Below are positions 1 through 64,000 of a DNA stretch of 64,000 nucleotides, in pieces. A program made the position numbers and the translations under genes. Source of the stretch: Bryoerythrophyllum caledonicum (taxonomy: Eukaryota; Streptophyta; Bryopsida; Pottiales; Pottiaceae); contig OZ020519.1 in assembly GCA_963971425.1 (NCBI GenBank), positions 5,534,028 through 5,598,027 of the forward strand. The letters are read 5' to 3'. Numbering within the stretch: the stretch's first letter is position 1; each line of letters begins with the position of its first letter. The notes beneath the pieces are model-generated. The model had not been told where the DNA came from, searched no databases, and saw nothing but the letters and a program-made list of their open reading frames with translations.

Positions 1-3000
1 TGTTTTGTAGTCCATGCAGTCTTTTGGCTAGTTTGATTTCTTTTGTAGGATTATATATTCCATAGCCAGCTTTTTCTCTGCGCCAATTTCCCAGACTGAT
101 CTGTTCTGGTGGTTTAAAGGAGCCATCGGTATAGTAGCTACATGCGGGGTCAAATTTTGGTGCGGTGTTAGTTTGGTAGTCCGGGAGGGGTGGAAGTGAG
201 GAAATGTGATCTAATGTGTTGTTATTGTAGTTTAGTTTTGACCATTTTTTGCTTTTATTTACTAATGTTTGTATAGGCGTTGGTGAGGCTGTCTTTGTAT
301 GTATCCGGTTTATGTTAAGAGTTTTTGCTATGGAGGTGAGTTCGGCAAGTTGATCTATGGTGCCAAGGGTTTAGTTTTGGTGGTGGACGCATATTATTTG
401 TAATGTAGATGGTTCAATTCTGGGCTTTTTTAACTCGGGTGGTATAGTAGGTTCTTCGTAATAAATTGAGTCTGCTTCAAATATTGCAAGGATGTGGGAG
501 TCTGCAAATGGCCTTGACTGGGGATTAAAGTTTTGGTACCAATTTTTGTCTGGGGTGATAATGAGTGTAGATGTGTGTTGTGGGTCGTTTTCTGCAGCAA
601 GGCGGGCCCAGTGTAGTGCTTGTTGAGTTTCTTCTTCATTGTGGGGGTGAGCTATACCATTTCCGACCCATTTATAGTCAAATGCTTTTCCCAGGGAGCC
701 AAATATTTTATCTCTTTCAAAGGGTGAGTAGAATTTCTTTAATTTGGTGGAACATGTGACGGGGGAAGAAAAGTATGATTGTTCAATGTTAAAGGATGAA
801 ATTAATGAGTCTAGAATAGATGTGGGTATTGTGTATTGTGCATTTTTTAGGGGGTTATTTTTTGAGATGCGGTATTTATATCTTTGGTATAGCCAAATTA
901 ATTCGGTTTCAAATGGTTGGGTAGTTGGTTCAATGTTTGTAGGGGTTTTTAGTTTCATATTGTATTGATTCCAGAGTCATCGGAGTCTAATAGTGGGGAT
1001 AGTGTGTAAATGTCGGCCATTTGCTTCATATAGATGGGCTTGGTTTTTCTCTATTTTTATTGAGTTCGAGGTTGTGGTAATATCTTTTTCGAGATTACAT
1101 TCCGTTGTATAGATGTTAAGGAGTGGTATGATTATAGGTGGGGTTACGGATCTTGAGTCTTGTAGTTGTTCTTGGGGGTGGTGTGCTTGAATGATTTCCG
1201 AGTAGAATTTATCTTTGATTTTTTGATAGTATTGTTTTAGCTTTTCGGTGTTGAATGTGGAGGTATTACAGTCGTGTCTTGGAAAAAGGTATCTTTGAGG
1301 GAGCCATTTGTTGAATGTATTGTTGTTGTGTTGCCATTGGCAAAGGTATTTTGTATAGGTGTTTTGTATTCTGTTGGCATCTTTTTGTTGTATGTGTTTG
1401 TGGCTTATGATGTTATGAACAGGGTATGTGGTGGGATTTTTGGTGATGTATGTTGGGGGTTAGGGTGGTGTGGGTATGATGGGTTGGGAGGATGGATTGG
1501 TGATAGGGTGGTTCTTGGGAGGATGTTGTTGTTGATGGTGATGAATGGGTCTTGGAGTATGTAGGAGTGTGGGTGTATGTTACAAGGGATATCGCATGTA
1601 GTTGGACATGTTGGATGGCAGAAAAGTTGTTTGGCAACATTTAGGGCATTCTTTATTAGTTTGGATGGGGTGAAGTGGAAGGTTTTGAAGTCCTCGTTAT
1701 TCATGATGTGTGTGCCGTTTGGTAAAGTGATTTGTTTTAGTTCAAAGATGTTTTTTGAGAGGAGTTTTTGTAAAAGTTTTTGGGAGAGTTGGGCGTTGAG
1801 TGTATTATGGTTGCGTGTTTCTTGACGCCATATTATTTCTAATGATGTTTGATCTAATAGGAAATTTGGGAGAGTACTTTTAAGGTGAACTTTAGCTTCG
1901 TGTTTTAATAAGAAAAATGTACGTGTTATAGGTGATCTTATACAATCTGTTTTTTTAATTCTCGGTATATTTTTGGCACCACCATATTGAGCAAGAACGT
2001 ATTGTGTTAGTCCATTATATATTTTCCCGAGCCTACCTTTGTCATTTAGAGCATTTTGTAGTTGTTCCCCGATACATCTTAGATATGCATTTTTTAGAGA
2101 GAAAGCTTCAAGTCCAAATAGGTTATGTGGGAGTTGGGTTATTGTATTTGACATACATTTTGGCATACCACAAATGGTTTTTTGTATGGCTATAATTTTT
2201 TGGTCAAGTTTTTTAATGGCTGGCATAGAGTATGGTACAGCGTAGAAGCTGTATGCTACCCCTGGGCGTATTACGGTGTCAACCATTTTAATTTTTTGTT
2301 TCATAGTGGCCGGACATGATGTTAGTTCTTTGCATTGTTTAGTGAGTTTTGTGGTTGTAGCGTGAATTTTGATTTTCCATTTTAGAGAGGGAACAAGATT
2401 TGTGCCTAGGTAAACATAAGCTTCGTTTTGGTGTAGTATGGGGATTGGTTGACCAGGGTAGTTGATGTTAGAAGCTTACATTAGGGCTTTAAATGTGGTT
2501 GGATTCAATTTGGATTTGTTTGGACATCCTGTAGCCGCGCATTTTGGGACGCCTACGTCCATACCGGTCCATTTACAGTATCTGTCGATTTTATCAATTT
2601 ACGTTTGTAGTGATTTTATTTTATTAGTTATAGTAGCAAGATCATCGGCGTAGGCGGCGGAGTTTATCGTGATTTGTGATGTACCAAAGGTGTATCCGTT
2701 ATTGCCTCTCTCTAGCCATCTAAGTAGTGGTTCTAAAAATATGATGAATAGGTATGGACTAAGGGTGTCTCCTTGTATAGTACCTCTATGAATGGGTATG
2801 TGTTTAGTTTGACCAAAGTGCTCACCGATGTAGTAAGTAGATGATTGAGAATAGATATTTCCAATTAGTGCAATTGCATCTTTTGGGTAACCAATATCAG
2901 TCATTATTGCTAATAATCGGGCGTGGTCTATAGAGCCAAAGGCGTTTTTGAAGTCAACATATAGAACGTATATGTCTTGATTTGTGAATCGTGCGTCTTC

Positions 3001-5760
3001 TAGTGCCGCTATTATAGTTTGTATTTGTCTTGAGGTACTTCTCTCTGCTCTAAATCCTTCTTCACTATCGTGTAGGATTTTAAACTTTTCACCGTATGAA
3101 GATAATATTGTGGTAAGTGTATTGGTGTAGAGTTTATATATTGTATTGGCTAGTGCTATTGGTCTATGGTTTGGTAATATTGAGGGGTCTCCTTTTTTGT
3201 ATAGTAAAATTGTTGCACTTGTTTTCCATGAGGCTGGTATTTGTTTTTGTTTATAGCAATGAGAGAAAAATAGAAATATTAATTTGTGAAATCTTGGGGG
3301 CATGTTTTTGAGTATTGAGTTTGGTATGCGGTCCGGTCCTGGGGCTTTGTTATTTCCGAGGTTACGTAGGCATGTATCGTATATGGCTCTGTTGAAGTAT
3401 GTGTGTAGTGGAGTTTCCGGGTCGCCTCGTTTGTCTAGGATAAAACCATCTAGATCATGCCATGGGTATTGGCGTACTGCACATGTGCATTTGATTGGAT
3501 GTTGTGGTTGGTAGTTGCATGTTGGTACTGTGGGTCTATTGTTTTTCGTCTGTTGTTTGAATATTTCGTTTGCGATGTCTTCTGGACTAGTTAGGATGTT
3601 ATTAAATTGGTCGATGATACAATCTAGTGGTGGGGATTCAGAGTTTTTAAAAAAAAAATTATTTATTTTCTTAGGGTTGGTTTCACATAGTTGTCTATAT
3701 TTTGAGATGGCTTTTTTAATATTGTCTTTTGAGTATTTTGTAGTTACTTTTCGTGCTTGTATATTGGCATTTTTTGCGATTAGTGCAATGTCTGTTATCC
3801 ATGTGTCATGGGGTAGGTTTGGGGGAGGTGGGGCGGGGATTTGGGTATGTTGTAAATTTAGTAATTCGTTACATATGGGATGGTTACGCCATTGTGGGTT
3901 ATTTTTTACGATTCTGATTGTTTTACGTATTGTGTGGTATGTGGTTAAGTGCTGTTTCCATATTTTTGAGAGTTTTCGGGGTAAATAGCCACCTTGTTGT
4001 GTTGTACGGTTTGTCATTTGTGGTATTGGTTGGGCTTTGCAGGTCTGTTCCAATGTATTAGAGATATTGTTTATAATTGTATCTAGAGTGTGACATGTTT
4101 CGTGCCATTGTGTTTGAGAGAGTTGATTATTATTGTCAAGGGTGTTTATGAGAGAGTCAATTGATATGGAGTTTTCTTCGAAGAATTTTGTGTTGAATTT
4201 TTCGAATTTATCTTTTGGGATGGGGTTAAGTATGCGTTTAGTAGTATTGTTTGCGGTTATGGGTGTACGGCTTATTAGTATGTTATTTGGGATGTTGAGT
4301 TGTATTGGCGAGTGGTCTGAGTTGAGAATAATGTCTTTGTTTGTTGTGGAAGTGTATTGTGTATTGTTATTTGTTTTTATATAAAAGCCATCTATTAGGC
4401 TCCAATCATTATAGTTGTAGCCACCTTGTCTGGAGTATTGTGTATCAGTGTTTATATAGGTGAAGTTTAGGTTTTCTGTGAAGTGGCGCCATTGATAGTC
4501 TATGGTTTGAGGTGGTGTGCTATAATTTCCGTTTTGTCTACCAATTAGTGCTAGGTCTCTATTGAAGTCTCCACATAGCAGGTAAGTATGATTAGGGTTT
4601 TGATTTAGTTGGGATGTGATAGTGTTTTGTATATCTATAATAAATCTAGTATCTTCAAGGTGAGATGGCATATACATGTGAAAAATTATCCATGGTTGTA
4701 ATGGTTGGTTAGTAATTCTAATTATTTGAAGATAGGGGGATATGTTCATTGGGGTAGGGATTTTTTTGATGTTGCCCGGGAAGGCATATTTTTTGTGTAT
4801 TAGTGTGAGTAGGCCCCCTCGTCCTGGTATATATGGTCGCCGTTGTTGGATACATCTAGTTAGTGTATGCGTGTTATTAAGAATTAGTTTATAGTCTTGG
4901 AATATGTTTTGTAGGTATTTGGTAGATTTTGTGGCGGATATTTTTGTTTCTTGAATGACTATGAGGGCCGGTGGTGTTTCTGCATATGTGGCCAAAGTTT
5001 GTAAGCTGGGGAGGGCGGTGTTTAGCGATGATGCATTCCATGTGATGATGTTTGTATGTTCGTTGTTTGTGTTAGTGTTTTGGTTCGGTGGTGGGGGGGG
5101 AAAGAGGGGAGAGGTGGTGGGTGTGTGTATTCTACTATGGGGTCAAAACATTTTAGTGTTTCATTAATTAAATTAATAGGGAGGTAGGGGAATTTCTGTT
5201 GTATTATGTTGCTTGGGGGGGGTGCAGTTTGACTATGTATAAAGTCATATAATTCCCTATGTATTGAGTTTCCGTAGTTTATGATATTTAGGTTATCTTC
5301 AAGAAATTTTGTATAGGGGTGTGTGGTGCGAATATGTCTTTCGGGTGGATTTTGTAGGTTTGATAAAGTTTGTAATAATGTGTTAGTCCATGTGGTTATA
5401 TTCGGGTTTTGTAAATTTAGGAGACGGTTACATTCGTCTATGTTTGGGTGGGTGGTAATTACTAATGCATAGAAAATATATGTTGATGGATGTGTATTTT
5501 ATTGTTGTATATATTGGGCAATATTTGGGTGCGTTATGTTAAATAGTTGATGTAATGTGTGTGTGGTTTTGAGAAGGGGTGAAAATGTCTATGTGTTTGT
5601 ATTCCGGTTGTAGTTTTATGGTATTTGGTATGAAGTATATTTTGGCGTTTTTCTTATGTGTTGTGGGATGTCTTTTTAGTATATTAGGCATGGGTCCTGG
5701 GTTGGTTTCTATATCTCCACTTAGCAATAGTAGGATTTTATAGTGTAGAGGTTTAGGGTG
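1..5760 (-). pseudogene. ORF2 of outer LINE: 2A, APE endonuclease, RT, partial RNase H; broken
   Basis: A stop-free stretch (about 4995-2602) covers the APE endonuclease (motifs IQET, Y.PS, GDFNRD, LIDGF, SDHSP) and the RT palm (GPDRIPNSIL, YVDFKNAFGS, GDTLSPYLF, YADD). The RT active site is intact. Beyond RT the frame has a TAA at 2599-2601, another at 2476-2478, a TGA at 977-979 and a TAA at 371-373. At the three TAA sites the inner copy has CAA (Gln). At the TGA the inner copy has TGG (Trp). At least two shifts of frame are also present (near 5590 and near 1405). It is therefore a decayed copy, but one with a recognisable order and active-site residues. The leftmost 200 bases encode the beginning of RNase H (YYTDGSFK). 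Confidence 0.9.
5692..5733 (-). other. 2A ribosome-skipping peptide in ORF2 of outer LINE
   Basis: Minus-strand codons read LLLLSGDIETNPGP. This matches the canonical 2A consensus D(V/I)ExNPGP preceded by a hydrophobic run and Gly. In 2A peptides the ribosome fails to join the final Gly-Pro and continues, giving two proteins from one frame. The same peptide occurs at the same place in the inner copy (11545-11589). Conservation in two diverged copies supports function in the ancestor. The downstream product would start at the Pro just before MPNILKRHP and carry the endonuclease and RT. Confidence 0.93.
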
Positions 5761-5844
5761 TTGTTTTTGATTTTTTGGTTTGTGTATAAATTTTTGGTAT
5801 TTTTTTGATTTGATGTTCTTGGTTTTAGTACTTGTATGTATGTT

Positions 5845-6062
5845 TTTGTTTTTGGGATTTGTTGCGATTCTGATGTTTTCTGTGGTTTTGAGTGTTATTT
5901 TTGTATATGTATTTTTTATAGTGTATGTGTGGGTTTGTTTATGGTTTTTTAGGTTTGTTTTTGGGATTTGTTGCGATTCTGATGTTTTCTGTGGTTTTGA
6001 GTGTTATTTTTGTATATGTATTTTTTATAGTGTATGTGTGGGTTTGTTTATGGTTTTTTAGG
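5845..6062. repeat. 109-bp tandem duplication in the ORF2 leader of the outer LINE
   Basis: Units 5845-5953 and 5954-6062 are nearly identical copies in head-to-tail order. The unit is 109 bp, which is not a multiple of three, so it shifts the ORF2 leader frame upstream of the 2A peptide in this copy. The near identity of the units means it is more recent than most substitutions between the two LINE copies. Confidence 0.9.
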
Positions 6063-6157
6063 TGTGTTTTTGTGTGTGTCTTTGTGGTTTGATGTGGGTG
6101 GGGTTGTGTTTGCGATTGTGGATGTGTGAGTGTGTGTATGTGTGTGTATGTATTATG

Positions 6158-6170
6158 TGTATTTTTGGTC
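6158..6170. repeat. Target-site duplication, left copy
   Basis: The 13-mer TGTATTTTTGGTC stands here and again at 18859-18871, immediately flanking the plus-strand LINE. The bases outside it continue the minus-strand outer element on both sides. A perfect 13-bp duplication is the expected mark of target-primed reverse transcription. Confidence 0.92.
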
Positions 6171-8290
6171 ATAATAAGTGTTATATGTTAATGCTATTTC
6201 ACTAGAAATGAACTGCTTGTGAGCTCCGTCTTTTCTGGTGAGGGAGGAGGAAGAACTTAGTCTCAGAAGTAGGGTTTGTGGGCGACAAGAGCGGCTAGAC
6301 TTGTCGAGAGCCCCCACAAGCTGTAGATCTGAGATGCTGAGAGGCTTAGGAAGCAGTACTATGTGTTGGAAAGAGCTCAAACACCAGATCTGAGATTAGC
6401 TGACCACGCTATGAACAAGAGGGATAGGTCTGAGCAAAGCGGATCTGAGAGCGAGGGCTTGTGTGTTGGAGCATAGATCTATTGGGCGTTGGAACTCAGA
6501 TCTAACGCAGGTCTGGTGAGAAGTCAGTGGTAGCTGCAGCCTCTCACAAAGTACCTTCCTCCTTCCCGACCCAGACTTCTTACACGCAAGACAAAGCAAG
6601 AAATCATCTCAACACGGATACCCAGCAGCAGTCTCCAATCACTTCAGGTTACACTTTACTTGTCTCATTGCTTTTACATAGTGTAGATCTCTCTCAATAG
6701 ACACTACACATTAAGCACATCACTACGCACACCCACCTTGTCACTAACATCTAACCCGTAGACACAGTCATAGAAAGGGCATATCCGCACGCCGCACGCG
6801 GCAGCGCTGTCAAATTTTTTTCGCAGATCTAAGCAACAAACAAGAGGAGAAAACCTAGGCGCCAACCCAAAGCCACCTCGCGCGCATCCATCATCGATCT
6901 GCGACACCACATCATTGCAACCCCACACATCAGCACCATCAGAGACAAACTTGCTAGAAGCGGCTCCCGTAAGGCGTCCAACAGACCAACTACAACAACA
7001 CAAAGACAAGCATCGCAGGAGCTCACAGACACAAGAAGACAGCTCAAAAAAGGAGGTAAGTACACCCGAAAAAAAAAAACCCTGTACTCTTCTTAATCTA
7101 TACAAGCCTCTCCTCTCTGCAACAGGATCCTCTCCTTCCCGCCCCCCCCCCCCTCCTCCCCCTCCACTCCTCTCTGCAACAGGTTCCTCTCTCTCTCAAC
7201 CAACCACTTCATCCTCCTCATCCCCTCGCAGCTAAATCCCTCCTCACCCCCTGCAGCTAAACCCCTCCGCACCCTTCGCAACCAAACCCCTCCTCACCCC
7301 CCTGCAGCCAAACCCCTCCTCATCCGTCGCAGTCAAACCACTCCTCACACCCCCCCCGGACGCAGACCTCCTACAAGATCAGGAGCAAGATCCAAGTACA
7401 CCACAAGATCAAGTACGCCGCAGGAACAAGAAACGACCTAAGCGCAAGCAGGTACAAGAACCGAAGACGCAGCAGTTCAAAGAAAAACTAATAACACCGC
7501 AGTAGGAGTACAGGAAAATATCAGTATACACACAGGCGTAGGGAGTGCCGAAGATTACCCACGAACCAGCCCTGCACATGCGAACAGCGAGCCACCCCCT
7601 CTGGAGTACAGCACAAACGCGCCCCAACGGCTCCATCGCGCGCCAGCGCAGGCGCCCTCATCGAACCTCCTGCGAGCGCGCGCCGCCTGAGATTCACAAA
7701 ACCCTGTCCCCGACCTGTTTCTACTGACGCGGAGTCCCCGAACCCTGGCGCGTACTGTCCCAGACCGCTTCGCCCCGCCGCGCACCCGTCTCGGCCTGCG
7801 GTGCACCCGCTCCGCCTTGCCGTGCGCCCGTCTCGTCCTGCGGGGCACCCGTTCCGCTCTGCCGCACTCCTGCTCCGCCCTACCGCCCTGCCACACTCTT
7901 GGCAGCCCGACCGTCCTGCCGCACTCCTGCTCCGACCTTAAATCTGCTCCGACCCTAAACCTGCGACCTGTAAACTGCTACCCCCCCTAGCTGCGACCCC
8001 CTTCCCCACCAACCCCCCTCCTTAACCTCCTACGACCCCCCTCTCCTCTTCCGACCTATTACGACCTTCTCTCTCCCCAGAAATCCCCTCTCCCCCCAGC
8101 TGATACCTCCCTCCCCATTCGCGACCTCCCTCTCCTTCTACCACCAACCCCTCTTCCTCATAAGACCTACCTCTTCCACCCCATAATCTACTCTACTCAT
8201 CCTCCAACCCGTAATACCCTCTTCTCAACCCCTCTTCATCTATACACAACCTCCCCCACCGCTAATATTGATAGAGCTCGACAAAACCGC
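6171..8290 (+). promoter_or_regulatory. 5' UTR / probable internal promoter of inner LINE, with AGATCT cluster and C-rich subrepeats
   Basis: The 2.1 kb before ORF1 align with the 5' region of the outer element (23510-21410, minus), so this is element sequence and not flank. The first 700 bp hold AGATCT or very close variants at roughly 6320, 6384, 6474, 6500, 6684 and 6826. From 7225 to 7350 there are about five imperfect C-rich units of 24-28 bp (core GCAGCTAAACCCCTCCTCAC). From 7770 to 7930 there are GC-rich units around CTGCCGCACTCCTGCTCCG. From 7960 to 8150 a CGACCTC/CGACCCC motif recurs. LINEs carry internal promoters in this position, so repeated protein-binding sites are plausible but inferred. 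A consensus splice-donor-like GAGGTAAGTAC lies at 7054-7064. Confidence 0.7.
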
Positions 8291-10402
8291 ATGAGTAGTG
8301 TAGACCAGTGCCAATCCACCCCTCGCAAAACCACTGAGAAAACAAATAGAAGAACCAATAGTGTAGAGCTCCGAAGATACCCCAAAAACAACTCACGACC
8401 TAGGCAAGCCAAAACTACCAGCACCTCTAGAATAGAAGCCGCACCTACCAAGACTAGACCATTGAACTCTAAGAAATCAGTAAACCCACCTCTGAAGCGT
8501 GACCTCACCCCCAAACCACGAAACAGGAAGAAGACATTGGAGATTAATCCCACCCCACCTCAACAACAACATCCAGGGACTCCAATTCATCTCTCAGACG
8601 ACAAAGAGGACACCCCTCTTACATTTCTTAGAACGAGACAGAGGTGTAAGACCACTACCTCTCTCCTCATATCCCCTGACCACAAAAGCCATCCCTCCTC
8701 CATCAAACCCTGTGACACTATGGAACAACCCCAAAAGGAGCCTAGCATTGCCACCGAAGCCATGGACATAGAAAACGGCGAAGCCAACTCCAAGATGACA
8801 TGCACTGACAAAACCTCTACCTTAGACCCTATAGAAGTACAACATCCGGCAAAGAAACAAAGAGGCAGTACCTTAGACCCAAAACTCAGTAGCAGCACCC
8901 CAAACCAATCCACATTCCATTTTTGGTTAGGCTTCCCAACCATGGAGAAGCTTGCGAAAGACACACACCTTGATCCACTATTCAGTGGTGAAAGTGTATC
9001 TGACATGATGACTAGAGGAGTACCCAAGTCAGAGGCAGAGGAAGCCATGAGTGCCACAGTATCCTACCCCCGAATCCCCCAAATGTTATATCCCAAGGCA
9101 AGGGAGGATGGTGTTGAGGGACAACACTTCAACCTCACACAACTCCCATTTGATATCCCCACTAACCCTGAAACTGGCCTATCATACGACTTCCATGTGG
9201 CCATCTTGTTTGAACTACCTAAGACCCCATTATACCATGATGATGTTAAGAGGCTTGCTAGAGATAGGCTCGCTAGGATGGACATTCCCCTAGGCACTAA
9301 CCTCTTGGATCCCCTTGCCATCCACTGCAAAGGAGTGAAGAAAGAAGGGCAGAGGCATATCTTCTCGGGGTTGATCAAACTTCACCTTCTCAATCCAGAA
9401 ACCGACGCCATCTCCCTACTCAAAGGTACACGATACTTTATATTGCAACTTGACCCTATGGGACCGGCATCCATGGGTAAAGTTTGCAAAACATGGCATG
9501 CAGTGGCCCGACAAGGTCTTTCTGTCAACATCAAGAGTAATAACCTATGTGGTATCCCTGCACATATCCTATTCCATAACGTGGTACTCAATGGCTTTTC
9601 TCGTAACCTTGAGTTTGAAATCACTGACGTCCAGAAACAGGAAAAGGAGCCTTATGCGTGGATTGTGGCACCTACCCCTACCCAAGCGAAGAAACTAGAG
9701 ATGCACCAAATTACAACCTTCCACGAGATAATCCCCGCGAAGCCCAGCAACACTGGAACCTTCACAACCACTGACAGAGCCAAGAAGGATGCGCTCACAC
9801 TCACACTTTCTCAACTACCCATCCTGTTGAGCGTGGTTGAAACCACGGAGGCCATTACAAAGGCGTTAGAGGCTAAGAACATAATGAGCATTTGGTTCCA
9901 CCGTCACATTGATGGCAAGCACAATGGCTCTGCCAATGTGCAAGTTACCAACCCTATTGTCTATAGACAATACCTTGACAAGACCTTCAATATTGGTTGC
10001 CACCAAGTTGAAATTCGACCCCACCGGCGTAGTCTTGATGGCATAGACCCTCCCCCCATCAACTTGGTGGAGAAATGGGGATTCAACGACATAAACACCG
10101 CCTTGGTGAACACAGTTGCCGCCATCAACCCCACTACCGCACACACCACCAACATACGCGAAGAGGTGGCTGCAATGATGGCAGAAGGCCACGAAAAAAT
10201 CCGCTCAGAGTTATCTACTCTCAAGAAGGACATCATTCGAGAGACACGAGAATACACCGACGCCCGCAACGCCGAGGTATAATCAAAACTTGATGATGTT
10301 GAGAAACTAATGAGTGTTGCTTTGTCGGTGATGAAAGGTATCAAGTCCAACCGCGAAGTGCTTTCTCTCCCTCATATGGATGACCCGTCAAACGTGGATT
10401 GA
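8291..10402 (+). pseudogene. LINE ORF1 protein (inner copy), one in-frame TAA near the end
   Basis: ORF1 is open from ATG 8291 to a TAA at 10280-10282 (663 aa). The same frame then continues 39 codons to TGA 10400-10402, ending DDPSNVD. The outer copy reads through this point with CAA and ends DHSNVD, so the TAA is a point loss near the C-terminus. The outer copy has no counterpart to the first about 143 residues, so ATG 8720 (MEQPQKE) may be the true start. The conserved body begins FHFWLGFPTMEKL (about residue 210). The C-terminus is a predicted coiled coil (residues about 615-700). A basic PAKKQRG patch could be a nuclear signal. I do not recognise the central fold. ORF1 proteins of LINEs bind element RNA, and that role is inferred here. 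Confidence 0.85.
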
Positions 10403-11070
10403 TCAAAGACCGCCCACGACTTCTTCAACAAATGGATGATCACGGGCTCCCCCTATACCTAGCTACATCTCTCCTAATAGTTACACCTCTCCCCATCATA
10501 CTACATATCTACCCTATCACTCCCCTCTCCTCCCTTCACCTTATCGTAAAACTAGTGATTTATTTCATTACAATCTCATACTATTGCTTCCATTCGGTTG
10601 GTATAACTCCCTTTACTCTCTCTCCTCTCCCTACCTTCTTAGTACTTGTTGTAGCTTCCAATAGATACTACTTTGAGAACACATGTCACACATATGAGTA
10701 CAAATCCATGAGAAGGTTACAACCTTCCCCTTGGGTTCCTCTAACTCATATGACTATGTTCTATAACCAATACCACTACAACAATACACACCTCACTTGT
10801 CATTGGCAATGGCATTGGCTTACCACCCAAAAACTTCACACCACACATGTACCACATACCAAAAAACATACGATACCACCTTATCATCACCACCAACAAT
10901 TGACCGCAAACAACACCTTTAAACACCATTACAACATACTACTCCCAAAATACAGAACCTTAACATTATCTAACATGCACACCCAACAACCGCACACAAA
11001 CAAACACCACTTACAAAACACACCACCATATACACCCATCACCAAAAGCACCAACTCTAATCACATAAAA

Positions 11071-11115
11071 CTTCTACTTCTTGACAGAGACATAAAAACA
11101 AACCCCAAACAACCT
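11071..11115 (+). other. Degenerate second 2A-like motif in ORF2 leader
   Basis: Codons read LLLLDRDIKTNPKQP, in frame and 158 residues upstream of the good 2A (11545-11589). The hydrophobic run, the D-I-x-T-N-P core and spacing match, but the final Gly-Pro needed for skipping is replaced by Lys-Gln, so it should be inactive. It looks like an old duplicate of the 2A unit. Chance similarity is possible because the leader is low-complexity, though the LLLL prefix argues against it. Confidence 0.55.
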
Positions 11116-11544
11116 ACAAATCCAAGCACAAACTACAGAAAACACATACTCTCTTACACAAATATTTGTACTCATACAAATACAAACATATATACAAGTA
11201 TCAATACAAAAAAACTTACAAACAAAACTAAATACAAACACAAAAGTAAATACACATACATCAATACAAAAACAAACACCAATACAAAAATAACAAACAA
11301 ACAACAATACAACAATGTAAACACAATAAAAATTATACAAAGTAACAACAAAAAACTCCCCAACATAAAACATACAACAAAACACGCCAATAATCAAAAT
11401 AACTATAAAATCAAAAAAGAAGTGAATATCCGAATTTCAACACACCAACACACTAAAAACAAAAAACAAAATACAAAAAAATACCTAATCTATACACGAA
11501 AACCACAAAAAACAAACGATCACATTAAACCCAAACACTACAAA

Positions 11545-11589
11545 CTCCTAATACTACTAAGTGGAGATATAGAAACCAACCCCGGACCC
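11545..11589 (+). other. 2A ribosome-skipping peptide in ORF2 of inner LINE
   Basis: Codons encode LLILLSGDIETNPGP, a perfect match to the 2A consensus (D-I-E-x-N-P-G-P). Skipping at the last Gly-Pro would separate the 382-residue leader from the endonuclease-RT protein. 2A sequences are known in some trypanosome L1Tc and CR1-like LINEs, usually at the N-terminus of an ORF. Here it lies internally, about 220 residues before the APE domain. The outer copy keeps the same residues at 5692-5733. Confidence 0.95.
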
Positions 11590-14500
11590 ATGCCAAATAT
11601 ACTAAAAAGACATCCTATAACACATAAGAAAAATGCTAAAATATACTTCATACCAAATACCAGAAAACTACAACCGGAATATAGACACATAGCTCAAACA
11701 TTTGCACCTCTAATAAAAGCTACACATATACTACACCAACCATACAACACTAAATACCCACATATCGCTCAATACATACAACAACAAAACACACGCCCAT
11801 CATCACATATCCTATACGCCCTTATAACCACTATCCACCCAAACATAGACATGTGTAACCACCTTTTAAACACACAAAATCCATATATAACCCAATGGAC
11901 TAACTCACTACTACACACCCTCTCTAACTTACAAAATCCACCCGAAAGACACATCGATATTCCACACCCTTATACAACATTTCTGGAAGAAAATCATAAC
12001 ACCATAAACCACGGAACAACAATACATAAAGAATTATACGACTTTATACATAGGCATAACATACCCCCTTCAAACAACATAATACAACAAAGATTTCCTT
12101 ACCTCCCTAACAACCTAATTAACGAGTCCCTCAAATGTTTTGACCCCATACCTGAATATACACATCCGCCCCCCCCACCACCCTACCTCCCTCCACAAAA
12201 CCAAAATAGTAGACCAAATAATGATAAAACATACATAGTTACATGGAACGCCTCATCTCTAAATACCGCCCTTCCTAGCCTAAAAACCTTGGCCACACAT
12301 ACAAACACACCACCGGCCCTCATAGTTATACAAGAAACAAAAATATCCGCCACAAAATCTACAAAATATATACAAAATATCTTCCAGGACTATAAACTTA
12401 TTTTTAACAATACACATGCACTCACAAGATGCATCCAACAACGGCGACCATACACACCGGGACGTGGTGGCCTCCTCACACTAATACACATAAAATACGC
12501 CTTCCCGGGTAACATAAACAAAATTCCTACCCCAATGCTCATATCACCCTACATTCAAATAATCAAAATTACTAATCACCCACTACAACCATGGTTAATC
12601 TTTCATATGTATATGCCATCTCATCCCGAAGATACTAGATTTATCATAGACATACAAAACACTATTACATCTCAAATTAATAATTACCCCAATCACACAT
12701 ACTTATTATGTGGAGACTTCAATAGAGATATAGCATTAATTGGTCGCCAAAATGGAAATCAGAACACCCCCCCTCAAACCATTGATTACCAATGGCGTCG
12801 CTTCACAGAAAACCTAAACTTCACTTACATTAATACCGATACACAATTCTCTAGACAAGGTGGCTACAATTATAGTGATTGGAGTCTAATAGATGGTTTC
12901 TATATAAATACAAACAACAACACACAATATACCTCCACAACAAACAAAGATATTATTCTCAATTCGGACCACTCACCCGTACAACTGCACATCCCAAATA
13001 ACACACTAATTAGTAGAACTCCTACAATCCCAAACAAAGACACCATACGCATACTCAACCCCATCCCAAAAACCAACATAGAAAAATTCAACACAAAATT
13101 CTTCGAAGAAAACACCGTACAAATAGACTCCCTCATAAACACTCTTGAAATCAATAGTCAATTAACACAAGCACAATGGCAAGAAGCATGCCACTCTCTA
13201 GACAAACTCATCAATAAAATCTCTGATACACTAGAAGAAACTTGTAGAGCACACCCAATACCCCAAATGACAAACAGAACCTCTCAACAAGGCGGGTATC
13301 TACCCCGCAAACTTTCTAAAAATTGGAAACAACACTTAACCACATACCATACCATACGTAAAACCATTAGAATTGTAAAAAACAACCCTCAATGGCGTAA
13401 CCACCCCATATACAACGAACTACTAAATATACCACACATCCAAATCCCTACCCCACCGCCTCCAGACCTTCCCCACGATACATGGATAAAAGATATCGCG
13501 ATAATCGCAAAAAATGCCAACATACAAGCCCCGAAAATAATCACAAAATACACAAAAGAAAACATTAAAAAAGCCATCTCAAAATACAGACAACTATACG
13601 AAATCAGCCCCAAAAAAATTAACAAAAAAGTCTTTAAAAACCTTGAATCCCCACCAATGGATTGTATCAAAGATCAATATAATAATATTCTAACTAACCC
13701 CGAAGACATTGCGAATGAAATATTCAATCAACAAACAAAAACCAATAGACCAACAGTACCAACATGTAATTACCAGCCACAACATACAATAGAATGCACA
13801 TGTGCAATACGCCAATACCCTTGGCACGACCTGGACGGATATACCCTTGACAAACGGGGCGAACCAGAAATTCCACTACATAAATACCTCAACAGAGCCA
13901 TATACGACACATGCCTCCAAAATCTTGGAAATAATAAAGCCCCAGGCCCAGACCGCATACCAAACTCAATACTCAAAAACATGCCTCCAAGATTTCATAA
14001 ACTACTATTCCTATTCTTTTCTCACTGCTATAAACAAAAACAAATACCAAATTCATGGAAAACAAGTGCAACAATTCTACTATACAAAAAAGGTGATCCA
14101 TCCATGCTACCCAATCATAGACCAATTGCACTAGCTAACACAATATATAAGCTTTTTACCAGTACACTCACCCACATACTATCCTCATACGGCGAAAAAT
14201 TCAAAATCCTACATGATAGTCAAGAAGGATTTAGAGCGGAGAGAAGTACCGCACGGCAAATACAAACTATAATAGCCGCATTAGAAGACGCAAAATTTAC
14301 TAACCAAGATATATACATACTATACGTGGACTTCAAAAATGCCTTTGGCTCAATTGATCATGCCAGACTCCTAGCAATAATGTCAGACCTCGGCTACCCA
14401 AAAGAGGCAACTACACTTGTTGGAAATATCTATTCTCAATCATCTACTTGCTACATCGGCGAACACTTTGGAAAAACAAAACCTATATCCATCCAAAGAG

Positions 14501-17139
14501 GAACTATACAAGGGGACACCCTCAGCCCATACCTATTTATTATATTTTTAGAACCACTACTTAGATGGCTAGAAAGAGGCAATAATGGATATACTTTCGG
14601 CACATCACAAGTCACAATAAACTCCGCCGCATACGCAGATGACCTAGCCACCATAACTAACAAAATCAAATCAATCCAAATACAACTCCATAAAATTGAT
14701 AGATATTGTAAATGGGCTGGCATGGATGTGGGAGTTCCAAAATGTGCCGCTACCGGATGCCCAAACAAATCTAAATTGAACCCTACCACTTTCAAAGCCC
14801 TAATGCAAACCTCTAACATCAACTACCGCAACCAACCAATCCCTATACTACACCAAAACGAACCATACATATACCTAGGTACAAATCTTGTTCCCTCACT
14901 AAAATGGAAAATCCAAATCCACACTACAACCACAAAGCTCATCAAACAATGCAAAGAACTAACAACATGCCCAGCCACCATGAAACAAAAAATAAAAATG
15001 GTTGATACCGTACTACGCCCAGGTGTGGCATACAGTTTCTATGGTGTACCATACTCTATGCCAGCCATCAAAAAACTTGATAAAAAAATAATAGCCATAC
15101 AAAAAACCATATGTGGATTACCAAAATGTATGTCAAACGCAATAACCCAACTACCACATAACCTATTTGGACTTGAAGCTTTCTCCCTCAAAAACGCATA
15201 CCTCCGATGCATAGGCGAACAACTGCAAAATGCGCTAAACGATAAAGGAAGACTTGGGAAAATATATAATGGATTAACTCACTATGTCCTTGCCCAATAT
15301 GGTGGCGCTGAAAACATACCGAGAATTTAAAAAAGTGACTGCATAAGATCACCAATAACACGAACATTCTTTTTATTAAAACATATAGCTAAAACCCACC
15401 TTAAAAGTACGCTCCCGAACTTCCTCACTAATCCTACAACTCTAGAAATACTATGGCGCCAAGAAACATTAAATCATAACACACTCAATGCCCAACTCTC
15501 CCAAAAGCTTCTACAAAAACTCCTCTCAAAAAATATTTTTGAACTAAACCAAATTACCTTACCTAACGGTACACACATCATGAACAATGAGGACTTCAAA
15601 ACCTACCACTTCACCCCATCTAAACTAATAAAGAGTGCCCTAAGTGTTGCTAAACAACTATTTTGCCACATAACATGCCCCACTATATGTCATACTCCTT
15701 GCAACATACACCCATACTCTCATACACTTAAAGATCCATTCATCACCCTCAACAATAACATCATCCCAAGAAATATTCCCACACCAACCAATCCCTCTAA
15801 TCTTCCACATACATACCACCCCCGCCCCCCAACATACATCCCCAAAAACCCTACCACATATCCCATTAATAATATCATAAACCATAAACATATCCAACAC
15901 ACAGACACAAATAACATACAAAATACCTACACAAAATATCTATGCCAATGGCAACACAATGATAATACATACAATAAATGGCTCCCCCAAAGAGACCTTT
16001 TTCCACGGCATGACATCAATACCTCCACACATAACACAGAAAAATTAAAACAATACTACCAAAAGATCCAAAACAAAATATACTCAGATATCATCCTTGC
16101 CCACCATCCGCAAGAACAATCCTCAGACTCAAGGTCCGTAACGCCACCCATAATTATCCCACTCTTAAACATCTACACAACAGAATGCAACCCCGAAAAT
16201 GATATCCTTACATCCTCAAACACAATTCAAATAGATAACAATCAAGCACATCTATACGAAGAAAACGGCCGACATTTACACACCATACCCATTACCCGGC
16301 TCCAATGGTTATGGAACTAATATCATACAAAACTACAATCCCCTACAAACATTGAACCAACAACCCAACCCTTTGAAACCGAGCTAATATGGCTTTACCA
16401 AAGATATAAATATCGAATACCAAAAACTGACCCCCTCAAAAATGCGCAATACACAATACCCACCCCCATTTTAGACTCACTAATATCATCCTTTAACATC
16501 GAACACTCATACTTTTCCTCCCCGATCACATGTCCTACCAAACTAAATAAATTCTACTCACCATACGAAAGAGACAAAATATTTGGATCCCTAGGCAAGG
16601 CCTTTGACCACAAATGGATCGGAAATGGAATAGCTCACCCCCACAACGAGAAAGACATGGAACAAGCCATACATTGGGCTAGACTTGCCGCCAAACACGA
16701 TCCAAATAACACAAAAACAATCATCGTCACACCGAACAACAATTGGTACCAAAACAACAACCAACATTCAAACCCATTCCCAGATTCCCACATCATTGCA
16801 TTATTCGAAGCAGACACAATACCATACGAAGAACCTAATATCCCACCCGAGCTAAAAAAACCCCGAATAGAGCCATCTACATTACAAATACTATGCGTCC
16901 ATCATCAAAATCAAAACCTGGGCTCCCTAGAACAACTTGCGGAACTTACCTCCATAACAGACAATCTAGACATACAACGACCATACACAAAACCGGCCCC
17001 ACCAACACCCATACAAACCCCCGTAAACAAAAGTAAAAAATGGTCAAAATTAAACTATGACAACAACACATTAAACTACTCCGTCATACCTCCCCCTCTC
17101 CCAGACTACCCAACTCATACCACACCAAAATTTAACCCC

Positions 17140-17575
17140 GCATACAGTTATTACACCGACGGCTCCTTTAAACCACCGGAACAAATTATCCCGGGCTCTT
17201 GGCGAAGAGAAAAAGCTGGCTATGGCATATATAATTCTACCAAAGAAATTAAACTAGCTAAAAGACTCCATGGACTACAAAATATCCTCAGAGCAGAACT
17301 CATGGCCATTCACAAAACACTACAAATCATCACAACAAAATACAAAAATGAACCTGCACATATATTCACCGATTGTATAAACGCACTCTACCTACTAAAC
17401 ACTCAAATAACACACCCAACCCTTCACAACAGTCACCCCGACCAAACCATACTAACATCAATGGTACAAATGTTACAAAAACGTACACAAATCACAACCC
17501 TTCACAAAGTCAGAGCCCATGCCAACGTTGATGGCAACGAACAAGCAGACAAACTTGCAAAAGAAGGCCGAGAAA
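17140..17575 (+). other. RNase H domain of LINE ORF2
   Basis: The acidic residues expected of RNase H are visible: Asp in YYTDGSF (codon 17158-17160), Glu in LRAELMAI (17296-17298), Asp in FTDCINAL (17371-17373), and the terminal His...Asp in HANVDGNEQADKLA. All catalytic positions are present. In LINEs this domain removes the RNA strand after reverse transcription. Its position after RT and before the CCHC knuckle is usual for elements that carry it. Confidence 0.9.
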
Positions 17576-17937
17576 AAACACACAAAAACGCCAAAGACCC
17601 TCACGAACATGCTCATGCCACCCCATACTACTTTCAAAAAGAAAATTGGCCTTCCAAAGAAGATACCCCCGACAAAGGCCCAATTAGATTTCTGGGCAAA
17701 TATCTCAAAAAACAAGACCTCTACAACAACTTGGATACAATCTCAGAAAATATTCCTAACATAGAAAAATGGACTAACAATAACGACATAGACAATGAAC
17801 TCTCTACAAACTTTTGGAAAAACCCCATCATCTCAGACTCACAAATAACGTGCCTCATCAAATTCCGTACGGGTCAGTACATGGGAAACGCTCGCAAACA
17901 ACTCTTCTTTGGAATAGAAAGATTCCCATCCATAACA

Positions 17938-18540
17938 TGTCCCATATGCCCCTCAACGGACCCCGACACATGGCTTCACGTGCTACTCAAATGCCAAAAC
18001 CACCACATACACTCTCTAATTGTTAAAAGACATAACAAAGCGGTATGGGAAGTCCGAAAACTAATCATCTCCTACAATAAATCGAGATGTTTCATACTTA
18101 TGAACGCCGGCACTTTTAATAGCAATCCACAAGAAAACACGGTCCCCCCATGGCTACTTCCATGCTCATGTATGACCCAAAGATGTCATTGCAACGCTAG
18201 GCTCAAACCGGACATTCTTTGTGTCAAAGGTTTACCATACAACGACCCACCACCCGAGAACATCAACCAAGACTACACCATTCAATTCATCGAAGTTACA
18301 TATTGCAACGATAGATTCTCCCCGGAAACAATACAAAACAAAATAGATAAATACCAACCCCTCATAGACGACATCATTGCCCTCGGCTGGAATGTGGACC
18401 CCCTTATTGTTATCACATCCGGCGCTCGTGCCACCACCTTTATCCCATCTATGAAAACTCTCGAAGATACCTTCAAGATACCCATTGATACAATTAAAAC
18501 TACCTTTAAAAATATCAACACCATCGCTATTCAACATGCC
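17938..18540 (+). other. CCHC knuckle plus C-terminal restriction-like endonuclease (PD-(D/E)XK) domain
   Basis: A CX2CX9HX4C knuckle (17938-17994) is followed by a second Cys cluster (CSCMTQRCHC, ending just before 18205). Next come K-P-D-I (18205-18216), hydrophobic-Glu-Val-Thr (Glu codon 18292-18294), a Lys (18340-18342) and K-Y (18349-18354). The order K/R-PD, about 25 residues, E/D, then K...KY is the signature of the restriction-like endonuclease of R2-type LINEs, which sits in the same place after a CCHC knuckle. All key residues are present. The assignment rests on motif order alone. Confidence 0.82.
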
Positions 18541-18612
18541 ATGTCTATTTTACTGCATAAATGCAAAATCGAAAACAACCAAGTCCTCCCTGATAGGCAA
18601 GACCCCCCTTAG

Positions 18613-18858
18613 GAACTTCGCCACTCTGTCTCTTCCTCATTGGCTGCTTGTTTGGTTTTGTTGTTTAGTTAGTTTGGTCGTGGTTGGTCGTTGTTGGTTG
18701 GTTTCTGGCTACTCGTTACATAGTGTCTACCCTCGAAAGGGGGAAGTAGTTCCAGTTCGCTAATTCCTTGTCCGGGGGGCATGGTCTTAGCAAGGGAACG
18801 AACAGACACTTTATTCACACCGGTTCCCTTCGGGAACCGGCGTTCTTCTTCTTCTTTT
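18613..18858 (+). other. 3' UTR of inner LINE with terminal hairpin and TTC tail
   Basis: Between the ORF2 stop and the target-site duplication lie 246 bp. A perfect hairpin (arms CCGGTTCC and GGAACCGG, loop CTTCG) occupies 18820-18840, and a (TTC)n/T tail follows directly. Related tails occur at about 42065-42190 and 44440-44590, each with a weaker hairpin in the same place. A conserved terminal stem-loop is what stringent LINEs use for template recognition by their own reverse transcriptase. That role is inferred. Confidence 0.8.
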
Positions 18859-18871
18859 TGTATTTTTGGTC
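18859..18871. repeat. Target-site duplication, right copy
   Basis: TGTATTTTTGGTC, identical to 6158-6170, directly follows the inner LINE's tail. From 18872 the minus-strand outer element resumes. Confidence 0.92.
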
Positions 18872-19769
18872 TTATGTGTGTATATTTGGTTGTGTGGATG
18901 TATTTTTGTTTTTGTGTATGTGTGTACATGTGTGTTTGTGGTTTTATTTTTGTGTTTTTGTGTGTGTGTGAGTGTGTAGGTGTTTGTGTGTTTGTCTTGG
19001 TTTTGTGTGTGTGTATGTATGAGGGCGTGTATGCAATTATGATGATTGTTTTTGGTGAGTTTGTCTTGGTGGTAGTTTGTTTGGTTGTGTTTTTGGGAGG
19101 TGTGTGTAAGAGGAGACATGCAAGATGGTAAGTGTTCTTATTAGTTGGAGGTGTTTGTGGGAGTAGGATTTGTGTGTTGTGTGTGTGTGTATGGGGTGTG
19201 TTTGTGGTGTAGGGACGTCGTAAGAATGTATAAGTGTTCAGTGTGTGTATCTTGTATGTTTTTTCCCAAGAGATATTCATACCGTAATGGTATATGCAGT
19301 GACGATGTTTATAAATATGTGGGGTGAAACCCCAAAAACAGTACATGTATCCAACATGAGGTCTCCAGGACATGCATTTAGTTGTAAGTATTTTTTGGTA
19401 ATAGTAGAGAGTGTGTCTAGAGTAGGAGGTGACTAGTGATGAGGAAATACATCCTGTGGTAAGGCTAAGGTATACTGCAACTATAGTAGTGCAAAGATAT
19501 GTCATTATTAAGGACAAGGTAGTGAGAGGGTGAAGCCTTTGGGAGTTTACATCTAGTTGTAGTGGTGTGGGGGGTACTAATATAGTATGTGTGAGAGTAC
19601 TAACTAGCATATTGTAGTAACGAGAAGAGAACATACTAGAGGGGATAATATTTTCAATGGACATAGGAATGTTCGAAGAGAATTGGAGAGTATGGAGGGG
19701 AGGTGTGCTAACCTTGTCCTTCCATGTGGTGCCATATTGGTGATTTCTTCGGCTGGGGTCATTGGTCAA
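18872..19769 (-). pseudogene. ORF2 leader of outer LINE, cut by the inner insertion
   Basis: The frame starts TTG ACC at 19769, overlapping the ORF1 stop (TTGA) exactly as in the inner copy, and stays open to the insertion point. The N-terminal part is hydrophobic and the distal part is rich in His, Thr, Lys and Asn, like the inner copy's leader. Residue identity between copies is low here compared with the RT region, so the leader appears to be under weak constraint beyond composition and openness. Confidence 0.75.
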
Positions 19770-21409
19770 TCCACGTTTGAGTGGTCTTCCAAGGCTGGAG
19801 TGTTTGGTGGCCTCGAACTTGTGATTTGTTGCATAGCCATCAGTGCTGATGTCATTAGCTGCTCCACATTTGATAGCTTGGCTTGTAGCTCACTGGTGCG
19901 GTTATCGGTGTAGGCTCTTGTGTCCTTGATGATGTCCTCTCTAAGGGTAGAGAACTCCTGACGCAGTCTTTTGTTGCCTGCATCTATAATGGAGGTCATT
20001 TCTGACCTGGTGATACTCGCGGGAGCGGGGGTAGTTTGGAGGGACTCCACGTTGTTTACGAGGGCTTTGTTGATGTCATTAAAACCCCACTTCTCCAATA
20101 ATGCGGTGGTGGGTGGGTCCTCTCCTTCGAGGCTACGGCGGTGGGGAGAAATCTCCACTTGATGTCGTCCTATGGTGAATGTTTTGTGTAGAAATTGGCG
20201 GTAGATAATGGGGTTAGGGAATTGCACATTTGCACTACCGTTATGCATTCCTCTCTGCTGCCTGTGGAACCATAGGGAGGTGACATTCTTGGCCTCAAAG
20301 GTTTGGTGAATGGCTGCCGTGGTTTCTGCCACGCTCATAAGGATGGGAAGGTGTGAGAGGGTGGCCGTTAACGCGTCCTTTTTGGCTCTATCAGCTGGAG
20401 AGAGGCCTCCAGAGCTACTAGCACGTGCTGGTATCACCTCATGGTGTGTGGTAATTTGGTGGAGCTCAAATTTCTTGGCTTGTTGAGGGGTTGGGGCAAC
20501 AATGAAGGCGTGTGAATCTTCATGTACCTTCTGCACATCTGTAATCTCAAATTCCAAGTTTCTCGAGAAACTATTTGTCACCACATCTTCGAAGAGGGTG
20601 TGGGCAGTCACACCTTTGAGGGACTCGCTCTTGATTCGTACTGATAAATTCTTCCTTGCTACTGCATGGAAAGTTTTACATACTTTCCCTAAGGAGGCCT
20701 GTCCTATAGGGTCCAATTGTAGAATAAAGTATCTAGTGCCACGAAGGAAGGCAATAGCATCAACCTCTGGCCTGAGGAGGTGTAGTTTAATAATCCCTGA
20801 CCATATACCCTTTTGCCCTTCTTTTTTGACCCCTTTGCATAGAACGGCCATGGGGTCCATTGGGTTGGTGCCTAATGGGATGTGCATGTGTTCGAGCCTA
20901 GCTAGTGCTAGCCTCTTCACGTCATCATGGTACATGGGGTGCGGTGGCAATTTGAAGTGAATTGCCACATGGAAATCATAGGAGAGTCCAGTGATAGGGT
21001 GCGTAGGGATATCGAAGGGTACCTGTGTAAGGTTGTAGTGTTGGCCCTCGATGTTGTCATTGCGCACCGATGAATATAAAATTTGTGGGATCCTGGGGTA
21101 GGCCACCGCAGCATTGAGGGCCTCCTCTGCTTCATCTTTAGGTACTCCACGAGTGATCATGTCTCTGACACTCTCTCCACTGAATAAGGGCTCTTGCCCT
21201 ACATCCATGGCAAGCTTTTCCATAGTGGAGAAGCCCAACCAAAATCGAAATGAGGAGAGGTCAGGGATAGAGACTTGGATGGAGGTGGAACAGTTACCTC
21301 GAGCTTTTTTGGATGGGGTTGGGCCTCCACTGGCCATTGAGACTAATTCTTCAGTCTCTGTGATCTTCATAGCTCTTGGGTGGGGGTTTTCGGTGTCCAT
21401 GGCATCCAT
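19766..21409 (-). CDS. LINE ORF1 protein (outer copy), intact 547 aa
   Basis: ATG 21409 to TGA 19766, uninterrupted. It aligns along its length with ORF1 of the inner copy (e.g. FWLGFSTMEKL, PLFSGESV, RGVPK.EAEEA, YHDDVKRLA, HRRSLEG.DPP.). N-terminal 45 residues are unlike the inner copy apart from a PSKKARG basic patch. The C-terminal 70 residues (DAGNKRLRQEFSTLREDI onward) form a probable coiled coil, which in LINE ORF1 proteins drives oligomerisation. I see no CCHC finger or RRM signature that I can name. The frame is intact although its element is split, so it could still make ORF1 protein if transcribed. The start is chosen as the first ATG followed by homologous sequence, with two near Met alternatives. 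Confidence 0.85.
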   Translation of the reverse strand: MDAMDTENPHPRAMKITETEELVSMASGGPTPSKKARGNCSTSIQVSIPDLSSFRFWLGFSTMEKLAMDVGQEPLFSGESVRDMITRGVPKDEAEEALNAAVAYPRIPQILYSSVRNDNIEGQHYNLTQVPFDIPTHPITGLSYDFHVAIHFKLPPHPMYHDDVKRLALARLEHMHIPLGTNPMDPMAVLCKGVKKEGQKGIWSGIIKLHLLRPEVDAIAFLRGTRYFILQLDPIGQASLGKVCKTFHAVARKNLSVRIKSESLKGVTAHTLFEDVVTNSFSRNLEFEITDVQKVHEDSHAFIVAPTPQQAKKFELHQITTHHEVIPARASSSGGLSPADRAKKDALTATLSHLPILMSVAETTAAIHQTFEAKNVTSLWFHRQQRGMHNGSANVQFPNPIIYRQFLHKTFTIGRHQVEISPHRRSLEGEDPPTTALLEKWGFNDINKALVNNVESLQTTPAPASITRSEMTSIIDAGNKRLRQEFSTLREDIIKDTRAYTDNRTSELQAKLSNVEQLMTSALMAMQQITSSRPPNTPALEDHSNVD

Positions 21410-23510
21410 CTTGATTGTAGATGAGGTCGTTGGGCTTGGGAGGTCGTTGGGTTAGGGGCTAACTAGTGGGAGGCTCTATCCTGGAGTTGTGTTGCTTAGA
21501 AGGCAAGGGCTGGGGTAGGTTGTTTTAGAGGGCGGGGTAAGTCGTTGGGGAGGTCAATAGGGTAGGTCGCTAGTTGGCTGGGGGTCGTGGGTAGGATTGG
21601 GGAGGTTGTAGGGTGGGTTGAGGGAGGTCGTTATCTACAAGCGGAGGGTCGCTGTACCTCAGGGCGGGTCGATGTGCCACTGGGAGGGTCGCTGACTCGC
21701 TGGCCTTGGAAGGTCGCAAGCCTGGGTAGGTCGTTAGCCTGTGGAACGGTTCCGGAGGAAGGTCGTTATTCCTTGGAGAGGTCGATGTTCGCAGGAGGGT
21801 CTCTGTTTGCAGGAAGGTCGCTATTCGCAGGAGGGTCCCAGTCTGGGTACTGTTGCGGGGGAGTAGTCTAGTTCCGGGGAGGTCGTTGTCCTTGGAAGTG
21901 GGTCGCTGGCCTAGGGTACCGTTGGGGGAGAGGTCGTAGGATATGGGAGTCTTGAGTCTGCGTCGAAGGTGCAGTTGATGTCGTGTGCTCCGTTTGTAAC
22001 TCTAGTGCAGTCGTGTGCTTGTATCGTCCGTCTTCTGTAGCGTCTGTCTACGTCGGTCTGTTGTATGCCTCGTTTGTAAGTGTCTGCAGGTTATGTATTC
22101 TGACGTCGATGCCAGCTAGTGTTGGTCTGGGGCAGTGTCTTCACTTGCCGTGGGTCTTGGATCTTCTCTTGTTGTATGTCACGTGGGCACTGGGTGCATG
22201 AGACGTTAATCTGAGTTGGTGCTGCGTGGGTCTTCTGTGTGTATGAGGCACTGATATGGGTCGATGCTGCTTGGATCTTCTGCTTGCTTGGGTTTATTCC
22301 TGTTGTGGGTCTTGTAAGTCTGTACCAGCTATTAGTCTAGACTCCTGTCCCTGTGCGGCTTGTAAGGCTACGTCTGTGTATAGTCCGCGCCTGTTGTGAG
22401 TCGACAATGTTGATCCGGATTTTGCTTGTTTAAGTCTGGGTCCCTGGTAAGGTTGTGTTGATCCGGGTTGTGAATCTGCGCTTGGTTTTGAGTCTGTGCT
22501 TGTTGCTACTGTTTGAGTCTGCAGGTTGCTAAGTCGAAATGAGGTTATGTCTAAGTCAAGGTGATTGTCTCTGCAGGTTGGTGGGGTTCGCTACACTCGG
22601 AGTGGCTGCTCTCTACTTGGCCGCTGGTTGAAAGGTGCTGGTTCGGTTCTGAGGTGTTGACTTGTGTGCTTGCAGTGTCTTCTATGGTCCTGCAAGATTC
22701 TAGGAAAAAATGTGCAGCGCTTCCGCGCAATATTGTGGATGTAGAGATTTCTATGTGTGTGCAAAGATTATTGTGATCTAGGATTAGGTTATATGTATTA
22801 GGTTAGGCTATTGTTGTCTCTACTGGTGATCTATGTAACGTGTGAAGTTGATTCAAGAAGATAATTGTAAGACAGAGGTGTTGACTAATGGCGTGTGAAC
22901 TGCAGATCTAATGTATCAATCAAAACTTGTGAGCATTTTTGAGAAAACTTACAGGGGTAGTTACGTGTCTTGTTTCTGCAATATGGAGCTTGTGCATTTG
23001 CTGTTGCTGATTGTGGTGCTCTCCAGGGTTGTGGGTGAGATTGCTCGAACTCCGTGTTCCAATGTTGAGCGATGTGATGCTGTTGTCTTCGATTGGTCTT
23101 GTCTTTCTTGCTATACTGTAAAATAAATCCCTGGGTCGGGGAGGTGCGTCGACTAACAAGAGAGGCTTACAGATCCGGTATCCAGCATCCAGATCTGAGG
23201 CAAAACTTGTGGCACGAGATTAAGTCAGATCTATGTGCCAACACTTGCTCCCAGGCTTCTCAGTAAACGCACATCATAGATCTAATCACTCATACAATCA
23301 CTCAAACTCCAGATCTGATGCTTGTGAGCTCTTTCCAACATGGTCTGCTTCCCGAGCCTCTCTTACTTCTCAGATCTAAGATATGCGGCGAGCTCTCACC
23401 AAGATCAGCCACCTCTTGGTGCCCACAATCTTGTTTCTGAAACTAAGTCTTACCTCCCCTCACCAGAAATCTCGGAGCTCACTCGGTCCTCATCTCTCAT
23501 CGTCAGGCTT
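21410..23510 (-). promoter_or_regulatory. 5' UTR / probable promoter of outer LINE
   Basis: This matches the inner copy's 5' UTR at its start: the stretch with TTTCTGGTGAG, AGACTTAGT, TTGGAAAGAGCTC and several AGATCT sites at roughly 23372, 23310, 23277, 23226, 23190 and 22902. Closer to ORF1 it is filled with imperfect GGAGGTCGCTR units (21560-21900), the complement of the CGACCTC units of the inner copy. No stable open frame is seen. Confidence 0.7.
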
Positions 23511-25640
23511 CCAAAAACTGCTTTAAATCTAGCAACTTTAAACAACATCCTACCAACCGGTGGGATAAATCAACAATACACATACCGTATAACAAAGGCT
23601 CAACCGGAAGACCCATCTGAAAGAGTGGAACTATCTCCCGGTAGATCCATGGAAGGATTGACCGGAAGATTGAGTTTAAAAACTCAGCCACCTTCCTCAA
23701 AATATTCTCTTTTCGCAATCTCTTCCCACTTGTTCGGGTCAATCTTGGAAAGCGGCCGTGTAACCGGTGGAGTCATGTAACCAGGATGGATTTACTCCCG
23801 GTTGTGCCTTGTATTTACAACAATCACCTATCACAAATTATCACAACCTCCGGTCCGGCCCGGAAAACATAAGTATACCGGACAACCCGTGTACTACTCC
23901 GGAACGCTTTGCTAGAATACGTGGATGTAGGTGTTTCACATATCTAAACAACACACTAATGAAACAAGATCACACATGATCATTACAAGGAGAGAACTTG
24001 GGAATCAAAGATTTAGAAAGAGATTTTCCCAGTTGACCGGGAAGACCGAATAAATGATAAAAAAATTGGGTAAGACCTAAAGAGGATAGGAGGATGGAGA
24101 AAAGCTAAAGGAAAGACTTGCCACAAGGCTAAGACAATAGAAAACAAATAATATAACATCAACGTAGACTCACACGTATAAGAAATCACAATGTGGTCTA
24201 GATAGAGTCCACCGGGGTACTTTTTCTCTAGACCGAAGAGGATATTATCGGAAGTCACTCCGGTAGAAAAAAAAGACTTACAAACAAAGAAGTTTGCACA
24301 AACAAGAGAAATCCAACATGGGCAAAAATCATCTTTGTTTTCCAACTCCTTATTGCACCCGCAACCTCTATAAACTTTTGTCTCTTTGATCTTCTCGTCG
24401 TGGCCACGAACCTTTTTGCACCACCAAACCCTAGGTGCCTAGCTTACGCGCACATCTTCCACCACCTTCAAGACACTTAAAAAGCCTCATTTTTTTTCCT
24501 CATTGTTGCACTACCTCTTCTTCTTCTTCCTTCTAGTTGCACCACCTCTTCTTCTTCTTTAACTACTTCTTATTCAAAACCCGAACTCCAAAAAGATCCA
24601 AATAGAGAGAGAGGGAGAACTAGAGAGAGAGGGAGAACTAGAGAGAGATAGAGGGAAAAATTTGAGGGAGGGGAATTTAAAGAGGGAGGAAGAAAAGAGA
24701 GTTGTTGGAGGAGAAGGAAGAGTTTCTGGAGGGGGGGTCCAAATTCGGGAGAGGGGAGTTCGTGGCTCGCTGTTGAGAGGGGTCGGTTGCTGCTGCTCGG
24801 GTGATACCCGGGTAGTCGGGTATCAGCCCATACCCGGGTTGATACCTGAATTGGTTCATACTCGGGTTGATAACCGGATATGTTTTTTTCTTTTCTTTTC
24901 TTGTCCTCATATAAAATTTAGTGTCCATAAATGGGGACATAAACCTCTACAACAATAATCTTAAAAACCTAACAACTATTATTAACACTACTAAGTATAC
25001 TATCTAGATAATGAAGACTTTGACTAGTTAGTTTAGTCTTTAAGTGGTGATTTGGACTTTGTTCCGGAGATCCTTCCCGGTCATTCTTTCTAGGTCTTTC
25101 CGGGCACAACTTTGGTAGTTTTAAGGCCCGGTTTTATCACCACTTCAGCACTAATTAACTAGTTAAGGATTCACCGTCTTTCACTAATTGTTATACAACC
25201 TACTTCTACGTAATACTAACTATTTTTCTAGTTAATTAACACTAAAATTCCTACTTTAACTAATTTTTTTGGGAGGGGCAACCAAATGGGAGTTAGAAAC
25301 TTCCACAATAATCAATGGTTTCCATAAAAAATCTAGATTTCTATTTGGCAAGGCCTTATGGAGTATGGTTGTGCTGCTTACGGCCGGATGGTGATGACCA
25401 ATTCACAAAAAGAATGGGTTGAAGTTTCCACTTGTTTTGACAACAATTGGGGTTGATTTAAGTTTACGTGTAGGAGAGAAGGCGACCATGTCAAGGGCGA
25501 TTTACACTGTCGACTACGGAAATAGACCACAACCCTCTCAATTTTGTGATTGGCCAAGGGAGTTGTCCCGGTCCAAACTTGCTACATACTACCTTAAAAA
25601 AAGGAGATTGATCACAGAGTTTGAAGTTACCTAAGTATGT
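23511..25640. other. Intergenic; CCGG-rich low-copy sequence, GA repeats and a CGGGTATC palindrome
   Basis: No gene is supported. From about 23560 to 24350 and again at 25060-25700 the sequence is unusually dense in ACCGG/CCGGT words. Three GA-rich units (core GAGAGGGAGAACTA) lie at about 24604-24655. An inverted repeat TGATACCCG...CGGGTATCA with a 6-base loop lies at 24801-24826, followed by further degenerate GGGTTGATACC units to about 24880. The short open frames here look accidental. Confidence 0.5.
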
Positions 25641-25779
25641 TATTTCTACTTAGTGGATAATGTTTCTTAGTCCAACGGATTTTCCGCCGGTCAAGGCAAA
25701 GAGGTCCACTTGACGAAAATGAAGGGGGTTGTTGGGCTAAAATCAGTGATTGGCTGAAAAAATAATCTTTATTTCAATT

Positions 25780-26085
25780 ATTTTTTAACCCCTAAATTTC
25801 CTTGACAATATCGCACCAAAAATACTTCAAATTTGTTATCTCCAGTGCAATGAGTAAGGAAGGAAACATAAAATTGTATTTCTAGTTTAAACAATAGGAT
25901 CTCATTGAATACTTACTAGATAACATATTCACAAAATTTCATAATCTTTGACCACACGGTTGAAAGATTATAGTGTTTGAAGTAGAAAAAAGGGTTTATT
26001 TTCATCCCTGCATTAGTGGTTCGGCAGACTTTGACTTCACTTGGTGTCAAAATTTTGAATAGAATTATAGAATAATTTTTTTTCT
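25780..26085 (+). repeat. Dispersed repeat family 1, copy a
   Basis: This shares a chain of short conserved blocks with 27520-27790 (same strand), 29570-29730 (opposite), 57290-57590 (opposite) and 57595-57780 (same). The blocks are TGCAATGAGTAAGG, ATAGGATCTCAT, GAAAGATTATAGTGTTTGAAG and TTTGACTTCACTTGGTGTC. No coding capacity is seen, so it is probably non-autonomous. The 57-kb copies form an inverted pair, which suggests the full element is a foldback or long-TIR element. Confidence 0.75.
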
Positions 26086-26283
26086 ACAAGTCAAATGAGA
26101 ATGAAATTTATACTCCTTTGTACCTCTTGTCTTTTTGCATCTTTATAAAAAATAAATCAAGAGTTGCAAATATAAATTACAACCATGGGAATGTGCCCAA
26201 GATTTGCAAAAGCCCACCTCAGAACTTTTTTCATTTGGGGTTAATAAAAAATCAACCCATACTTGTCCTGGTCCAAATCCACT

Positions 26284-26414
26284 TTACACTATGAGAAGGG
26301 ACCAAGGCACTCAAAAAACAATCTTTTATTTTTCATGGTCATGGCTCTAGACCAAGAGCCGTGACCATGAAAATAAATGATTTCTCTTGGTCAAGTCTCG
26401 TGGTCCATAGTGTA
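26284..26414. repeat. MITE-like hairpin element, about 130 bp
   Basis: The left half (ACACTATG...TTTTCATGGTCATGGCTCT) and the right half (AGAGCCGTGACCATGAAAA...CATAGTGT) are near-perfect reverse complements around a short loop at 26349-26354. Outer ends are ACACTATG/CATAGTGT. Size, palindromy and lack of coding fit a miniature inverted-repeat element, or a young hairpin RNA locus. No clear target-site duplication was found. Confidence 0.75.
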
Positions 26415-27515
26415 CGCCCCTGACTTGGGTTAGAGAGTTTTGCTAGTGTCGATTCTTGTCCCCCGTGCAGCCAATCATGGCGCTTGGTTGTGGTCTTTAT
26501 GTGTTCTCTCTCTTTGCAACAAATTTAGATTGCCAACATATGATTAAAATCCAGAAATTTATTTAATTACGTATAGGTAGATTTCACCACAGATTCTTGT
26601 CTCAAAGCTCCCAATTGCAACACACAGCTTCATAACTCTTAAAATTGAATCAGTTATATACCCAACTTTACATAAAAGCAACAGTGAGATGTTGTGAATG
26701 GTGGTAAATAACATGAGTGGCCTTGGAATTGGATCTAACGTCATGGTCATTGCATTTTTTATGGTACGGGCATTTGACCTATTTGACCTATTTGACTCAA
26801 TATTTTGAGCTTTAACTTTGGCATCCTCTCAGATGAGAATTTGTAGCATGTCTATCATTTCATGCTAAAAGGAGAGATTCATTGATTCGGGAGGAATATA
26901 TGACAACTGACATAGTAATTTTACGTAAGTACAAGTTATGGCAGAGACGGATCAGTGACAGCCTCATAAGTGAAATATGGGAACACATGATAACTTGTCA
27001 GCGAAATGATACGCTGCTACGTAAAATCTTACTGTAAGTAAATTGCCATAATAGGATCCCATGTTTTTAAAATTGTTTTGTCCCAATATACTTTCTCAAA
27101 ACCACGTACCGTACTTTTCTTGTTCTCTTTCTTTTCCCATGTGATTACAACAAAAGGAATATTTTGCAATAGTTATCCTGAAATCTTCCAATCTTTTAGG
27201 CACCTTGTTCCTTTTATAGTTGGAAAAATGAGGTGCATTAAATTTTGAACCAAACATGCAAGTTGATGGGAGATTTTAGTGACTACACCAAATTTAGTGA
27301 CAATAGCGTAGCAATGCAAGCTGTTCCCTGAAAGTAAAGAGTAAAGTAAGCCTTTATTTGCGTAAAAATTGTAAAGTATATAATTATAGGGATACTCTTT
27401 GCCATGATAATAATACATATAAAAACATAATATTTCTAGGCTGCAGAGCTTCCTTTTTTTCCTTTTCTTACTTGGATTTACCTGGGATGTGATTGACTAC
27501 TAAATTACCAAGCCA
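26415..27515. other. Intergenic, AT-rich, nothing identified
   Basis: Only short accidental frames are present on either strand. No splice-supported exon or RNA gene is recognisable. Confidence 0.5.
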
Positions 27516-27519
27516 TTTT

Positions 27520-27790
27520 CAAACCAAAAACACTTCAAAACTGCTCGTTTCAGTGCAATGAGTAAGGAAAGAAAGCCAAAAAAATTATTTCTAACCTTAA
27601 CCACAGGATCTCAAATAAGATTTATTAAGTAACATACTCACAAAATTTTATAGACTTTGACCGCACGGATTGAAAGATTATTGTGTTTAAAGTACAGAAA
27701 AGGGTTCATCTTCTTCCCTACATTTAGTGGATCAGCAAACCTTAACTTCACTTGGTGTCCAATTTTTGCACTACACAATGTCTAAATTCA
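27520..27790 (+). repeat. Dispersed repeat family 1, copy b
   Basis: Same blocks and order as copy a: TGCAATGAGTAAGG, CCACAGGATCTCA, GTAACATACTCACAAAATTT, TGAAAGATTATTGTGTTT, CTTCACTTGGTGTC. An inverted fragment of the same family (TTTCAATCCATATGGTCAAAG) lies at 28488-28508. Confidence 0.75.
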
Positions 27791-28871
27791 TTACCACCAT
27801 GTTAACCCCCTAAAGGACAATTTGACCCTATGGGGGACAAATTGATTTTGGGCAAGTTCCTAAAAACCCATTGTTTAAAATAACTTCTTATAATTTTTAC
27901 TCCTATTAGAAATACGGGTTATCTTTGCAGGGAAATTTTCCTTAGTTTTTTTGAACTTATAGGGAAAAGTTAAGGTGCTTCAAACATAAAAAGCTCGACT
28001 CTTTTGGCAGCTGAGCAGGGTACTACAAAGATAAATAGTATTAGTGTAGAGTTGACAATTTCACTTTTTTGAGGCGGGTAGTAGTGAGAGAAAGTACTTG
28101 GCAGCTTTCATTTTTCACTTAAAAATGCATAGAAATTAAGGATTTTACTTTTTGAGTTTCTTTTTCTGTAGTTAGAAAGAGTAATATAATTATGTTCACC
28201 GTTAGGATTTTAGATCCAACAACCGTTTCTCTATTTTGAAAATAAAATTTCTTTCTCGAATATAGGGCCACTTTCCGTTCCCCTAGAAGTAGCAGGTCCA
28301 TTTTTCTTATTGTGAACACCTCCACTATGTGTGATTTTTGGCATGCAATGACCTAACACAAGGTAGAACATAGATCCATTGAGTTTATGCAATGTGAAGT
28401 CCAAAAATTTGCAATTATCTTGAGTCAAAGTATGTTGAACATGTCCGAGCATAGTAGAAAAAAAAATCACTCTTTGAATGCATATATCTTTCAATCCATA
28501 TGGTCAAAGTTTACAAAAAATTTAGGGTGTTTTTTGTAATAGTTGGCTTGAAGGTCCCAAGGTTGAAAATAATAAATGGTTGTTTGAATTAGTCTAATTT
28601 TATCTCATTTCAAAGTGGCATTTTTGGGGTGGTTTTGGTGAAGTACAAGGCTCGGTCCTTTAGGGGTTAAGCATGATATTAGTTCCTTGTACATGTACAT
28701 AGAGCATTTTGTTCATTCTACCACTGATCCTACACCTACAAGACATAGGTTAGTGGAATATAATTTGATATATATATATTACTATGTTGTTTAAAAGGCA
28801 CTTAAGTGTAAAAAATAATCGAAGATTATTGGCATTTTTAGTATATGGGCTTGCTATACCATATCAGGATC

Positions 28872-29328
28872 AACACCATATTTGATAAAAGTGCACATGC
28901 CATAGTAAAGTGCACATTGAAATAAAATTCTAATCCTATTTTTTTTGCCTCCAAATTTTGTATGTGCATAGGAGGGTAGGCCCGTACACAAATTTATGTA
29001 TTTGATTTTTTGTGATGTTAATACAAGAGTAAAAAATGGCCTACATTCTTTGATGTTTTCAATTACTAAAGAGTAAATGGAGAGGTTAGCACTTGCTTAC
29101 CTCTCCAACCGTCAATGTCTTAAATGTTTTATGAAGTTGTGGTTACGTATAGGAAGGTGGATATTTGTCAACTTCTCTAGTTTCCACAATTTTTGGGAGT
29201 TTTATTGTTAAGTGAAATAATGTAATTACATCAAGTAGGTATGTGAAAGGTGGTGCAAAGCCCCTACTATTTATTCCCAATAAAAAGTGCATATGGCTTG
29301 GTGCACTTTTATCAAATATGGTGTTATT
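28872..29328. repeat. Perfect 25-bp inverted repeat enclosing about 400 bp
   Basis: Positions 28872-28896 (AACACCATATTTG... GTGCAC) recur as the exact reverse complement at 29304-29328. The enclosed AT-rich sequence has a smaller palindrome at about 29083-29107 (GGAGAGGT/ACCTCTCC). This could be the termini of a small DNA transposon. No transposase is seen inside. Confidence 0.6.
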
Positions 29329-29564
29329 CTTACTTTTGCTTGGTGCTTGCAACTTATAGTTATTTTTTTAAAAGGAGAATTGTAGGCTTCAAAATTGGTC
29401 AGTTGGTGGAGTAAAGTTTGTTGGTTGACGTTTCAAAGTCTATCGGATTGTACAAAATATGTTTAATCATCAAAGAAATTTCTCTATAATATACATGATA
29501 GCGCCATCTACCCTCAATTAGATATTATCCAATATTAAACTAACATCACATATATTGTAATGGT

Positions 29565-29730
29565 AAAAATATATAACTTTTGTGATGCAAGACTTTGACA
29601 CCAAGTGAAGTCAAAGTTTGCCGATCCTTTTAACGCACGAACAACAAAAAAACCTTGCTTTTCACATCAAACCCAATAATCTTTCAATCCGTGCGGTCAA
29701 AGTACATGAAAATTTGTATGCATTTGACTT
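29565..29730 (-). repeat. Dispersed repeat family 1, copy c (fragment)
   Basis: Reverse-oriented blocks are present: GACACCAAGTGAAGTCAAAG, CCAATAATCTTTCAATCCG and GCGGTCAAAGT. It is shorter and more diverged than copies a and b. Confidence 0.65.
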
Positions 29731-29889
29731 TTGGTAGTATAGATTAAGATATTATGGTTGGAGATGACAATAATTGCTTCATTTTACTTTTTATACTTTG
29801 CACTATAATTAGCACTTTTAAAGTATGTTCGGTGAGAAATAGTCAAGAAATTTAAGGGATTAAAATATACTATGGTGAACAAGTCTGAG

Positions 29890-30910
29890 ACTTACGTAAA
29901 TCAAAATTGAGTCACACTTGTTGGGTCCCAACATTTTAAAATTCAACACATCAATCTTGCATGTCTTTTCCACGTGTCACTCCAAGGGCCATTACGTAAC
30001 GTATTTCCATTCCTTTTCTTGTCAAGAAAAAAATAAAATCACTGTCTCATTTTTGTCCTTTGGACATTGGTTCAATGATGGAACAAACATATGCTTTATT
30101 CATGTCGGCCTTCTTTGAAAACCGGAGTTCTCTTGACAAGAGCATATGTACTTAGAAAATATTCCATCGAGCCACACTCGTTCCATCTCACGCATGGAAG
30201 ATTAATACACAGTCAAGCATGCATGAATGCTTTCAGCTCTTCAATGTATCACTACAAATGCCAATATTGTACTTCATAGTGCATTTACGTATCACTCATA
30301 TAAAGACAAAACCAATGTCTATTAAAGCATCTTAAAAGATATACTACACTAACCAAGCGCTTACATATCTACTAGAATCAAATCACACTTATTGGATCCC
30401 AACCTCGCATCAGCCGTGCATGTCTTAATGGTCCATCCCTTGATGTATCAGTACAACCGCCAGGGCCCAAAACTACACATCACTACAACTACTTACTACT
30501 CGAGCAAAGAAAAGGTCGATGTGTGTCAAAGCATCTTAAAAGATCTGACCACATTAACCAAGTGCTGGCATATGTGCCAAATTCCAGTCACACTCGTTGG
30601 GTTCCAACCTCACATGAATCATGCACGTCTCAATGCGCCGCTCTTATCTCTAGAGACCTCCCATCCGAGCAGTGGCTTACAATTGAAGCAGAGACAAATA
30701 TCAATGTCTATTGAAGCATCTCAAAAGCAAGACCGCTCTTATCTCCAGAGACCCCTCCCCGTCCGAGCAGTGGCTTACAATTGAAGCAGAGACAAATATC
30801 AATGTCTATTGAAGCATCTCAAAAGCAAGACCTCCTAGCAATGCCTTACACCGGACGCAAAGAAACGTGTCAATGTCTATTGAAGCATCTAAAAAGAAGT
30901 CCACTATGAC
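29890..30910 (+). repeat. Degenerate tandem repeat array
   Basis: Two levels of repetition are visible. Diverged units about 208 bp apart start at about 30324 and 30532 (GCATCTTAAAAGAT...CCAA.CTCAC..). Within them are two recent units of 95-98 bp (30639-30733 and 30734-30831, core GAGCAGTGGCTTACAATTGA). An older piece (CACACTTGTTGGGTCCCAAC) lies at about 29910. The phrase CAATGTCTATTGAAGCATCT ends each unit. Open frames across it simply follow the repeat and are not treated as genes. Confidence 0.8.
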
Positions 30911-31850
30911 CGTATATCCATCTACCTTCACCAACTTCAATCTCATGGTTGAGATACTACACAACGTCACAATTTCTTGACTACAGAAGCTCCGCCATTA
31001 TCTTTCCAACCAACTCCATCTGCCCAACTTCATCCAAATCTATGCGCTTTCCGGAGGATAAGCCCATGTCTGCCTCGCAAGCAAACCCACGAGGCTAATC
31101 TACTATGGCTCTCTCATTTTGAGAATTCAAAGGTTTTTTTTGGAAGAATTTTATGCCAAATTTGAGACCTACGGCCCCAATCAACCCTTGGAGACCCCAT
31201 CGCGGTAATTCAAACACCAATTAAAGGGTTTTTTATTTTTTTAGAAAAGGCCCCATCGACATAAAATAAGGGCAAATTTTGACATCCCCAAAGCTCGTAG
31301 CAGAGAAATATGCCGAGCCACTTCATCCACCCCCATCCACGCTAATCCAACCGCTAACGCAACGACAAAGGAATCTGCCCGCATCCGGAGGAGATCCAGC
31401 TGCCCGTGGCGGTGCCCCTGCCCGTCCCGAACCCCACAAAGCCCAAATGGTAAAGTAAAAGCACACCCGGGAAGCGCTCACACAGATCCACCCCCAAACC
31501 CGTGACGACGCCCCTAAACCCGTCCCAGAGTCCCGAAATCTACGTATCCTAGATCTTTGCTGCGAAGACGCCGCCGCTCGTAGATCCAGTCATCAGATCC
31601 CTCATCCGCGACCGTGCCGAAACTCTACCTGTAGCTCGAGGTGACAGAGCCGGCGCGCGTGGTGAGATCCACCCCGAAACCCGTCACACCCCAATCTACC
31701 CCAGCCGAACATCTTACTCCGCCGAATCTACGCCTCTGTAAGGAATGTAGTCAGGGGCCGCAGCCAGACAGCCAAGTGAGACGTCGTTTTGCGCTGTGGT
31801 TGGGTCATATTTAGAGACCGTCACTCCCCCGCCCCACCTCGTTCTTCGCC
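30911..31850. other. Intergenic, becoming GC-rich toward 31.3-31.7 kb
   Basis: No gene is supported. The GC-rich, CpG-rich block 31290-31760 has no long frame and could be promoter-proximal sequence of the downstream gene. Confidence 0.4.
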
Positions 31851-32000
31851 CGCAGTAGTTCTCCCAGCTCCTTCCGCCCTCTGGTAACACAAAAAAACTT
31901 AAAAAAATTCATAACATATCATCTGTAAGCAGCTCTCCACACACACACACAACACACTTGCACACTCATCTTCGGTTGCTGTTCCCCAGTTTCGTTGTCA
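31850..32000 (+). promoter_or_regulatory. Possible 5' UTR exon of the TMEM131-like gene
   Basis: A pyrimidine-rich, non-coding stretch with a CA run (about 31937-31952) ends in TTGTCAG|GTGAGT at 32000/32001, a strong splice-donor match. The next usable acceptor leading into the coding region is TTTTTTGCAG at 34081. A long 5' UTR intron is common in plant genes, but there is no transcript evidence here. Confidence 0.35.
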
Positions 32001-32735
32001 GGTGAGTGGGTCGCGTATTTGAACACTCGTCTTGGGAAGGGGGGAGGATTCAGGCAGAGAATGGTGATCTTTGACTAGTTTTTGTGTTGTCTTGGTTGTT
32101 GTGGAGGTTTTGTTTTTTGGTTTGTTTCTTTTTTTTTTGGTTGGAAGGTTTCCGAAGGTTGGGCTACTACTACTACCTTCTTCCTTGAAATTGAAAGAAT
32201 CTCGTGAAATGCAATGCGCGCTTGGGTGGTTTTTAGGGCGCTCAGTGGCGATGAGAGAGTGGATTTTTGGGAGAGCTGTAAGGAGTCTTTAGTTTGCGAG
32301 TGAGGAGTGGTTTGGGTTTGGTTTTGGAGTTTTGGAGGCTTAGGGCGTAATTGCTGCGGTTTTTTTTTTTCTGTCTTGAGGTTGTGTTTGGGCTTCAACA
32401 GTGGAGAAAATTGGGGCCTGATGCATTGTGCAGCTAGCCGTGTGAGCAAGAACGTAGGTTCATGACCTGACAACCTTCTTTGGTGGTACTGCTTGAATTT
32501 TTTGTGTGGAGGACCAGAGTTGTCAGTGGCCGATCCGACTAGTGGTTCGAATCCCTCGAGAGAAAAGGGTACTTGGGACTGATGAAAGTCCTTTGTCTGA
32601 CTGCAGGAAGGGCAAGGATGTGGTGAAGAACCTGGAGACGAAATTATAACCGTATTCTGCTTATCTGGTGGTTTTTTCATATGTTTTGTAAGCAGCTCCG
32701 TGCTCTCCGAATTTAGGGTGAATTTCATGACATGA
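32001..32735. other. Intergenic or 5' UTR intron sequence; nothing coding
   Basis: T- and G-rich sequence downstream of the possible donor at 32001. A long minus-strand open frame exists (32728-32075) but is low-complexity Lys/Pro/Gln/Thr-rich and has no recognisable domain, so it is not called. Confidence 0.4.
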
Positions 32736-33235
32736 TGCCCACCCTGTTGTTGTTACAAGATACACCTCCTTCCTCACTCTTAACAGTTAGTAGATCAGTA
32801 GGAGAGTTTAAATTATGGAAGAAGAGCTTGGTGGTGTTTAAACTCAAGTCAAAGTAGTTCTAGCCGTGTCTGAGAGTGGAGGAAGAGTGAAGAAAGAGTT
32901 TGCATGGAGTAAGCATGGGTATTCTCCGATTTTTCCTCTTTGAGGTGATCGTAGATTAATTGTAGAATGCAAGGCTGCAAGGAATTTTGTCGCCTCAGAT
33001 TAATTACATGCCAACCTTGTTGTTGCTACAGAATAGGGTCACCCAGAGTTACCCCTTCTTTAGCCTACTCTTTCAGCAGTTTTTAGATCAACAGAAGAGC
33101 TTGGAGGTTGTGCAATTAGAATTATTTAATTGATTGCGGAAGAGCTTGGTGGTCATCTAGCCATCTTTGAGAGAGAAGAAAGAGCTTCTACGAGTTTAAC
33201 CATGAATATTAACAAGATACTCCTTCTTATGAACC
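32735..33235 (+). repeat. Dispersed repeat family 2, two tandem copies (32735-32960 and 33000-33235)
   Basis: Both copies contain GAAGAGCTTGGTGGT, an AAGTCAAAGT..TTCTAGCC or similar block, and GAGAG..GAAGAAAGAG. The same chain of blocks occurs in SFR2 introns at about 54030-54290, 54600-54870 and (reverse) 55230-55440. It is non-coding. The parent element is not identified. Confidence 0.7.
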
Positions 33236-33608
33236 ATTTAAAATAATTACCAGGAATTTACTCAGTGTCCTCATGAATATGGCACGTTCGAGTTATCAGG
33301 CTCTATGATTTTATGGTTTTTATGTTTAGTGAAAATATTTTAGAATCGTAAACAATTAGCCACCTTTCTATCCGATTTTAATTCAGGTGAACAGTGGAAA
33401 AAGAGGAGTTATCTTGAGCTTACACATAATTCCCTGTCTTCATGAATTTTAGCACGTTTGAGTTATCATGGTTAGAGGTAAATTGAGAACTATTGTCTCC
33501 GAGAGCGAAGAAAGAGTTTGCATCGTGAACGTCAGCCACCGTTCTTTCATTTGATGATGATTTTGTGGATGGGTACTACTGTTGCGTTTGACATGGTGTT
33601 TTGTGGGC

Positions 33609-34102
33609 ATGATGGTAGTGAAAAATGGCGTTGTGAGAGAGGACGCGTCCATGGAGGAGCTTTGGGAGGGAGTTCTGTGGAGGATGATAGTGCAGGCGGT
33701 GCCGACGCTTCTCTCGTGCCTGGCCTTCACCTCCTTCTCGCCCTTGTTCTTCGTGAGCTCCATCCCCTTCTCCCTCCTCTTCGTGACGCTCTCCGTGCTC
33801 ATCAGCGTGGCGTCCTGGTGCTGGAGTCCACTTGAAGGCGGCGCGGTCACCGACACTAATTGCTGCAGCTTGAGGTCGAAGCTGGGGACTCGGTACTTCA
33901 TTGCCTTCCACACTTTGCTTTTGGAAGACCCATGGGTGAGCCGGAAAGAAAGAGCATACATGCGCGTACATGATGTTGTCTGTGAGTGTTTTGCGTGAAC
34001 CGTACGTCATGTTTGTTTGTTAGCTCTTGGTTGGAGTTGAGTTCGCTGTGCGCCTTTTTTCTGATTTCTACTTTTTTGCAGGTCATGGTGGTGCTGCGGT
34101 GA
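33609..34102 (+). CDS. Small hydrophobic-hairpin protein, two exons (uncertain gene or upstream ORF)
   Basis: From ATG 33609 a frame runs to 33935, where a GGGTGAGC donor (GT at 33936) can join the TTTTTTGCAG acceptor at 34081. It then adds VMVVLR before TGA at 34100-34102, giving about 115 aa. Without splicing it would run to 33998. Residues about 18-60 form one or two membrane-spanning stretches with prolines (VQAVPTLLSCLAF, FFVSSIPFSLLFV), resembling a membrane hairpin. I do not recognise the family. It ends 25 bases before the TMEM131-like start codon and shares its acceptor, so it could be an upstream cistron of that transcript or a separate gene. Confidence 0.4.
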
Positions 34103-34127
34103 GGCACCCCGCGGGTTTCAGCTGGCG

Positions 34128-37100
34128 ATGTTGGTTCTGACGTGGGCGCTTCTGTTGCTGCTGCTTTGCATGCCGCCCATGGTAAACGCGGAGATTGGCA
34201 AAGTAGACCATGCAGTCACAGAGCGTCCTCCAGATCTCGATGACGACGGACAGGAGCTTGTAGCACTGGTTTTGAAAGGTAAATGTTTTCTGCAGCATCT
34301 TCCATGTACTAAACATGACTCACCAGGTCTAAGATTTTTGGTCTGAAGAATTTAGGTTCTAGATCTTGGACGGTGAGGAAGGTGGCCCTGGATTATATTA
34401 CTTGGAACTCATTTCCCTGTCTTGATATACGGGAAATGGTAATGTTGTGTGAGTCTCTTCTACACTAAATTTTTGTACCTTTAAACATGACTGACCATGT
34501 CTGAAATTTTCGATCATGTTCTACACCTTGATCTCATCAATCGAAGCTCACACGTAGTGGATGTTTTCCCGTCTTGCTATAGTGATGGTTGGCGAAACTA
34601 TCAGAGTTTGTAAAATTGGCTGTTTTAAATAAAAATTGAAGTTTCTGAACTCATGGTTACACACCTGTGGTTGCAGAGTTGGGGGTAGACACAGGCTCTG
34701 AAAGTGGAGAGGCAGAGAAGAGGCCAGACGAGGAGCCACAAAGCCAGCAGAGCAGTTTTGACTCCTCTGCAGATTCTTCTCATCAGTCTGAAGCGCACAC
34801 TTCTACAGACGCGAAGGTGGAGCTACTACCGTCATGTAGAGCCTTGGTTCGATTGGGCCAGCAAGTGACCTGTGCAGCCGCTCCTGCTCTGTCTCCTGCT
34901 CCGGAGTTTGTCGCTTCCGAGTTTCGTGACTGTTCCTCCGGGTCCACGTGCACCTTGTGTGGGCAGCCTGTGTTTCCTCCGCTTCTAGAGTTTGGGCAGC
35001 AGCCGCTGCACCAGCGTCAGGTGGCTTTCCTGACTATCATGAACTCATGCAATGGGTCCAGGTTGTCGCTGTTAGTTGCTAGAAGTGACAATAGGCAGTT
35101 CTTTGTCGATGGTGGATTCTCTGCGAAGTTGCTTGCACCCGGCGGGACGGTGAAGTTCCCTGTGTGTTACTTGCCTGAGCACCTGGGAGGTGCCAAGGGG
35201 AGTATAGTGGTAGAAACCAGCTCCGAGCCCCTAGTGGTGCAGGTGCAAGGGGAAGGCGTTCCGTCGCTGTACAAGCTCCAGGTCCGGGTGCAGGAGAATC
35301 CTCTTCACTCCGTGATCTCCCTATTTAACCCATTTGACGAAACTTTGTTCGTGGAAGAAGCCGCAGTCGTGGAGGACGAAGCGGATCCCTCCCCCTCCGT
35401 GTTAGGAAATGAAGAAGTTGTGATTGAAGCGCAAGAGGAGTGTGGTGATGACCATGGGCTCATGATGAGAGCTGCAGGGGCAGCAACATGGGCGCTCCCG
35501 GGGCAATCCAGTAGGGACATACTAGATTTCAACGTGTGTCTCAATCAAGGGGAGGTCTTTAGGGGGTCGTTCCACATCCGAGTTACTACGGGAGATTCTC
35601 TTGAGGAGGATCAGGGGATTACTCTAGTGTACCGGTTCAGCTCAAGAGTCTCTCGCCCCTCTCCTGTGCTGTCAGTTCCTCACACGTTGGACTTTGGGAT
35701 GCTGGTTGGTGATCAGGCAAGCTCGCAGCTCTTGGTTCTTCACAACTCTGGCCAGCAGCTAGTGCAGGTCAGCACATTCCATCATGTACCCCCACTCTTT
35801 CATGTGCTGAATATCATATATTCCTGAAAATGGTTATCCTCTAGCTCACATGAAATGTAGGCTCTTCAAATATCAATGGTGATTATCTTCTTATTGTTAC
35901 CTAGTGTCCCACTCCTGCTTGCATGTCACGTATGTCCAGAGACCTCACATCATCTAGTGAATGGTTATCCTCTAGCTCACTCGAAGACTAGTCTCTTAGT
36001 CCTTTCAAATTTCAATCTTTATTGTTACTCTTTTCTTGCACTAATGTGTTGAATATCGTGTAGTCCAAAGACCTCACATCATCTTTATGAATGGTTATCT
36101 TCTCTGGCTCTCTTAGTGGTCGTGAAATGGTGGTTACCATGTTCTGCTTCCTGATGCTTTCTTCACTGTAGCTGAGAATTTCAGTGTTATCGTGCGTCTC
36201 TGTTGCAGATAGAGGACATATATGAGCTCTCCGGAAACTCAAAAATTAAGATTGATTACGAGAAGGGGCAGATCCTGGGACCGAATTCGGAGACCGAAGT
36301 AGCCAATGTGACGTACAGCGGCCAGAACCAATCCGTGACATGCATGAAGTCGCAGAAGATCATAGTGCGCACCAACAGCACCATCGACCACCTGATCGAG
36401 ATTCCTTACAGAGCCATGGTGCTGCAGTGTTTGCACTCCCCTCCAGCGATGGCGTTTGGGACCGGAAGCCCGGGAGGCGCAGCTGCTGGGGACCTGGGCG
36501 CCTCCCAGCAACTGGGCATCACAGATTTGCTAATGAATGGCAAGGTGCTGTTCATCGGGCTGCTCGTCTGCGTAGGTCTCGTCTGCGCGCTGGTTTTCTT
36601 CCACCCGGTGGTGCGTGATGCGAATTTGCCCACATTCTCCAACGAGTGTCATGGAAGGAGCCCTCTCATCAAGAAGCGGAACAAGATCTTGAAGATGTGG
36701 GGCTGGGGCGCTTTGGCGACGGTGGTGGACGGTGTCTGGACTGCGTTTGGATCCTCCTTGTGGACCAACAAGGACTGCACGACGCCCGCTCCGGACTACG
36801 CTCTCCCTCGGTTCGTGACGCCACCGTCGTCCCCTGCGTCACCATCTGCTGCCACCACAGCGTCCAAGAAGGGAAAAAAGGGAAGAAAAAACAACAACAG
36901 CGCTGCTGCTGCCGCTGCCAAGTCCAAAGGCCATGGCGAGACTGGTTTGACTGTCGCTTCCAACCATCACCATCATCATGCACCCTCTGTGAAGCAGCCC
37001 AAGCCATCCAAGTTCCTGAGACCAGAGAATCCTGCCAAGCATCTCGTCTACGCGGATCAGGATGCTGTCGACGCAGTCACAGATGTGAAGGATGTAGTCA

Positions 37101-38344
37101 TCGCACCTGTCGTACAAGAAGAAGAACCAAGATCCCAAGCATCAGATCCGAAACCTGATTCTCCCATCCCAGAGCCATCGAAGAAGACAGAGGACAGGCT
37201 CACAGCGACAGGCACGCCAGTAGAAGAGAGGCCAGCAGCGATACAAGAGAAGAGGAAGCGGAGGAAGAGATCCGGCAAAGCTTCCCACCTGGGCACCAAA
37301 TCACCTGCATCTCCTTCCTCCCCAGTGACTCCTTCCTCCTGGTTCTCCAGTCCACCCTCTCCTGGCAAGAAATCCGATCAGTCATCCAGCCCACGGTCTG
37401 TAGACCTCGCAGACGCCACGGCACTTCCGCAGCTGAAGGTGAGAATCCCCAACTCGCTCAACAAGGCCACAAACCGCGCCACGGAGAGCCCTCGGCTCAC
37501 CTTGCAACCACCGAAGATGGACAAGCAGCCACAGCAGCCACAGCAGCAGCAGCAGCAGCAGCAGCGCAAGCAGCCGCCGTTTGAGAGGACCAGGCCGGTG
37601 CCCAAGAAGAGCACCATGAACGAACCGGCGACAATAGCTCGCAAGAAGCCGCCAGCTCCCAGCACGGGCTTCTTCCAACGGAGCCTCTTCACGGAGCCCA
37701 CTGACTTCGATGGAAGCCAATCGTTCCGTCGCCTTCATCCTCACCAAATCGCAGCGTTTGCAGCTGCACCTGGGTCTAGTTTCAGGAGAGATAGCGAGGC
37801 GTTTGTTGCGCCCCCACCTCCTCCTCCTCCTCCACCTCCTCCTCTTCTTCCTTCTGCCATTGCGCGTCCGAAGCAGCACCCGAGCTGGAGCAGCCTGGGC
37901 TTCACGCCCAGTCCCGAAGAAGACTCTTCCTCCGGGGAATTGGAGTACAACATCTGGGGCAACCACTTCGGTGACCTCGGCTCCGTCTCCGAGCCAGTGG
38001 ACCATCCTCCGCTGCAGCAAGGCGACATGAGTCCCACCGCCGCCGCGCTCTACGGCACTCGCTTCCAGGGCTTCTTCTCTGAACCCTCCACCTTCGACAG
38101 CCGCCCTGCCTCGCCTGCTCCGCTGCCTGATCAGTTATACCCCAGCGATGTGAGGCCGCGCGTGAGGCCACCGGCGCCATACTCGCCTCCCATGGGTGGT
38201 ACCACTGGTTTCAGTCCCTTGGGCAACACCACTCAGCACTCCAACATCTGGGCCCACACCAGCAGCACCAGCAGCACCAGCACCAGCAGCAACCGCCGCC
38301 GCGTTCCGGAGAGTCTGGTATCACCTTCTCTGCCTTACAAGTGA
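34128..38344 (+). CDS. TMEM131-like membrane protein, three exons, 1125 aa
   Basis: Exons 34128-34278, 34677-35767 and 36209-38344 join in frame across GT-AG introns (GAAAG|GTAAAT, TTGCAG|AG; GTGCAG|GTCAGC, TTGCAG|AT). Residues 1-20 are a signal peptide (MLVLTWALLLLLLCMPPMVNA). An acidic/Ser-rich stretch follows. Next come beta-sandwich repeats of the TMEM131 N-terminal type (LEFGQQPLHQRQVAF, GSIVVETSSEPL, VPSLYKLQVRV, SLFNPFDETLFVEEA). A single membrane helix lies at about residue 528-548 (VLFIGLLVCVGLVCALVFF). The C-terminal 550 residues are low-complexity: Lys- and Ala-rich tract, five His, a CAG-encoded Gln run (37541-37564) and a Pro run (37811-37853). Animal TMEM131 aids collagen secretion through TRAPP contacts. 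The plant role is unknown, so only an ER-to-Golgi membrane role is suggested. Confidence 0.85.
37541..37564 (+). repeat. CAG microsatellite encoding poly-Gln in the TMEM131-like gene
   Basis: Eight CAG codons stand in a row within a longer Gln-rich CAG/CCA tract. Uniform codon use means it is a replication-slippage locus, and length variation between individuals is likely. Confidence 0.85.
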
Positions 38345-39250
38345 CTTATTCTTATGTGTTGTTGATTGGGTGCAATTATAGGTTGGAAGCTGTGCTCAAT
38401 TGTTCATAATACAGACTTGATGTGCCATAAGGGCTCCACTGCTGTAATCCAGCCTTCATGGTATTGACACATTATTATTAATGTGATCCTCTAATAAATT
38501 GCATCAAACTTCAGCTTCCTACTCGGTCTTGCATTGAACGATATACTTTGGTGTCAATGAATGGATGTCTACTAGGTGTTGTATTGGGTTCCACTTCTGT
38601 AATTCCTACCGAGATGATGTATCCAGCCTTCATGGTATTGACACATTATTTTCCATGAACTAGCATGTCCATCCCTAGTGCAAAGTGCATCAGAACTTGT
38701 TTATTTAGCTTCTAAACATACAAAGAAGAAAGTAGTTGTCGGTGATGGAGGTTATGGTCTAGGCAATTCAAAAGCAGGCACAAACCAAGACAAACCACTT
38801 CAAGTCATTGGATCTGAAATTGATTTGCTAGCTGAACAAAGAAGTGAAGCTGAGCGCGCATGTTAAGTACACAAATTCAGTACTCAAACACATGATATGC
38901 TGAAAGAGGAGAATCCTTGTCAGCTGGTGAATAACATGTAAAGAGGTGAAGGATAATTCTTTTTTTGCACAAACCTGAATACCAGTGTTCAGATTTTCAG
39001 CACAAACATTTTATCTCCTGGTATTACCAATGCCCAGGCTTAACTACATGAGATGGAAGTCCAGCTTGGTGATGAATCCTTGTTCAGGATGGGAAGAGCT
39101 TGGTTAGAAGTAGTTTTAACCCCCTTTCAGAAGGAAGGAGCAAATGTATGTCATACCATGAACCTTTATCACCTTCTCCTGCTTGAAGAGATTATAAAAA
39201 TCTAGAGCTATATTTGGGGCTGATTTTAATATTCGAAAATGAATAAAAAG
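38345..39250. other. 3' flank of TMEM131-like gene with a 28-bp direct repeat
   Basis: A polyadenylation-type AATAAA lies near 38494. A 28-bp direct repeat (CCAGCCTTCATGGTATTGAC onward) occurs at 38449-38476 and 38623-38650, with related bases upstream of each, so the 3' flank carries a partial 174-bp duplication. No gene is seen to 39250. Confidence 0.6.
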
Positions 39251-39380
39251 TCAAAACTCATGGTCTCTTTCAATCACTTTACACAGAACTCTACTACCCT
39301 TCGCAGTGGTTCGTTTTGTACATAATTGATTCACAATGGAGTATGTCCAAAAAAAATTTGGAAAATAAGAGATTTGTCTA

Positions 39381-39462
39381 GGTGATACCCATGTAAAACG
39401 AAGGTGATACCCATGTAATGTTGGTGTGATACCCATGTAATATCTGGGTGATCCCCGTCATG
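39381..39462. repeat. 22-bp minisatellite, unit GTGATACCCATGTAA plus 6-8 variable bases
   Basis: Three full units and a degenerate fourth lie head to tail with spacing 21-23 bp. The 15-base core is constant and the remainder varies. A diverged pair of the same unit appears at 43052-43100, and GGGTGATACC cores also occur near 24800. Confidence 0.8.
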
Positions 39463-40479
39463 TCCGAACTACTGCGATTTGGAAAAATAAATACTTTGGC
39501 AAGTAGGTGCCAACAGTGACCACAACAATATGGTATCCCACTTGTTTCAGGAACCGAAAGCAAAAAAAAACGCACTTAAAAGGTTGTGAGGTGTCTTTTA
39601 TAAATTGATTCCTCTATGACAAACCAGAAAAACAAAAATAAACTGAACAAGTGAGGCTTTTGCGGTAGAACAAGCACTTCGCTGCTCCGCTTTGGGCATC
39701 AATGTTCCATGTTTTTTGTAGAAAAAATTATTGAAAGTCATCCGCTTTCTAAAGGAATGAAGGATGGAACCTTTAGAGATTTGGTGCAGATCTGGTCAGA
39801 AGTTGGGGGCAATTTTAGCCATCATGTTTTCCCAGAGCAGAGGAGTTACTGTGCAGCACGTGCCATGTCCTGCGAAAAGACTCCGGATATACCTCAATAC
39901 GGTTGCGTAGATTCCCGCACTGGGCATCAAATATGGAAGCTCACAGGAAAGCATTGCACTGACTTGCAGTGAAAGACTTGTCATGTAGATGGAAAAAACA
40001 CAGCAAGCCAAGAAATCTACAAGCGAATAGACTTACATCAAAAACCAACAAGCACTTGTTGGCACGCGGTAACGAATACTGCTACGCAAGCAATATGATC
40101 CCCATGACAAAAACAGATAACCCCACTCCAACTTGTGAAGACATCACAACAAGGCCTCGTGTGAAATACATGAGGCCTACTTGTTGAAATACACAAAATA
40201 CAATTACCAGAGCAACAACATGCTTGCAAAGGATGTTCTACAACAATTTCATTCTTCAGATTCATAAGGCACAAGCCTCAAAATTACACAAAGCCTTCGG
40301 CGTCCGTGTGAAGGGCTTGCCCTGTCGTCGTCAAATTTCCCAGCAGCAAACAAAAAGAAGCGCTGCGCCTAACAAGACGACTCTGGTATCAACCGGTCAT
40401 CATCACTATGTACAATCTAGGAACCAATTATCATACACAAGTTTTCACAAAGCTATGTACACAAAAGAGACCACCTCTT
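39463..40479. other. Intergenic between two convergent genes; nothing supported
   Basis: Contains only short frames of ordinary length. It lies between the 3' ends of the TMEM131-like gene and the DnaJ 8-like gene and must hold the latter's 3' UTR at its right end. Confidence 0.4.
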
Positions 40480-41120
40480 TTACAAGCTCGGGTTGATATG
40501 GTTGGAGAAGTCCAGAGTGCCGGCCCCCTCAAATCCCATCCACTCCTCCCAATCCTCCCACGAGTCGTCCCCCACGCCCATGAACCCCTCCAAATTGTCC
40601 GACAAATCATCCTCAAACTCTCCAAACTGCTGCGTCGAGCCATTAAGCAAAGTCTGCAAAACCAAACAAAAAATGTCAAAACAGAACGAAACAAGAAAGC
40701 TTCACCGGAAGCTCACAACACGTGGACATGGCCGCAAGAGATCCACAAAATCAGAGGCCATGTCATTGCGGGAAGAAAGCTCACAATGCGCAGACATGGC
40801 TGCAAGATTACCTCGTACGCGTAGTTGATCTGCTGGAAGTTGGTGGTGCAATGGTTGCCGTCACACACGTCGGGGTGGAACTTGAGCGCGAGGCGGCGGT
40901 ACGCCTTCTTGATCTCGTGCTTGCTGGCGCCGGGGCTGACTCCCAGGGTGGAATAAGGGTCTCTTGTCACGGGGCCCGCGCTGTACGCCATCGCCACTCC
41001 TGCTCTCGGCCTCGGGCTGGCGCCTAAACTCCGCGGCGAGGACGACGACATGGCGTAGTCGCCTTGCTGAAACGCGCTCTTGCTGGCGCTCGCAATCGGA
41101 ATCGCCTTGCTGCTCATCAT
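40480..41120 (-). CDS. Chloroplast J-domain protein of the DnaJ 8 type, two exons, 160 aa
   Basis: Exon 1 (41120-40812) and exon 2 (40653-40480) join in phase 0 across TACGAG|GTAATC and TTTTGCAG|ACTTTG. The N-terminal about 48 residues are Ser/Ala/Arg-rich without acidic clustering, as in plastid transit peptides. The J domain (DPYSTLGV...IKKAYRRLALKFHPDV...NFQQINYAYETLL) has HPD at residues 82-84, the tripeptide that stimulates Hsp70 ATPase. The short acidic C-terminus with DDSWEDWEEWMGFEGAGT and HINPSL is diagnostic of chloroplast DnaJ 8 proteins, and length (160 aa) fits. It probably acts as a stromal co-chaperone of plastid Hsp70. It is convergent with the TMEM131-like gene. Confidence 0.9.
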
Positions 41121-41372
41121 GATTGCCAGAAAACTACTGCAACAACTCGAAATATCGACAAATTGGAAAGCACAGGGGCCCGGGAGGAGCTGTGACTTCG
41201 ACCGAGAAGACCTCGGGCTATACTAAACCGAAACCGGATTTGCGAAGTGGGTTTGGACGCTGTAACGACGGGCGATGCGACGGTGCGAGAGAGGGATTGC
41301 GGAGAAACGGTGAGCAGGCGAGGTGGATTGTCGAAGTGCGAGAAGGTTTTTGGTCATGAAAGGAGGCTGCTG

Positions 41373-41384
41373 TGTATTATATTG
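41373..41384 (-). promoter_or_regulatory. Possible TATA element of the DnaJ 8-like gene
   Basis: Minus strand reads AATATAATACA about 255 bases upstream of the ATG, in an otherwise GC-rich block. A 5' UTR of about 200 bases would follow. This is an inference from composition and distance only. Confidence 0.3.
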
Positions 41385-41399
41385 GGTGTGGGGCCTCCT

Positions 41400-42060
41400 G
41401 GATAAAGCGAGCCTCGGGTCCAGGTTCGGGCCCAGGTTCGGGGGATGGTGACGTTGGATTGCGCGAGCGGATGAATTCTGTCGTGAAAATGGAGTGTATC
41501 TTTACTCGGGGAGGGTAATTGCTGGAATTACTGCGGGCAAAGATTAGTTGACAGGAGTAAGATCAACTTTGATTCTAGAAAAGGAAAAGATAAAGATTAG
41601 GAGATGGGAAGACAGGAATATGAGAACTATGATGAATAAAAAATAAAATGAAAAACACATAACATTTCAAAACCAATACTACTCGTGCAACCTTCCATGT
41701 AGGGACAACTCATTGTTGAGACTTGATAAAATCACAAGGCCATCTTAGCATTGATTCTAGAATGTCATGCGAGTCATATATTTGTTAAGTCAAACTATTA
41801 TTTTGGGGGAAAAAATGTTCTTTTAATGGGGAGGACTTGTTGTAGTGCTCCAAGTACACCGTTCCGTGAATATAGTGTAGACCAGACTATTTGAAATTTC
41901 CTACACTAATTGAAAATTTACATGCAATTGTTGACCGACACACACTTGCTTGAGAACAAATACCCAATCAGAACTTGGCATGCACATGCTTTGATGGAAA
42001 TTAGTGTGAGTGATCTACATCAATAATCCCTCTATACTATATTCAGTGTTTAATGTAGTT
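41400..42060. other. Intergenic, AT-rich, nothing identified
   Basis: No frame, splice pattern or structured RNA was recognised. Confidence 0.4.
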
Positions 42061-42064
42061 GTCT

Positions 42065-42190
42065 TGGGATGCATTTACCCTCAAAGGGTAGTAGTTCTAT
42101 TACACTACCCTATGTCTCATGGCCATAGGCTTGGTGAAGAGAAGTAACAAACACTATATTCACGTGGGTCCCCGTTGGGGATTCGAGTTT
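42065..42190 (+). mobile_element. 5'-truncated LINE 3' tail (relative of the giant LINE)
   Basis: TACCCTCAAAGG..TAGTAGTTC, CATGGCCATAGGCTTGG, CAAACACTATATTCA and a hairpin (TCCCC GTT GGGGA) match in order the 3' UTR of the inner giant LINE (18730-18840). Only the last about 120 bases are present. It is typical of dead-on-arrival copies, or of a SINE that borrows the LINE tail. Confidence 0.65.
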
Positions 42191-44200
42191 GTTCTTGGGA
42201 TGTAATTTGTTGTTGAGAAGTGGGGTGCTTGGTGCAAAATGGTGTGGCCAATCAGTCTCTTTTGCATTTATTTGCTTTTGAAGGGATGCTTTTGCTTTGG
42301 GCGTTTATTCTTATGAGCTGATGTTTGAAGAATGCCGTGACAACTGCTTTTCTGGTGTGTAGTTGAAAGAGTGGGGTGAAGGAAATGGGAAACTGGGGCA
42401 GTGGATTTTTCAGACATTTTATACATGGTTTCATGTCAGGGATAAGCATGTATGCAGACGAACAAGGGGATACCGTAATACGGATAGATTGGAATTGACT
42501 CTATTCCCAATGGAAGTTAGAGGCTCCCACTTGACATGTGCGTTGGTGGGTCCTTCAAAGAGTGATACCCTCTCAGCCTACACAACCCCCTACACTAGGC
42601 ACAAACTAGGCATTTCATGTAATGTTGTGTGATCTCCAAGCTTCCTGTCTTCCAAAAAGAAACTTAACAGTTCCTTCAATCGAGGTACTGTAGCATGGTC
42701 AATCCAGTGTACAGTACAATAGCACAAAATTGTGTCAAACTGCCCTTTTGAATCCCAATCATGTGACAATTTCGATTGGAGGCCCCACCTCAGTACATGA
42801 ACCAACTTGTCATTGAAAATGTGGGATCCAATTCCCTCGTTCAAACTCATCACATGCCTTCCACAGTCAAACATTTCATTATTCCAAGTTCAAAGGCATA
42901 TCTACTCCAACTTTAAAAAGTATTTTAAGTTGAATTGCTTTTTCTGCAACGGAGTTTCATACCATCTGTTCAATATTCATTTTCAAATTGAAAATAAATA
43001 TATTGTGCTGCAATGTCACCAAGATATATTCATACACTCATGCACAATCAGGGTGATACTTCCGTAAAATGCCAGTGATTATCTGGGAAATATCCCAGCT
43101 AGTGACCACGACTCTAAATCTGATGTTTAGTGTAGGCACACTACATGACTGGTAAATGCTGTAAATTTTTACTCTTGATGAATATATTTTCACCAACCAT
43201 GTTGATAATATCACCCTCTTTTAAGTTGTATAGATAGTTGTACTCTCCATTAAAAAAAAACACCTTCATCAAAAGCAAAAAGTTATAGTGCTTCCAAATC
43301 ATAAATTACCACTACAATAAACACCAAATTCAATGTACACTACACATTGCTTCTGACAACCAGACTTAATCCGATCGCATTCGCCCAAATGTCTGCATCC
43401 ACCTTCATCAGCAGATGGATGATTATCATTCGTCCCGATTTGAGTCTGTTCCACGTCACGTGTAGATAAACTTTTAGCTACCGTTACTTAGATGGAAAGT
43501 GACAGAGGATAAGACTTGGAGCGGGGACGGTTATAGAAACCATGGATGGCAGACGTGGCAGAAGTTTCTATACGTGGCAAGGCTGGCGTGCGCAGGCGTT
43601 TCCCGCTGCCGGGAACAGGGCGGGGGACGTGGTACTCTGTGGTTCCCGGAGATATTCTGGCACCACAAGTTTCTGTTCTGTGGTCGGAAGTTGTGTGGCC
43701 CCAGCTCGACACCTGGCGTACGACGTGTGGCTGTAGTTCAGATATGGTAGGTTTTCTCTTTTGACTCAAAAGAAATCTTTTTCACGCTGCGATCGTGTTC
43801 TCGTCGGCGTTCCCACGTGGCAACGTAGCAGGCTCACCATGAAATAGTTCTAAAACGAAATTCGGAAATATGTGGGTCAAAACCCGATTATAGAATGAAT
43901 TATTTTGTGAATTAACTGTTTTCAATGTATTTGAGGTATTTTGTGTTTCTTACTGGAAACAAATCGTGATTTTTTTATATTTGTAGTACGAACATTCATA
44001 ACATAAATACATTTCAAGATATTTTTTGGTAGAAATCTCCAACTTCATCATTGATAAGTGGTTTTTATTAGAATCCACAATTTAAGAGTCTAAGAATAAA
44101 TCATTTATTTAAGATAATTTGTATCCAATAAATAGCTGAAGCGGTAAAAGTATTACAGTACTATTGTTTGAGCTTATATTAAAATGTCATCTAGTAAGGG
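42191..44200. other. Intergenic; one GC-rich island (about 43500-43830) and a diverged minisatellite pair
   Basis: No gene is supported. The island 43500-43830 is open in several frames on both strands purely because it is GC-rich. No conserved domain or splice structure was recognised. Positions 43052-43100 hold two diverged units of the 22-bp minisatellite seen at 39381. Confidence 0.4.
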
Positions 44201-44439
44201 CACCATGGCCCTTTCTAGGTCCTGGTGTAGGGTAAGCCGCCCCATAACCAACAAAAATCCATCGCCAACGCTTATAAAATTGGGGTATATCCAACCCTCT
44301 TCCATCCCATTACCACCAAGTGAGTTCCAAATGGAGATTTGCTACTAGTCAAAACCCTTACTTTTGGTCATTGGTTATGGACGGTATCTACTGCTAGCCA
44401 CCCACTAAACATGGTTGCACAATTTGAAATTTCATAACT

Positions 44440-44595
44440 AATACACTATCCTATGTCATGTGGCCATAGGCTTAGTGAAGGGAATGAACAAACACTATCC
44501 TATGTCTTGTGGTCATAGGCTTAGTGAAGGGAATGGACAAACACTATATTCATGCCGGTCCCCGTCAAGGACCAAGGTTCTTCTTCTTCTTCATC
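44440..44595 (+). mobile_element. LINE 3' tail with internal 56-bp tandem duplication
   Basis: Two copies of ACACTATCCTATGTC.TGTGG.CATAGGCTTAGTGAAGGGAATG lie in tandem (about 44448-44503 and 44504-44558). They are followed by CACTATATTCATGCCGG, a short stem (GGTCC/GGACC) and GTTCTTCTTCTTCTTC, matching the terminal part of the giant LINE 3' UTR including its TTC tail. Confidence 0.7.
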
Positions 44596-47500
44596 TGTTA
44601 AGAGAATGGTTATTCCATTGATATGTAACTTTCTCTATCCCATTTGCACAATAAACCATATTTACCTCATCTTTGAACAAGTTGTATTTTTGTATTTAGA
44701 TAGTTAGATAATCCCATTTGCAAAGTTTTTATTTCTCTCCAATAGCTTTATTTTTATGACCAATGTTTTATATGGAAATCATCATTTAGGCCTTTTACAA
44801 TGCTTTGAAATCAACATTCGGATGTCCATTAGCTCAAATATATATTCTTCAATTTATATAATTCATATAATTAGCACCATGTCTTTCTTCTTTCTTATTC
44901 ATTTAAAAAATCTTTTAGAAGATTTCTATAATATATTTGATTACCATGTGCATTTAATGCTAAATAAACTCCAAAAATAAAATCCTTGATTATATATAGA
45001 ATATTACATAATATGCTTTGTTAGTTCTTGTTTCCCATTTGAGTTGATTTTAGGGATTTTGAGCTATGTTTGAAATTTTATAAGATAAATTATTTTTTTA
45101 ATATAGAATTCAACATTTGGATGATTTTTCATGTAAATTTGTTACATGCCATTAGTCTATATTGAAAATGTTATAATGATTGAGTGTATTGCACTACTAA
45201 TAAAAAAATGTCGATTTAAGATTAGATTTTAAGTAGGAGTTAGAATTTTGAATATTAGTATGGAGAAAAGAACCTATGTTTGCTAATAGAGTAAAATGAT
45301 TTACTATCTATATAAATAATACAAATATAACTTTGATAATACCACACCCCCTGTTTTATCCAAAAAGTGATATAAACAAGGTGTGACATATTTGATAATA
45401 TCACATTTAGAGGATTTATTTATAAATGTGATAATATCAGGGTCCATAGAAAAACAAAAGTGAAAGCAGAAATAAAGGTAGGAACAAAAGCTTTTGTGTA
45501 TTTTTACTTTTCACTTATCTAAGGCTCAAGACAAATATTGTGCATCTCTTTACTTTAAATGTTTGATGGTAGAAACTATGAATAGAACTTCTACGTATGG
45601 TCAAGGTTTAAGATGTTTCATTTCAACAATGTTAAACCTTGATAAATATAGAGTAAACGTACACTTATATTTTTTGTGAATCAAGTGGTTGGAACAAGCC
45701 ATATAGGAACTTGAGTGTAACAACATGTCGATGCAACATTGTGCTTTTACAAATTACAAACCTACAACATGTCATTTTGCTGTAAAACCATGTTTTGTAT
45801 TTTCCAGACCATATCATAATCTAAAAGGCTAATCATACATTAACACCTTAGATCTGGCAGACTTCCAAATTTCAAGATAATTTGACCAAGTTCATGCAAA
45901 ATATAAAGAGATCCTTACAATTATCCAAAAGTACAAGAAAGGAGTTAAAGATACCTACAATTATCCAAAAGTACACTTCTAGATGATTTGACGGAATTTA
46001 TGCAAAATAAAAAGAGATTCTTATAGTTATCCAAAAGTGGAAGAAAGGAGCTAGAGATACTTACAATTACCCAAAAGTATAGTACAAGAATATTAGATTC
46101 TTACAATAATTCAAAAGTACAATGAAGGAATTAGAGATTCTTGGAAAAAATGGATATTATGTTCTTACGAAGCTTTTTCATCCATTCACCTCTTATTAAT
46201 GTCACACTTACACTACAGTTTTTTGGAAAAAATAAAATATTATTAAAAGTAATAGGGATATGAAAAGGCAAGTTTTGAATTAGAAAAATCAATTTCTACG
46301 ATATTGATAGTATCAAAGTGTACTATAATCAAGGGTGATATTATCAAGGTTAGATTGTAGAATTGTTTTCTATGCGTGTGTGGTGAAGCTTTGTCTTTCA
46401 CTTCTGGATGTTTTTACACCTTTACATTGATATGTTTTTAATTTTAATATTTTTCTTCTATGAGAATTTGGCTTTTTTCCACTAGTGAAAAATAACAAGC
46501 ATGTTCTATAATAAAAAGAATTTATCATCTTTTAAAACCTATCTTCTTTTTGTTTATACTAGTGTAACTATAAATGATTAATTTCTAACGTATGAAGGGA
46601 TGATTTACTTCAAAGATTTATAAATCAAAGGTCACACATCTAATTTTATGTCTAATTTGTTAATATGCCCTACCTACTCAATTACAACAAAAAAGATAGT
46701 TTTTTTCTTCCTTCATATTGTAAGGTGTCACTTAAATTGTAAAAAGACTTGCAAGAAGAAGGAGAACTTTGGTAACAAGTGGCGGCCGGTGAGAATGGAG
46801 GGTCCGTTTGTTTCACCACTAAGTCAATGCCCACCGGACGAGGGAATAGTTGTAAAAACCTACTTCCCCTTTCTTGAGACTAGACACTATAAAAGACTTG
46901 CACATGAATAATCTGTCTAAAAAATTCATGTTGCCTTGGCACTAGGTCTATTTTAAAACATTAAAACCTAAAGTAACAACACACATTCATGCCCACAATC
47001 CATTCATAACAATTAGAGTTTTATCAAGATTTAACAACAAATATACCTTAACCCTTCAATGCCCAAGTCATGTTTATCAAAACCAAGATATGTGGAGATC
47101 TTTCTTTGAACTAACTTTGATTGAAGTAGAATGCCTAATTTTAGTATCCAACCTTACAAAATTGAACTCAGACCCTGACCTAAATTTTGGGGAAAATCTG
47201 CACAACATCCAACAGTTGATGGAATAGATTATAGTGTTTTACATTACCTTATATTGGTAATGAAATTTGTGGACTTTTAGGGTATACTACTCTATCCATC
47301 AACAAATTCTTGCAATAAATTTTATTTTGAATAAGAGAGGTTCACATGTGCACTAGTTTGATAGCTTCACATTGACATATCATATGTGAAGAAAACATTT
47401 ATACATGATCATCAATGATTTTTAAAACTTTTGTCTATTTGATCGTATTCGAAAATGTTCCAAACTTATTTGAATTAAAACATAAGTTTTGTATGCAATG

Positions 47501-47980
47501 AGAGAGGTTAACAATCATAAAACAATGAATAATCTCTTAAAGACAAATTTCAATCAAAACCAAAGACCAAAACCATTTTGCATATGTATGAAATACAACA
47601 TAGTATGCGACTTGGTAATCATTGTATTTCAGTGTATTTGATGTATTTTGTGTTGTATTCCTAGCTTTTCTATGAGTCCTATAACTCCAAATCATGATAT
47701 GATTTTTGCAAAGTGTTTATGTAATATGTGCGCAAATCTCAGCTTCAAAATTTCACAATCTGATTTCTCATGGATTTCATGCAAATTGAGATTTAGCACC
47801 TCTAGAATCCCATATTGGGTCTTGTGAGCACTAAAGGATTAGAGCGTTAACATTTGCAAATGAGTGGTTTACTATATATAATAAGTATACATTTTTTAAT
47901 ACTCGTGTGTTGCTTAAAATTTTAAAAGCCTATGATTATTTACAAGCCTCGGTACCCGTCGTTCCAACCAGGGAAGGTTT
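44596..47980. other. Intergenic, very AT-rich, nothing coding
   Basis: Repeated degenerate phrases such as TACAATTATCCAAAAGTACA (about 45916-46120) and TGATAATATCAC / GGTGATATTATC (45390-45440 and 46338-46350) are visible. No gene is supported. Confidence 0.4.
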
Positions 47981-48055
47981 TTTTATTAGTGCTCCTCAGA
48001 ATAAGATTTGTTTGACATATTATATTTTAGATTGCAATTTGCATCCTTTGGAACG

Positions 48056-48350
48056 TCATGCGTTGATCGGCAAAACATCGTCATTCCGTGCAGCAAGGAT
48101 GGCACAACCGCCAAAGTACTTGCGCGCATTTGCTTCGACGTTAGCAATTCCTCCGTAGACGACATTGATCAAGCCGTTCAAGGTGTGATTGCCTACAATC
48201 ATCGCCCGCAGAGACCTGATCATGTCATCCTTCACCTTCTCCAGCATGTCCTCCCCCAACGCCAGGAGCCACTCTGAAAATGTATGGTTGCCCAAATCCA
48301 CACGGCGTTCACCAACAACAACGCCCATGTTCCGGCGAAGTCTTATATTT
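48056..48350 (-). pseudogene. Helitron / PIF1-like helicase fragment
   Basis: A minus-strand frame (about 95 residues) reads LRRNMG...FSEWLLALGEDML...DDMI...LINVVYGGI...YFGGCAILAARNDDVLPIN. This order (NMR, F..WLL.LG, I..VYP, Y...AIL..KN.DV..IN) is the C-terminal half of the PIF1-like helicase of Helitrons. No Walker motifs lie upstream and the frame ends soon after, so it is a short relic. A free-standing PIF1 gene fragment is the alternative. A telomere-like tract begins at its upstream edge. Confidence 0.65.
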
Positions 48351-48351
48351 A

Positions 48352-48397
48352 GTGTTTAGGTTTAGGTTTAGGGTTAGGTTTAGGGTTAGGGTTAGGG
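48352..48397. repeat. Interstitial telomere-like tract mixing TTTAGG, TTTAGGG and TTAGGG
   Basis: About seven contiguous units on the plus strand: TTTAGG twice, TTTAGGG twice with TTAGG between, then TTAGGG twice. TTTAGGG is the usual plant telomere unit. Mixed units of different length in one 46-base run are unusual. Confidence 0.85.
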
Positions 48398-48399
48398 AG

Positions 48400-50220
48400 C
48401 GGCGGACGGATAGACTGACGCGTATTATATAGGTAGATGTTTATTTAGAACGCTTTGGCCTTGATTAAGTCTATGCATCACTGCCTATTTGCAGTCTATA
48501 AGTCATGACTATATATAAGTGTCTATATATATGTATCTACAAGTCATTGACTTTGTTAATTTTTTACAAAATACCTTGTTGTTTCAAAAGCCAAGATTTC
48601 AATGCAGATGTTTTAAACCCTCTAAGGCTGATGAGCTTTTTCGGCCTGTGAAGATCTACAAGTGATCTAGATCATGCAGAATGACATTTACGCAATGGAT
48701 ACATTTCAGCACAAAAATCTACAAACTTGTTTTACGGATATCATTGTAGCTCGCCAATGCTTGCACCGATTGCGGTAGCAATGGTCTCAATAGGTGCCCA
48801 TCTTCCTCCACCTCTAAGTCATAATCTATTTTTCCTTTGAGGTGGCCTGTAGCACTTTCTATAAAGATTTTTGTCCCAAAACAACCCAAATATGGTCGAT
48901 CAACCTTAAAGGGTTAATTTGGATTTTCTGTCAACTTTCAGTCTTCACTTCAAGCTAGAGGCTGATTTATAATTTTATTTGAACAAGTTTAAGTGCTACT
49001 ACCTCTTTATTAATAATAAAGATAAAATAACTGTTCAAGACGACCCCAAGCTGTAGAGCACCCAAAGCAAATGTCAAGGTAGAAATCTACAAACGCAATG
49101 AATTCAAATAAAATCTAGGATTTCAGTAGACTACACAGAATATCATCCGTCGTACATTTCGTCCGAAGAGGATTGTAACGAAGAGGCAGACACGGAGGAC
49201 GATATCCACTCGCACCAGTGTATCACCACAACATCCCACCACAGTACCACAGGAACCTAAACCCGAGCATCAGCCGAGTATCGTACGAGCCTCATAAAAT
49301 CAATACCCGAGTATCGCGTAGGCACCACCCGCATATCGTAGCGGCGTCACTCGGATATCCGAATGGCATCCCCTAGTAATCACACAAGTATCAGATAGCC
49401 CACACCGGGTATCACAATAGTATTAGAAAAAGCGACCGAGTATCATCCAGGGTAATCTCCTCGGTGGCATCGTCTCTTGAGCTTCCCAGCCTCCCCTTCA
49501 CTGCCATCTTTGTGAGGCTCCGTTGCCTTCCTCTCCACTAGTTCGCTCGGGTTCGGATGCCTCATTTCCGATCTAGAAACATCGGTGTTGGTTATGGTGT
49601 GGAGGGGAAGAGTGCTTAGATCTGGATCGCGGTTTCGCCGCCAGTCGGTGTCTCCGTTGGATACAATAGGGTCCGGTTTCGTGGTCTTTTATGGAGTTGT
49701 TGAACTTTTTTTGATGTTTTTTTTGTATATCTTCAAGAAGGTTTCAAGGTACTCCTTTGGTTGGTTATTTTGTTTCCTGATTCTTAGTGTTTTGTGTCTT
49801 GAGTAGGGTGGATGCCGTTGGTTGGATTAGCTCACTCTTCACATGGATAGCATATTTTCGTCTAGACTGCTCCGGGAGTCAAGATTATGTGGCCGGAGTT
49901 TCCGACTTTGTGGTTGGTTTTTCTCCTGTGAGAATCTCATAGCAGAGTTAGTCTCAGACTGACACTTCTATGAGATTATCACGGGAAATGAACTAGCTTC
50001 AGACATTTTAACACATTTGAAGACATCTGAAAGGTACGGATCAGGTAACCTACTTGCTATTCGTTGTGAGAATGTTATTAGGGTTAGAAGCTTCTCTGGT
50101 TATAGGATGCAGTTCTTGCACGCAGTAGTAGGTTGGCACCCCGAAGCCGCGTGTTAGGTCATCTTCTTCATGTTGTATGTCATAGACGCAGAGACGTTGC
50201 CATTTCCCGAGGGTTTTCAA
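48400..50220. other. Intergenic; short CCGAGTATCG-type repeats and a block shared with 58 kb
   Basis: From 49260 to 49450 an imperfect motif CCGAGTATCR recurs about eight times at irregular spacing. At about 49460-49515 there is a block (CTCCTCGGTGGCATCGTCTC onward) repeated at 57985-58045. No gene is supported. Confidence 0.5.
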
Positions 50221-50221
50221 G

Positions 50222-51230
50222 ATGAATCGTATGTTGAAAGAGAAAGACAGGGACTTTGTTCGGATGGGCTTGATGTCGTTCAAGGACACGGACATAGGCC
50301 AGGAAAGGCGGTTCGGAGAGAAGGTGAGCATCAGCAAGGAGGATGACCTCGGGACTCCTCTGAAGCTGCTACACGAAGGGGAGGGCCACGTAGTGACTGT
50401 GGAGCTCAAGAGCGGCGACCTGTGCCGGGGCACGCTCATCGAGTCCGAGAATAACTGGACCAGCCAGCTTGAGGCCGTCACATACATCAAGGCATCTGTT
50501 GCATTTTGATGCTCATCTGTGATTTTTAGGGTTTAGGTGATGGTGGTGAAGTGTCTGGTCTAGGTTAATGACACATTTCTGGTTCTTTCGATGTTGATTT
50601 TCGACACATGTTGTGGTTTGTTTGATGTCGGTCAATGAAACATCTTCTGGTTTAGAGTGAGGATGGTTAATGGTCCGTTGTTTGGATCACATTTTTTTGG
50701 TTTATTTGATGTTGGTTACTGCTGCATTCTTTGGTGTAGGTGCTGTTGGTCATTTTGGATGACTGTCTTTTGAAAACTTAACACCACTCCGATGGGTCTG
50801 GGATGGGACAGAAGCGGAAGCAGAGACAGAGACGCACCCGACAGGCTTTCAAGTTGGATTTAGTCTTCATCCGCGGCAGGAGAGTGAGGTTGGTGACTCA
50901 AGCTCTGAATCATATGATCATGATCAGTTGGAAAATCACATGTGTTTCATGTCCAATGGCAGGTTCATTATCCTTCCAGACATGCTCCAGCAGACCCATT
51001 TTTTCAAGCTCCCCAACGCGAAAACCAAGGTGAAGCTTAGCTTTCTTTTTCAGATCAGTCCCATATGCAAATATCTGCAGTGTGGAGTGGGTTATTAGCT
51101 CTCTTAGAATGATAATTATATGCTTTGCAGGAGGACAAGGATGACGACCTGAGGTTAACTCTGAGGCTTCTCCACCTCACAAACTATTCTCAGAAAATAG
51201 CAGCGGATCAAGGCCGATTCTATTTATGAT
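50222..51230 (+). CDS. Divergent SmD3-like Sm protein, about three exons; possible paralogue or decaying copy
   Basis: Exon 1 (ATG 50222) encodes a 42-residue novel N-terminus and then LGTPLKLLHEGEGHVVTVEL / KSGDLCRGTLIESENNW / QLEAVTYI, closely matching the Sm1 motif of SmD3. A second coding block ending at 51030 reads DQLENHMCFMSNGRFIILPD / MLQQTHFFK, equivalent to SmD3 QLEHVFIRGSKVRF and MVIPDMLK (Sm2). It then ends at CCAAG|GTGAAG. A third block after GCAG at about 51131 gives EDKDDDLRLTLRLL and a stop at 51228-51230. The exon 1 donor is unclear (perhaps AAG|GCATCT). SmD3 is a core of the spliceosomal Sm ring, but the usual Gly/Arg C-terminal tail is absent. Exon borders are approximate. 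Confidence 0.6.
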
Positions 51231-51833
51231 GCTGCAGATTGTACCTGCTCACAAACTCCTGCCTTCAGTGAGCGTATGATCTTCAATATACCTTCACGAA
51301 CCATTCTCCAACTCGTATGTAGAATGCAGTGTTTTCGATCATCAACCTTGAATGAAACATCCGGTAACATTGGTTTCTAGTCTGGCCCCTTGTACTTACC
51401 TGCAATGGACTCTCGTTTGAACCTATTTTCTGTACCGATTTGATGATAAGCAAGCATTCTCTGATCTGTATTGGCATAGTCCATGGGAGCAACTTCAAAG
51501 GCGAGTTCACCTATTCGAACAGACACAAAGAAATCATACCACATCAATTCGAAAGCACTCCAATTGTCGTGAGAATTGCTCGTCTTCTGCTTCTCCAATC
51601 ACTCCAGATGCGAGAACGAGAACCGAAGATCAACTTCATCCAGATCTTTTGAAAAATGCCGAGTGGCCATGATATACTTCCATCAAGGAAACAGAGACGC
51701 CATCTCCATCTTCTCCGAATTTGTTGTGGACAGTCTGCGTTACATTTGCAAAACCAGAGGCGGTGAATCGCAGGTACAAGATACAAGCTCGAGGTTCGTG
51801 GTGTAGTTGAATCGACTGAGAGTGTCGAGCGAG
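51231..51833. other. 5' flank of SFR2
   Basis: No separate gene is supported. Frames on the minus strand are short and lack recognisable domains. The SFR2 promoter and 5' UTR must lie here. Confidence 0.4.
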
Positions 51834-54800
51834 ATGGCGCGCGTGGTGCGCACCGTCTGTCTGAGTTTCGCAGCGATAGTAGCGCTCTACTTGCTGCTGT
51901 GCTTGAGCCTGGTGCCGCTGGTGATGTATCCACCTCGTCCAGAGTTTCCGCCTCCTGAGAACGAGCAAGTCGTTGCCGATTTTTCGTGTCCCGCGCATGA
52001 TTCAGGTAACCTCGTCGTTACATGCGGTGTTTGTGGATTGTGTAGAGTCAGTAAGTTTTTCTGCGAGGATTGTGAATTTTGCTTCTTCCAGGTTGCGAGA
52101 AGCAGTTTTTCTTCGGATTGGCTACGGCGCCCGCGCACGTCGAGGACGACTTGAACGACTCGTGGCTGGAGTTTGCACAGACGTCCAACCAGGTGCGCGC
52201 ATGGCACAACGTGCCGCTGCCGGAGGAGCGTCTGCGCTTCTGGTCCGCGCCGGAGGTGGAGATCGACCTGGCGAAGGAGGCCGGCTCGTCCGTGTTTCGC
52301 CTCGGCGTGGACTGGGGCCGCATCGTGCCTGAGGAGCCCGTGAACGGAACCGATTCACGTGTGGTAAGCTCACGTCGCGTGGCATCTCTCTCCTCATGGA
52401 TCATGGCAAGCGTCTCCTCCCTCGCTGAGCTAGGGTTTGCAGGTGGATAAGAACGCCGTGGAGCGCTACAAGCGCATTTTGCAGCAGGTGAAGGCGCGTG
52501 GCATGCGCGTGATGCTCACTTTGTTCCATCACTCGTTGCCGAAGTGGTCGCTTAAGTACGGCGGGTGGATTGATTCGCGCACCGTCGCGTATTTCCAAGA
52601 CTTCGCAAGGTGATCAACTTAGAAACCTCATCAACCTTGATTGTGCACATTCTCCAAGGAAGAGTTTGGAGAGCACGTCGAGTTCTGGACGAGCCGCACA
52701 TCTCCGTCATTCTCAGTCCTAATGGCTGTGGGCTTCATGGTTGCTCATGAACTTTAGTGGAGATTCTCGAAGGAAGAGTTTGAAGAGCGTGTTGACTTCG
52801 CTCATAAATCCTTGCTCGTGCAGATTTGTGGGAGAGGATTCGTCCATCCTTATTGCTGTGATCTTTGTGGTTGCTCATAATAAATCTTGGCCATACAGAT
52901 TCGTAAGTGGTTGCTCAAAATTTTTGGTTATGCAGATTCGCGAAGGAGGAGTTCGGAGAGTACGTCGACTTTTGGATCACGTTCAACGAGCCGCACATCT
53001 TCGTGATTCTGAGCCATTGCTCTGGGACATGGCCGCCGGGGGCGAATCCGTCCGTTGTGGAGTCGCTCCTCTGCTTCACGCCGTGGGGAAGTTATGGCCG
53101 CGCCATGGAGTCCATCACCAAGGCACACATGGCTGCGTACCAGGCGCTTCACGAAGGGTGAGCTAGGGTTTAGGGTTTATGGCGCCTCATTCTCATGGCC
53201 ACACATTTCTGATAGTGAGGATGGCATTTCATGTTTCTTAAGTACTCATTCTTTCCATTCTTTTCCTCTGATTTTCTCGTGTCTGTGTTTGTTTTGCAGG
53301 TCAGTGAAGGCAGTTGTGGGAGTGGCACATCACGTGGGAGTAATACAGCCGTATGGGCTCCTTGACCTTCCGATTGTGTACTTCACGAGAGCTCTCACGG
53401 AGTTTCAGTGGATAGATAGCATACAGGATCACTTGGATTTCTGCGGAATTAACTACTATGGCCAGGTCTGCTTGCTGCCCTTTATCAGAGTTATTTGTAA
53501 AGTCAGCCTCTCTCCTGTGTTCTTATAGATTCGTGAACAGTATAGTGGAGGATAGATATACTCATCAACTCATGAATAGTGAAGAGTGGCTATGAGTAAA
53601 CCTTATGTTGCATTGGGTTCCCACATAATCAATGCTCCCTCTCATATCTGATGCTGCTCTTCAAAGAGAGCCTAGAACAAGTTTTTACCACCTTTGAACC
53701 TCTCTTTCTAACCTCTCTTTTTCCTGCAGGAGATTTTATCAGGAGCAGGTCTGATGCTCGTTCCAGAGGAAGAGTACAGTGAGGCAGGGCGAGGTGTGTA
53801 TCCAGACGGCCTCTTCCAGGTCCTGGTTGCGTTTCACAACCGCTACAAGAAGCTCCGTTTCATCATCACCGAGAACGGATTTGCAGATGCGCGCGACATC
53901 ATTCGCCGCCCTTACCTTGTGGAACACTTGCTTGCCATTCACGCTGCGATTCAGCAGGTTTGTCCAACGTCATTCAGGGATTCAGGTTCAGAGTCAATGG
54001 TCAATTCATACGGCTTTCAGGATATTACAAGCCACCCAAAGTTTCATCAAAATACCCCCTCTTTTTACTAGTCTTTCCTCCACTCTAATCAGTAGAAGAG
54101 CTTTATGTTTCAATCAGATTCCTTTCATTAAGTATGGAAGAGCTTGATGGTCTCCAAACTCAAGTCAAAGTGGCTTCAGCCATCTTTGAGAGTGAAAAAT
54201 GAGTTTGCAACTCTGATGAATATAATCTGCCTCCCTCCTTTGAGCTGATGATATCAATTGAGAACTATTAAGAGCTGATTTTAATATTTAACATGAAGAA
54301 AGCGGGGGTATCTTATTGAAACTTTGGGCGACTTTATTTTCATCGCTGTATGGGCCTGAGAGATGTCTTTTTTTTTTGGAGAGGTTCCTAATGTATCTGA
54401 ATTTTGTGCAGGGTGTTCCAGTAGACGGTTACCTGCAATGGACCATTTCAGATAACTGGGAGTGGGCAGATGGTTATTGCCCCAGATTTGGCCTGGTTGA
54501 CGTCGACAGGGCACGCAACTTAACCCGAGTTCCGCGACCTTCTTACTTTTTGTATCAACAGGTAATCGACGCTGTAATATAATACTTGAGTTATCTTTAA
54601 AGTCACCCAAAGTTTTTATCAAGATACCCCTCTTTTGATTTACATCACTCCTCTCTTCCCACTTTATGCTGTTATTAGATCAATTGAAGTGCTTTGTGGT
54701 CTTTCAATTAGAATAGTTCAATCAAGAATAGAAGAGCTTGGTGGTCTCTAAATTGAAGCCAAAATACTTTGATTGCAAATCACGAGTTTCCATGAGATGC

Positions 54801-55685
54801 TCATCAACTTCCCTGTCTCTCCTATTACCTGATTTTAGATTTATATAGAATTGTTAGAGCTGGTTAGAGGGGTATCTTCTTCAAATTTCTACAAACAAGT
54901 CTAATGTATGTAACATAATATTGTACCTGTAGTAATTACACATGTTACTTTACAGGCAATACTATTTTTATTTTCTGAATTTCCTGTTTCCACAGGTCTC
55001 GAAGTCGGGTGTTATAACCAAGCAACAACGAGATGGAGAGTGGCAAACATTGCAAGAAGAGATAAAGAGGGGCGGCGTTCGCCCCTTCTGCCGTGCTGTG
55101 ACGCAGGACAACCGTATGTGGGCAGGTGAGCCAAGTTGTTTGTAATCTAAGGTGAAGATACCATGAGTTTTGACCTCTATTCTCATCTTTAATTATTAAA
55201 ACCAGTTCTAAATAGCTCTAAATCTCTATAATCCTCTCCAAGAGGAAAAAGGCGGCTCAAACTTGACCTCTCCTTCCTTCTCAAAGCTGGTGAATACCAC
55301 TTCTAACTTGAGTTCATCAAGCTCTCCCATACTTGATAAGGATTCTAGTGTAGATTCGACCAAGCTCTTCGCTATTACGAGTGAAGAAAGAGTAGTATTA
55401 TGAACCAATAGAGGGGTATAAACTGAAGGTGACTTTACAAGCAACTCACGTGTTTTCGTTGTTCTTCCATGTTGCATAACAGAGTCGCTTGACACGCCGA
55501 GGATGAGGCTCATTGCTAGTAAAGATTGGCGATTCACAAAGTACACCCAACCCGGGTTACTTGAATATGTGAGGCGGTCGTTTGAAGTGGCAGGGATGCT
55601 CTTGAAGGATGTCCTGCGTTTGCTGTCAGGCGGAGCGCTTATGGATGTCAGCCTTCCTCCGGAAATCGTCTCAGGCGAGCTGTAA
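51834..55685 (+). CDS. SFR2: SENSITIVE TO FREEZING 2 type galactolipid:galactolipid galactosyltransferase (GH1 family), nine exons
   Basis: Exons 51834-52005, 52092-52363, 52443-52609, 52936-53157, 53300-53465, 53730-53957, 54412-54561, 54996-55125 and 55483-55685 join in frame (569 aa) with GT-AG introns. Residues 1-30 form an N-terminal membrane anchor. The GH1 fold follows: FGLATAPAHVEDDLNDSWLE, LTLFHHSLPKW, TFNEPH with acid/base Glu222, INYYGQ, FIITENG with nucleophile Glu381, TISDNWEWADGY. The C-terminal WRFTKYTQPGL block and the WAE/P insertion are SFR2-specific, separating it from ordinary beta-glucosidases. In Arabidopsis SFR2 sits in the outer plastid envelope and transfers galactose between monogalactolipids during freezing, making oligogalactolipids and diacylglycerol. 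Length is slightly below the Arabidopsis protein (about 620 aa). Confidence 0.92.
52650..52935 (+). pseudogene. Decayed partial duplicates of SFR2 exon 4 inside intron 3
   Basis: About 52652-52732 reads like the start of exon 4: FSKEEFGEHVEFW, then a 10-base loss, then EPHISVILS. Exon 4 itself has FAKEEFGEYVDFW..NEPHIFVILS. A shorter copy (FSKEEFEERVDF) lies at about 52756-52797. Two more units keep only GGTTGCTCA...CAGATTCG (about 52870 and 52908). Together they form a head-to-tail series ending in the true exon 4 acceptor at 52935. None can be spliced in without breaking the frame as they stand. Confidence 0.8.
54030..55440. repeat. Dispersed repeat family 2 in SFR2 introns 6, 7 and 8
   Basis: Copies lie at about 54030-54290 (+), 54600-54870 (+) and 55230-55440 (-). 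All share GTCACC..., TACCCCTCTTTT, GAAGAGCTTG(G/A)TGGTCTC, AAACTCAAGTCAAAGTGGC and ATCTTTGAGAG blocks. The same family is found upstream of the TMEM131-like gene (32735-33235). They lie inside introns and leave the splice sites intact. Confidence 0.75.
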
Positions 55686-57045
55686 AATTCTCACATCGCT
55701 TCGTAACATTCTAATGTTAGGGCAGCCTCTTGGAATCGCTGCGGTTAATTTCTTTTCTATTGGGTTATGCTTGTTCTTTCTCGTGTTTCTTCCCTTTGAG
55801 GGTCTCTTGTTTTAGTAGCCTCTTGTAGTGTGCTAGGAATCCTCCTCTCCTCAAATAGAATTTAGTGTTCTGTCTTTCACCATTTCCTAACCTTCTAAGA
55901 AGGTTAGGAATTGGTTCTAGAGTTTAATGGTCCAATGTTCATGTAATTATATGAAAAGCTTTTGTTTCTTGTATTCTTGAGATACTTGTACATTTCTTGG
56001 ATCTCTTTGAACGTCGTGCTTGGAATGAGAAGTAGGACTTCTTGTAGACAAAACAATGTGTTTTAGAAGGAAAATAATAGTGGCCTTAATGACCAATATG
56101 ATTTAAGCCTTAAACGTCAGCTGGGAACCATATATATAGACACGTATTTTACTCTATAGGATACAATGAATGTATTAAAGTTTAGCAAGACATACACCTT
56201 TGAATTGAAGATTCTTTAACTAACATCTTTCATTTGGAAGTCATTTTAATATTTGAACCTTTACATGTTGAAATATGACATCATACATGTAGAATATTGT
56301 GGCCATCAATAGGTCATTATGACATCTAAGGGTTAAGAGTGTATTGGAGGTAGTGCTACTATCTAGGCCATGAGAAGGTATATAGTGTGTACTATCTTTA
56401 ATTCCACCTCTTGGAGGTAGACAATGTGTATAATATGCTTGATTAACAAATGTAAAACCAAAAATGAGACTTTCAATATGAACTTTGAAGCCATTGTATT
56501 AAACTTAGTACATTTAGAAACAATTTAGTTGCTCTACAGAATGTCTTACTTAAACAAAAACACTTAAAAATTGAGAAAAACTAATGCAATGAGCAAGAAA
56601 GGAAACAAGAACTTTTATTTCTAGCTCTAACCATAGGATCTAAACCTCTAAATGAAAAAAATCCTGAAGTACACTTCTGCAAATTTGCAAATCTTGGGCA
56701 CGTTTCCATGGTTGCAATTTTGTACAGAGATGCAAGAAGGCAAGAGGTATGTGGGAGTATGATTTTTATTTTTATCGGACTTATAGATAAAAAGTTATTC
56801 CATCTTAAAGAAAAAATTGTCAAGTGCGAGTACATTAGGCAACCCCAAAAACTTTTGTTGGGACACTCTAGTAAATTTGAGATTTTCAATACTAGCAAGT
56901 CATATTATTTTCTTTCATATTGTCAAAAATGATTTTTTGCCTTTAGTGAAAAATTGCATTTTATCCCAAGTCAAAGATTGCCACACATTACCACACATTG
57001 TTGGGCAAGGAATTAAAAAAAACTTCTTCTTTTCTACATAAAACT
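55686..57045. other. Intergenic, AT-rich; diverged repeat family 1 pieces
   Basis: A fragment at about 56590-56645 (TGCAATGAGCAAGAAAGGAA, CATAGGATCT) belongs to repeat family 1. The following 56690-56800 matches, in reverse, 26100-26235 (TTGCAAATCTTGGGCAC, CCATGGTTG). No gene is supported. Confidence 0.5.
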
Positions 57046-57049
57046 TTGA

Positions 57050-57087
57050 AATTTATTTATTTATTTATTTATTTATTTATTTTTTCT
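57050..57087. repeat. (ATTT)n microsatellite
   Basis: About eight uninterrupted ATTT units end in a T run, directly left of the foldback repeat at 57094. Confidence 0.9.
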
Positions 57088-57093
57088 ATTACA

Positions 57094-57955
57094 AGATGTG
57101 GTGTAAACCTTCTTATTGGCCGTTTGGATTATCATTCCAAGACATATTTTGTTCCCAAAAATTTAAACGTGAATTGACACTTTTTGGACCTCCACTCCTT
57201 ACACAATTGTTTTGAATATGCTACACCCCTTTTTTACCTTTAAAAATTAGTGTACAAGAAGTTGGTATCATAATTAACATGATGATATAAAATTTAGACC
57301 TTGTGTAGTACAAAACTTTGAGACCAAGTGAAGTCAAAGTCTGCTGATCCACTCAAAATAGGGATGAAAATGAACCATTTTTTCTACTTCAAACACTATA
57401 ATCTTTCAATCGTTGCAATCGAAGTTGATGAAATTCTGCGAGTATGTTTTTATTTAGTGTTAAATGAGATCCTACGGTTAAAACTAGAAATACAATTTTT
57501 TCTTTCTTTCCTTACTCATTGTACTATAATTAATATTTTTGAAGTGTTTTCGGTGTCAAATTGTCAAGGAATTTTAGCGATTAATTAGAACTTATTAAGT
57601 AACATACTCACAAAATTTCATCAACTTTGACCACATGAAATAAAGGATTATAGTGTTTGAAGCAGAGAAAATTGTTCATTTTCTTCCTTGCTTTCAATGG
57701 ATCGACAAAATTTGACTTCACATAGTATCAAATTTTTGCACCACAAGGTCTAAAGTTATTACTATTATGTCAAACATGGTTTTGATTCATTGTACGCCAA
57801 TGTTTAGAAGTAGAGAAGAGGTATATTATATTTAAAACAATTGTGCTAGGAGTAGGAGTTCAAAAATTGCCAATTTACGTTTTATACTTTGTGAACCAAA
57901 TATGTTCTAGAATGAAAATCTAAACGGTCAATAAGAAGACTTACACCATTACATC
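57094..57955. repeat. Long foldback (inverted) repeat element, arms about 360 bp
   Basis: The left end (GATGTGGTGTAAACC, CTTATTGGCCGTTTGGAT) and the right end (ATCTAAACGGTCAATAAGAA, GGTGTAAG in complement) are inverted copies. The match continues inward through CACAATTGTTTT, TTTAGACCTTGTG, GAAGTCAAA, AAACACTATAATC and GTTGATGAAATT. The left arm has about 130 extra inner bases. The arms carry the family 1 blocks, so the single copies at 26, 27.5 and 29.6 kb are probably half-elements. No coding content is seen. Target-site duplication is not clear. Confidence 0.85.
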
Positions 57956-58865
57956 AGAATAAAACCGCCAAGTACCATTTGAGATGTCTCCTCGGTGCCA
58001 TCGTCTCTTGAGCTTCATAGACTCTTCTTCAGCACTTTTTTGAGAGGGGACTCTTCGTGTTCTTCTTTAACACGAGGGTCCTTGAAGCCTTTGCTTGGGC
58101 TTATGTACCCTTAACACCTTAGTGGCTCAAGGTCCTCCCTGGTACCTTGTGCGCCATGACGGGGCCAATAGAGCCCCTACATAGCCCCCCGACAAATCAT
58201 CATCCCGGGCGCCACTCTAGAGCATTCATGGACTTGTCTACTCTAAGGTCCCAACACACCACGAGCCTCTACCCCTTGATAGAGGCGTTTCTCTTTGAAT
58301 CACTCTCTTCCAACACTTAGGGAAGTGACATTCTCCTCCACTTTAAGTATTAATGTCAACATTAACATTCGTATTTTGTGTTGGCTTCTTCCTTCTACCG
58401 TCCCTCCCATTGGGCCATTCTTTTTCTCTAAGTAGGTACAGTTACAACTCTACACGGGTGTCTTGGCTTAGGGAAATCATTTCTTGTCACTTTCCCTCTT
58501 CTTCTATAGTCTTCATAGTTTCGTTATCCTTCCAAAGCCCCTATCCAAGTAGATGTGCTTTGGGTGATTGCCGACCGCAAAATTCGCACCGAGACTTGCC
58601 TTGCCTCGTTCCCTGTATTCCATTTGGCCATGGAAAACAACCCCTATACTCTGTTTTCACAAAAACACAAGTCAATGCTTATAATGCCAAATTGACGGCC
58701 CCACCACTGTCCCATGTTGGCCTTTCAAGTTTTTCCTTAGACCTAGTTTAACCGCACACCTCCTTCCGATCACTCCACTACTTCCACTCTTCCACTCTTC
58801 CACTTGACTTCATTTCCAACTATGAATTTGGTTTCACATTGTCAACCTTAATTTTCCTTCACTTT
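57956..58865. other. C/T-rich intergenic sequence next to the Gypsy fossil
   Basis: The block 57985-58045 repeats 49460-49515. The remainder to 58865 is pyrimidine-rich. It may include the end of the neighbouring Ty3/Gypsy fossil, but no LTR pair could be recognised. A plus-strand frame 58353-58751 has no known domain and is not called. Confidence 0.4.
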
Positions 58866-58869
58866 GAAG

Positions 58870-61190
58870 TAACATTGTCCTCATCCTTTCACCGCTTTCC
58901 TCTTGATGCCCTTCTTTTCTTTTTCCATGTCATCTATTGTTGCCATGTAGCCATCAATCGGTGGCTTAACATGCTTTTGATAGTTAGCAAAAATCCATTG
59001 ATTATCTGTCACCGGAAGCCCTTTAAAGGTGCATTGATACACTAAGCCTTGTCTTAGTCTCTTCTTTCCGACTATTCCATTTACTTGTCCCAACTTCTTA
59101 TTCCAAATCTAACATGAAGGTTTAAGTCTCAATATTTTTTTGGTGTGGAACTCTTCTTCGTCTAAAGTAAACTTCTTCAAAATCAAGACATAGAATACAT
59201 GGTGTAAGCTAGCCTTCTTTGGGATATCAATTAATCCTTTCGGATTGACCATTATTTTGGGGATAAAACATAATTGTCAAGATGTGTTTGATTCCTGACA
59301 TTCTCACCTAATGTTGCCAAAAAGTCGTTAAAAACTGTACGTCCTTATCACTGACTATATTTTCTAGGTATCCATTTTGGCAAATCTAATGATTATAGAA
59401 GAGTTGTACCGTCCTCTCAACACCATCACTCCACTTAATTGGAATGAACTTTGTTTGCTTACTAAATCTATCCACCACTACATAAATAACATCATATATT
59501 TGTCCCGTTGCTAGTGACGTCATGAAGTACACTGACAAACATCTATAAAGCTGCCTCAGAATATGTTGGAGATTTCGCATCCTCATAGTCTTTTAAGTGC
59601 TTGCCTTATTTATCTAGCACTTGGCACAAGAGAAGACATACTTCTCTACATTACCTTTGAATTTGGCCAATAATACTTCTAAGACTTTGAGTAGTGCTAG
59701 TGATAACCTTCATTATCATTAGCACTTCTAAGTGTCCTACTCTTGACGTGTTACAGAAGTCACTCATCATCTTCTTCTTCAATTATTCTTCACGAAGATA
59801 TAATCTATTTGGTTCTATTAATTCAATCCTTTGACTCTCTTAACAATCCTAAATCTTGGAAACTTAGAAGACATGCCTTTCTTTGGCACCGACTTACAGT
59901 TAAACATCTTGTTCAATTCAATTGCCTCTTCGTCCTCTTTATAATTTTCTTTGATTTTTAACTTCATTAAAGTGTTGTCTTGATTTAGAGCTACGATTGG
60001 AAACGTCTTAGAATTCTTCTTTTCTACTCAGTGCATTTGGCACTAAGTTCTCACGTCTTGGCTTATGTATAAGAACTACATTCATTGAGGCAATTACATC
60101 ATTCCACCTCAATTCCTTGGACGTAACGTGGACCTTAGTCTCAAAGTATTTATATTAGATATTGTCACTGATTTTTTTGTTTCCTGACCATCTAAGTTGT
60201 GTCTCCACACTTTGAGACAATGGACAACTGTAAAGAATTTCTTGTCATGCGTGGACTACCGTAGCTTGCTCCCGTTGAGTTTTTTGCTTTAAAATCAATA
60301 GACCTTTCATTTTGCATCAACACTCTTTCTATGGCAAATCCACTAGCATTTGTGTAGATCTCAAATTTCTTCTCAAAGTCTGGATACTTGAGTATTCTAG
60401 AATTAATTAAGGCTAGCTTGAGTGCATAAAATGGCTCTTAGTTCATTTGCGCTTCATTGGAACTTCTTGTTCTCATTAATCAATAAATTGGAGAGGGGTT
60501 CAACAACTCTAGATAAGTTTTTTATAAACTTCCTGTAAAAGTTTTTTAGCCCTAAAAAGACTCTCATCCCCATATGGGATAAAATCATTTCTTATTCATT
60601 AATTGTTTTTAGCTTTCTGGAATCCATCTATGTCCCTTCATTATTGCGAATATAACCAAGAAACTCTATCTCTTGCAGTGCAAACTCACTCTTCTCTGCC
60701 TTAGAATAAAATTTCTTGTCCTTTAACTTCTTTTGCACTAACTCCACATATTTGATATGCTCTTATTGAGTCTTACGATATATCAAAATGTCATTAATGT
60801 AGATGATCACATATTCATCAGTTTCTTGGCGGAAAATTATTTTCAACATCGTGGTGAATGTGATTGGCAGATTATGCAGCCCTAAAGGCATCACCACAAG
60901 CTCATACGATCCATATCAAATCCTTCAATAAATTTTCTCAATATCTTCTTTTGCCACTTTTATTTCATAGTAACCTGACTTGAAGTCTATCCTACTGAAG
61001 TATTTTGCCCTTGCCAACCTATTCATCAAATCATTTGTGCTTGGAAATGATTAATTGTTCTTCACAATGACTTTGTTGAGTACTTAGTAGTCAACGCACA
61101 TTTGAAATTTGCCATCTTCCTTGCTCACAAACAAAATTGGCGATCCAAATGGTGATTTATTGGGTCTTATGTAATTCGTTGTAAATAACA
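58870..61190 (-). mobile_element. Ty3/Gypsy chromovirus fossil (partial, broken)
   Basis: Minus-strand remains in pol order: reverse transcriptase (about 61190-60500), RNase H (about 60500-60000), integrase (about 59800-59350) and a C-terminal chromodomain (about 59040-58880), which marks the chromovirus branch. It is heavily broken, with well over ten interruptions. No gag, protease or LTRs are recognised, and the level of decay means an old insertion. Confidence 0.75.
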
Positions 61191-61499
61191 ATGTGAATTA
61201 TTGAAGCTGTCATCTCAACAATCAATAATGATTGTTTATGTTTAAGCTAAAATGAATTGAAGTTTCAATTAAATGATTGATATACTCCAACATCGACTCT
61301 TGCACGTCGAATGTTATTTTACAATATTCACAGACCCGTCATAACTTAACTCTACTGGTACAATGTAGAAATATTAGTATAAAAAGAAACAAAAAAAAAC
61401 TAATCTAAGACTACGAAATTGGACTCAACTTCCAAAATCTCTATCAGCCACTACATCTAGATATTGTACCACACCGTGATAATATTTTTTGCGTCGACG

Positions 61500-64000
61500 C
61501 GACAAAGGTTGGACTTTTTTGTCGACAACATTTAAGCATATTTCTCAGCGTAGACTAGAAGACAAGATATAGAAAGTGGAGATTGTGGTATTTCTAGTAC
61601 CGCGGCGCTGCAATGAAACATAGAGGCATGAGAATTCTACTAAATATTCATGATTAACATTTTTTCTCATCACATGTGGAATCTCCAGTGGAAACTTATT
61701 TACATGGAAGAATGCGACTATTTTTCTATCTTTTCTGAGATGGTCCAGCTTGCGTGCGCCACACATTCTTCCTCTTCTCCATTCATAAATCCACGGTCGG
61801 CTTTACAGTAAACGGTACGAACACCAAACGGAACATACCTGAAACCTTCTTAAAAGCTAGATATATTGGCCAATAGACTGACATGCCCAAATGGTTGAAC
61901 CTATAATAGATCATTCGCGAAATAATGAAATATATGAATACCACAAGGAAGAAAATTTGGAAGTATGCAAATAATTGAAAATAACAATAATCCGTAGAGG
62001 CATTTCAATTCATAACAATGTCACCCACTTTGGTAAGGGACTCTAGTACAGTCTTCATGAGATCTACAGATTTCTCTCGAGCCCCTCGCTTTGGTAACTC
62101 TCCTTGCATAAGTTGTGATGCAGAGTTAACTAAATTAAATAAGATGTCAAGTTCTGTAAGAGGGAGCTAACTGCAAACTTGGAGGCAATACCATTGTCAC
62201 AAACAAAGAACTGAACACAAAAACACGTTCCTTGGAATTAAATGCCCATAAGTATCACAAAATCGATGCAACCATTTGAAATTATAATCATTACGTATAG
62301 AATACATGTTCAGGGCAATAACCGTTGCAATAGGATCTGAAAGCAAAGCTAGAGGAAGTTCGTTTAAAGCTCACCAGTCGATTAACAGCTTGAACTCACA
62401 AGTGGAAGCCCAATCATCAATTTTCAGCTATAGATCTTTATCATTTGGATGCGGTAGAAGTAATGCCGCATCGTCGTATCAATAATTGTTGGCAAACTCG
62501 AAAATTGTATCAATATAATTTTCCGGCTTAGCATTCCATGAAGGATTGCGGAAACTATATGGAGAGAATTTTTGAACTGGCAAGTTCTCGGGAATGTCAG
62601 CGACGATGAGATCCAATTCAGTGTGCTTGCAATTCTTGCCGGAAATTGGCCGCGAACGACTGCCACCAATATACAAGACAAAAATATAATGTACTTGAAA
62701 GACTTTCGTTGGAACAACATTGAAAGATTTGAATGCCAATATAGGTAATAAACATTAATTTTTGAAATAAACTAATGGAGTTCTTCCCAAATCGGTGGTA
62801 AACCATCACTTTCAGAAAGTAATTCCATGATTAAAAAGTGAGAAACATTCTTGATGAAGGATTCTGATGAGACGACAGACACAACAATAGAAGATTTTGA
62901 AATTTGAAACTGACGTTCCTGCTACTGCATCTCCATCCGTGTGGCTTCAATTAAACTATATTTAGCAACATAAATAGACTCCATGATTAATAAAGAGTTC
63001 TAAAAGAGGACCTCAGTTCTTGTTGCACCTCTAAGATTAGGCAACGCAGACTAGGAAATTCTGGCGTTCATAATTAGGGTGGCTGCAACGGCGGTTTCAA
63101 TATTCACCTTCTTAACAACATTGGCTTCCTTAAGGACGTTCTCCTTCTCGACATTTATGAGGCGCTTCCTCTTGCCCGATGCTTGATTTTTGAACACGAG
63201 GTTGAGGAGATGGTGATTGTTACATAACCTCAATGAACGGCTCGTCTGTAGATACTAAAATCGCGACGGATGTTCTTCCTAATAAACCGTTGTAGAATTC
63301 ATTTTTTCCATGAGGGATATAACTACGAGAGCACTCAAGGTACCATCCATCACTATGTGACAGCAGAGTAGCAACCGCCGCATTTGAACGTTTGTGGATG
63401 TGCATAAATCTGAAGACGGTTGAATCCACATCGACAAGAATAAAAGGGACGTAGGCTACTGAAGTGCATTCTTAGGCACCAACTCCCTATCAATTTATTT
63501 GAATATTCGAATTTAAAATATCTTAAGTATTCTGTAAGTACAAACCGAAACATTAAAGAATAATGTTAGAGGCAAACCCGTATAACAAGCGCTTAATGAC
63601 AAGGTCGGCATCGAGCAAGACATCTAAGTTTGAACCCTTCTGAAATGGTGATGACATGCTCGGATGAACGAAAACCATAGAAGTCTTCTGCCAAAAAATC
63701 ATCTGTCATTTTTTCACATGCTCAGCGAATTTATCAATTCCTGGGGAAGCATCCCAATTAACGGAAATAATGCCCATTGCATTTATCTCGTCATGATAAG
63801 CTTGAAACCTTTCTCCAACTGTCATCAATAAAACAAAAGTTGTGTACTAAATTCAAGAGCAAGGTTTAGTACAACGCTAATGGTGAATATATCAAATACA
63901 AGTTGGGCACTACATATGTGCCAAAATGCCTCCTGATTGAGGAATGAATCAAGAACATTTTCTTTAAAATGTAGTGCGAGAAAATAAAAAGCTGAGCGAA
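61500..64000 (-). pseudogene. Decayed minus-strand coding region, family unknown (methyltransferase-like patch)
   Basis: Long protein-like stretches survive between many breaks: about 61766-61600, 62740-62480 and 63430-63060. The middle one contains DLIVADIPE, reminiscent of the DPPW-type loop of amino-methyltransferases, followed in the next part by AALLLPHPND. Amino-acid composition and the shared strand argue for one old gene or element protein. It lies upstream of the Gypsy fossil on the same strand, so it may belong to that or another element. It extends past the window edge. I do not recognise it with confidence. Confidence 0.3.

Follow-up and report, generated by a model that had tools for sequence, protein, structure and literature searches.

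Does a LINE in a streptophyte genome combine an APE with a restriction-like endonuclease (RLE) in one protein, and is that protein set free from a leader by a 2A/StopGo peptide? The question was raised by a 64,000-nt stretch of Bryoerythrophyllum caledonicum DNA, referred to here as the window (GCA_963971425.1, contig OZ020519.1, 5,534,028-5,598,027, forward strand). LINEs normally carry either an APE or an RLE, while Dualen elements carry both, and 2A-bearing APE LINEs were reportedly described by Odon in 2013 (L1Tc, sea urchin and other elements). The window very probably holds a Dualen/RandI-type LINE, young and high in copy number, with an APE and an R2-type RLE in one ORF2 protein whose release from an N-terminal leader would occur at a predicted 2A/StopGo site. 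The basis provided by the sequences consists of the architecture, the modelled R2 and CAPAM folds, the placement of the reverse transcriptase (RT), the exact 2A in long-frame copies, the stop-free leaders, short target-site duplications (TSDs), and the 3' hairpin with its TTC tail.

The first-pass annotation had described a single giant ORF spanning 10399 to 18612. In the window copy, however, this frame is broken by TAA codons at 15328-15330 and 16318-16320, leaving stop-to-stop pieces of 1643, 329 and 763 aa, and the supposed start at 10399 is merely the first TTG of a frame that opens at 10384, within the end of ORF1. ORF1 itself has a premature TAA at 10280-10282 in addition to the family-type TGA at 10400-10402. 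The window copy is dead. A stop at either ORF2 place was found in none of the 29 other copies compared. When the assembly was searched for further copies, as had been proposed, 59 near-identical places were found (window included), of which 23 have long open frames. The 3' UTR was common to all 30 loci read, and the same domain set co-occurs in proteins encoded on other contigs; against these three observations, an assembly chimera of unrelated elements is extremely improbable.

The features of the element are collected in Table 1. The 3' hairpin was identical in 22 of 30 copies, variant in seven and unmatched in one (a by-eye look gave no support for covariation in it), and the TTC-rich tail measured 9-32 nt in 29 of the 30. 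ORF1 had no Pfam match, and four ORF1s that were measured showed 36-48% identity to that of the window. ORF1, the nested older copy, the decayed second 2A, the PCIF1-like domain and the weak chromodomain match had been left out of the earlier reading.

Table 1. Features of the LINE and of the older copy that it interrupts (window positions)
Feature	Position	Strand	Basis
Left TSD TGTATTTTTGGTC	6158..6170	.	exact 13-bp match with right copy
Right TSD	18859..18871	.	pairs with left 13-bp copy
Whole LINE, ~12.7 kb, inside older antisense copy	6171..18858	+	TSD; older copy interrupted on both sides
5' UTR	6171..8290	+	stretch from TSD to ORF1
ORF1	8291..10402	+	ORF list, older copy's ORF1, other copies' junctions
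TCAAAC, candidate entry from ORF1 to leader/ORF2 (-1)	10388..10393	+	YCAAAC at ORF1 stop in junction sequences
Leader reading frame, ends at 2A glycine	10384..11586	+	open frame
Decayed upstream 2A (LLLLDRDIKTNPKQP)	11071..11115	+	like the earlier of two tandem 2As of P0012, P0014
2A/StopGo GDIETNPGP; predicted split G (11584-11586) / P (11587-11589)	11563..11589	+	
APE endonuclease	12238..12981	+	PF03372 / PF14529 below cut-off; WN, GDFN, SDH motifs
Reverse transcriptase, YADD at 14632	14095..14880	+	RVT_1; PDB sequence match; tree
In-frame TAA	15328..15330	+	private to window copy among 30 compared
Possible chromodomain	15871..16005	+	PF00385, below cut-off
In-frame TAA	16318..16320	+	private to window copy among 30 compared
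CAPAM/PCIF1-like methyltransferase-fold domain	16321..16962	+	
RNase H	17143..17571	+	PF00075; invariant residues
CCHC knuckle	17938..17994	+	invariant, 30 aligned sequences
Knuckle and R2-type RLE, KPD 18205-18213	17818..18609	+	alignment, AF2, fold matches
3' hairpin CCGGTTCCC-TTC-GGGAACCGG	18820..18840	+	comparison of 30 copies
TTC-rich tail	18842..18858	+	comparison of 30 copies
Older copy, 3' part, cut at window edge	1..6157	-	inverted repeats, alignment; own perfect 2A 5692-5718
Older copy, 5' part: leader frame and ORF1 (19766-21409)	18872..21409	-	ORF list, alignment

The enzymatic parts of ORF2 were confirmed as originally read. The APE motifs WN, GDFN and SDH are present, with Pfam matches (PF03372 / PF14529) at E ~6e-4 in the window, below the cut-offs, which were passed by P0003 and by three out of the four chlorophyte proteins. 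The RT carries YADD at 14632-14643, matched RVT_1 over the cut-off (6e-26) and had R2 as its best PDB sequence match (3e-32), while the RNase H, with its DGS, matched PF00075 over the cut-off (2.4e-13) and contains D280, E326, D351 and D410, invariant in 24 sequences. The CX2CX9HX4C knuckle lies at 17938-17994 and KPD at 18205-18213. The C-terminus, for which a check of nuclease similarity had been suggested, gave an AF2 model with a pLDDT of 89 whose seven best PDB fold matches were all R2 proteins, the input alignment containing R2-like proteins that helped the model toward this fold. With the CCHC knuckle, PD...E/D...K and the R2 fold all found, the C-terminus as modelled is an R2-type RLE. 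The proposed dual-endonuclease LINE of the Dualen/RandI type is thus supported: the APE is recognised from its motifs together with Pfam matches under the cut-off, the RLE from alignment and fold.

It is nevertheless conceivable, if unlikely, that a single nuclease is active and its partner persists for a DNA-binding or structural role. No shared target sequence was seen by eye in 30 insertion flanks, on which ground site-specific insertion was rejected, and the TSDs found are of 10-13 bp, the kind made by APE LINEs; the RLE may therefore not choose the target. Against this, the aligned relatives conserve KPD and the E after it, with the later K in most rows, the APE motifs are present, and P0003 has both domains. 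R2 elements are not known to carry an APE or a 2A, and their rDNA target is fixed, in contrast to the window LINE family, which shows no shared target sequence. TSDs were not found in four of ten insertions (L026, L030, L031, L037), and matches of 21 and 12 nt at L026 and L031 were not counted, as they do not adjoin the 5' end of the element. Self-targeting was likewise rejected: 9 of 30 3' flanks lie inside another family copy compared to 6 of 40 spots of 900 bp drawn at random (Fisher p 0.15), giving no ground for a preference, and the antisense excess among the within-family insertions (7/9) was not significant (p 0.18).

The placement with Dualen/RandI also stood when checked by phylogeny. 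In a tree inferred under LG+G4 without mixture, from a set without the Chlamydomonas type sequences of Dualen/RandI and with some rows flagged for long branches or odd composition, the RT grouped with Pleodorina, Haematococcus and Parachlorella proteins in a clade of 42 rows (98/97) that excluded the 11 RLE-LINE rows and both L1-like rows. No match named as a Chlamydomonas Dualen/RandI type was present among the best 120 of 278 hits. Shared with the Dualen/RandI elements of green algae are an APE and an RLE with one RT, the RT clade with chlorophyte proteins, an RNase H, as reported for that clade in PMC4640811, and a simple-repeat tail, which is TTC-rich in the window and (ATT)n or (CTTT)n in SINEs paired with RandI (PMC3747384). 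The window LINE differs, within a comparison set lacking the Chlamydomonas types, in its 2A directly ahead of the enzymes, its long stop-free leaders and its streptophyte host; a further difference is that Pfam matched neither Josephin nor OTU in the window. The 2A-bearing APE LINEs (L1Tc, sea urchin; PMC4981915) likewise have a 2A in frame with the enzyme part, but are named as APE-type, whereas the window LINE adds an in-frame RLE, a very long leader and duplicated 2A cassettes.

The 2A peptide GDIETNPGP is perfect at 11563-11589, as annotated, and its DIETNPGP conforms to the 2A/StopGo core (D/G/C/N)(V/I)ExNPGP given in PMC12846837. The pre-core context is LILLSG in the window and LLLLSG in the older copy, both fitting the L-rich class, and LLLLGG or LLILGG in 20 other copies, one letter off, their core being preceded by GG, whereas in the published class G follows A, S or C. 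That the motif is a functionless relic or a chance match is very improbable. Several upstream 2A copies have indeed decayed (NPRP, NPKQ, NLGP; in the window DIKTNP at 11089), and separation is only predicted. However, the strict pattern has a chance expectation of 3e-5 occurrences from the frame composition, and another perfect 2A occurs in the older minus-strand copy (NPGP at 5703). Moreover, the last 2A ahead of the enzymes is perfect in 20 of the 20 other copies read, while the surrounding leaders differ between subfamilies, these copies having been picked for long frames, a selection that favours intact 2As and open leaders.

As judged by sequence, the combination of a 2A with two endonucleases is not peculiar to the window element. 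NPGP occurs at this place in all eight close relatives that reach it (five with the strict core, three with H or Q for E), and at the corresponding place in some Haematococcus proteins. A 2A in a dual-endonuclease LINE, of which the first-pass reading knew no described example, was reported by none of the papers among the matches listed (one list being 10 of 2,527, with Kojima and Fujiwara 2005 and Odon 2013 outside the scope). No 2A-like NPGP was seen in 23 of 35 relatives having sequence ahead of the APE, and the 2A is thus not a fixed trait of the clade. Viral contigs gave four pattern matches, none of them a relative.

How the ribosome passes from ORF1 to ORF2 allows two main readings. Tentatively, and with chances somewhat below even, the LINE may be expressed in the manner of an RNA virus: by an AUG-free exit from ORF1 through a -1 shift at YCAAAC, a leader of 393-1,411 codons selected only for openness, and at least one StopGo that frees the dual-endonuclease RT. 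The 2A would then be an evolutionary firewall that separates the fast-changing leader from the conserved enzyme, and leaders could grow by duplication of 2A cassettes, because StopGo cuts the leader off. The window leader has no in-frame stop from 10399, whereas the other frames have 26 and 17, and 20.5 would be expected. Of 17 junction sequences, 13 have YCAAAC next to the ORF1 stop, representing seven distinct types; the motif is missing in L116, L117, L120 and L122, of which all but L117 apparently do not start at the ORF1 end. The odds are lowered by L060 and L062, in which the -1 frame at ORF1 differs from the 2A frame, so that ORF1 and 2A are not continuous.

ORF2 could instead be reached, as it is in some LINEs, by ordinary re-initiation at an AUG past the ORF1 stop, with no frameshift and with the 2A only trimming a short or optional leader; this is somewhat less likely than not. 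An AUG is present at codon 17 of the window leader and ~28 codons past the ORF1 stop in that of L059, and L117, with an L112-like leader, combines a long open frame with the absence of YCAAAC from the 301 bp read. YCAAAC does not form the -1 frameshift heptamer X_XXY_YYZ, of which only the A_AAC half fits; the P-site half, G_YCA in six of seven types and C_UCA in one, is not among the canonical slippery codons (canonical sites in PMC5009743). Nor was a stable RNA structure found 3' of YCAAAC (seven 100-nt sequences with z from -1.43 to +1.44, pseudoknots left out). Re-initiation is harder to reconcile with the L061-type leader, whose first AUG is codon 311 and whose preceding 303 codons past the ORF1 stop have no stops, where 16.8 would be expected and the other frames have 17 and 26 (0 of 1000 Markov resamples). 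Also against re-initiation, YCAAAC is kept in seven junction types despite the divergence of the ORF1s measured.

In the overall account favoured here, the ribosome would leave ORF1 at YCAAAC into the -1 frame and read a leader that is almost unconstrained in sequence. Gly-Pro joining would fail at the 2A while synthesis continues, yielding Pro-Met-Pro...-APE-RT-CAPAM-like-RNase H-RLE. This protein would bind its own 3' hairpin and TTC tail, nick non-specific target DNA and copy by target-primed reverse transcription; the two nucleases may divide first- and second-strand cleavage between them, but this is a guess. With near-identical copies in dozens, many with long open frames, in a genome that has been assembled, the reason why a LINE carries both an APE and an RLE becomes testable. 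The family places predicted natural StopGo sites in a plant genome and supplies naturally occurring 2As in tandem, variant and decayed form, as well as a candidate mechanism by which a LINE could express ORF2 independently of an AUG. If the RNA-virus-like reading is true, it would constitute a natural use of StopGo in a plant genome; a 2026 survey reports no evidence for StopGo use by plant viruses (PMC12846837).

The modelled domain between RT and RNase H has the CAPAM/PCIF1 methyltransferase fold, an assignment made from Pfam and fold; by sequence against the PDB, CAPAM reached only E 0.33, below two designed TPR chains. CAPAM/PCIF1 is the cap m6Am methyltransferase, with NPPF as its catalytic motif. 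In 85 alignment columns, NPPF was found in none of 25 aligned rows, CAPAM not being among them and the column being placed by inference; the window has AHPH at this place and its relatives NPE, NPG or SPP-like letters. This absence from the aligned stretch, in which the window domain and its relatives differ from CAPAM/PCIF1, makes catalysis doubtful. The possible chromodomain matched PF00385 at E 0.0099 (16.2 bits against a cut-off of 25.1).

The LINE in the window is a real and striking dual-nuclease element with a 2A sequence. When the sequence was read directly, all the motifs listed in the first-pass annotation were present at their positions. The single ORF proposed for 10399-18612 did not survive, since TAA codons at 15328 and 16318 interrupt the frame in the window copy, leaving stop-to-stop pieces of 1643, 329 and 763 aa. 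The element runs in the order 5' UTR, ORF1, ORF2 and short 3' end, and is nested within an older antisense copy of the family (window 1-23500), the 3' part of which occupies 1-6157 (82% DNA identity over 5.9 kb), while its 5' part, ORF1 included, lies to the right of the insertion. Read on the opposite strand, the leaders (the frame from the ORF1 end up to the 2A) look like GT-rich DNA in window 1-23500.

Coordinates of the LINE and its parts in the window
Feature	Position	Strand	Remark
Whole element	~6171 to 18858	+	Bounded by two TGTATTTTTGGTC copies
Target-site duplication TGTATTTTTGGTC	6158-6170 and 18859-18871		Exact repeat at both element ends
ORF1	Starts 8291		663 aa, premature stop at 10280
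CAPAM/PCIF1-fold domain	16321-16962		

A scan of the window's assembly (437 Mb, 894 contigs) for further copies yielded at least 59 scored places; the window copy matched at 100% and the others at 98-99% identity over 763 aa. This count is a lower bound, as the places were scored out of 11,732 first-look candidates. Open frames of at least 2,563 aa were found in 23 of the 59 copies (one with a TAA within the match), the longest reaching 3,757 aa. Across a 3.8-kb stretch, in-frame stops were absent from 21 of the 29 other copies compared, and none of the 29 had either of the window's two stops. Departures from the column majority over this stretch numbered 398, 297 and 934 at codon positions 1, 2 and 3, and pairwise distances among copies had a median of 0.017 (range 0.0008 to 0.19). 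Six of 40 random 900-bp genome spots matched the family, with approximately 3.3 of 36 kb aligned, from which the family would make up about a tenth of the genome, with a wide error. The 3' hairpin or a variant ended 29 of 30 copies, a TTC-rich tail of 9-32 nt was measured in 29 of 30, and no shared sequence was seen in the flanks after the tail (30 copies). Target-site duplications of 10-13 bp accompanied six of ten insertions (window, L014, L021, L024, L025, identified by eye in the flanks, and L027). Hairpin, tail and duplications fit non-specific target-primed reverse transcription, without pointing to either nuclease.

The 2A was read in 20 of the 23 long-frame copies (L013, C8:16629040 and C2:21394227 were omitted), every open frame being long enough for 2A plus the R2-type endonuclease (RLE). 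All 20 carried a perfect GDIETNPGP at the leader end in the RLE frame, in the context LLLLLGGDIETNPGP in 13 and LLLILGGDIETNPGP in seven. Four leaders were read further, with open frames of 1411, 780, 511 and 461 aa. They contain additional 2A-like sites: L059 has GELEINPGP, GGDMETNPRP occurs in L059 and L062, L060 shares with L047 two perfect 2A sites spaced 108 aa apart, and L061 has DIENNLGP and, after it, a decayed second copy of the segment that comes after the 2A and begins the APE. None of the four contained a stop in the open frame, against 131/133, 50/57, 25/35 and 35/46 in the sister frames and 114, 43.5, 29.7 and 34.6 expected; the window leader likewise had none against 26/17, with 20.5 expected. 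First-order Markov resampling gave 0/1000 stop-free sequences for each leader in all five cases. The zero counts are partly selected, because the copies were picked for long frames; the many sister-frame stops and the leaders common to several copies nevertheless argue that a stop-free leader is a trait of the family. The 1411-aa leader, which L059 shares with L042, has a very hydrophobic start and several basic repeats of ~43 aa.

At the ORF1 end, YCAAAC followed by 0-2 codons and the stop was found in 13 of 17 junction sequences (seven distinct types), and at the same 13 the -1 frame past the stop was free of stops within the stretch read. Across element DNA, 11 of 1316 stops are preceded by YCAAAC, true sites counted; the four ORF1s measured share 36-48% identity with that of the window. 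The -1 frame is the 2A frame in five types (window, L112, L113, the L061 type and L059/L121), and in the older copy it is open as far as the insertion point. In the L061 type, as in the window, L112 and L113, the leader frame opens 13-19 nt upstream of the ORF1 stop. Leaders of the L061 type have their first AUG at codon 311, and the 303 codons from the ORF1 stop to this AUG are stop-free. According to PMC5009743, canonical -1 sites can end in A_AAC; this half agrees with YCAAAC, whereas the first half of the site here is not canonical. Taken together, the junction motif, the open -1 frame, the late AUG and the A_AAC half-fit lead us to propose, with moderate confidence, that ORF2 entry is AUG-independent, probably by a -1 shift at YCAAAC. 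This proposed expression route is the most valuable new part of the work and is cheap to test. No stable RNA structure was found downstream of YCAAAC, and the motif was absent within the stretch read at four of the 17 junctions (L116, L117, L120 and L122). In L060 and L062, ORF1 and 2A are discontinuous, since the 2A does not lie in the -1 frame and its own frame is open only from 230 nt and ~2.4 kb after the ORF1 stop, respectively. The leaders of L117 and L112 are related, with YCAAAC at the ORF1 end in L112 and not, in the stretch read, in L117.

The joining of two nucleases with a 2A was upheld for the window element; the further claim that it alone does so was not, as relatives also have a 2A-like NPGP before the APE. 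Among the matches listed, counting only proteins with at least 120 aa preceding an APE, this did not hold for 23 of 35 relatives and held for 12: eight close relatives, three Haematococcus proteins and P0053, whose N-terminus is MDIQPNPGP. In the close relatives, the site adjoining the enzymes had the strict core in five of eight and H or Q replacing E in three; P0012 and P0014 carry a tandem pair. NPGP also occurs in two further Haematococcus proteins with a partial APE match. The Haematococcus 2A proteins, ordered 2A, Josephin, APE where found and RT, count as one case, being near relatives from one genome.

Compared by sequence with the PDB, the window RT matched R2 best (3e-32), and L1 was absent among its matches at E 0.01; for two L1-like proteins, unlike the window RT, L1 was the best match. 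In a tree of 55 RTs (LG+G4 without mixture), the window, the older copy, P0004, P0005, P0007, P0008 and P0009 formed a seven-row group (100/100). This group lies within a clade of 42 rows (98/97) that takes in proteins of Pleodorina, Haematococcus and Parachlorella and leaves out 11 RLE-LINE rows and two L1-like rows. The suggested Dualen/RandI placement is supported by a position among chlorophyte proteins, in a tree without the Chlamydomonas type sequences as rows, with long branches for P0104, P0119 and P0123 and an odd letter make-up in P0005, P0007, P0008 and P0123. Relatives were drawn from the best 120 of 278 database matches.

Dualen-type ORF2 proteins commonly carry the CAPAM/PCIF1-fold domain in a form whose NPPF-type motif is changed, and the domain may serve cap or RNA binding without methylation. 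Among the matches listed, its Pfam family PF12237 was precomputed for P0001, P0002, P0013, P0015, P0017, P0022-P0024, P0029, P0030, P0038, P0040, P0041, P0055, P0066, P0070, P0073, P0074 and P0100, and occurred together with RVT_1, RNase_H and APE in P0017, P0040, P0041 and P0055. Other modules surround this common core: Josephin in each of the four proteins from chlorophytes that were scanned (P0046, P0048, P0049 and P0075), OTU-like, below cut-off, in P0013 and P0017, and a PHD finger in P0055 as well as P0030, P0038 and P0040. P0006 holds the 2A-APE half and P0100 the CAPAM-like-RNase H-RLE half; the longest contig given for each is 13377, so they are perhaps parts of a single broken element in another genome.

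Dualen with APE and RLE was already known (PMC4640811) and has been reported in Chlamydomonas relatives (PMC8226300) and cryptophytes (PMC12747079), 2A was known in non-LTR retrotransposons (PMC4981915, citing Odon 2013), and StopGo is active in vitro in L-rich contexts and with the H14 variant (PMC12846837). A literature search thin on subscription journals found, among the matches listed, no report of 2A in a dual-endonuclease LINE, of a LINE with a CAPAM-like domain, or of YCAAAC entry.

Elsewhere in the window, a TTTAGGG-like tandem repeat at 48348-48397 is perhaps an interstitial plant-type telomere repeat, and short tandem duplications in host DNA lie at 30638-30832 (98 bp), 44443-44547 (49 bp) and 45871-46079 (106 bp). 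Host-gene pieces resemble, when read by eye, a plastid DnaJ (40713-41120), an SFR2-like glucosidase (52079-52450) and a TMEM131-like protein (36203-38344), the last with four protein matches at 39-44% identity, three of them carrying PF24474.
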